Under the pieces are notes generated by a model, which saw only the letters and a list, made by a program, of their open reading frames with translations, was not told the DNA's origin and searched no databases. A stretch of 31,339 nt of DNA from a virus. Positions 1 through 31,339 of this stretch are shown here, piece by piece (position 1 is the first letter of the stretch; each line of letters opens with the position of its first letter). A program made the translations under genes and the position numbers. The DNA is taken from positions 1 to 31,339 of the IMG/VR virus record IMGVR_UViG_3300026459_000035. The stretch is one strand, 5' to 3'.

Positions 1-413
1 ATAATGCTTGGACCAATTTATTAAGTAATGTTGGTGTTCAAAGATTTTCTGGAAATTATCCAACATTGGTAAACTACTATACCTTAACAAATTCCTATCA
101 AACTTATTATTATTTGCCATATTCTACTCCGTATAGTTCAAATTTTGTAAGATTAGAAGCTGCTTGTAATGTAGCCAACAATTCCGGCGGCACAGCAACT
201 TCGGTTACAATTAGAATAACATTGCAAGACGATTATGTTGACCCAGATGTATCTTCTGGATTTCCCGCAGGAACTAATCCTCCTTCAGGAACAGTTGACG
301 GAACAATAACAATTACTGTAGACGAATTAAAAGCATCGGGGTTGATGCAACCATCGGGGACATTTACCGTAAATAGCCCAAGCTATTCGCTTTCAGCGAT
401 TAGCACTACGTAA
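1..413 (+). CDS. Tail-fibre/structural protein, C-terminal part (5' end outside window)
   Basis: The reading frame is open from the left edge (first full codon at position 3), so this is the C-terminal end of a longer protein; the internal TTG at 66 has no convincing ribosome binding site. The visible part is rich in Ser, Thr, Asn, Gly and Tyr and looks like beta-structured fibre protein. It aligns by eye with the C-terminus of the next gene: an N/S-W-x-N-L-L-x-S-V-G segment, then V-A-N-N-S-G/T-G-T-A, then V-D-G-T, and finally G-(L/V)-M-Q-P ... F-T-V-(N/E)-S-P-S. The two are therefore tandem paralogues. Related proteins in T4-like marine phages are, as I recall, structural proteins thought to belong to tail fibres. 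The exact role is inferred. Confidence 0.75.
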   Translation, partial: NAWTNLLSNVGVQRFSGNYPTLVNYYTLTNSYQTYYYLPYSTPYSSNFVRLEAACNVANNSGGTATSVTIRITLQDDYVDPDVSSGFPAGTNPPSGTVDGTITITVDELKASGLMQPSGTFTVNSPSYSLSAISTT

Positions 414-441
414 TCTTTTAAATACATCTGAGGAATAACAG

Positions 442-1392
442 ATGCCAGCGGTAAATGATAAGATATCAAAAACTGACTATAACAACATACGAGACAAAGT
501 AGCTAGTGTTCTCGGAACAAGCCTTACCTCAAATTCCACCTATGGTTATGGACAGGTGCTACAAAGCACACAGGTAACAGAATCTAATAGAATAACAGTA
601 AATCATATAGCCAATTTGCGTTATGATATTATAAATGCATGGGTCCATTTAAACGGATCAGCCCCTGCTCTAGTTTCTGTAGTGGAAGGTGATACTATTC
701 GATATGATCCAACTACAGCACCAGTAAGCCAGTTTGACACTTTTGCAAATACCTTAATAGCTAATAGGCTTTCGACACCTCACTCTAGCCAACGAATTAC
801 AGTTAATAAAGGAACGACTTCTACTACGTGGCCAGGACTTTACGGATCAGCATGGACATCATTGGCTAATTGCACTATCACCGCAAGTTTTAGTTCTGCA
901 GAAAAAGCAAGGCATTTCTTTAATTCGGGCGGAACTATTAGTTTTACATCGGCTCAATCTGCAGGATCAGCAACTAACCAAAATTTATCTTGGAGAAATC
1001 TTTTGGCTTCGGTTGGACAGCAATCTTGGGGAGGAAATACTCCAGGATCAGGAACCTCACCCGGCGACGGACAAAACTTTTATAGATGCACTAATACATT
1101 TAATCTTTGGTATTCTGCATCAGCTTCATCACCATACGGATCAAACACTTATAAAATCTATGCAAGAACTCCGTTTGTAGCAAATAATTCTACAGGAACT
1201 GCTAACACAATAGAATTTTTAATCGAGTTTGTCGACGGACACGTTGGACTAGGTGGCGGCCCTGACTCAGTCGACGGAACATTCCAAATTGCAGTTGAAA
1301 CTCTAGAAGCATTCGGAGTTATGCAACCGATCACTGCTGGAAATTTCACAGTAGAATCTCCCTCTCTAACACTAGGTGCAATAATAGCTTAA
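442..1392 (+). CDS. Tail-fibre-like structural protein
   Basis: A 316-residue protein with a GAGGAA Shine-Dalgarno sequence (430-435) before the ATG. The first 70 residues (D-Y-N-N-I-R-D-K-V near residue 12, then G-Y-G-Q near 36, then N-L-R-Y-D near 58) match, from memory, the N-terminal module of structural or fibre proteins in T4-like cyanophages. The rest is low-complexity Ser/Thr/Asn/Gly with aromatic residues, typical of beta-rich fibres. The last 130 residues are paralogous to the preceding protein. It probably forms part of the virion's host-contact apparatus. It directly precedes the glycosyltransferase/radical SAM cassette, so it is a possible substrate for it, but nothing in the sequence proves this. 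Confidence 0.75.
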   Translation: MPAVNDKISKTDYNNIRDKVASVLGTSLTSNSTYGYGQVLQSTQVTESNRITVNHIANLRYDIINAWVHLNGSAPALVSVVEGDTIRYDPTTAPVSQFDTFANTLIANRLSTPHSSQRITVNKGTTSTTWPGLYGSAWTSLANCTITASFSSAEKARHFFNSGGTISFTSAQSAGSATNQNLSWRNLLASVGQQSWGGNTPGSGTSPGDGQNFYRCTNTFNLWYSASASSPYGSNTYKIYARTPFVANNSTGTANTIEFLIEFVDGHVGLGGGPDSVDGTFQIAVETLEAFGVMQPITAGNFTVESPSLTLGAIIA

Positions 1393-1405
1393 TATTTTTT
1401 TCTTC

Positions 1406-1442
1406 AGTTATCTAGCAAAATAAATAAACTGCGCAGATAACT
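1406..1442. repeat. Inverted repeat in the leader of the accessory cassette
   Basis: AGTTATCT (1406-1413) and AGATAACT (1435-1442) are perfect 8-base inverted arms around a 21-base loop. They lie in the only sizeable gap (60 bases) between the fibre gene and the cassette, and the right arm touches the AGGAG ribosome binding site at 1443-1447. No T-run follows, so this is not a typical terminator. A leader hairpin or protein-binding site is possible. Confidence 0.35.
1419..1426 (+). promoter_or_regulatory. Possible T4-type late promoter (one mismatch)
   Basis: AATAAATA differs at one position from the T4 late consensus TATAAATA. It lies 26 bases before the ATG at 1453, inside the loop of the inverted repeat at 1406-1442. 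It is well placed to start transcription of the plus-strand cassette together with late (structural) genes. Such a match is common by chance in AT-rich DNA, so support is weak. Confidence 0.3.
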
Positions 1443-1452
1443 AGGAGAAATT

Positions 1453-1803
1453 ATGCAAGAGCATCTCAAACAAGCTCTAGATTTTGCCAATTACAGGCAA
1501 ACACTATCAATCCAAAGAAGAACCCTTAAAGAAAAAATTGATTCTAGATTAACCTACGGCCATGCCGGAGGCCTGTTTAAAATTGATAGAACGTTAATTT
1601 CTTTTGTTAATATGCTGATAGATCAAGGAAGAACATCAGGTGTTCCAATAATCGACAGCAATGAAAATCCAATCCTCATAGAAAATTTAGAATCTTTTAG
1701 AGATGAGATCATGGATAGATATTTTTCAGCTACTCAAGAATACTACGAAGAATATCAAAAAATTAAAAAAAGTAGATCAGTTGAAAAATTAGTCGATCTA
1801 TGA
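1453..1803 (+). CDS. Small helical protein of unknown function
   Basis: A 116-residue protein starting at ATG after a strong AGGAG (1443-1447). It is mainly charged and probably helical, with a conserved-looking G-H-A-G-G-L-F-K-I-D segment at residues 36-45 and a Lys/Tyr/Glu-rich C-terminal helix. I do not recognise the family. It is the first gene of the cassette, and its TGA overlaps the next ATG (ATGA), so it is probably translationally coupled to the glycosyltransferase that follows. A phage-specific accessory or scaffold role is possible but unsupported. Confidence 0.75.
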   Translation: MQEHLKQALDFANYRQTLSIQRRTLKEKIDSRLTYGHAGGLFKIDRTLISFVNMLIDQGRTSGVPIIDSNENPILIENLESFRDEIMDRYFSATQEYYEEYQKIKKSRSVEKLVDL

Positions 1804-2663
1804 AAAAGGGTGTTTTAATATTTGCTCATAATAATCGAGACGTTGACTATGCGTTAATGTCAATCATCTCTGGCGGACTTGCTAAAAAGCACTTAGGTAT
1901 ATCAGCAACACTAGTAACTGATCCTACAACAGTTGATTGGTTAATAACTTCTAAAAAATTTGAATTAGCCGCAAAGATCTTTGATCAAATTATATCAATT
2001 GACAAACCGGAAACTGATAACAAGAGAAAATTATATGATGGGCTAAACAATAAGATTGTTCCGTTTGTTAATTCTAATAGATGTTCTGCATGGGACTTGA
2101 CTCCTTACGATAAAACATTAGTTATAGACAGCGATTTTTTAATATTTTCTGATAGGTTAAATCATTATTGGGATTTAGATTTTGATATTTTGATTGGAAA
2201 TTCTGCTTTCGATATAGTAGACGATTCTAGATTAGGTTACCATGATCGATATATTTCGGATACCGGTATACATATGAATTGGGCCACTACTGTTATGTTT
2301 ACTAAAAACCATTATTCGAAATTATTTTTTGAAACTGTAGAATTAGTAAAAGAAAAATATCAATTTTACGGAGATCTTTTTAGATTCTCTACAGCACAAT
2401 TTAGGAACGATATTGCTTTTAGTGTAGCCAAACATATACTTGGAGGTTTTGAAACAGACAAGTTTTCAGACTTGCCACCGATACTAACTACCTTAGACAA
2501 AGATATTTTACATTCTGTTGATAGAAATGGAAAATTAGTATTCTTGGCTTCTCCTAAGCTCAGTGATAAATTTTGTGTAGCATCAATAAAAGACATGGAT
2601 GTCCATGTAATGAATAAACAAAGCATTATAAGACATGCAGATACATTATTGGAGTTAATATGA
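1800..2663 (+). CDS. GT-A-like glycosyltransferase (putative)
   Basis: A 287-residue protein. The N-terminus is a beta-alpha unit (K-K-G-V-L-I-F-A-H) as in GT-A folds, and V-I-D-S-D-F-L-I-F supplies a D-x-D metal/nucleotide-sugar motif near residue 100 with the expected hydrophobic strand before it. The length fits a small GT8-like enzyme. It probably transfers a sugar from a nucleotide-sugar donor; the acceptor is unknown. It is a distant paralogue of the next gene, which has L-D-V-D-M-L-F at the equivalent place. Start and stop overlap both neighbours by 4 bases, placing it firmly in the cassette. The family assignment comes from motif and layout only. Confidence 0.55.
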   Translation: MKKGVLIFAHNNRDVDYALMSIISGGLAKKHLGISATLVTDPTTVDWLITSKKFELAAKIFDQIISIDKPETDNKRKLYDGLNNKIVPFVNSNRCSAWDLTPYDKTLVIDSDFLIFSDRLNHYWDLDFDILIGNSAFDIVDDSRLGYHDRYISDTGIHMNWATTVMFTKNHYSKLFFETVELVKEKYQFYGDLFRFSTAQFRNDIAFSVAKHILGGFETDKFSDLPPILTTLDKDILHSVDRNGKLVFLASPKLSDKFCVASIKDMDVHVMNKQSIIRHADTLLELI

Positions 2664-3499
2664 AGTTTGGATATCTATTAGTAGTTTCTGAACATCCTGA
2701 AATAGACTATCTTAAGTTAGCTTATGCTTTGGCATTGAGTATAAAAAATACACAACGTCCGGGCTACGATCAGGTAGCGTTAGTTATTGACGATAGAAAA
2801 AAATTAAAAAATTTAAAAAGCTCTTGGGTGTTCAACCATGTTATAGAATGGAATCAAGAAACTTTCTGGGACGGAAGATCTTGGATGGACAAACTTACCC
2901 CGTTTGAAAACACAGTTTGTCTTGACGTAGACATGTTGTTTACCAGAGACTACAGTCATTGGATTGATTATTTTATAGACAACTGTGAATTGTATGTAGC
3001 CAATAAAAGCTATACCTATAGAGGTGAATTAGTAATAGACGATTTTTATAGACGAGCATTTACTAAAAATCAATTGCCTAATTTGTATAGTTTTTATACG
3101 TTCTTTAAAAAAGACAGCGAATTAGCCAAAGATTTTTTTGAACTAGGTAGACATATTATAAAAAATCCTACAGAATTTTCTAATAATTTCTTAACAGATT
3201 TGAAACCAAAGGTAGTTGGCACAGACGAAGCGTTTGCCTTAGCAGCAAAGATATTAGACATATCTGATCAAATAGCCTACGACCTTGAATTTCCTAGAAT
3301 CGTTCATATGAAACCAATGGTGCAAAATTGGCCATGGCCTGCAAACTTATGCAGTGATCATGTGGGATTTTATTTGAACCGAAAAGGAAAAATAAAAATA
3401 GGAAACTATGAGCAACATGATATTGTTCACTATGTTGAGAAAGATAAAATTGATGACGAAATGATTAATATTTTAGAGGAAATTGTATGGAAGAACTAA
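2660..3499 (+). CDS. GT-A-like glycosyltransferase (putative), paralogue of the preceding gene
   Basis: A 279-residue protein. It has an N-terminal strand (G-Y-L-L-V-V-S-E), a stretch typical of a nucleotide-sugar binding fold (Y-A-L-A-L-S-I-K-N at residues 22-30), and V-C-L-D-V-D-M-L-F near residue 90 carrying the D-x-D motif. A late G-T-D-E-A-F-A-L segment near residue 190 resembles the D-E acceptor-side motif seen in several GT-A families. The ATG overlaps the previous stop (ATGA). The 3' end overlaps the next gene by 13 bases, and the overlap contains that gene's GAGGAA ribosome binding site. Acceptor and sugar are unknown. Confidence 0.55.
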   Translation: MKFGYLLVVSEHPEIDYLKLAYALALSIKNTQRPGYDQVALVIDDRKKLKNLKSSWVFNHVIEWNQETFWDGRSWMDKLTPFENTVCLDVDMLFTRDYSHWIDYFIDNCELYVANKSYTYRGELVIDDFYRRAFTKNQLPNLYSFYTFFKKDSELAKDFFELGRHIIKNPTEFSNNFLTDLKPKVVGTDEAFALAAKILDISDQIAYDLEFPRIVHMKPMVQNWPWPANLCSDHVGFYLNRKGKIKIGNYEQHDIVHYVEKDKIDDEMINILEEIVWKN

Positions 3500-4089
3500 T
3501 ATTAAATTTTCCTCCTCTGAAATATAAAGCAGAATATGATATAGATTCGGGTGCGGTATTAGCGGTCGGACCTGATCATTATTTTGGATCTAAAGAAAAT
3601 GTAATAGATTTAGATCAAGAAACCGCCGAACTAATCATGGACGGAAAAATTAAAATACATTCTTGTTTTGTCGACTTAGTTAATAACGAATTAGACATCA
3701 CTGAAACAAAAAGTATTTTTAAAATTGATAATGTTCTGCATCGAATAACCGAAAAGAAATGGTCTAAAATTGAAAAGCCAGATGTATACATTTCATATAA
3801 TTCTAAAAAGAAAACTATCAAGTTTGAACTAAGCGAAGAATTTAAAGGAACTAAAAAGTTACCAAAGAAATTTCATCCTATAAAACAAAGAAGAATAAAT
3901 TGGAATGGTGAAACCGAAATGAGTTTTATGATTACCGATTACAATGATCCCAACTTGCTTTTTGAGATGATTTCGTTTAAAATAAATGATATAGTGGAAA
4001 AATCTATCTCTTTAAAAATAGATGTTCCAGAAAAATTTAGCGTCTATACACGAAGAATTTTTAAAAATTATGTATTCGAGATTAAATGA
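3487..4089 (+). CDS. Protein of unknown function in glycosyltransferase cassette
   Basis: A 200-residue protein with no motif I recognise. It is rich in Lys, Ile and Glu, has short hydrophobic strands and probably a beta-rich fold, with no signal peptide or membrane segment. The start is supported by GAGGAA just upstream, inside the previous gene. It lies between two pairs of glycosyltransferase-like genes and is coupled to the next by ATGA. A carbohydrate-binding or virion-associated role would fit the place but is only a guess. Confidence 0.7.
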   Translation: MEELILNFPPLKYKAEYDIDSGAVLAVGPDHYFGSKENVIDLDQETAELIMDGKIKIHSCFVDLVNNELDITETKSIFKIDNVLHRITEKKWSKIEKPDVYISYNSKKKTIKFELSEEFKGTKKLPKKFHPIKQRRINWNGETEMSFMITDYNDPNLLFEMISFKINDIVEKSISLKIDVPEKFSVYTRRIFKNYVFEIK

Positions 4090-4997
4090 AAACAGTTGAA
4101 TTTGACGTTGTATTTTTAAGTTACGATGAACCCAATGCAGATCTACATTACGCAGATCTGTGTAATAAAGTTCCCTGGGCTAAACGTGTTCACGGAGTCA
4201 AAGGCAGCGATCATGCACATAAAGCCGCAGCAGAATTATCAGAAACTGATTGGTTCATTACTGTTGACGCAGACAATATAGTAGATCCAAAATTTTTCGA
4301 TTTAGATCTAGATATGTCTGATCCTAAGATACAGGTCTATGGATGGTGCGGTCGTAACAAAATCAATGGTCTTCGTTACGGTAACGGTGGATTGAAAATC
4401 TGGAAGAAAGATTTTGTCCTCGGTATGAAAACGCATGAAAATTCAGACAGTGATAGAGCACAGGTAGATTTTTGTTGGGAAGATGGATATCGTAATTTTC
4501 CTAGAGTTTATAGCGAAAGCATTATTACAGGTAGTCCCTTCCAGGCATGGCGAGCAGGATTCCGTGAAGGTGTTAAAATGACACTGCTGGACGGAGTAAA
4601 AGTTCCTCCACAAGAAATTAAAGAACGTATCTGGTGGCATAATATCCATAGATTACGGATGTGGTCAACAGTAGGAGCTCATGAAGAAAATGGTATCTAT
4701 GCAGTATACGGTGCTAGACTAGGAACTTGGTTGGCAAATTGCACAGACTGGAATTATGTTGAAGTTAGAGATTTTGAAATCCTAAGAGGAATATGGAATC
4801 AATACGGTCGTCCATATGAAGAAGTAAATGCTCACGGCCTAATAGATGAAATACAATCATTGGGAGATAAGTTAAAAGTTAATCTAGGATTAGATTGGCC
4901 CTGGCTAGACGCAGCACAGAGCAAATACACATTAGATTTATATGACGAAACTATTAATCTTGGGTTAACTTATTATGTGATGCCTGAAAATGTATGA
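4086..4997 (+). CDS. GT-A-like glycosyltransferase domain protein (VDADN type)
   Basis: A 303-residue protein. It opens with F-D-V-V-F-L-S-Y-D-E-P and contains V-H-G-V-K-G-S near residue 37 and W-F-I-T-V-D-A-D-N-I-V near residue 57. The D-A-D is the likely D-x-D motif of a GT-2-like catalytic domain. A G-x-x-Y-G-N-G-G segment follows near residue 100, then F-Q-A-W-R-A-G-F-R-E-G near 155, both shared with the next protein. The two are clear paralogues. The shared G-N-G-G and R-x-(A/G)-F-R-E positions look like active-site or core residues. The ATG overlaps the previous stop. Substrates are unknown; enzymes of this sort occur in other marine phages, as I recall. Confidence 0.6.
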   Translation: MKTVEFDVVFLSYDEPNADLHYADLCNKVPWAKRVHGVKGSDHAHKAAAELSETDWFITVDADNIVDPKFFDLDLDMSDPKIQVYGWCGRNKINGLRYGNGGLKIWKKDFVLGMKTHENSDSDRAQVDFCWEDGYRNFPRVYSESIITGSPFQAWRAGFREGVKMTLLDGVKVPPQEIKERIWWHNIHRLRMWSTVGAHEENGIYAVYGARLGTWLANCTDWNYVEVRDFEILRGIWNQYGRPYEEVNAHGLIDEIQSLGDKLKVNLGLDWPWLDAAQSKYTLDLYDETINLGLTYYVMPENV

Positions 4998-6042
4998 TAT
5001 ATTTTTTGTTAGTCGAACTCGAATAGAAGAAAAAACTTGGGAAGATATCAAGGAAAAATATCCTCGGGCACAAAAAATAGAACACGCCAAAACATTTGAA
5101 GATGTAAGATCACGAGCCTTTACTAAACATTTTTGGGTAGTGTGGGATCATATAGAACTGAGAGATGAATGGAAGTTTGAATATGTGATTCCTAAATGGG
5201 ATGAAGAATACATACACGTTTTTAAAAATAACGACCATTATGACGGAGTTTGTATTTTTCATAAAAGCCACAAAATTTTACAACGGGAATGGGACTATCG
5301 TTTCTTTACAAAGAAAAAAGAAATAGATATTTTAGCTAGCCGTCCTAAAACTTTTGATATAGTCTTTATATCTTATAACGAATCGTTTGCAGATAACAAT
5401 TGGCATAATCTTTTAGCCAAGGCAGACGGTTATCGCTGTTATAGAGTAAACGGAGTAAAAGGCATACACCAAGCGCACATAGCCGCAGCAAATATGGTAG
5501 GAACAGAGATGTTCTGGGTAGTCGACGCTGATGCTGAACTAGTTGACACTTTTGATTTTGATTATCAGATACCTTTTTATGATTTCAATGCCAAGTCTAC
5601 TGTTCATGTATGGAAGAGTCGTAACCCAGTTAACGGATTAGAATATGGCAATGGCGGCGTAAAATTACTACCCACTGACATGACTAAAAACATGGACCTG
5701 TCTAAGCCCGATATGACTACTAGCATTAGTAAACAATTTAAACCCATGCAGTCAATATCAAATATTACAAGATTTAATACTGACCCTTTTACTACATGGC
5801 GAAGTGCTTTTAGAGAATGTAGTAAATTAGCAAGTCGTGTTATTGATCGACAAGATGATAAAGAAACACAAGAGCGGTTAGATATATGGTGCGAAAAATC
5901 TACAGATGAATATGCTCTCGCTGGTGCTCAAGCCGGCCGCGCCTTTGGATCTGCTAATCGCACTGATCTTGAAACACTGAAAAAAATCAATGATTATGAT
6001 TGGTTAAAGGAACAATTTGATGGACGATATAGTAAGGATTAA
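4990..6042 (+). CDS. GT-A-like protein with a degenerate N-terminal copy of the domain
   Basis: A 350-residue paralogue of the preceding gene. The full-length domain starts near residue 118 (F-D-I-V-F-I-S-Y-N-E), with V-N-G-V-K-G-I-H and W-V-V-D-A-D-A-E-L-V carrying the D-x-D, then Y-G-N-G-G and W-R-S-A-F-R-E-C. Residues 1-85 appear to repeat the first part of the same domain: Y-D-I-F-F-V-S at the start, and F-W-V-V-W-D-H-I-E-L near 48 where the D-x-D should be. That copy has lost D-A-D and is probably structural or regulatory. Only the second copy is likely catalytic. Its 3' end overlaps the first radical SAM gene by 23 bases. Confidence 0.55.
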   Translation: MYDIFFVSRTRIEEKTWEDIKEKYPRAQKIEHAKTFEDVRSRAFTKHFWVVWDHIELRDEWKFEYVIPKWDEEYIHVFKNNDHYDGVCIFHKSHKILQREWDYRFFTKKKEIDILASRPKTFDIVFISYNESFADNNWHNLLAKADGYRCYRVNGVKGIHQAHIAAANMVGTEMFWVVDADAELVDTFDFDYQIPFYDFNAKSTVHVWKSRNPVNGLEYGNGGVKLLPTDMTKNMDLSKPDMTTSISKQFKPMQSISNITRFNTDPFTTWRSAFRECSKLASRVIDRQDDKETQERLDIWCEKSTDEYALAGAQAGRAFGSANRTDLETLKKINDYDWLKEQFDGRYSKD

Positions 6043-7387
6043 AAAATTTATTCCTATAATGAACGAGATTAGCCCAACATTTTGTTTAGCTAAGTGGCAC
6101 CATACGACTATCTATTTGCAAACTGGAGAAACTCATAGTTGCTATCATCCAGCTCCACATAAAATTTCGTTGGATGAAATTATTATTGATCCTAGTGCTT
6201 TACATAATACCAATCAAAAAAAACACGAACGCCTTGAAATGCTTAATGGTGGAAAACCTAGTGGCTGTAATTACTGTTGGAACATTGAAGCGTTGGGTGA
6301 AGATTATATCAGTGATAGAAAAGAACGTAATTCGACAATTTATACACCAGAGCGATTTCAGCAGATTAAAGAAGGTGACTGGGATCAAAACATAAATCCA
6401 CAATACATCGAAATATCATTTGGTAACGAGTGTAATTTTAAATGCGGATATTGTCATCCTAAACATTCTAGTAGTTATTATAAAGAAATAAAAGATCATG
6501 GTCCTTATGACATGGTTAAAAATCATCGCAACGATATTGATTGGTTTAGGATTTACGAGGAAGAAGAAAACCCTTATGTTGAAGCATGGTGGCGCTGGTG
6601 GCCCGAAGTTCGTAAAACGTTAACGATCCTTCGTATCACAGGAGGCGAGCCTTTATTACAACAAAGCACATGGAGATTGTTAGAAGATCTAGAAAAGAAT
6701 CCGTTACCTAATCTCGAACTGAATATTAATACAAACTTTGGAGCCAAGCCTGTATTAATAGATCGTCTTGTAGAAAAAGTCAACAATTTAGTTAATGGTA
6801 AGAAAATAAGAGATTTTAAAATTTTTACCAGCATGGATACATGGAATGAACAAGCTGAATATATTAGAACTGGATTAGATATTAATGCTTGGGAAAAGAA
6901 TTTAGACACTTATCTAACTAGAACAAATTTGCCTATAACATTTATGATCACTTTTAATATTTTAACAGTAACTAATTTTCAAAGTCTGTTAGAAAAAATA
7001 TTAGAGTGGAGATCAAAATATAATGGAAGTAATCAAAATAAATGGCAGCGTGTAAGATTTGATACTCCGTTTCTAAAAGAACCTTTACAATATGACATGA
7101 ATATTTTGCCTAAAGAACAGTTCATGCCTTATATGTATAGTCATTTACAATTTATAAAAGACAGAATGGATGACTATGATAGAACTAAATTTAGTGATTT
7201 AGAATATGAAAAATTTAGACGTGTGGTTGATTATATGCAAAACACAAATTACGACCATGAAAAAATACAAGAAGGGCGCAGAGATTTTTATCAATGGTTC
7301 ACTGAATATGATCGACGTAGAGGAACAGATTTTATAAAAACTTTTCCAGAATTAAAAGACTTTTATTATGAATGTAGCACCGTCTAA
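6020..7387 (+). CDS. Radical SAM protein with N-terminal twitch domain
   Basis: About 455 residues. The 4Fe-4S/SAM motif is C-N-F-K-C-G-Y-C (C-x3-C-x2-C) near residue 138, followed by a glycine-rich I-T-G-G-E-P-L near 212, the usual GGE motif. Before the radical SAM domain lies a Cys-containing region (F-C-L-A-K-W, then S-C-Y-H, then C-N-Y-C near 83-86) that resembles a truncated SPASM (twitch) domain placed at the N-terminus, a family I recall from marine phages. It probably performs SAM-radical chemistry on a peptide, sugar or small molecule. The ATG at 6020 has AAAGGAA 7 bases upstream; an internal ATG at 6059 is an alternative. It overlaps the next radical SAM gene by 20 bases. Confidence 0.85.
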   Translation: MDDIVRIKKFIPIMNEISPTFCLAKWHHTTIYLQTGETHSCYHPAPHKISLDEIIIDPSALHNTNQKKHERLEMLNGGKPSGCNYCWNIEALGEDYISDRKERNSTIYTPERFQQIKEGDWDQNINPQYIEISFGNECNFKCGYCHPKHSSSYYKEIKDHGPYDMVKNHRNDIDWFRIYEEEENPYVEAWWRWWPEVRKTLTILRITGGEPLLQQSTWRLLEDLEKNPLPNLELNINTNFGAKPVLIDRLVEKVNNLVNGKKIRDFKIFTSMDTWNEQAEYIRTGLDINAWEKNLDTYLTRTNLPITFMITFNILTVTNFQSLLEKILEWRSKYNGSNQNKWQRVRFDTPFLKEPLQYDMNILPKEQFMPYMYSHLQFIKDRMDDYDRTKFSDLEYEKFRRVVDYMQNTNYDHEKIQEGRRDFYQWFTEYDRRRGTDFIKTFPELKDFYYECSTV

Positions 7388-8552
7388 TACCTTTTGTATA
7401 CTTCCTTGGATACACATATATGTGAACCCTGACGGCAGTGTTTTGCCTTGCTGTATAGGTAACCATCATCTACATCTCGGCAACACAAAAACAAATACCA
7501 TTTCTCAAATCTGGAACAGCGATCAATATAAAGAAATGAGAAAAAATATGCTAACAGGCAAACGATGCGATCAATGCACAGCCTGTTATCGTAGCGAGGA
7601 CGTTGGCCTTAACAGTTTTAGGATCAGTGTCAATAAGCAATACAACAAGCATTTTGATATAATAAAAGAAACAGAATCTGACGGATTTTTGCCTTCGATG
7701 AATTTACGTTACTTCGATGTCCGTTGGAGTAATATATGTAATTTTAAATGTAGATCGTGCAGCGGAACTTACAGTTCTAGTTGGGCTACTGAAGAAAAAA
7801 GATCAAACGTTTATATTTTTGCCGGCGGTGATAATAACGATAATCTCTATGAACAATTTTTGCCTTACTTAAAAGATATTGAAGAATTTTATTTTGCTGG
7901 AGGCGAGCCTTTACTCACAGACAAGCACTATGATATTTTAGAATATCTAATTAGTATAGGTAAGACTGATGTAAAATTAAGATATAACACCAATCTTAGT
8001 TCTTTATCTTATAAAGGTAAATCTGTTTTAGAATTATGGAAACATTTTCGTAATGTTAACATAGATGCTAGTTTAGACAGTTGGGGAGAAAGGGCAGAAT
8101 ATATTCGAGAAGGAACTAATTGGAATATTATAGAACACAATATAAAAAGCATTCAACAGCATACACCTCACGTAAATCTACAGATTAACTCTGTAATATC
8201 AGTTTTTAATATTTCAACTACCGCAGATTTTTACAGTTATCTTATTAAGAATGATATTTTTAACAAACACACGTTTTATCCTAATTTTTATAATTTATTA
8301 AATCCTTCGTTTTATAGTGTTAATGTTTTGCCAGATGAATTCAAAATAAGAATAAAAAACAGATTACAATCTGTATCTGTATCTAAAAATATAGATCAAA
8401 AAATACAAGATATAATAAAATTTTTGGATGCTAGCTCTTACGATGAAAATTTACACAAAGAATTTATTGAAAAAACAAAATATTATGATAGCATAAGAAA
8501 TAGAAATTTTATAGAAACCTTTCCTGAAATAAAGGAATTATTCCATGTCTAA
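7368..8552 (+). CDS. Radical SAM protein with N-terminal twitch domain (second copy)
   Basis: A 394-residue protein with the same layout as its upstream neighbour. The N-terminal twitch region has F-C-I-L-P-W, then V-L-P-C-C-I-G at residues 25-31 and C-D-Q-C-T-A-C at 67-73, enough Cys ligands for an auxiliary Fe-S cluster. The radical SAM motif is C-N-F-K-C-R-S-C (C124, C128, C131), followed by F-A-G-G-E-P-L near 176. The N-terminal region resembles SPASM domains (P-D-G-x-V-x-P-C-C) more closely than the upstream copy does. The two adjacent, overlapping enzymes may act in sequence or as partners. The substrate is unknown; the surrounding glycosyltransferases suggest sugar or virion modification. 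Confidence 0.85.
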   Translation: MNVAPSNTFCILPWIHIYVNPDGSVLPCCIGNHHLHLGNTKTNTISQIWNSDQYKEMRKNMLTGKRCDQCTACYRSEDVGLNSFRISVNKQYNKHFDIIKETESDGFLPSMNLRYFDVRWSNICNFKCRSCSGTYSSSWATEEKRSNVYIFAGGDNNDNLYEQFLPYLKDIEEFYFAGGEPLLTDKHYDILEYLISIGKTDVKLRYNTNLSSLSYKGKSVLELWKHFRNVNIDASLDSWGERAEYIREGTNWNIIEHNIKSIQQHTPHVNLQINSVISVFNISTTADFYSYLIKNDIFNKHTFYPNFYNLLNPSFYSVNVLPDEFKIRIKNRLQSVSVSKNIDQKIQDIIKFLDASSYDENLHKEFIEKTKYYDSIRNRNFIETFPEIKELFHV

Positions 8553-9327
8553 AAAAATAGCTGTATATATTCGCGGCCACCTAAGAACATGGGATTACAT
8601 TAAAGAAATGAATTTTAATTTTTTTGATAGTCTTCCTTGGGACGTTGATTTTTATCTAGCTACATGGGAATATTCTCCAAAAACTTTATCTAGACTCGGG
8701 AAAGATTTTAAAAATAGAAATTTAAAAGGCATAGAAATTTTTAAGAGGGCTGATCATTACAATCCGTGGACTGGTCCTGCTTCTATGTCTACACGGTTAT
8801 CCAAACTTAGAATTCAAGAACAATTAGCAAATAACGTAGAGTATGAATTTATAATTGAAACACGCTTTGATGTATTTTTAAAATTATTAAAAACACCAAC
8901 AACACCTAATGAAAATTCATTCGGAGTTACTGAAACTACTGGGCAGTTCCAAGATAAAGTTAAAGAAATAATCACAGGATTATCAGATCATTGTTTCTTG
9001 AGTAAACCTTCTCCTCATGCAATTATGAATCTAAGACAATTAATTTCAGCAGGTGAGGATGGCAATCACATTACCCTTTATAAACTTGCTAAACTTTACA
9101 ACATTAATATTTTTAGAATAGATTGGTTTGATGCTATAATTTCTAGACCTAACATAGTTGATTCTTTAGAAAATTTTTCCGAAACTTGTCACGAGTTAAG
9201 AAATAAGTGGAATAATTTATCAATTGATCAAAAAATGATTTATGTGACAAAAGCTAACATCGATCCGTATGACTACGCTGAAAGCTATCATGTCGGAAAT
9301 CTATTAGGAAAAAATCATGAAGCTTGA
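8545..9327 (+). CDS. Possible glycosyltransferase (WavE-like), function uncertain
   Basis: A 260-residue protein opening with K-I-A-V-Y-I-R-G-H-L-R-T-W, a beta strand and Arg-rich turn seen in polysaccharide-synthesis proteins. F-I-I-E-T-R-F-D-V near residue 100 resembles the R-x-D motif of WavE-type and related LPS glycosyltransferases. AAGGAA precedes the ATG, which overlaps the previous stop by 8 bases. It has no signal peptide or membrane segment, so it is probably cytoplasmic. The family call is tentative and rests on two short motifs and the sugar-related neighbours. Confidence 0.4.
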   Translation: MSKKIAVYIRGHLRTWDYIKEMNFNFFDSLPWDVDFYLATWEYSPKTLSRLGKDFKNRNLKGIEIFKRADHYNPWTGPASMSTRLSKLRIQEQLANNVEYEFIIETRFDVFLKLLKTPTTPNENSFGVTETTGQFQDKVKEIITGLSDHCFLSKPSPHAIMNLRQLISAGEDGNHITLYKLAKLYNINIFRIDWFDAIISRPNIVDSLENFSETCHELRNKWNNLSIDQKMIYVTKANIDPYDYAESYHVGNLLGKNHEA

Positions 9328-10084
9328 AAATTATAAAAGATTCTTTGCTTTCGGTTGTAGTCTGACACGCTACCACTGGCCGACATGGGCTGACATAATA
9401 GCAAGAGAAATTCCAGAATCGTATAACTATGGACAGTCGGGCGCAGGTAATTTGTTTATTTCTAATCAAGTTGTAGAAGCTAATGTTAGACATAAATTTA
9501 ATGACACTGATTTAGTAATGATCATGTGGAGTTCTGTTTCTCGAGAAGACAGATGGATCAAAGGCACCTGGCTAACTCCTGGAAACATTTATACTCAAGA
9601 TTCTTATGACGAAAAATTTATTCAACAGTTTAGTGACTTTAAAGGTTATGTGATTCGTGATTTAAGTTTAATTACAATGTGTAAGGGATTTTTAGATAAC
9701 ATCGGTCTTGACTATCATATGCTTAATATGGCACCATTTTTATCACCCCACATTCAGAGTCCTAATCAATTATTTGATAACGGAGAAACTGTGTTAGATT
9801 TTTATAAGGAAACGTTATCATCTATCCGTCCTGATATTCTTACAGTAGAATATAACGGAGAATGGCCCAAGCATCCGATCAAAGGACACGGTGCCGGACA
9901 AAATAGAGATTATCATCCCGACACAGTTGGCTACGCAAATTATCTCAAGAAAATTTTTCCAGGATTAGAATTTAATAAAAAGACTTATAAATTTATAAAA
10001 GAGCATCAGACTTATATACAACAGGCAACACATATTGATGATCTAATACCAACATGGAATCCTGGTAGACTGTTAAGATTATGA
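9317..10084 (+). CDS. SGNH/GDSL-type hydrolase
   Basis: A 255-residue protein with the SGNH blocks in order. Block I is F-A-F-G-C-S-L-T (nucleophile S15), then G-Q-S-G-A-G-N (G43 and N45 as oxyanion-hole candidates), and the C-terminal block V is D-Y-H-P-D-T-V-G-Y (D198, H200), completing a Ser-Asp-His triad. Such enzymes add or remove acyl or acetyl groups, mostly on carbohydrates. With no signal peptide it probably acts in the host cytoplasm or in the virion. In this cassette, sugar O-acetyl editing is a reasonable inference. It overlaps the previous gene by 11 bases and the next by 4. Confidence 0.75.
   Translation: MKLENYKRFFAFGCSLTRYHWPTWADIIAREIPESYNYGQSGAGNLFISNQVVEANVRHKFNDTDLVMIMWSSVSREDRWIKGTWLTPGNIYTQDSYDEKFIQQFSDFKGYVIRDLSLITMCKGFLDNIGLDYHMLNMAPFLSPHIQSPNQLFDNGETVLDFYKETLSSIRPDILTVEYNGEWPKHPIKGHGAGQNRDYHPDTVGYANYLKKIFPGLEFNKKTYKFIKEHQTYIQQATHIDDLIPTWNPGRLLRL
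9985..9998. repeat. Perfect 14-base AT palindrome inside the SGNH hydrolase gene
   Basis: TTATAAATTTATAA is its own reverse complement and contains TATAAATT on both strands, one base from the T4 late promoter consensus. It encodes part of a Lys/Tyr/Phe/Ile-rich stretch, so codon content alone can explain it. I attach no function. Confidence 0.25.
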
Positions 10085-11265
10085 AATTACTAAATTCTAA
10101 AATTCCTAGTATTAATACCTATGATATCAACAATCCTTCGATAACATGGAGTAATGAGCATACGGCCGGACTAACAGAATTGTTACACAATACTAAATTT
10201 GATTTCGATTTTTGGTATTGTTTTTTTTCTTGCGAAAAAAGTTTTAGAATTTATGATATAACTCAACTAATAGAAAAAGATACGATTGAAAAAATTAAAA
10301 ACAAAGAGGCATTTTTAGTATTAGAAAATACACTAGAGCCATTTGAACTTGTGATAGATTCGATATATGAAAACATTGTTCTTAAAGGAATTCCTGCAGA
10401 ACAGATAATACTCTTGACCAACTTATACGATATTAAAACTTACTGCAAATTAGTTGCAGAAAAACACAATCAACCAATGTTACGTATTTTTTGGTATCCA
10501 GTATTCGAACAAAGTTTAAAGAATGATTTATTGCACAATGTCTACACTGTTGATAGAAATAATAAATCTCCACAGACGTTGCAGATAAAGAAATATCATA
10601 AAGCATTTTTAAATTTTAATCGACGATGGAGATTGCATCGACCATTTTTAGTAGCATTACTTTACGGTAGAAATTTATTAGATAAGGGTTATGTAAGTTT
10701 AGGTCCATGCGAATCTACAGACAATTGGGATTATAGATGGAACGAATTAACTTCTTATTTTAGAGGCGATCAACAAATTTTAAACATATTAGAATCTTGT
10801 TCAGATGTTAAAGAGCTTCCACCTATGTTTTTAGACACTGATGAATTACATATTAATCGTGCAGTGTCTACTATAGATACAAATCAATACTATGAAAACA
10901 GCTATTTTAGTGTTGTATCAGAAACAACCTTTTTCACGAAATACAATTACAATTCTTTTAGATTTCTAAGCGAAAAAGTTTTTAAACCCGTAGCCATGAA
11001 GCATCCGTTTATTCTAGTCAGTGTTCCTCGAAGTTTAGAAATTTTAAAACTAATGGGATACAAAACATTTTCTCCAATCATTAATGAAAATTATGATTCA
11101 GAATTAGATGATGGCAAACGTATGCTAATGATTTTGGATGAAATAGAAAGGTTATCAAACTTCAACAAGCACGAAAGGGCAAATTTTATCTTGCAATGTC
11201 AAGACATTTGCCAGTATAATTATAAAATGCTTCTTTCTAAGACAACATTTATCACAGAGTTATAA
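10081..11265 (+). CDS. GT10/fucosyltransferase-like protein (putative)
   Basis: A 394-residue protein. The most telling part is residues 275-330: Y-F-S-V-V-S-E-T, then F-L-S-E-K-V-F-K-P-V-A, then P-F-I-L-V-S. This resembles the E-N-S ... T/S-E-K ... A ... P-V-V signature of alpha-1,3-fucosyltransferase-type (GT10) donor sites. A paralogue on the opposite strand (13348-14553) shares the E-T, F-S-E-K-T, P-F-L-L-A-A-P and G-F-Q-T-F segments. The N-terminal half is not recognisable. It probably transfers a sugar; donor and acceptor are unknown. The ATG overlaps the previous TGA (ATGA), and its stop overlaps the next ATG by one base. Confidence 0.45.
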   Translation: MKLLNSKIPSINTYDINNPSITWSNEHTAGLTELLHNTKFDFDFWYCFFSCEKSFRIYDITQLIEKDTIEKIKNKEAFLVLENTLEPFELVIDSIYENIVLKGIPAEQIILLTNLYDIKTYCKLVAEKHNQPMLRIFWYPVFEQSLKNDLLHNVYTVDRNNKSPQTLQIKKYHKAFLNFNRRWRLHRPFLVALLYGRNLLDKGYVSLGPCESTDNWDYRWNELTSYFRGDQQILNILESCSDVKELPPMFLDTDELHINRAVSTIDTNQYYENSYFSVVSETTFFTKYNYNSFRFLSEKVFKPVAMKHPFILVSVPRSLEILKLMGYKTFSPIINENYDSELDDGKRMLMILDEIERLSNFNKHERANFILQCQDICQYNYKMLLSKTTFITEL

Positions 11266-13367
11266 TGGCATATCATTTAGGTGACGACAAACATCTTAAT
11301 ACTCTCAAAGCGATTGAGCAGTATGCCAAACCTGTCGAACAAAAAAATACGACCCTTGTAAAAATTAATCATGCTACAAGACGATCAAAGTTAATGTTGG
11401 CATTGTTGCCTCAGTGGGCAGCGGAGTTTCCTCCTTTTAATTTATGTAGACTAAGTGCAGTAGCTAAACAAGCAGGTTATCAGAGTAAAGTTATAGATGC
11501 AAATATCAAAGCATTTAGATATTACGATACACACATAAAAGATAAACTAGATTATAAACTGTGGGATCCGACTACAATTTGGAGATGGTGTGATAATAAT
11601 TACGCTGACATACACAAACACCTCGAACCTATACTACTAGAAATTCTTGATCAAATTGTAGATTACGAGCCAGACCTATTAGGTTTCAGCATTTATCAAA
11701 TGAATGAAGAGCCTACTAAGTGGATGATCCAACAGGTCAAATTAAGAATTCCACATGTTAGAATTGCAGTCGGCGGTCCTAATGTTCACAAAGGATATTT
11801 TGTAAAACAACCTTATTATGATTATGTAGTAAGCGGAGAAGGTGAAGAGGCTATTTTAAAAATATTAGAAGAAGTTGAACGCGATATTAATCACGTAGAT
11901 CAGCAGCACATCATTCAGCCAGAAGAACAACGGCTAAGTCTAAACAAGTTTCCTATGCCTGATTACGATGATATCAATTTTAACGAATATAGAATTTCAA
12001 ACGGTGTAACGACAGAATTAAGTAGAGGCTGCATAGCTAAATGCACATTCTGTGAAGAAACACACTTTTGGAAATATAGACAACGTATGGCGATAGATTC
12101 TTTAGAAGAAGTATCTTATCTTTACGAAAGAGGTATTCGATTATTTTGGTTTATTGATAGTTTAGTAAACGGAAATCTTAAAGAATTGAGAGCATTCGCC
12201 AAGGGTGTTATTGCCAAAGGACTCGATATTAAATGGACAGGATATGCTCGATGCGACGGAAGAATGAATCTTGAGTATATGAAAGATCTAGCAGCCAGCG
12301 GTTGTGTTTATTTAAATTACGGATGTGAATCGGGAAGTCAGAAGATTTTAAATGATATGGCCAAAGGCGTTACCGTTGCAGAAATGGAACAAAATTTTAG
12401 AGACGGCAAAACTGTTGGAATTAAAGCAGCCACTAATTGGATCGTAGCATTTCCTACAGAAACCTATCAGGATTATGCGGATACAATGACATTCTTGATT
12501 CGTAATCGAGATATGAACATTAATAATATGAGCACAGGCATTGGGTTCGGTCAAGGACCGGAGACGATTACAGGACAGAATCCAGACAAGTTTAATTTGT
12601 CATATCAAAAATATTTAGGACACTGGATTACCAAAGATTTTAAAATGGGTGGATCTCATACTCTTATGCGTGTTAAGTGTATGAGCATTTATCTTGATCA
12701 GATTATCGGAGACAGAAAAATAGGTTATCCTATTCGTCCAAATCTTAAGAAATTTCATTATAATATAGAGTATGAGAACGACATTGAAAGAGATGTCGAA
12801 TACGAAAATTTTGATTATAATATAATCAAAACAAACATAAATCCTTATGCCGACGGATTAGTAAATGAAATATGGCCATTCTTAAGAACATTATGGAGAG
12901 TAAGGGGCGGATATGCAACTGTGATAAGATTTAGTCCTGAACTTGATTCTGCAGAATTTGGAAACGGTTACGGCACAGGAAAATATACAGCAGAATTTAA
13001 ATTTAAAATAACAACAGATGGACAATGGTCTGCAGATTTTAAATGGGATTTTATACAACATTGGGAAATTGATTCGTATAGAAATGCCCATCGCCAAGGA
13101 CCATTCTTTGCACAAGACTTTAGTAATATGACCAGCAATGCAGCTATTCGTGCAAGAAGATTAGCAAAACCTGATTGGGGAATGGAAGGTCGTTCAGCAA
13201 CTGACTATAATGATCTGTTCGCTGAAGAAAGAGAATTAAACAAGACTATAGACTGGACTTTTAATTATCACTGGTCCGGAAAGGGCGATTGGGGAAATTA
13301 CAACAGTCAGTCTAAAGAAGTTCCTAATCAAATAATAGAAACACAACCTATACAATTTTATCGTTAA
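11265..13367 (+). CDS. B12-binding-type radical SAM protein
   Basis: A 700-residue protein. The N-terminal 200 residues form a cobalamin-binding-like Rossmann domain: A-L-L-P-Q-W near 46, F-P-P-F-N-L near 55, A-V-A-K-Q-A-G-Y, D-L-L-G-F-S-I near 137, then A-V-G-G-P-N near 168 and V-V-S-G-E-G-E-E near 188. All of these are typical of B12-binding radical SAM proteins. The radical SAM motif is L-S-R-G-C-I-A-K-C-T-F-C (C256, C260, C263). Later G-C-E-S-G-S and P-T-E-T segments also fit. The last 180 residues, rich in Trp, Tyr and Asp, are unrecognised. Family members do methylations, rearrangements or thioether chemistry. It is last in the plus operon; its stop codon overlaps the convergent minus gene by 20 bases. 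Confidence 0.85.
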   Translation: MAYHLGDDKHLNTLKAIEQYAKPVEQKNTTLVKINHATRRSKLMLALLPQWAAEFPPFNLCRLSAVAKQAGYQSKVIDANIKAFRYYDTHIKDKLDYKLWDPTTIWRWCDNNYADIHKHLEPILLEILDQIVDYEPDLLGFSIYQMNEEPTKWMIQQVKLRIPHVRIAVGGPNVHKGYFVKQPYYDYVVSGEGEEAILKILEEVERDINHVDQQHIIQPEEQRLSLNKFPMPDYDDINFNEYRISNGVTTELSRGCIAKCTFCEETHFWKYRQRMAIDSLEEVSYLYERGIRLFWFIDSLVNGNLKELRAFAKGVIAKGLDIKWTGYARCDGRMNLEYMKDLAASGCVYLNYGCESGSQKILNDMAKGVTVAEMEQNFRDGKTVGIKAATNWIVAFPTETYQDYADTMTFLIRNRDMNINNMSTGIGFGQGPETITGQNPDKFNLSYQKYLGHWITKDFKMGGSHTLMRVKCMSIYLDQIIGDRKIGYPIRPNLKKFHYNIEYENDIERDVEYENFDYNIIKTNINPYADGLVNEIWPFLRTLWRVRGGYATVIRFSPELDSAEFGNGYGTGKYTAEFKFKITTDGQWSADFKWDFIQHWEIDSYRNAHRQGPFFAQDFSNMTSNAAIRARRLAKPDWGMEGRSATDYNDLFAEERELNKTIDWTFNYHWSGKGDWGNYNSQSKEVPNQIIETQPIQFYR

Positions 13368-14553
13368 GCAAGACAGTATCTAAAATTTCTCTGTTATGTT
13401 TAATAACAGTTCTCATATCGTAATAGATTGCAGTTAATTCTTGTAATGATTTAGAATTAATATAATCTATAATATCAAAAATTTTAATTAGTCTAGTATA
13501 GTGGTCCTCTTCTCTATCGTAACTTTCATCCCACCATTTATCAAAAGTTTGAAATCCGAAAGTTTTGAGATATTCTAGACTGTAAGGCGGAGCGGCTAAA
13601 AGAAAAGGCATGTTGTTTCCTATTGCAGTTAATGTTTTTTCGCTGAAATAACCAAACGGTTGTGCGTATCTAGTTTCATTAACCACAGCACAAAAGTTAG
13701 ACTCGTAACTCTTTAAAAATTCAGGTGTCCAATTAGGAGCATGACCTCCCGGAATGTATACCTCATTAACTTCTTTAACATCTAACGAGTCTATTTTTTG
13801 ATCTATAACAAGGATATTATTTTCTAAAAAATCGACACCTTTCTTTAATTGATCGTATTGATACGGTCTTTCGATTTGTAATTTTTCTAAATCAAACCAA
13901 TCGTTGTTTTTAAGTTCGTCCCATGAGCATGTTAAATTCCAGGTATACGTTCCGCTGAGTTGTGATAGGTAACTAGTAACAATATGTCTATGGATAGTGT
14001 ATCTCCAGTTACCACACCAGAACTTTTTTTTAATATCGTGTTTGACAAAATATTTAGGAAACTTTTTATAACACTTTCCCATTTCTCTTAGAAATAAATC
14101 TAAACAATCTAGTTTTATTTCTGGATAGTTATCTTGAATTAGTTGTATTTTATAATCAGAGGTAAACACTCTGAATTTTTCGATATTATTATTTTTTACA
14201 AATATCTTTATGCTTTCTAATTCATCTACTATTAAATCTTTAAGATTGATATCTGATTTAAATTCGCTGTAAAAATTTCTATTATGTTCGCCTATTCTAA
14301 AACAGCTAGGTTCATAAAGATAAAAATATATTTCTAAATTACTAGATTTATCAATTAACATTGATTCTAATTCTTTTATTCTTCCGTTGCCAGTATAAAT
14401 GAAATACGGATTTTTTAATTTTTTAAGAAAGCATTGATTCACTAGATATTCTTCTAGATACCCTAGTTTCTTTTCAAACCCTGTGAGATTATTCCAGAAG
14501 AGGTCTTGCGTGTATTCTTCTTCTTTATTCTCTGACCAAATCAAGGGTAACAC
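13348..14553 (-). CDS. GT10-like protein, paralogue of the plus-strand copy
   Basis: A 401-residue protein starting at GTG, supported by AGGAGG 8 bases upstream on the minus strand. Residues 295-345 carry C-A-V-V-N-E-T, G-Y-F-S-E-K-T-L, P-F-L-L-A-A-P and F-G-F-Q-T-F-D, matching the plus-strand protein at 10081-11265 and the GT10-like donor-site pattern. Trp/Tyr-rich segments (K-K-F-W-C-G-N-W-R-Y) near 190 also recall the R-R-W-R region of that paralogue. It is last of four overlapping minus genes and could attach the sugar made by the enzymes upstream. Its 5' end overlaps the amidinotransferase gene by 29 bases. Function is inferred. Confidence 0.45.
   Translation of the reverse strand: MLPLIWSENKEEEYTQDLFWNNLTGFEKKLGYLEEYLVNQCFLKKLKNPYFIYTGNGRIKELESMLIDKSSNLEIYFYLYEPSCFRIGEHNRNFYSEFKSDINLKDLIVDELESIKIFVKNNNIEKFRVFTSDYKIQLIQDNYPEIKLDCLDLFLREMGKCYKKFPKYFVKHDIKKKFWCGNWRYTIHRHIVTSYLSQLSGTYTWNLTCSWDELKNNDWFDLEKLQIERPYQYDQLKKGVDFLENNILVIDQKIDSLDVKEVNEVYIPGGHAPNWTPEFLKSYESNFCAVVNETRYAQPFGYFSEKTLTAIGNNMPFLLAAPPYSLEYLKTFGFQTFDKWWDESYDREEDHYTRLIKIFDIIDYINSKSLQELTAIYYDMRTVIKHNREILDTVLLNDKIV
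13391..13409 (+). terminator. Possible terminator hairpin of the plus-strand cassette
   Basis: CTGTTAT (13391-13397) and ATAACAG (13403-13409) are perfect 7-base arms around a 5-base loop. They lie 23 bases past the stop of the B12-type radical SAM gene, inside the 3' end of the convergent gene. The tail is TTCTC rather than a clear T-run, so intrinsic termination would be weak. Confidence 0.35.
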
Positions 14554-15436
14554 AGTGGTGACCTCCTCCGAGTGTTCTGCTATGTCGCAGATCTATTCCG
14601 ATGCTTTCAACATTATACTTTGAAAGTTGATGTCGTAGAAACGTTTGTTTAGGATCGCAAATAATTAAATTAGGATTAACTGTTAAAAAATTTAAAGCTA
14701 TAAATTTACTAGCATATGGATAACCGTCGAATGGTTGTGTAACAAGATCGTCACCGGTGATCCAAATTTTATCCCAAGACTTAAACACTGATGGTAAATT
14801 AGTTTGATTTATTCTATCGGCATTAAGAACCACTAAACCTTCTCGTATCGGACAAATAGTGCTATCAATATGAACACCGTTATAGATATTATCTAGAATA
14901 TGAACCTTGTGGTCTGGGAATATAGATTGCAGCCATTCACCGCCTGATACATTTCCACTTTCACTAATAAGATATAATAAATCGTTGTTTAATCTACACA
15001 CGTTGGCTGCATCAAATTTAATTTCTGGATTACTAGTAGATATCAGATCGTCTTTGAAAAAATGTTTTATAGCATCAAGCTCTTTTATTCTTGTAGGATA
15101 TAAGACCGGAGCGTCTACAGCTTGGGTTCCTATAATTAATACTCTATCTCTAGGGCAATAATTATACATACCGTCAAACGATTGAAAATCTAAATCAACA
15201 GGTCTATATACTTTTATAGACAGAGATTCTAATGTTTGTTTAAAAATTTCTAAGTCTTCGTTGGTTTCTTCTATTATTCGTTGACTCAGCGGTCCAGAAG
15301 GAACAGGAGTTTCTTTCCAAGCAGTAGTATTTTCTAAATTTCTAAAGAAAGGACATTTTGCAGGCCAGTGTGCATTGGTAGCTGTGCCTAAAATAACTTC
15401 TTTTAAAGGATCCCATTCGTTTTTAGAATTAATCAT
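14525..15436 (-). CDS. Glycine-amidinotransferase-like enzyme (AGAT/StrB family)
   Basis: A 303-residue protein. The N-terminus has N-E-W-D-P-L-K-E-V-I-L-G (6-17), the hallmark start of arginine:glycine and arginine:inosamine amidinotransferases. All catalytic positions I remember for the family are present: P-R-D (D97), F-D-A-A-N (D142), V-H-I-D-S-T (H189, D191), N-A-D-R (R208), A-S-K (S243) and G-G-G-H-H-C-V-T (nucleophile C295). It should move an amidino group from arginine to an amine, giving a guanidino compound plus ornithine. The acceptor is not readable from sequence. It overlaps the aminotransferase gene by 8 bases, so an amino sugar or amino cyclitol is an attractive acceptor. It is shorter than human AGAT (about 420). 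Confidence 0.88.
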   Translation of the reverse strand: MINSKNEWDPLKEVILGTATNAHWPAKCPFFRNLENTTAWKETPVPSGPLSQRIIEETNEDLEIFKQTLESLSIKVYRPVDLDFQSFDGMYNYCPRDRVLIIGTQAVDAPVLYPTRIKELDAIKHFFKDDLISTSNPEIKFDAANVCRLNNDLLYLISESGNVSGGEWLQSIFPDHKVHILDNIYNGVHIDSTICPIREGLVVLNADRINQTNLPSVFKSWDKIWITGDDLVTQPFDGYPYASKFIALNFLTVNPNLIICDPKQTFLRHQLSKYNVESIGIDLRHSRTLGGGHHCVTLDLVRE

Positions 15437-16019
15437 TGATTTTTATATCTCTACAATCTGGGTATTCGACAAATTTAATGTCGAACAAATTATTTTTTTT
15501 ATACTGATCTAACTTTTCAAGACCTTTGATACATTCTTCCGGGTTTAATTTATAATGAAATCCTAAACTAAATTCTTTCTGATCTTGCCATGGACTTATG
15601 TTTAAGTCTCTTCCGTCATATCTTAGCATAGATATTTTTTTGTAATCGTTATAATTATCTAATAATATTGCACCGCCTCTTCCTATGTCTAAGGGTTTTG
15701 AATATCCAAAACTTAAACATTGAAGCATTCCGGGGCGATACATGTTGGGTTCTAGTCTTCTAGCACTATCCCATATATCTGTTCCGTAAAATCTATATTC
15801 ACCAGTCCATTTTTCCGGAACTAAATTATATTCGATTCCTAGCTTGACCATAGTCATAGGCACTGAGAGATATGTGAATGCTGTAAATCCTGTTCTTTTA
15901 ACTTTCTTGTATCTTAAACATAATTCTATTGCGTGAGTGCAACAGTCAGTAGTGATTACATATGGAGCTCCGGTAAACTCCGACAGAGCTTTTTCAAATT
16001 CAAATATTTTATTAAACAT
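15429..16019 (-). CDS. Short DegT/DnrJ/EryC1/StrS-family aminotransferase
   Basis: A 196-residue protein, about half the family's usual length (roughly 370-400). It has the PLP-fold N-terminal part: F-E-K-A-L-S-E-F-T-G-A at 8-18, a T-D-C-C-T-H-A turn equivalent to the S-G-T-x-A phosphate loop, D-I-W-D-S-A near 81-86 (D84 for the pyridine nitrogen), and S-F-G-Y-S-K-P-L-D-I-G-R-G-G (Schiff-base K108). It ends just after the segment equivalent to G-Y-N-Y-R-M ... Q-L and lacks the C-terminal small domain. The lysine is kept and its frame is clean, so it looks like a compact phage version, not debris. It would make an amino sugar from a keto sugar, or may be non-catalytic. Confidence 0.75.
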   Translation of the reverse strand: MFNKIFEFEKALSEFTGAPYVITTDCCTHAIELCLRYKKVKRTGFTAFTYLSVPMTMVKLGIEYNLVPEKWTGEYRFYGTDIWDSARRLEPNMYRPGMLQCLSFGYSKPLDIGRGGAILLDNYNDYKKISMLRYDGRDLNISPWQDQKEFSLGFHYKLNPEECIKGLEKLDQYKKNNLFDIKFVEYPDCRDIKIND

Positions 16020-16512
16020 CTGTGAAAGTTATTTGGGCAGTATATCTAGGTTCTAATCCAAGATTAGCGGCCATATGTGGAGCGTCATATCTCCACAATA
16101 CATATTCACCTGCCTGCCATTTGGTTATTGGTTCGCCCTCTATTTCGAATATGTGTCCTGGTTTCCAATCTTCTAAGAATATTATAGCTCTCCATATAGA
16201 CTCGTTGTCGGTGATATTGAAGATTTTTTTATAATAGCTATACGTATCTTGATGATAGGGTAATATATTGCAAGTTTCCATTTTATAAAAACTTAGGCCT
16301 TGATTTTTTCCTTGAAAAATTGATAGAAATTTTTCAGACCATGTCGGCATCACAGATTTCATATCATACATTAGACCTGTGAAATGTGTTTGAGAAAAAC
16401 CTTGAGACCTCCATTGAGAAACATCGTCGTTACAATTGAATGGTTCTCTTTGATATATTAGGTATCTATGATTTAAATCCCAGAACGGTTCTATCAAACC
16501 TTGTTTATACAA
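16012..16512 (-). CDS. 2-oxoglutarate/Fe(II)-dependent oxygenase-like protein
   Basis: A 166-residue protein. It shows the facial triad P-Y-H-Q-D-T (H87, D89) with D-A-P-H-M-A-A-N (H146), and an Arg ten residues later (R156) for 2-oxoglutarate. G-E-Y-V-L-W before the second His is typical of aspartyl/asparaginyl-hydroxylase-like jelly rolls. It starts at TTG with GGAG 7 bases upstream, and no better ATG exists nearby. It is first in a four-gene minus operon (8-base overlap with the aminotransferase). It probably hydroxylates the small molecule handled by the next genes, or a protein side chain. Confidence 0.75.
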   Translation of the reverse strand: MYKQGLIEPFWDLNHRYLIYQREPFNCNDDVSQWRSQGFSQTHFTGLMYDMKSVMPTWSEKFLSIFQGKNQGLSFYKMETCNILPYHQDTYSYYKKIFNITDNESIWRAIIFLEDWKPGHIFEIEGEPITKWQAGEYVLWRYDAPHMAANLGLEPRYTAQITFTDV

Positions 16513-16543
16513 AAAAATACTCCACTAAATAATATGCTGCTAT

Positions 16544-16551
16544 TATTTATT
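16544..16551 (-). promoter_or_regulatory. Possible late promoter for the amidinotransferase operon
   Basis: The minus strand reads AATAAATA here, one mismatch from the T4 late consensus TATAAATA, 31 bases before the TTG start at 16512. The 49-base gap 16513-16561 is the only divergent region in the window. On the plus strand the best matching element is ACTAAATA, two mismatches off. Support is weak because the region is very AT-rich. Confidence 0.35.
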
Positions 16552-16561
16552 GAGGTTAAAA

Positions 16562-17788
16562 ATGCAAATTGGTTTTATTGGTTTGGGTAAATTAGGACTT
16601 CCCTGTGCAGAAGCAATGGCTCACAAAGGACATACTATAAAAGGTTATGATATAACTCCGAGAAATAGTGATTCAGTTACTGTAGTTGATTCGATAAAAG
16701 AATGTGTAACTGATACTGACATTGTTTTTATTGCAGTTCCAACTCCGCATGATCCTCTATATGATGGCAGAGCACCAACGGCTCATCTCAAACCAAAAGA
16801 TTTTTCATATGACATTGTGAAAACTTGTTTAACAGAAGCAAACAAGTATATGAATAAGAAACAACTACTTGTTCTTATTTCTACAGTATTGCCTGGAACG
16901 ACTCGAAGAGAATTTATTCATTTGGTTACAAATACTAGATTTGTTTATAATCCTTATTTGATAGCTATGGGCAGCGTGGCATGGGATATGGTCAATCCAG
17001 AAATGGTAATGATAGGAACAGAAGATGGTTCTGAGAACGGTGACGCTGAACAGTTAATTAATTTTTATAAAACTGTCATGGAAAATAATCCAAGATATGA
17101 AGTAGGCACCTGGGACGAATGTGAATGCATTAAAGTTTTTTATAATACTTTCATTAGTGCTAAAATTGGATTAGTCAATATGATACAAGACGTTGCTATA
17201 AGACAAGGTAACATTGACGTTGATGTTGTGACCAATGCTTTAGCTAAATCGACTATGCGTATCATGGGACCTCAATATATGAAGGCTGGTATGGGAGACG
17301 GCGGCGCATGCCATCCTAGAGACAATATAGCTCTAAGATATATGGCTGATAAATTAAATCTTGGATACGACCTATTCGATTCTATAATGAACGCCAGAGA
17401 ATTACAGGCTAAGAATCTTGCCCAAGAACTTGTTAAACACGCTGAAGAAAATCGAATGAGTATCTTCATCCACGGAAAAGCCTATAAGCCCGGAGTAGAA
17501 TACTGCGATGGCAGTTATAGTTTATTAATAGGTCATTATTGCGAGGAATTAGGACATAAGCCTACTTATATTGACCCATTAACTGGAGATGACATCCAGG
17601 GATGCTATGGTGTTGTGCTATTGGCACACAATAGAAAGGTAACTTACGAATATCGCGGATTTGAAGAAACGCAAAATTTATATTGTAAAATAGAAAAAGG
17701 ATCAATCGTTATTGATCCTTGGAGAAGTTTTAAATCAGAAGATTATAAAATTATACACTACGGTAACACTAGAAAATACTATCAGTAG
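16562..17788 (+). CDS. UDP-glucose/GDP-mannose dehydrogenase-type nucleotide-sugar dehydrogenase
   Basis: A 408-residue protein from ATG 16562, which places M-Q-I-G-F-I-G-L-G-K-L-G-L-P at the very start (NAD-binding G-x-G-x-x-G) with GAGG 6 bases upstream. A-V-P-T-P (about 60), a Lys in E-C-I-K-V-F-Y-N-T and the nucleophile in G-D-G-G-A-C-H-P-R-D (C250) match the two-step oxidation of a nucleotide hexose to the uronic acid. The family usually has G-F-G-G-S-C-F-P-K-D. The C-terminal G-K-A-Y-K-P-G fits the substrate domain. The protein is slightly shorter than bacterial Ugd. It likely supplies UDP-hexuronate (or a related donor) to the glycosyltransferases and is divergent from the amidinotransferase operon. 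Confidence 0.88.
   Translation: MQIGFIGLGKLGLPCAEAMAHKGHTIKGYDITPRNSDSVTVVDSIKECVTDTDIVFIAVPTPHDPLYDGRAPTAHLKPKDFSYDIVKTCLTEANKYMNKKQLLVLISTVLPGTTRREFIHLVTNTRFVYNPYLIAMGSVAWDMVNPEMVMIGTEDGSENGDAEQLINFYKTVMENNPRYEVGTWDECECIKVFYNTFISAKIGLVNMIQDVAIRQGNIDVDVVTNALAKSTMRIMGPQYMKAGMGDGGACHPRDNIALRYMADKLNLGYDLFDSIMNARELQAKNLAQELVKHAEENRMSIFIHGKAYKPGVEYCDGSYSLLIGHYCEELGHKPTYIDPLTGDDIQGCYGVVLLAHNRKVTYEYRGFEETQNLYCKIEKGSIVIDPWRSFKSEDYKIIHYGNTRKYYQ
17692..17720 (-). terminator. Rho-independent terminator of the minus-strand early block, antisense within the dehydrogenase gene
   Basis: AAGGATCAAT (17697-17706) and ATTGATCCTT (17711-17720) are perfect 10-base arms around a 4-base loop. Read on the minus strand, the stem is followed by T residues (CCTTTTTC, ending at 17692). 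It lies about 49 bases past the stop at 17769 of the last minus-strand gene, so it is well placed to stop that operon. It lies inside the coding sequence of the convergent dehydrogenase. Stem GC is low, so strength is uncertain. Confidence 0.6.
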
Positions 17789-18074
17789 AATTTTTAATAT
17801 CCAGTTTTAATCTTTCAATATCAACTTTAAAATCTATCTTTTTAATATCGTCTTTATATTCTTGAAGTGTATCGAGTAGCGTTTCAGCGATAATTTCTGC
17901 TGTTTTATTTTCTAACTCTTGCTTTATATTAATCTGCCAAATCTTTCCGTCGACGAACTCCAGGTGAACAAGATCTAAATATGCTACCGGCATGGTATTC
18001 ATATATAGATCTTCGAACACTTCTGGCCATTCCTTGACAAGATGTCTTGGCGGTCTAAACAACGGATTAGGCAT
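17769..18074 (-). CDS. Conserved T4-like phage protein of unknown function
   Basis: A 101-residue protein opening with P-N-P-L-F-R-P-P-R-H-L, then W-P-E-V-F-E-D-L. I recall this start from small proteins of T4-like marine phages. The middle has short strands (V-A-Y-L-D-L-V-H-L-E-F), and the C-terminal half is a charged helix. No catalytic motif is visible. Its stop overlaps the convergent dehydrogenase gene by 20 bases and its start overlaps the upstream minus gene by 8. It is last in the minus-strand block. Confidence 0.75.
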   Translation of the reverse strand: MPNPLFRPPRHLVKEWPEVFEDLYMNTMPVAYLDLVHLEFVDGKIWQINIKQELENKTAEIIAETLLDTLQEYKDDIKKIDFKVDIERLKLDIKNSTDSIF

Positions 18075-18741
18075 CTAGGGTTTCTTTGGTCTTAGTAGTT
18101 TTCTTTTGAGGAGGATCTAGTTCATCCGCTTCTCTTCTTAAACGGGCTGCTTCTTTATACATAGCATCAGCTTGGCTTCTGTAACCTTTAGCAATGTCTT
18201 TATCAGACAATACTTGGTTCTCGGGAGCCTTAAGTGGTTGAGGAACATTTCTAGGTTCGCCAACATCTCTACCTAATACTTCTTCAGTTTTCGGAACTTC
18301 GGATATTTTAGCAACATCTTCAACTTCTACTCCGGGATTAGGAGCTCCGGAAACAAAGCGACATAGGTCATCTACAGCACAATTTCTTTGCTCTGCGATT
18401 AAAACATTTAATTGATGCAATTCGATGGTATCGTTTGGTGTTGGAGTCATTGTTACAGAATCTGTAGGAACTTTTTGTAAAAATCCATCAGCTCTTAATG
18501 CCTGTAACATCGGTCTTCCATCGGGAAAACTTCTAATGAATAACAGTTCTCCAAACTCGAATGTTTCTTGCGCTTGGTCACTTTCTACAACTTTCATAAT
18601 GGCGTCATGATACGAGTCGCTTAAATTCGCCACAGGAATCGCAAGAGCCATATTTGATTCCCCTGGTAGTGTTCTGAATGCTACCAGAACTTTCGCTCCT
18701 GTTTTGGTAATTCTTCCTATGTGTTTTAAGACTGCTGGCAT
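18067..18741 (-). CDS. Conserved T4-like phage protein of unknown function
   Basis: A 224-residue protein with a very strong AAGGAGG ribosome binding site 7 bases before the ATG, suggesting high expression. Residues 1-110 look globular (alternating strands: K-V-L-V-A-F-R-T-L-P-G near 17). A Pro/Glu/Val-rich linker follows, and the last 50 residues form a charged helix (Y-R-S-Q-A-D-A-M-Y-K-E-A-A-R-L-R-R-E), probably coiled coil. No enzyme motif is seen. Strong translation and the nearby late-promoter match would fit a structural or assembly role, but this is only an inference. Confidence 0.75.
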   Translation of the reverse strand: MPAVLKHIGRITKTGAKVLVAFRTLPGESNMALAIPVANLSDSYHDAIMKVVESDQAQETFEFGELLFIRSFPDGRPMLQALRADGFLQKVPTDSVTMTPTPNDTIELHQLNVLIAEQRNCAVDDLCRFVSGAPNPGVEVEDVAKISEVPKTEEVLGRDVGEPRNVPQPLKAPENQVLSDKDIAKGYRSQADAMYKEAARLRREADELDPPQKKTTKTKETLDA

Positions 18742-18742
18742 A

Positions 18743-18988
18743 TTACGCCTCCTTTTTGGCTACTGATTCTAAAAATGCGTTCAGTTTGTTAAATGTGCGA
18801 CCTACTGCTTCTAGTTCGTTGGCCTTAAATGCGCCACGCTGGCTAGCAACTTCTAGAATGCTTTTTAGAGCAACTAAGTCACTGATGTTTAGATCAGCAC
18901 CTTGTTGCTGTGGGGCCTGTGGTGCTTCGGCCGTTTGTTTAGCTTTGGCTGCTTCTTCAGCAACTGCGCTGGCTAGTTCTTCAGACAT
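18743..18988 (-). CDS. Small Ala/Glu-rich conserved phage protein
   Basis: An 81-residue protein. The start at 18988 is chosen because AAGGAGAAATTA directly precedes it and the ATG overlaps the upstream stop by one base (TAATG); a longer reading from 19012 lacks this support. An Ala/Gln/Pro-rich N-terminus is followed by a helical domain (S-D-L-V-A-L-K-S-I-L-E-V-A, then G-A-F-K-A-N-E-L-E-A-V-G). That domain recalls a conserved T4-like cyanophage family with no known function. It is probably cytoplasmic. Confidence 0.75.
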   Translation of the reverse strand: MSEELASAVAEEAAKAKQTAEAPQAPQQQGADLNISDLVALKSILEVASQRGAFKANELEAVGRTFNKLNAFLESVAKKEA

Positions 18989-19260
18989 TAATTTCTCCTT
19001 AAAAATGGGCAAGCTAGCATAAAGTATGTTAGCTCTTTTTGGTCTTCGAAGGCTGCAAATGTGATTGATCTTAACACACCGCTCTGATCAACATGCGGTG
19101 CTTTGATAACACAGAAGCGACCTTTAAGTTTGTCTTTAATCCAATTTTTAACTCTGTTATCAAACATCTCATTATCGCTTACTTTGATTTTAGAGAAATG
19201 AGGAGGAAGAGTTTTTAACTCTCTCTTTTTCAGGATTGAAATTGGATTAAGATCAAACAT
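18988..19260 (-). CDS. Conserved T4-like phage protein of unknown function
   Basis: A 90-residue protein starting M-F-D-L-N-P-I-S-I-L-K-K-R-E-L. The middle holds M-F-D-N-R-V-K-N-W-I-K-D-K-L-K-G-R-F and the end F-E-D-Q-K-E-L-T-Y-F, all charged and helical or mixed. I recall similar small proteins in T4-like marine phages. No Shine-Dalgarno sequence is visible before the ATG. A perfect TATAAATA late promoter match ends only 8 bases upstream, so its mRNA could be nearly leaderless. Confidence 0.75.
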   Translation of the reverse strand: MFDLNPISILKKRELKTLPPHFSKIKVSDNEMFDNRVKNWIKDKLKGRFCVIKAPHVDQSGVLRSITFAAFEDQKELTYFMLACPFLRRN

Positions 19261-19268
19261 AGTAAAAA

Positions 19269-19276
19269 TATTTATA
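19269..19276 (-). promoter_or_regulatory. T4-type late promoter (perfect TATAAATA)
   Basis: The minus strand reads TATAAATA exactly, the consensus used by T4-like phages with sigma gp55, and it sits in a 24-base gap upstream of the genes at 17769-19260. The spacing to the ATG at 19260 is only 8 bases, so transcripts starting at the usual distance would have almost no leader for that gene, but a normal one for the genes downstream. Confidence 0.6.
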
Positions 19277-19284
19277 TGGTCAGT

Positions 19285-19686
19285 TTATTCGACAGGGGAT
19301 TCTTGGTTTAATCTTTTAGAAAGAGCTTTGTTGTGACCAAATTTTCTTATATCTCCGGAAAACAGATATAATTCAAAAGCTGCTTTTTCTTTCATTACAG
19401 TGATATTTTTTTTAGTTATAAAATATGGGGAATCTATAAAATTGTCTAACCAAACTAATACTTGCGGAGTGAAAGCAAATTCTTTTGGAAATTCTATTTT
19501 ATATGTTTTTATTTTAGCATGTTCTTGAATGAATTGCAAACCTTGCTCAGTCAATCTTAAACCGCCTTGGTCTTTGTTTCTAAAACTAAACCAAAATACA
19601 GCGGAATATTTTTTAACTGTGTCGTCGGTGAATTCTATGTTTGCGGCCTGTAAGAATACCCGTGTATAGGCATCCTTGGTGTTCAT
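19285..19686 (-). CDS. Conserved T4-like phage protein of unknown function
   Basis: A 133-residue protein. The upstream stop and its ATG are directly adjacent (TAA-ATG). It has aromatic-rich segments (Y-S-A-V-F-W-F-S-F near 27-35) and G-G-L-R-L-T-E-Q-G-L-Q-F-I near 41-53, which resembles a small helical binding module. Y-F-I-T-K-K-N-I-T-V near 88 follows. I recall similar proteins in T4-like cyanophages without assigned function. No signal peptide or membrane segment is present. Confidence 0.75.
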   Translation of the reverse strand: MNTKDAYTRVFLQAANIEFTDDTVKKYSAVFWFSFRNKDQGGLRLTEQGLQFIQEHAKIKTYKIEFPKEFAFTPQVLVWLDNFIDSPYFITKKNITVMKEKAAFELYLFSGDIRKFGHNKALSKRLNQESPVE

Positions 19687-19971
19687 TTACTTTACCTCTT
19701 CGCCGGTGGTAAGTTTATAAACTGCGAAGTCTGAAGTTTTAAAAAGTTTGTTTAACTTCTTTGCTAGGTTATATGCGTGGCCAGGATTTGAAAAGCTAAC
19801 CTTTTTATATTTCGGCCCAGGGTAACTAGCGACTAAACTTCCGCTTTTTAAATTAAAAGGTTGACCTTTATAGAATACAGCCCAGATGGCTTCGCTATCA
19901 AGGATCTGCTCAACCTTAAAGGTTTCCTTGTTAGCATATTCTAAAAGAATCTTCGGTTTTGGTCTACTCAT
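19687..19971 (-). CDS. Conserved small phage protein of unknown function
   Basis: A 94-residue basic protein (many Lys) with strands around W-A-V-F-Y-K-G-Q-P-F and a helix A-Y-N-L-A-K-K-L-N-K-L-F near the C-terminus. Its ribosome binding site (TAGGAAA) lies in the loop of a 9-base hairpin just before the ATG (see 19973-20003), so translation may be controlled by RNA structure. A role in nucleic-acid binding is possible because of its charge but has no motif support. Confidence 0.7.
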   Translation of the reverse strand: MSRPKPKILLEYANKETFKVEQILDSEAIWAVFYKGQPFNLKSGSLVASYPGPKYKKVSFSNPGHAYNLAKKLNKLFKTSDFAVYKLTTGEEVK

Positions 19972-19972
19972 G

Positions 19973-20003
19973 ATATACGTGTTTCCTAATTAACCACGTA
20001 TAT
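19973..20003 (-). promoter_or_regulatory. Leader hairpin enclosing the ribosome binding site
   Basis: On the minus strand, ATATACGTG and CACGTATAT are perfect 9-base arms around a 13-base loop that contains TAGGAAA. The second arm ends one base before the ATG at 19971. The arms close around the Shine-Dalgarno sequence, as in translational operators or temperature-sensing leaders. Its small size would make it moderately stable. Confidence 0.45.
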
Positions 20004-20010
20004 ATTTATG
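20003..20010 (-). promoter_or_regulatory. Possible T4-type late promoter (one mismatch)
   Basis: The minus strand reads CATAAATA, one base from TATAAATA, in the 42-base gap 19972-20013 upstream of the gene starting at 19971. It partly overlaps the outer arm of the hairpin at 19973-20003, so a transcript starting just downstream would lack that arm, and one from further upstream would form the hairpin. Confidence 0.35.
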
Positions 20011-20013
20011 TCT

Positions 20014-20262
20014 TTAGAAAGATCCTCCATCGAACTTAACGTCGATGTTAGTGGTAGATTCTTTTATTTCTGCCAACATAGTGTGGATTTCTTGAACAGT
20101 TTTGCCTAATTTGGATGTCAAAATAGCTAATTCAGCAGTGAGATCTTTTGCTTCTTGTATAGTAAGTCTAATTTCTTTTTGTTGGCTTCTATCCGCAGCA
20201 ACTACACGCTGAATTAGTTTTTCAACACTTGGCAAATTTGTGGGTAAGTTATTTGCTGACAT
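20014..20262 (-). CDS. Small helical protein of unknown function
   Basis: An 82-residue, mostly helical protein. Leu/Ile/Val heptad-like spacing in residues 10-70 (S-V-E-K-L-I-Q-R-V-V, then L-T-A-E-L-A-I-L-T-S-K-L) suggests a coiled coil, and the C-terminus is a short D-G-G-S-F tail. It overlaps the upstream gene by 14 bases. I recall comparable small proteins in T4-like phages; no function can be read from the sequence. Confidence 0.7.
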   Translation of the reverse strand: MSANNLPTNLPSVEKLIQRVVAADRSQQKEIRLTIQEAKDLTAELAILTSKLGKTVQEIHTMLAEIKESTTNIDVKFDGGSF

Positions 20263-20725
20263 TTGACAATACCTGTTTCATTTCTAATTCGGTCTTAAAT
20301 GGACCTTTGAACTCGTAACGCTGTAGAGTGATTAATTTAGGACAGAAACTTTTTACCCAACCCTTTTCAAATTTAATTGTGTAATAACCTGCACAATATA
20401 AACTTTTTGAATCAATGCTCTTTGTAAACAACGGCAATTTTCTTTTTACATCATACAAAGGATTATGTGGTGTTGTGCTAGTAGAAAACCCATGAACTTC
20501 GTTTGGTGCAGAATTATCTGCTTCTTTTAAAATTTTAACTACAAAAAAGTTCTTACCGAATTCTTTTGTTAGACTTTCTTTAGTTTCGTAAATCTTGATG
20601 CCGTCATGATTACTCATAATAAAACGATTGTCTTCGTTTTTTCTTAGAGTAGCGATCTTCTCTCCATTCTCTTCAACGATCCAGAATTTATCTGCGATGA
20701 TCGGTTTAGCATGTAGTTCTGTCAT
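20249..20725 (-). CDS. Conserved T4-like phage protein of unknown function
   Basis: 158 residues from the ATG at 20725, chosen because GGGAGA precedes it at good spacing. A longer frame back to 20812 would overlap the RNase H gene by 44 bases and add a Cys-rich stretch I consider non-coding. It starts M-T-E-L-H-A-K-P-I-I and then F-W-I-V-E-E-N-G-E-K-I-A-T-L, which I recall as conserved in T4-like marine phages. It is probably a beta-rich domain. No catalytic motif is seen. Confidence 0.75.
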   Translation of the reverse strand: MTELHAKPIIADKFWIVEENGEKIATLRKNEDNRFIMSNHDGIKIYETKESLTKEFGKNFFVVKILKEADNSAPNEVHGFSTSTTPHNPLYDVKRKLPLFTKSIDSKSLYCAGYYTIKFEKGWVKSFCPKLITLQRYEFKGPFKTELEMKQVLSNVSK

Positions 20726-20768
20726 ACTGCTCTCCCAACATGTGTCTGTGGCACAGTCGCAGGTATCT

Positions 20769-21779
20769 CTATACCGACAGACTGTGGTCTTCCTTAATAA
20801 TGTATCTTGCATTTAATGGCTCCGCATAAGATTGTGCCTGTTCTGAAATTTTCTTTAAATCATAAAGATTACAGAATTTGATTAGTCGTATTCCGACCTG
20901 GCTAATGTTTTTATTTGCTGTGGTGGCTTCTGCAATAGTTGAAGCAATGATTTCTTTGATATGATCGGGTTGATGACTTAAATCAATAAGTCGACGATTG
21001 CGTTCATAGTCGTCTAGCACCCTGTGTTCTTTGCCTTCGTGATCAGTCCATCTCTGAAGCATGAGATTGTTCCACGCAAATCCTTTGGTTTTACGATCTT
21101 CGAACGCTTCACTAAGACCCACTTTTTTGCTTGTGCCTTTAGTGCGCACACCCGGATACGCTGAGAAGACATTATCACTGGTATCACCACGCATACATTT
21201 TTCAAAGAGCAGCCATTCTGGGTTAGGTGCTTCTTTTGGTTCTTTAGTTTTTTTGTCGATAACTGCTTTGCCTTTGTCATCAAAGATTCCTTCGTGCGTG
21301 ATAACATGTTCCATTACACCGTTGTATTGTTTTACATTTGGAGCGATAAGCTGAACAAAGTCTGTGTCGGTTGAAATGATAACATGATTGTCGTCTGGAT
21401 GGCTTTGTATCCATCCAGCAATAAGATCGTCAGCTTCTAATTGCTCGTGACGTAAAACTGTGCAATTAGTTTTGTCTGTGATAAACTCTTTGAATGTATC
21501 AAATGCTTCCCAAAAAACTCGATCTTCTTCTTGTTCTCGTTCGTTTAAAGCTGCGCGGGCATCTGATCGATTACGCTTATATGGAGCATAATAATCTTTG
21601 CGCCAGCTTCTACCTTCTAAACAGAAGATAACGTGACTGCCGTTGAACTGCTGCCACGCCTTGCGGATTGAATTTAGGGTAATATGAAAAGCCATGCCGA
21701 GCTTAATGTCAGCATCACCGTTAATAACATGTCTAGCACGAAAGAACGTGTTAGCAGTATCAACTAAAATATAGGTCAT
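20769..21779 (-). CDS. rnh: T4-type RNase H (FEN-family 5'-3' nuclease)
   Basis: A 336-residue protein. The metal-binding acidic residues of the flap-endonuclease family are in order: V-D-T-A-N at the start (D7), L-E-A-D-D-L-I-A-G-W (E115, D117, D118), S-T-D-T-D-F-V-Q-L (D138, D140) and M-R-G-D-T-S-D-N (D199, D202). The length is close to T4 RNase H (about 305). It removes RNA primers and 5' flaps during lagging-strand replication, in the host cytoplasm. ATG 21779 overlaps the upstream stop (ATGA). This is the clearest T4-core replication gene in the window. Confidence 0.92.
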   Translation of the reverse strand: MTYILVDTANTFFRARHVINGDADIKLGMAFHITLNSIRKAWQQFNGSHVIFCLEGRSWRKDYYAPYKRNRSDARAALNEREQEEDRVFWEAFDTFKEFITDKTNCTVLRHEQLEADDLIAGWIQSHPDDNHVIISTDTDFVQLIAPNVKQYNGVMEHVITHEGIFDDKGKAVIDKKTKEPKEAPNPEWLLFEKCMRGDTSDNVFSAYPGVRTKGTSKKVGLSEAFEDRKTKGFAWNNLMLQRWTDHEGKEHRVLDDYERNRRLIDLSHQPDHIKEIIASTIAEATTANKNISQVGIRLIKFCNLYDLKKISEQAQSYAEPLNARYIIKEDHSLSV

Positions 21780-22213
21780 GTATTATTCTTCTTCACACTC
21801 TGTATGTCTAAAGAACCTGTTTCCACAGGGCCACCGTAATCGCCATCTACTACAACATTGGCACAAAGCTCACGGAACCAACGATCGACAATTTCTTCAT
21901 CATTGTCACCTTCAACACCGTAACCTTCTTGCTTTAATTTTAGCACAAAATGGTCGTTCCAGTCAAGCTCAAAAAAGCCATTACGCACATTATCTTTGTT
22001 TACATGGGTATTTAATACGCCAACCCATGGCTCTTTCTTTCGAGTAGCACGATCTTTTGGACTCAATTTAGCCAATTCTTGCTCTTGAGCAATTTCTTTT
22101 AAACTATTTTCAGCTTCTTCTTTTAATTTGGTAGCTTGTTCAAGTGCCAATCGAGCTTCTTCGATATTGGCTTCAATTTTATCTAAACCAAATAATTTTT
22201 TAATAATTTTCAT
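21776..22213 (-). CDS. Coiled-coil protein of unknown function
   Basis: 145 residues from the ATG at 22213, which overlaps the QueE stop by one base (TAATG); a start at 22225 would add four residues. Residues 10-50 are an Ala/Glu/Lys-rich amphipathic helix, probably a coiled coil. From residue 60 a compact domain follows (P-W-V-G-V-L-N-T-H-V-N, N-G-F-F-E-L-D-W-N, then I-V-D-R-W-F-R-E-L). I recall this second part from T4-like marine phages. It sits between queE and rnh; no function is known to me. Confidence 0.75.
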   Translation of the reverse strand: MKIIKKLFGLDKIEANIEEARLALEQATKLKEEAENSLKEIAQEQELAKLSPKDRATRKKEPWVGVLNTHVNKDNVRNGFFELDWNDHFVLKLKQEGYGVEGDNDEEIVDRWFRELCANVVVDGDYGGPVETGSLDIQSVKKNNT

Positions 22214-23064
22214 TAAGTTCCCCATTCATTTTTAAATAAAGGCACCTGTAAGCGATCTGAATAGCGCAGTCCGTTCTTCATTGCTAGTTCCGCTACGCGG
22301 CGATTATTTAATGTATAAACACTCTCCACACCGCCTACTGGCATCAAATATACAGGGCCACTAAAACCTTCTGCACGATATATATCAACTGTTTCAATAG
22401 CTTCCTCGGCATCTTCTTCTGTAGCTACTACAAATTTCAGATATGTATAACCGACTTCTTCGTATTCACAAACTACATCTGGACGAATAGCTTCGTGACG
22501 TTCTTCTCCTGAACAACTTAGCTTGGCACTAACACTAAATGTGAGTTTATGATAGCCTCTATCCTCCATGCCCCAATTTAATAGATAATTTTTAAATTCA
22601 GGCGATAACTTTTGAGTTCCGTTTGTCTCAAATGTAATTTCTTTAAGATTTTTCATCTTAGGATGTTCTAACAGTTCGGGGTAAGCACGTTGCCACCCAA
22701 GCAATGGTTCTCCTCCGGTGATAACCAAGTGCTCCTCTCTCCATTCGTTGAACGGTAGAATTTCGCAGATTCTTTCTGCGATGGCGTCGGAAGTAAGCAT
22801 TGGGCTAAGATCCTTAAAGCGAGGATCCCAGCTAGCATAACTATCACAACCAGTAGAAACCAATGGAAGTTCTTCATACTTCGTAAACTCTCCAATTCGA
22901 GCAGCAACAGCTTCTACTTCTGTGCTTAGTTCACCTTTAGGCATACCGAAGCCAGCACATTTAAAGTTACAGCCGAATGTGCGTAAAAAAACAGAAGGCA
23001 CACCCATATAGCGTCCTTCACCTTGAATGCTGTAAAACAGCTCTGCGATTTTAATTTTGCTCAT
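22213..23064 (-). CDS. queE: 7-carboxy-7-deazaguanine synthase (QueE), phage type
   Basis: A 283-residue radical SAM protein. The N-terminus I-A-E-L-F-Y-S-I-Q-G-E-G-R-Y-M-G-V-P-S is the QueE signature, and I-T-G-G-E-P-L-L near 115 is the GGE motif. The Fe-S cysteines are unusual: C32 and C36 (G-C-N-F-K-C) but no third Cys two residues later. Instead T-G-C-D-S-Y-A-S-W (C73) aligns with the C-D-T of ordinary QueE, implying an insertion of about 34 residues inside the cluster motif. It converts 6-carboxytetrahydropterin to CDG in the preQ0 route. With FolE and a QueD-like gene nearby it suggests 7-deazaguanine production. Confidence 0.88.
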   Translation of the reverse strand: MSKIKIAELFYSIQGEGRYMGVPSVFLRTFGCNFKCAGFGMPKGELSTEVEAVAARIGEFTKYEELPLVSTGCDSYASWDPRFKDLSPMLTSDAIAERICEILPFNEWREEHLVITGGEPLLGWQRAYPELLEHPKMKNLKEITFETNGTQKLSPEFKNYLLNWGMEDRGYHKLTFSVSAKLSCSGEERHEAIRPDVVCEYEEVGYTYLKFVVATEEDAEEAIETVDIYRAEGFSGPVYLMPVGGVESVYTLNNRRVAELAMKNGLRYSDRLQVPLFKNEWGT

Positions 23065-23242
23065 CGTTTATTATACCTTTATATATGAAATTTGTCAAGT
23101 CTTCTTTGATCAAACTCCATGTTCCATCTTTATTATCGACCCAATTTATGGTATCGCCTTCTTTCCAACCCACCTCATTTAACAAATCCTGAGGCAATGG
23201 CAATATACCATCTTTGTCAACTGTTAGTGTCCATGTTTTCAT
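23051..23242 (-). CDS. AbrB/MazE-type swapped-hairpin DNA-binding protein (putative)
   Basis: 63 residues from the ATG at 23242, whose ATGA overlap with the upstream gene decides the start. K-D-G-I-L-P-L-P-Q-D-L-L-N-E-V-G-W followed by G-D-T-I-N-W matches the SpoVT-AbrB pattern (x-G-R-I-x-L-P-x-x-L-R ... G-D-x-V). It could be a small transcription regulator. No toxin gene is adjacent, so an antitoxin role is not supported. The last 20 residues are not part of the domain. Confidence 0.6.
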   Translation of the reverse strand: MKTWTLTVDKDGILPLPQDLLNEVGWKEGDTINWVDNKDGTWSLIKEDLTNFIYKGIINDEQN

Positions 23243-23487
23243 GTTGTGAGATATTTTTTCTTTAGTTGTTCTTCTTGATGTTCTTTCCATCTTTCATACA
23301 TAATTCTATCACACTCTTTTTTAACTTCGATGGGAATATCCGGATGCCAGTGTGCATCTCTGCAATCATAAACTACAGTTCGTTCTTCTCCATAATTTGA
23401 AAACATTATAATCAAAACAGCAATTAACGCTAAGATGATTATCCATTTATCTTTTTTCAAACTTTCTCGCTGATCATTATCTTGCAT
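23239..23487 (-). CDS. Small single-pass membrane protein
   Basis: An 82-residue protein with one hydrophobic segment at about residues 15-31 (W-I-I-I-L-A-L-I-A-V-L-I-I-M-F), basic residues before it and a Cys/His-containing, charged C-terminal part (V-Y-D-C-R-D-A-H-W-H-P-D). This suggests N-in orientation with the C-terminal part outside the cytoplasm. The two Cys could form a disulphide. Function is unknown; a role in the host inner membrane is inferred. Confidence 0.7.
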   Translation of the reverse strand: MQDNDQRESLKKDKWIIILALIAVLIIMFSNYGEERTVVYDCRDAHWHPDIPIEVKKECDRIMYERWKEHQEEQLKKKYLTT

Positions 23488-23651
23488 AGCAGAGCATCTC
23501 TTTCATCGGTAAAATCGAAGTGCATATAGTCTGCACTAACTTCTGTTACATACTTACCGCCCGGAAGTCCAAAATGTTCTACTATCTGAGCACATGTTTC
23601 ATTCCACCAATCGTTAGCCTGGCTCTGCCAAGGAACAGTTACTCTTACCAT
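23457..23651 (-). CDS. Conserved small phage protein of unknown function
   Basis: A 64-residue protein with W-W-N-E-T-C-A-Q-I-V-E-H-F-G-L-P-G-G near residues 15-32 and D-Y-M-H-F-D-F near 41-47. It looks like a small mixed alpha/beta domain. It overlaps the HIT gene by 7 bases upstream and the membrane protein by 31 bases downstream, and I recall similar proteins in T4-like phages. No function can be inferred. Confidence 0.7.
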   Translation of the reverse strand: MVRVTVPWQSQANDWWNETCAQIVEHFGLPGGKYVTEVSADYMHFDFTDERDALLCKIMISEKV

Positions 23652-24037
23652 TTACGATAATTTCCTCTTTCTGGAATGACATGTCTGACTCCGCCTGTTG
23701 GATCTTCCATGTCACCGTTTCTTCTTGGAATTAAATGAACATGTGGCCATGGCACTGTTTGACCTGCTGCTTTTCCATAGTTTAATCCGATATTGAATCC
23801 GTCGCAATCACCGTTTTCGACCATTCTCATACCGTCTCGAACAGCAGACTCAACTGCATCCATTAAGACAGCCACAGTATTATACTTAGGAACAAAAAGC
23901 AAATGGCCAGGAGTAACAGGATATATATCTCTAAATACTTTAACATGGTAATCCTCTTCTTCTAATTCTGTCCACGGAGCTTCGCCGTCATCTATAAAAG
24001 GAGGCTGTTCCTTCATTACTTTTTCTGTATCATTCAT
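23645..24037 (-). CDS. HIT-family nucleotide hydrolase/transferase-like protein
   Basis: A 130-residue protein. Y-P-V-T-P-G-H-L-L-F-V-P-K (39-51) and G-Q-T-V-P-W-P-H-V-H-L-I-P-R (92-105) are the two HIT blocks. The usual H-x-H-x-H triad reads W97-x-H99-x-H101, so the first His is replaced by Trp while the catalytic middle His is kept. It probably acts on nucleotides (AMP-lysine, ApnA or similar). It overlaps the phosphoribosyltransferase gene by 4 bases, which suggests related nucleotide metabolism. Annotators may simply call it HIT domain protein. Confidence 0.85.
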   Translation of the reverse strand: MNDTEKVMKEQPPFIDDGEAPWTELEEEDYHVKVFRDIYPVTPGHLLFVPKYNTVAVLMDAVESAVRDGMRMVENGDCDGFNIGLNYGKAAGQTVPWPHVHLIPRRNGDMEDPTGGVRHVIPERGNYRKW

Positions 24038-24618
24038 TTAGTCCACCAATCTTCCCAGGGAAAGTCAACCCAAACATCATTTTCAGCTTTGTTAACTTCC
24101 ATGCCAGAATAATCCATTTTTGCATTACACTTACTAGAAACATTATCCACTAGCACAGCAAATTTAACATTGTTATTCCATACTTCTTCCCAACTTGGAT
24201 CGTTCGGAAAACATCCACTAGGCCAATCTTCCATGATCCAATTAAGAGTAGCGCCACTGTCGTTGATATCGTCGACAATTAAAATATTTTTATAAGTATC
24301 TCCGGCTTCTAGTAAATCGCTGGCAGCTTCTAATATACCTGCAACATCTACAGGATTTTCTACGTATCTCTCTTTATTGGCACCTAGAGCATCCTCAGCC
24401 ATCCAAAGATTACTTTCTCGTTCACCACTGTCTCTAAGACTTACGTTTAGTGTTTCGCAGGGAACATTAAAGTAATGACTGATCATAACAGCAGGAATCA
24501 ATCCACCGCGAGTTAGTCCCACTACATAATCAGGACGCCAGCCAGTGTTTGTGATATCTCTACAAATCTTAGCGACTAGGCCTTTTAGTTGTTCGTTATT
24601 AATTATGAGCTTGTTCAT
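24034..24618 (-). CDS. Phosphoribosyltransferase (type I PRTase fold)
   Basis: A 194-residue protein. V-V-G-L-T-R-G-G-L-I-P-A (32-43) and the PRPP loop I-L-I-V-D-D-I-N-D-S-G-A-T-L (112-125) are diagnostic of hypoxanthine/xanthine-type PRTases. It should join a base to PRPP, in salvage or in making an unusual nucleotide. An acidic insertion (W-P-S-G-C-F-P-N-D) follows the loop and the C-terminus is Trp/Asp-rich. The specificity is not readable. It overlaps the cupin gene by 20 bases. Confidence 0.85.
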   Translation of the reverse strand: MNKLIINNEQLKGLVAKICRDITNTGWRPDYVVGLTRGGLIPAVMISHYFNVPCETLNVSLRDSGERESNLWMAEDALGANKERYVENPVDVAGILEAASDLLEAGDTYKNILIVDDINDSGATLNWIMEDWPSGCFPNDPSWEEVWNNNVKFAVLVDNVSSKCNAKMDYSGMEVNKAENDVWVDFPWEDWWTK

Positions 24619-25060
24619 ATCTTTCCTTGAGGTATTGTTCGTGTTGAATCCATTTGTTATTAACTAAGAATCCCCAATCACGCTTATGAGGTCCAGGCAT
24701 AAACAATGTCCATGCAGTTACTCCTTCTTTCAGCTCAATGCGATGATAGCTATTAGGGCTGCAAATACGGAAATGCCCAGGCCCACGCCAATGCCGTGTT
24801 TCACCGATCTTGGCACCTTGCGAATTAAAGTCGGGAGTCCACTCATAGTAGCCTCCTTTAAGGATTAGTGTAGCATAGGGCCAGGGATGATCATGCACAT
24901 CATCTGGATCACCTTTTAAAAATTTGTGAAGGAATACGTTAAAAGGAAAACGTTCTCTTTCTTTCAAAAAGAGATAATACCGTTCGAGATACGGTTCATT
25001 ATGCACACGATCAAAAATGATACGTTTGCGGCCAAATCGTTCAAGCAGTTTCAGCAACAT
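24599..25060 (-). CDS. Cupin-domain protein
   Basis: A 153-residue protein. D-P-D-D-V-H-D-H-P-W near residue 51-60 (H56, H58), L-I-L-K-G-G-Y-Y-E-W near 65-74 and Y-H-R-I-E near 105 (H106) form the metal-binding barrel of a small cupin. Pro and Gly turns match the fold. It may be a dioxygenase, isomerase or sugar epimerase-like enzyme. The substrate is unknown. Its 20-base overlaps on both sides bind it into the same transcript as the glycosylase and the phosphoribosyltransferase. Confidence 0.75.
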   Translation of the reverse strand: MLLKLLERFGRKRIIFDRVHNEPYLERYYLFLKERERFPFNVFLHKFLKGDPDDVHDHPWPYATLILKGGYYEWTPDFNSQGAKIGETRHWRGPGHFRICSPNSYHRIELKEGVTAWTLFMPGPHKRDWGFLVNNKWIQHEQYLKERYEQAHN

Positions 25061-25481
25061 TAAAAATCTCCTCAGCGAGATATCGCTTCAGTTCTTTATC
25101 AGTAGGTTGAACATTGTAGTTTTGTTTGAAAAATATTTCATAACTGTCACTACCGTATTTTCCTATTCCATATAACATTGTAGCATCATTTCCGTCCCAT
25201 TGCAAGAAATCTGCTGTCATTCTTTTAAGTCTTTGGAATCGGACGTTATACATGCCCAAAGGCCATATAACTTCTTTGACTTCATCTATAGACGCCCAAA
25301 GAAATTCACCAGGGCCAGGCCAACGATCTAAGAAAAGAGGCAGCACATACTTGACTGCCTTCCTTCCGGTTTGATTTAACATGATCACAGCTACCATATG
25401 TTGCCAAGCACGTTCTTGTTCATCGAACGCAGGTAACTGTTGTTGAACCATTAGATCATCACGTAGGGTTTCAATCATCAT
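25041..25481 (-). CDS. MBD4-like HhH-GPD DNA glycosylase
   Basis: A 146-residue protein that resembles the catalytic domain of the T:G/U:G mismatch glycosylase MBD4: M-L-N-Q-T-G-R-K-A-V near 34-43, L-P-L-F near 47, W-P-G-P near 54, P-L-G-M-Y-N-V-R-F near 74-82, then the helix-hairpin-helix Y-G-I-G-K-Y-G-S-D-S-Y at 104-114. The catalytic Asp is present in Q-P-T-D-K-E-L-K-R-Y (D128), aligning with the H-P-E-D of MBD4. The Fe-S cysteines of EndoIII are absent, as in MBD4. It would excise mispaired or modified pyrimidines. It overlaps neighbours on both sides. Confidence 0.8.
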   Translation of the reverse strand: MMIETLRDDLMVQQQLPAFDEQERAWQHMVAVIMLNQTGRKAVKYVLPLFLDRWPGPGEFLWASIDEVKEVIWPLGMYNVRFQRLKRMTADFLQWDGNDATMLYGIGKYGSDSYEIFFKQNYNVQPTDKELKRYLAEEIFNVAETA

Positions 25482-25692
25482 CGCCTCGTAGCCAACGATC
25501 TACCATTTCTTCTGCCTCTTTTTGACTAAGAGCTACTACCTTGAACCATGCACATTCTTGATTGGCACGAATATCAAAGGGAACACGACCGCCTCTAAAT
25601 TCTAAAGGTTCATCTAACATTCTTTTTACTTCGAATGTTTGTAGATTTTTTACTCTATCTATAAAAGCATTAGCCTGTTCTATCGAGTTCAT
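25471..25692 (-). CDS. Conserved small phage protein of unknown function
   Basis: 73 residues from the ATG at 25692, which overlaps the upstream stop as ATGA; an alternative start at 25713 adds seven residues. It has a helix E-Q-A-N-A-F-I-D-R-V-K-N-L, a strand segment R-G-G-R-V-P-F-D-I-R-A-N, and a C-terminal helix A-E-E-M-V-D-R-W-L. It is acidic at the end. I do not recognise the family beyond a general recollection of such genes in T4-like marine phages. Confidence 0.7.
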   Translation of the reverse strand: MNSIEQANAFIDRVKNLQTFEVKRMLDEPLEFRGGRVPFDIRANQECAWFKVVALSQKEAEEMVDRWLRGDDD

Positions 25693-25889
25693 TCGGACCT
25701 CGGCGTAGTGCATGAATCATTCCAAGTAGCCTGAGCACGTTTTTTATAATCTTCTAGTTCCCACTCGGCTAATCTTTCTCTAAATGTTCCTTCGTCGAGT
25801 CCGTGCCAACCTATACACTTACCAGTCGGTGATCGACCGCAGCCGCATTTACCAATGTCATCATCATTAGTTTCCACTCTTACCTGCAT
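25689..25889 (-). CDS. CDGSH-like small iron-sulphur protein (putative)
   Basis: A 66-residue protein with C-G-C-G-R-S-P-T-G-K-C-I-G-W-H at residues 15-29 (C15, C17, C25, H29). This is very close to the C-x-C-x2-S-x3-P-x-C-D-G-x-H signature of 2Fe-2S CDGSH proteins, with 3 Cys and 1 His in the same order, but the loop is one residue shorter and C-I-G-W-H replaces C-D-G-x-H. The rest is charged helix. It may bind a 2Fe-2S cluster or a zinc ion. The role is unknown. Confidence 0.5.
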   Translation of the reverse strand: MQVRVETNDDDIGKCGCGRSPTGKCIGWHGLDEGTFRERLAEWELEDYKKRAQATWNDSCTTPRSE

Positions 25890-25892
25890 ATT

Positions 25893-26306
25893 TTATTCTC
25901 CTCCAGTAAATTCTTCACCAGTATCTACATTAGTGAGTTGTATCGGACCGTAGATCCAATGTTCAGTTTCGTCATTATACCATCCATCGCCTTCTAGGCC
26001 ATCGAACCATTCTTCTTCCCATAACGCTTCAATGCGCTCACGTTCTTCCTCCGGCATATCGTCAGGGAATGTCCATTCCATCCAGCAACCGTCGTCCATA
26101 TTGTCCATTTCCCAATCGTAGTCGGTGGACATAAGTTCATAACCGTCCGGATTATCGAGATCTACATCTGGCTGTTCATCGCTTTCGCAGGTCCATGTGC
26201 CCCATCGGAAGCCTTCTTCCTTGATGATGGTAACACCATCTTTGGTCCAGAATTGGCGTTCTACTGCATTTTTCTTATGATAGTTTGATATTTTCCATGT
26301 AGTCAT
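25893..26306 (-). CDS. Highly acidic conserved phage protein
   Basis: A 137-residue protein with about 39 Asp/Glu (roughly 28%) and few Lys/Arg after residue 35, plus many Trp. It starts M-T-T-W-K-I-S-N-Y-H-K-K-N-A-V, which I recall from conserved T4-like cyanophage proteins. The strong negative charge could mimic DNA and block a host nuclease or DNA-binding protein, but no direct evidence is visible. It lies 2 bases from folE. Confidence 0.75.
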   Translation of the reverse strand: MTTWKISNYHKKNAVERQFWTKDGVTIIKEEGFRWGTWTCESDEQPDVDLDNPDGYELMSTDYDWEMDNMDDGCWMEWTFPDDMPEEERERIEALWEEEWFDGLEGDGWYNDETEHWIYGPIQLTNVDTGEEFTGGE

Positions 26307-26308
26307 AA

Positions 26309-27145
26309 TTACCTCGGAGCAAATTCTTGTTGTAGTTTAATATTATCAAAGAATTCTTTTTTAGTGCCAGAATCGTCTTTGAATGCACCTTTTAATACTG
26401 TAGTCTGTGTTAATGAACTATGTGCCATAATGCCGCGATTCTCACAGCAACCGTGGGTGGCTTGAATATAAACACCTAGGTCTTTGGCTCCGGTGGCCTT
26501 TTCGATCTCCCTAGCAATATCATTAGCAAGTTCCTCCTGGAGAGTTCCACGTCTTGCACACCACTGTGCGATCCTTGTATACTTTGAGAGCCCGATAAGA
26601 TGCTGGGCAGCAATAATGCCAATATAAGCAACGCCAACAACGGGTTGGTGATGATGGCTACACATACTGCGAAGCTCGCTACGAACAACCAACATACCTT
26701 CGTAACGGTCCTCCGAATCATTTGGAAACGATGTTGCTGCGGGACTTGGGTCATATCTACCTGCCATTATCTCATTAAAATACATCTTGGCCAGTCTACG
26801 TGCTGTGCCTTTGCTATTAGGATCGTTTTCGCGATCAATTAATAGACGATCAAGCACTAGTTCAAATGCTTCTGTTGCTTCATCGATAAGTTTTTCTTTA
26901 TCGCCTTCGTGTAAGAAGTCGCTGATATTATCGCCGGCCCAAAAACGTTTACCTTCACGTTTCATCTTAAAGCGAAGGTGATCTCCCAAGTATGCTTCTT
27001 CATAGCCGCCATTGCCTGCCATGGCATCTAAGGCCGTTTCTTTTTTAACATAAACAGGCTTACCTAAAGGTTCGTATTGGTCTTTTATAAATGTTTTGTC
27101 GATTTCTGCATTTAATACAGGATCTGGTTTAAATTCGTTTTTCAA
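26309..27145 (-). CDS. folE: GTP cyclohydrolase I (FolE)
   Basis: A 278-residue protein. The core has G-T-A-R-R-L-A-K-M-Y near 113 (substrate site), M-C-S-H-H-H-Q-P at 161-168 (zinc ligand C162 and His residues), G-L-S-K-Y-T-R-I-A-Q-W near 185 and H-G-C-C-E-N-R-G-I near 231-239 (second zinc Cys). It converts GTP to dihydroneopterin triphosphate, the first step of folate and of preQ0/7-deazaguanine synthesis. An N-terminal extension of about 80 residues makes it longer than usual (about 220). It starts at TTG with GGAG 6 bases upstream. It probably feeds QueD-like and QueE proteins. Confidence 0.92.
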   Translation of the reverse strand: MKNEFKPDPVLNAEIDKTFIKDQYEPLGKPVYVKKETALDAMAGNGGYEEAYLGDHLRFKMKREGKRFWAGDNISDFLHEGDKEKLIDEATEAFELVLDRLLIDRENDPNSKGTARRLAKMYFNEIMAGRYDPSPAATSFPNDSEDRYEGMLVVRSELRSMCSHHHQPVVGVAYIGIIAAQHLIGLSKYTRIAQWCARRGTLQEELANDIAREIEKATGAKDLGVYIQATHGCCENRGIMAHSSLTQTTVLKGAFKDDSGTKKEFFDNIKLQQEFAPR

Positions 27146-27179
27146 TATATTCTCCGAGTTATAGTCGTGGATGACATTA

Positions 27180-28256
27180 TTATTTTAACATCTCTAATAG
27201 TTTATCACAACTAAAAAAGTTATTTTTGAGCTCATCTACCTGTTTATTTAGGCTTGGCAGAAACTTTTCATAATTTTCCATATACTGTATAATTTTATAA
27301 CAGATTTCTTTTCTATGAATAGTATATGCTTCAAATGATTCTGTCCAGTCGCTTGGATACTTAAACGGATCAAAAGCCATTTCGGCATAGCTTAATCGAT
27401 CAGGAACCATAGGAATAGCATCTACCAAAGCACCCTCATACCAACTAATGCCTAGAGTTTCTTGAAGATTAGCACTGAAAACTAATTTTGCTTCGCCTAA
27501 TAGGTTATGGTATTCGTTTTTAGTTAATTGTTGATCCTGACATACAACAAATTCATATTGCGGCAAGTGTTCTTTTAAATCTCTAAAAATATCAACTTGT
27601 TTTTCAGGAGCGATGCGATGAGGAAATAGTATAAGATTTCGTTTAGGCATATTCTTATACATCAAAAGAGTGTCGGGCATATATTCCATAGGCCAGCCTG
27701 ATCTTACGATTTTACCTTCATTGATAAAATCTTTGATAGTATCTTCTAAAGTTTCCCACAGTAAATTGCTACAAAACATATCGATGTGAAATTTAGTAGC
27801 AAAGTAATTATGATCGATCGCAGCAAAGAAAGATTTCTCCGCATGTCTAACCCACGGAGCATCTCCGATTAAGCGACCGAGAAAATCTTGAGGATCATAA
27901 CTGCCAGCATGCCATAATGCGTGAATGACTACTTTGATACCAAGTAGTTCACTCATATATTTTAAGTTTATGATACCAGGGTGCCAAGCATCAGTAAACA
28001 AAAAATGATCGCCAGGCTTAACTGCTCCGGATGTAAATAACCTACTAAATTCCTCAACTTGTCGAGACTTATATATATTAGTCCCCCCAAAATTAAGAAA
28101 GGCACCAGGAGTAGTGGCTTTAGGAATATCTTCAGGACCACTGATAACTTGAACATCATGACCTCTCTTTCGCAACAATGCAGGCAAGTGGGTTTTCCAC
28201 TCGCCTGTGTAGCGTGTCTCTACGGCCTCTAAATCAACGAGAAAAACTTTGGCCAT
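27180..28256 (-). CDS. GT-B glycosyltransferase (GT4-like)
   Basis: 358 residues from M-A-K-V-F-L-V-D-L-E; an alternative ATG at 28268 adds four residues. The fold is GT-B: an N-terminal Rossmann unit, and a C-terminal donor domain with P-H-R-I-A-P-E-K (near 217, Lys contacting the phosphate) and E-T-L-G-I-S-W-Y-E, the E-x7-E motif of GT4-type retaining enzymes (near 266-274). It should move a sugar from a nucleotide donor, perhaps to modified phage DNA, as do T4-like glucosyl- and arabinosyltransferases, or to another acceptor. Its place among replication-type genes favours DNA, without proof. Confidence 0.8.
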   Translation of the reverse strand: MAKVFLVDLEAVETRYTGEWKTHLPALLRKRGHDVQVISGPEDIPKATTPGAFLNFGGTNIYKSRQVEEFSRLFTSGAVKPGDHFLFTDAWHPGIINLKYMSELLGIKVVIHALWHAGSYDPQDFLGRLIGDAPWVRHAEKSFFAAIDHNYFATKFHIDMFCSNLLWETLEDTIKDFINEGKIVRSGWPMEYMPDTLLMYKNMPKRNLILFPHRIAPEKQVDIFRDLKEHLPQYEFVVCQDQQLTKNEYHNLLGEAKLVFSANLQETLGISWYEGALVDAIPMVPDRLSYAEMAFDPFKYPSDWTESFEAYTIHRKEICYKIIQYMENYEKFLPSLNKQVDELKNNFFSCDKLLEMLK

Positions 28257-28488
28257 TGCGTTTTCCATTATTATCCCATCTAGGTTTATTACCTTGATAG
28301 GGCCTGCGTGGACGCTTACTTGCTAGGTAAGCCTGATAGTTAGCAGAATCTTTGCGATAAAGATCTGCAGGGTTGAACTCTTTGAGTTCAAATCGACAAT
28401 AGTCGAGATAGGCGTCTAGATCATCCCAGACTTTCACAACATCAGGACGGTTGGCAAAATATTGATAGTCCTTGTAGTTACGAGCCAT
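28234..28488 (-). CDS. Conserved small basic T4-like phage protein
   Basis: An 84-residue protein starting M-A-R-N-Y-K-D-Y-Q-Y-F-A-N-R-P-D-V-V-K-V, with F-N-P-A-D-L-Y near 38-44 and an Arg/Pro-rich basic tail (K-R-P-R-R-P-Y-Q-G). I recall this as a conserved small protein of T4-like cyanophages with no assigned role. The basic tail could contact nucleic acid. It overlaps the glycosyltransferase start by about 20 bases. Confidence 0.8.
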   Translation of the reverse strand: MARNYKDYQYFANRPDVVKVWDDLDAYLDYCRFELKEFNPADLYRKDSANYQAYLASKRPRRPYQGNKPRWDNNGKRNGQSFSR

Positions 28489-28499
28489 TTTTATTTCCT

Positions 28500-28895
28500 T
28501 TAATATTTGATAAATGAACCATTTTCTCCGTCTTCGGAGATCTCAATCCAAACCTCACGGCCTGGATACTTTGCTTGAATCTGAGCGTATAAATCATCGC
28601 TCATCATCTCACAACTTTTATAGTCGAGGCTTAGAACGGCACCTTGACCATTATACAGCGACTCGAGCCATCGTTTGAATTGGATGAATTCGATGTCCCG
28701 GTCATTGTGGAGCACACTGATCCACACCCTGAAATGAAAGATGTGGCGATGAGGGTAACCCAAAAACGATACGTCATATTCGTCTCCTGTAGCTAGGTTA
28801 GGATCTGTAAGCGCCGCAGGATATTTGTGAATGCCTTCCTTACGGAAAGTCACCCAGATCATTTTATTAGGTCTAACGTCTTGACGGATAATCAT
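28500..28895 (-). CDS. QueD/6-pyruvoyltetrahydropterin-synthase-like protein (putative)
   Basis: A 131-residue protein. E-G-I-H-K-Y-P-A-A (20-28) followed by Y-P-H-R-H-I-F-H-F gives the single His plus H-x-H zinc pattern of the PTPS/QueD fold. S-C-E-M-M-S-D-D-L-Y resembles the S-P-T-x-E-N segment, and W-I-E-I-S-E-D-G-E-N-G near the end has a Glu where the family anchors the pterin. The length is right for QueD (about 120). It would turn dihydroneopterin triphosphate into 6-carboxytetrahydropterin, between FolE and QueE. The match is by motif only; the catalytic Cys assignment is unsure. Confidence 0.5.
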   Translation of the reverse strand: MIIRQDVRPNKMIWVTFRKEGIHKYPAALTDPNLATGDEYDVSFLGYPHRHIFHFRVWISVLHNDRDIEFIQFKRWLESLYNGQGAVLSLDYKSCEMMSDDLYAQIQAKYPGREVWIEISEDGENGSFIKY

Positions 28896-29119
28896 ACAGA
28901 CATTAATCCTTCACCTAATTTTTTAAGCTCATCACGTGTCATATTAAAATTATATGTGCTTGAGCTATCAACGTTGCCATCTTTGTCGAGACATTCTTGA
29001 ATGATGTCTACTGTAAAAAGACCTTTAGGATTAATTGATTCCCAAGATTCGAGTCTAACTCGATAAGCGGCAGATTCTTTGATTGTAATTTTTTTGATAT
29101 TTAGACTTGGGTGTTTCAT
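28892..29119 (-). CDS. Conserved small phage protein of unknown function
   Basis: A 75-residue protein, probably beta-rich in its first two thirds (K-I-T-I-K-E-S-A-A-Y-R-V-R-L-E, then L-F-T-V-D-I-I-Q-E) and ending in a helix (R-D-E-L-K-K-L-G-E-G-L). It is joined by 4-base overlaps to both neighbours. No motif known to me is present, and there is no signal peptide or membrane segment. Confidence 0.7.
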   Translation of the reverse strand: MKHPSLNIKKITIKESAAYRVRLESWESINPKGLFTVDIIQECLDKDGNVDSSSTYNFNMTRDELKKLGEGLMSV

Positions 29120-29457
29120 CTCTGCAAAGCCTCCAACATAACAATTTTACCTAACGATTCTCCGAGATCTTGATCATCTCGAATAACGTGCATATTATGA
29201 AAGTTTTGATCTTTACGTCGATCATAACTGCGAGTTTCTACAACATAACCGCCAGATGCCTTGTAAATTTGTAGACGCATACCTTCACTAGAAAGTCTGT
29301 CTGCTTCTACAAGCTGAGGAACATCTTCTTCCATGTCGTCATCGCGATTCAACCAATTGCGAAAACGCTGTTTCCATGTTAATTTCATTTTAGTCGCCTT
29401 CTTTATTCTTCGCTGCTTTGCTGTGCTAATAGTAGCGATTTGTCCATAACCACTCAT
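29116..29457 (-). CDS. Conserved T4-like phage protein of unknown function
   Basis: Either 113 residues from the ATG at 29457 (ATGA overlap with the upstream gene) or 90 residues from M-K-L-T-W-K-Q-R-F-R-N-W-L at 29388, which has AAGG upstream. I recall relatives beginning at the second site. The domain contains D-R-L-S-S-E-G-M-R-L-Q-I-Y-K-A-S-G-G-Y-V-V near 53-73 and is found, from memory, in many T4-like cyanophages. A basic amphipathic N-terminal helix is visible. Function is unknown. Confidence 0.75.
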   Translation of the reverse strand: MSGYGQIATISTAKQRRIKKATKMKLTWKQRFRNWLNRDDDMEEDVPQLVEADRLSSEGMRLQIYKASGGYVVETRSYDRRKDQNFHNMHVIRDDQDLGESLGKIVMLEALQR

Positions 29458-29987
29458 TTGATTATCTCATCCTTGCCATATTGATCCCAATCTGTGAAGC
29501 GATCTCTTCCCAGAAGGTCCTGTAGGTTATGGCACCATACCCCAGGATTAGTTGCTGCAAAATCTTTGTCATCGATCTTTAGTGTAGCGTTATAGCCTAG
29601 TTGATTAATATAAGGTAATTTTACACTAATCTGCGGAATAAATCTACGGCTTTCGGTAAGACCGCTTTCCAGCAATCCTTCCGTTTCGCTAACATCAAAA
29701 TCTAAGGTGCACCAAAATCCATCTTCTGCATTGAGGCAGGCATAGATCATATCTTCCCAAGGACGCCAACCTTCTGCATCATTGACGCCTTTAGTCTTGA
29801 AACTTTGATTAGCACCAAAATAGATATGCTTACATCTTTCGTTTCTTGCGATTTCCATTAATACATACGGATCTTGAACACCAACAACGAATAAAGTCTT
29901 CAGACCGTATGCCGGTGTCTTTTCAATTTCTATACCTGTAAAGAACATAATGTCGGTATGAATACCTTGTTTATAATCACGTTTCAT
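29454..29987 (-). CDS. Conserved T4-like phage protein (FFTG-I-E type), function unknown
   Basis: 177 residues from the ATG at 29987, fixed by the ATGA overlap with the zinc-binding gene upstream. D-I-M-F-F-T-G-I-E near 13, T-L-F-V-V-G-V-Q near 31, H-I-Y-F-G-A-N-Q-S near 54, W-C-T-L-D-F-D-V near 92 and P-Q-I-S-V-K-L-P-Y near 118 form a pattern of strands as in a small alpha/beta barrel. I recall a highly conserved family in T4-like cyanophages. The strict conservation suggests an enzyme, but no catalytic residues can be named. Confidence 0.8.
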   Translation of the reverse strand: MKRDYKQGIHTDIMFFTGIEIEKTPAYGLKTLFVVGVQDPYVLMEIARNERCKHIYFGANQSFKTKGVNDAEGWRPWEDMIYACLNAEDGFWCTLDFDVSETEGLLESGLTESRRFIPQISVKLPYINQLGYNATLKIDDKDFAATNPGVWCHNLQDLLGRDRFTDWDQYGKDEIIK

Positions 29988-30142
29988 TTTTTGAACCATT
30001 TTTTGATTGAGTTAAAAAGATTTAAATATCTCAGCGAGTGTGGATTAATAGATGGTGGAAGATGAGGACAGCGTCCTTGACGCCAATCGCAGGCAGGCCT
30101 AATTTCTTCACCACAGAAGTTGCATTTATTCTTCGAATCCAT
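29984..30142 (-). CDS. Small zinc-ribbon-like protein
   Basis: 52 residues from the ATG at 30142; the longer frame to 30253 would overlap the upstream gene by 128 bases and is unlikely. C-N-F-C-G-E-E-I-R-P-A-C-D-W-R-Q-G-R-C-P-H supplies C-x2-C, a further Cys, and C-x-H, a probable zinc site. GAGGAA lies 11 bases upstream of the ATG. It ends in a basic helix (I-K-K-W-F-K-K). Similar small proteins occur in T4-like phages as I recall; function is unknown. Confidence 0.65.
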   Translation of the reverse strand: MDSKNKCNFCGEEIRPACDWRQGRCPHLPPSINPHSLRYLNLFNSIKKWFKK

Positions 30143-30545
30143 TTTTACGCATTTCCTCGGCTCGTAAAGCCTCATGTTCTGCAATATGAAAATCGCAGAG
30201 GGTTTTAATCCAGCCCCCACTAACACGCTTACCGGGAGCCCCGCATTCTTCACACATATGACTGCTAAGACTTTCTGCTAGAGAAATAGCACCGTCGGTG
30301 TATTCGTCACCGCCGCTGACATAGAATCTTAGTGTGCCGAATTTTTCTTTGATCTGTTCTACGACAACCTGTGAACATTCGCCCTTTTTATGATCGATAT
30401 GACTTTGAATCGTAGCACAGAGTGTTTCTAGCATAGGCCACCAACCCGGGCTACAGGCAAAGCCGCCGTATTTGCCAGCAAACATTTTAGGAAAACGTTC
30501 GTGCATACGATTAGAAAATTCTTCGTATTGATTTTCGCTATACAT
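30126..30545 (-). CDS. Conserved phage/bacterial protein with a zinc-binding C-terminal motif
   Basis: 139 residues from the ATG at 30545 (TAATG overlap with the upstream stop). C-S-P-G-W-W-P-M-L-E-T-L-C near 31-43, V-V-V-E-Q-I-K-E-K-F-G-T-L-R-F-Y near 60-75, then C-E-E-C-G-A-P-G near 97 and L-C-D-F-H near 115 give a C-x2-C ... C-x2-H zinc site. I recall the family as a widespread hypothetical protein in phages and bacteria. The role is unknown; its spread suggests a general host-related function. Confidence 0.8.
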   Translation of the reverse strand: MYSENQYEEFSNRMHERFPKMFAGKYGGFACSPGWWPMLETLCATIQSHIDHKKGECSQVVVEQIKEKFGTLRFYVSGGDEYTDGAISLAESLSSHMCEECGAPGKRVSGGWIKTLCDFHIAEHEALRAEEMRKNGFEE

Positions 30546-30751
30546 TACCAAGTGCTTACATCAGTGATATCAACGGTAGTATCGATGTCCTTGTCGTCAT
30601 CGTTGAATAGGTTGAACTTAACAACAACGGTAGGACCAATTCCGCTGCTAGAACTTTGTTCGAGGGTGAACCACTCAACTTCTTTAAAGTGAGCGGACAT
30701 CTTGGCTAGTTTTTCAATTTGTTGCCTGTTCAGGCAAAATTGGTTAGACAT
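30545..30751 (-). CDS. Conserved small T4-like phage protein
   Basis: A 68-residue protein. The N-terminal helix (R-Q-Q-I-E-K-L-A-K-M-S-A-H-F) is followed by two strands (E-V-E-W-F-T-L-E and G-P-T-V-V-V-K-F-N-L-F) and an acidic tail rich in Asp. I recall it as a conserved small protein of T4-like cyanophages. It overlaps the coiled-coil gene upstream by 8 bases. No function is known. Confidence 0.75.
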   Translation of the reverse strand: MSNQFCLNRQQIEKLAKMSAHFKEVEWFTLEQSSSSGIGPTVVVKFNLFNDDDKDIDTTVDITDVSTW

Positions 30752-30935
30752 TTTTTTCTTCGTGAAGTTTTTGTTTATGTTTTAGTATAGCAATATTGTC
30801 TTTCAAATGCAACCGTTGTTTCTTCAATTCTTCGAGTTTTAGATCTTCAAACAGTCCGTTTTTTTCCAAAGTGTCAATTCTTTTATTCAAAACACTATGG
30901 GCTTCTTCCAAATGTTTAATTCGATTCTCATACAT
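30744..30935 (-). CDS. DUF465/YdcH-like coiled-coil protein
   Basis: A 63-residue helical protein. H-L-E-E-A-H-S-V-L-N-K-R-I-D-T-L-E and L-K-K-Q-R-L-H-L-K-D-N-I-A match the two-helix pattern of small YdcH/DUF465 proteins (L-K-K-x-K-L-x-L-K-D-E-I). AAGGAGA lies directly before the ATG. It probably forms a helical hairpin. Function is unknown in bacteria as well. Confidence 0.65.
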   Translation of the reverse strand: MYENRIKHLEEAHSVLNKRIDTLEKNGLFEDLKLEELKKQRLHLKDNIAILKHKQKLHEEKNV

Positions 30936-30944
30936 AAAATCTCC

Positions 30945-31337
30945 TTATTCAACTTTAAGATTATCCAAAGCTTCGTCTTCTCTGTCATCTGTCCAAGAAG
31001 TTTCATCTTCTGATTCTTCATAGAACAATGTATCTGCAATGTTAGTAACACCGCCACGTAATCTAGCACCTTCTAGATTCTGCAAGAAACCAAGACGTTC
31101 TGCTTCTCCGATCATAGCAAATGCTTCGTCTTTGGTTTTAAGAGCAAACAGTTCTTCGACGAAACGATTGAAGTAGAGAACATTTCTAGGAACCCACTCA
31201 GAACGCTCGTCACTCTTGTCAGCATCTTTTACTTTACGCCAACCTCTCCAGTCTGGCCTGTAACTAGCGTATTCAATGTCCATTAAATTATTAGCACGTT
31301 GAACAGCACGAATATGACATTCTACGTTATGTCCCAT
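30945..31337 (-). CDS. Conserved phage protein of unknown function at the window edge
   Basis: 130 residues from an ATG at 31337, two bases from the window edge. The edge reads TG-ATG, so a TGA stop of an upstream gene may overlap this start, but the true start could also lie outside. It contains R-A-V-Q-R-A-N-N-L-M-D-I-E-Y-A-S-Y near 10-26, F-N-R-F-V-E-E-L-F-A-L near 56, and a strongly acidic C-terminus. No motif is recognised. Confidence 0.65.
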   Translation of the reverse strand: MGHNVECHIRAVQRANNLMDIEYASYRPDWRGWRKVKDADKSDERSEWVPRNVLYFNRFVEELFALKTKDEAFAMIGEAERLGFLQNLEGARLRGGVTNIADTLFYEESEDETSWTDDREDEALDNLKVE

Positions 31338-31339
31338 CA

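Follow-up and report, generated by a model that had tools for sequence, protein, structure and literature searches.

What might a virus build with an oxygenase, an aminotransferase, an amidinotransferase and a glycosyltransferase encoded side by side? Four genes with these proposed roles lie in the viral record IMGVR_UViG_3300026459_000035, which we analysed as a single stretch of 31,339 nucleotides (the window), and a preliminary description had proposed that they make and transfer a guanidino sugar or cyclitol. The overlapping arrangement of the four minus-strand genes was confirmed, with open reading frame overlaps of 8, 8 and 29 bases (Table 1). The alignment with homologues of the putative glycosyltransferase often begins only near residue 13 of the window protein, so its true start may be internal and the 29-base overlap would then be smaller. 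In codon comparisons with relatives, each of the four genes had a dN/dS ratio of about 0.05-0.1 wherever dS was short of saturation, indicating that they are real, maintained and under strong purifying selection. A further gene, the candidate tail protein gene at 442-1392, had no sequence match that would confirm it as one.

Table 1 Genes of the operon and its surroundings, with window coordinates
Feature	Position	Strand	Basis
OXY, small Fe(II)/2-oxoglutarate-type oxygenase, 166 aa	16012..16512	minus	HxD...H site
Mini-DegT, compact PLP aminotransferase-like protein, 196 aa	15429..16019	minus	Pfam DegT
AMT, AGAT/StrB-family L-arginine amidinotransferase, 303 aa	14525..15436	minus	Homology, triad D142/H189/C295
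Putative GT-B-like glycosyltransferase, 401 aa	13348..14553	minus	Weak fold match; family recurs in these viruses
UGD, UDP-glucose/UDP-sugar dehydrogenase-like, divergent neighbour	16550..17788	plus	Pfam UDPG_MGDP_dh, PHROG
B12-binding radical SAM enzyme, convergent with glycosyltransferase gene	11265..13367	plus	Pfam Radical_SAM + B12-binding
Second member of putative glycosyltransferase family	10081..11265	plus	Family HMM, E 4e-84
SPASM/twitch radical SAM protein, possible island member	7368..8552	plus	NCBIfam N_Twi_rSAM E 7e-120, above cut-off

The amidinotransferase (AMT) is a clear member of the AGAT/StrB family, for which arginine-dependent amidino transfer is predicted. Comparison with solved members by phmmer revealed full-length homology, with StrB1 (PDB 1bwd) as the best PDB match (E 6.2e-59), followed by AGAT (E 3e-27), SxtG (E 1.5e-24) and HsvA (E 1.7e-22). 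As described earlier, the catalytic positions of the family are kept; they include D142, H189 and C295 together with R96/D97, D191 and R208. The histidine and cysteine of the triad are invariant in the 117 sequences aligned, while position 142 varies between Asp (95 sequences) and Glu (22), the latter being the form of viral AMTs linked to a class I/II aminotransferase. In streptomycin biosynthesis, a StsC-type DegT aminotransferase is paired with the inosamine-phosphate amidinotransferase StrB1, and the viral operon likewise joins a DegT protein to an enzyme of the same family with the same triad. However, the viral AMT is about 35 residues shorter in its middle, the viral aminotransferase has half the length, an oxygenase and a glycosyltransferase are added, and no inositol enzymes were recognised. 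Orthology to StrB1 was rejected by the tree, in which the window clade forms a separate viral branch and StrB1 of S. griseus (L119) is placed among cellular sequences. The viral family corresponds to PHROG 25854, annotated as 'unknown function'.

The gene before AMT had been described as a DegT/StrS-type protein with its PLP lysine. The lysine stands, but the protein has only about half the length of a full DegT enzyme, which had escaped notice. The window protein matches Pfam DegT (E 1.6e-14), and the PLP lysine K108 and PLP-binding aspartate D84 are invariant in 20 members. Searched against the PDB, a profile of the family finds sugar aminotransferases (best E 6e-11), and an AlphaFold model (pLDDT 91) has GDP-perosamine synthase as its best Foldseek match (E 5.5e-10). 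Family members measure about 191-205 residues, compared with about 370 for the full two-domain DegT/DnrJ/EryC1/StrS proteins; what they lack is the C-terminal domain together with a portion of the middle. The fold and the PLP lysine and aspartate are those of the sugar aminotransferases GDP-perosamine synthase, WbpE and ArnB, which differ in having the C-terminal domain and share 16-19% identity with mini-DegT in structural matches. Aminotransferase activity of mini-DegT is thus predicted but not assured, given the missing domain. With at least 583 confirmed members, mini-DegT is a very common viral family. FolE lies within four genes in 71 of 78 sampled mini-DegT loci (immediately downstream in 64), an NAD-dependent epimerase gene is immediately upstream in 52, and outside the AMT module mini-DegT also adjoins a glycosyltransferase-like gene. 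A strict tie between mini-DegT and AMT was rejected, as 70 of these 78 loci are without AMT.

Seen from the side of AMT, the coupling on which the preliminary description had made its reading depend was found: a PLP aminotransferase lies within four genes in 70 of 78 viral AMT loci (29 of 35 non-redundant). The same neighbourhood occurs in 2 of 62 genome-collection contigs, both of which look viral (L102, L111), and cellular AMT homologues, StrB1 included, are without the module. The operon is common to many aquatic viruses, and its aminotransferase and oxygenase slots have undergone repeated non-orthologous replacement. The aminotransferase slot holds one of two unrelated types, mini-DegT or a class I/II enzyme of about 310 residues with an SLSK lysine, which never occur together at one viral AMT locus; the class I/II type, HisC-like in sequence, accompanies the larger sister group of viral AMTs in place of a sugar-type DegT. 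Enzymes of this type normally use amino/keto acids or phosphates, not nucleotide sugars, which weighs against a sugar pathway. According to the tree, mini-DegT has joined AMTs of at least four lineages (the window clade, L044, cyanophage S-SCSM2R and L173/L193/L219). The oxygenase slot holds a member of an AspH-like family, a 2OG-FeII_Oxy_3 protein (L044, L102) or, at L079, a PhyH-like protein. Another point against the pathway is that some loci (L007, L012, L029, L030) keep oxygenase and AMT with no aminotransferase nearby. Gene order differs between loci and phage glycan islands are mosaics, as would be expected if the genes shared no pathway and were island passengers kept together by the chance of local recombination. 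We give this explanation very little credence, since the same slots were refilled again and again by non-orthologous enzymes, mini-DegT joined AMT independently and repeatedly, and all genes are under strong purifying selection.

The oxygenase (OXY) carries the HxD...H iron site of Fe(II)/2-oxoglutarate oxygenases, from which its activity is predicted. Residues H87, D89, H146, R108 and N150 are invariant among 33 homologues, and nearly all 33 have R or K ten residues past H146 (position 156). A Pfam scan assigned no family to the window protein; Asp_Arg_Hydrox was weakly matched by 9 of the 33 members (best E 0.0033), and the family profile matched AtsK in the PDB with an E value of only 0.024. 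The resemblance to AspH, together with several radical SAM/SPASM genes adjoining the module, would suit a modification of protein or peptide side chains of the virion, made with the radical SAM enzymes. This is very unlikely in our judgement: no precursor peptide was identified, and sugars are indicated instead by UGD, by the putative glycosyltransferases and by the fold that mini-DegT shares with sugar aminotransferases. The B12-binding radical SAM gene, of a kind also present at amidinotransferase loci L044 and L102, is possibly part of a glycan island.

For the last gene of the operon, the earlier glycosyltransferase label holds only as a weak GT-B-like similarity of fold. No Pfam or PDB sequence match was found. 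Its AlphaFold model (pLDDT 86) weakly matched T4 DNA beta-glucosyltransferase (E 4.4e-3, TM 0.34), the best PDB match, and a fucosyltransferase (E 0.036) in Foldseek. The T4 match raises the idea that the four enzymes decorate a base of hypermodified phage DNA with a guanidino group, and the module of the class I/II clade lies among genes that by eye resemble replication genes. Nevertheless, the match is confined to the fold level, no enzyme for the hydroxymethylation of bases was recognised in the window, and the neighbours are nucleotide-sugar enzymes, radical SAM genes and repeated glycosyltransferase genes. The AMTs of S-SCSM2R and CP220 also lie within a glycosyltransferase or NDP-sugar transferase island, and DNA modification appears distinctly unlikely.

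The neighbouring UGD matched the PHROG UDP-glucose dehydrogenase family (E 1e-99) and, in Pfam UDPG_MGDP_dh, the N-terminal and central domains above the cut-off and the C-terminal domain below it. The GGxC...RD motif, read directly in the sequence, is kept as GDGGACHPRD. With this catalytic Cys motif and the family domains it has the features of a UDP-glucose dehydrogenase, the substrate being predicted. UGD lies within four genes in 29 of 78 viral AMT loci. The glycan setting proposed earlier is borne out by these UGD-like genes, by the putative glycosyltransferases and by the epimerase genes beside most other mini-DegT members, and the AMT acceptor is probably a sugar. Among the genes of the window that were scanned, none could be recognised as an inositol enzyme, which makes a cyclitol the less likely acceptor. 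AMT might also act, as AGAT does with glycine, on an amino acid, polyamine or small amino-alcohol phosphate, giving a free guanidino metabolite for virocell metabolism or excretion. The HisC-like aminotransferase of the sister clade and the CTP_transf_like genes at some AMT loci are in keeping with this, and a marine virus survey reported that viruses are enriched in a methyltransferase gene of the creatine pathway, and discussed glycine amidinotransferase (PMC11360552). We consider it unlikely, as UGD and glycosyltransferase-like genes go with the module and the acceptor-side stretch of AMT, YxxxHxDST, resembles StrB1 and not the NPMHIDAT of AGAT. The creatine route itself was rejected, no guanidinoacetate methyltransferase being recognised here.

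The preliminary description knew of no such phage pathway. This holds for the function, since literature searches for phage guanidino sugars returned nothing, but not for the enzyme, as phage amidinotransferases had been annotated before. In Campylobacter phages CP220 and CPt10, an annotated amidinotransferase lies after virion genes, adjoining radical SAM and NDP-sugar transferase genes, and the passage on it proposes no function (PMC2853527). That AMT is very divergent (about 24% identity), and a search of the cluster for the present families of mini-DegT, class I/II aminotransferase and OXY found none of them. Another relevant case is the isolated cyanophage S-SCSM2R (PQ898602), with mini-DegT, a radical SAM gene, an oxygenase and an 'inosamine amidinotransferase'. 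Its AMT, mini-DegT and oxygenase share 36%, 40% and 30% identity with the window proteins and have five annotated glycosyltransferases around them, and KdsA/KdsB stand beside a further pair of AMT homologue and oxygenase; however, its glycosyltransferase families differ from those of the window and its AMT sits on a different branch. We found no earlier description of the module or of a function for it.

We propose that the operon encodes three enzymes that build up a group in successive steps, and a transferase. A sugar-like intermediate would be hydroxylated or oxidised at one carbon by the oxygenase and aminated there by the compact DegT enzyme, after which AMT would move the amidino group of arginine onto the new amine. 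The GT-B-like protein would then attach the guanidino-bearing residue, probably carried on a nucleotide sugar that UGD helps to make, to a glycan of the virion or of the host surface. One difficulty is that UGD by itself would give a uronate and no ketone: either the oxygenase forms the keto group or the scheme lacks that step. From the genes and their setting we infer all activities, the order of steps, the substrate and the target, be it virion or host surface, and put the chances of this route to a guanidino-bearing surface glycan at about even.

More tentatively, and at somewhat below even chances, many aquatic viruses may possess a virus-specific pathway that decorates glycans of the virus or of the host surface with cationic guanidino sugars, through steps of oxidation, amination and amidination, with a single-domain DegT aminotransferase and with unrelated enzymes replacing one another at the aminotransferase and oxygenase steps. 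If so, surface glycans would receive a cationic, streptomycin-like decoration through a pathway that aquatic viruses dedicate to it, a chemistry of which we found no account for viruses, and S-SCSM2R on Synechococcus WH7803 would be an isolate suited to testing it. The PHROG 25854 amidinotransferases and the common viral mini-DegT family would thereby gain a concrete function.

The four genes of the operon were read from the window as open reading frames, and they overlap by 8, 8 and 29 bases on the minus strand, in agreement with the preliminary description. The contig record of the virus comprises 31,339 bases and its ends coincide with those of the window. When codons were compared with those of relatives sharing 74-89% protein identity, dN/dS came to about 0.05-0.1 where dS was estimable; elsewhere dS was saturated and dN was low.

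Genes of the operon read from the window
Feature	Position	Strand	Basis
ORF (OXY, oxygenase)	16012-16512	minus	ORF reading of window
ORF (mini-DegT, aminotransferase-like)	15429-16019	minus	ORF reading of window
ORF (AMT, amidinotransferase)	14525-15436	minus	ORF reading of window
ORF (putative GT, glycosyltransferase)	13348-14553	minus	ORF reading of window

The 303-aa AMT matched StrB1 (1bwd) with an E-value of 6.2e-59, human AGAT with 3e-27, SxtG with 1.5e-24 and HsvA with 1.7e-22, and its sole PHROGs entry is phrog_25854, of unknown function. The triad consists of D142, H189 and C295; its His and Cys were invariant across 117 viral and cellular amidinotransferase sequences, while position 142 was occupied by Asp in 95 of them and by Glu in the other 22. 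In alignment A5 of the AMTs, the form with Glu instead of the catalytic Asp (FEAAN) was that of the viral enzymes whose linked partner is a class I/II aminotransferase (e.g. loci L042, L054, L055 and L058). The stretch YNGVHIDST was closer to YASTHVDST of StrB1 than to NPMHIDAT of AGAT. Orthology with StrB1 was rejected, as in the tree the window clade formed a viral branch of its own, separate from Streptomyces griseus StrB1 (L119); the window AMT is thus a StrB1 relative.

The 196-aa mini-DegT matched Pfam DegT (E 1.6e-14), and its profile of 20 members matched PDB sugar aminotransferases at 6e-11, with K108, D84 and S103 invariant in the alignment. Its AlphaFold model (pLDDT 91) matched GDP-perosamine synthase, WbpE and ArnB (best E 5.5e-10). 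Ordinary DegT enzymes have a C-terminal domain, which mini-DegT lacks; local truncation was rejected because the compact form is conserved in the family, which is very common in viruses (at least 583 confirmed relatives). Among 78 mini-DegT-seeded loci, just 8 contained AMT and 52 had an epimerase gene immediately upstream (one example tested, Pfam Epimerase E 6.5e-56); L163-L240 mostly carried a glycosyltransferase-like/epimerase/mini-DegT/FolE cassette. In L167 and like relatives mini-DegT lies between FolE and the glycosyltransferase-like gene. The window FolE (26309-27145) directly adjoins such a gene (27180-28268) without mini-DegT, the sole copy of which is in the AMT operon. Together with a QueE-like gene (22213-23064), this GTP cyclohydrolase may belong to a preQ0 (deazaguanine) pathway; neither QueC nor QueD was seen among the window genes. 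Phosphoribosyltransferase-like and cysteine-dioxygenase-like (PHROG) genes occupy 24034-25060 in a minus-strand operon.

In OXY, HxD...H is invariant (H87, D89, H146), followed ten residues on by R or K, and family-level matches weakly support an Fe(II)/2-oxoglutarate oxygenase. The putative GT is a member of a family that is repeated several times per locus; its AlphaFold model (pLDDT 86) weakly resembles GT-B enzymes (T4 BGT at E 4.4e-3). Nearly all proteins of closely related structure are unnamed and come from uncultured phages.

A viral-contig scan found 116 AMT relatives, of which 80 were kept and 78 loci scored within four genes. The pairing with a PLP aminotransferase, on which the preliminary description had based a guanidino-glycan pathway, recurred in 70 of the 78 (29/35 when non-redundant). 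OXY was present in 68, and OXY together with an aminotransferase in 63. Mini-DegT accounted for 28 of the 70 and a second type for 42, never together. This second enzyme is a class I/II aminotransferase of about 310 aa (Pfam Aminotran_1_2, E 1.9e-6) that carries a GTTES phosphate site, DxAY and the SLSK lysine; a separate scan with it added 56 loci, and AMT was present in 54 of them. The mini-DegT partners were AMTs of separate branches (window clade, L044, cyanophage S-SCSM2R and the divergent L173/L193/L219 group), and the module-adjacent oxygenase was 2OG-FeII_Oxy_3 in L044 and L102 and PhyH-like in L079. That the linkage of AMT, aminotransferase and oxygenase outlasts replacement of its components argues strongly for a shared pathway. 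In the cellular genome collection, an aminotransferase of these families lay near AMT in 2 of 62 scored contigs, both of which look viral.

The amidinotransferase homologues L173:5980-7020, L193:239-1378 and L219:4560-5618 are very divergent (68-123 bits), and those of L173 and L193 lie directly upstream of mini-DegT within the FolE cassette. L102:7998-14069, on a virus-like contig binned as Chloroflexi, encodes an oxygenase, amidinotransferase, mini-DegT and carbamoyltransferase, followed by a gene that looks halogenase-like by eye.

Neighbouring genes place these enzymes in a sugar setting. UGD, a UDP-sugar dehydrogenase-like gene, lay within four genes of AMT in 29 of 78 viral loci. S-SCSM2R carries mini-DegT ('AHBA synthase'), radical SAM, oxygenase and 'inosamine amidinotransferase' genes among five annotated glycosyltransferases; its second, divergent amidinotransferase homologue and a neighbouring 2OG oxygenase adjoin KdsA/KdsB (L299:8354-9932, S-SCSM2R 213353-214931). 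In Campylobacter phage CP220 (PMC2853527), an amidinotransferase lies amid radical SAM and NDP-sugar transferase genes. Phage amidinotransferases were annotated before this analysis, and creatine-pathway genes were discussed in a marine virus survey (PMC11360552); a search of the open-access literature found no paper that describes the module or guanidino sugars of viruses, an absence that is not proof.

A sugar pathway has its weak points: the sister clade uses a class I/II aminotransferase, some AMT loci have no aminotransferase nearby, and the GT assignment is weak. Oxidation, amination, amidination and transfer on a sugar is the most economical reading; the gene families, conserved residues, selection and linkage behind it were observed, and its substrate, step order, target and activities are inferred. 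OXY would oxidise a sugar carbon, mini-DegT would aminate, AMT would amidinate and GT may transfer the product.
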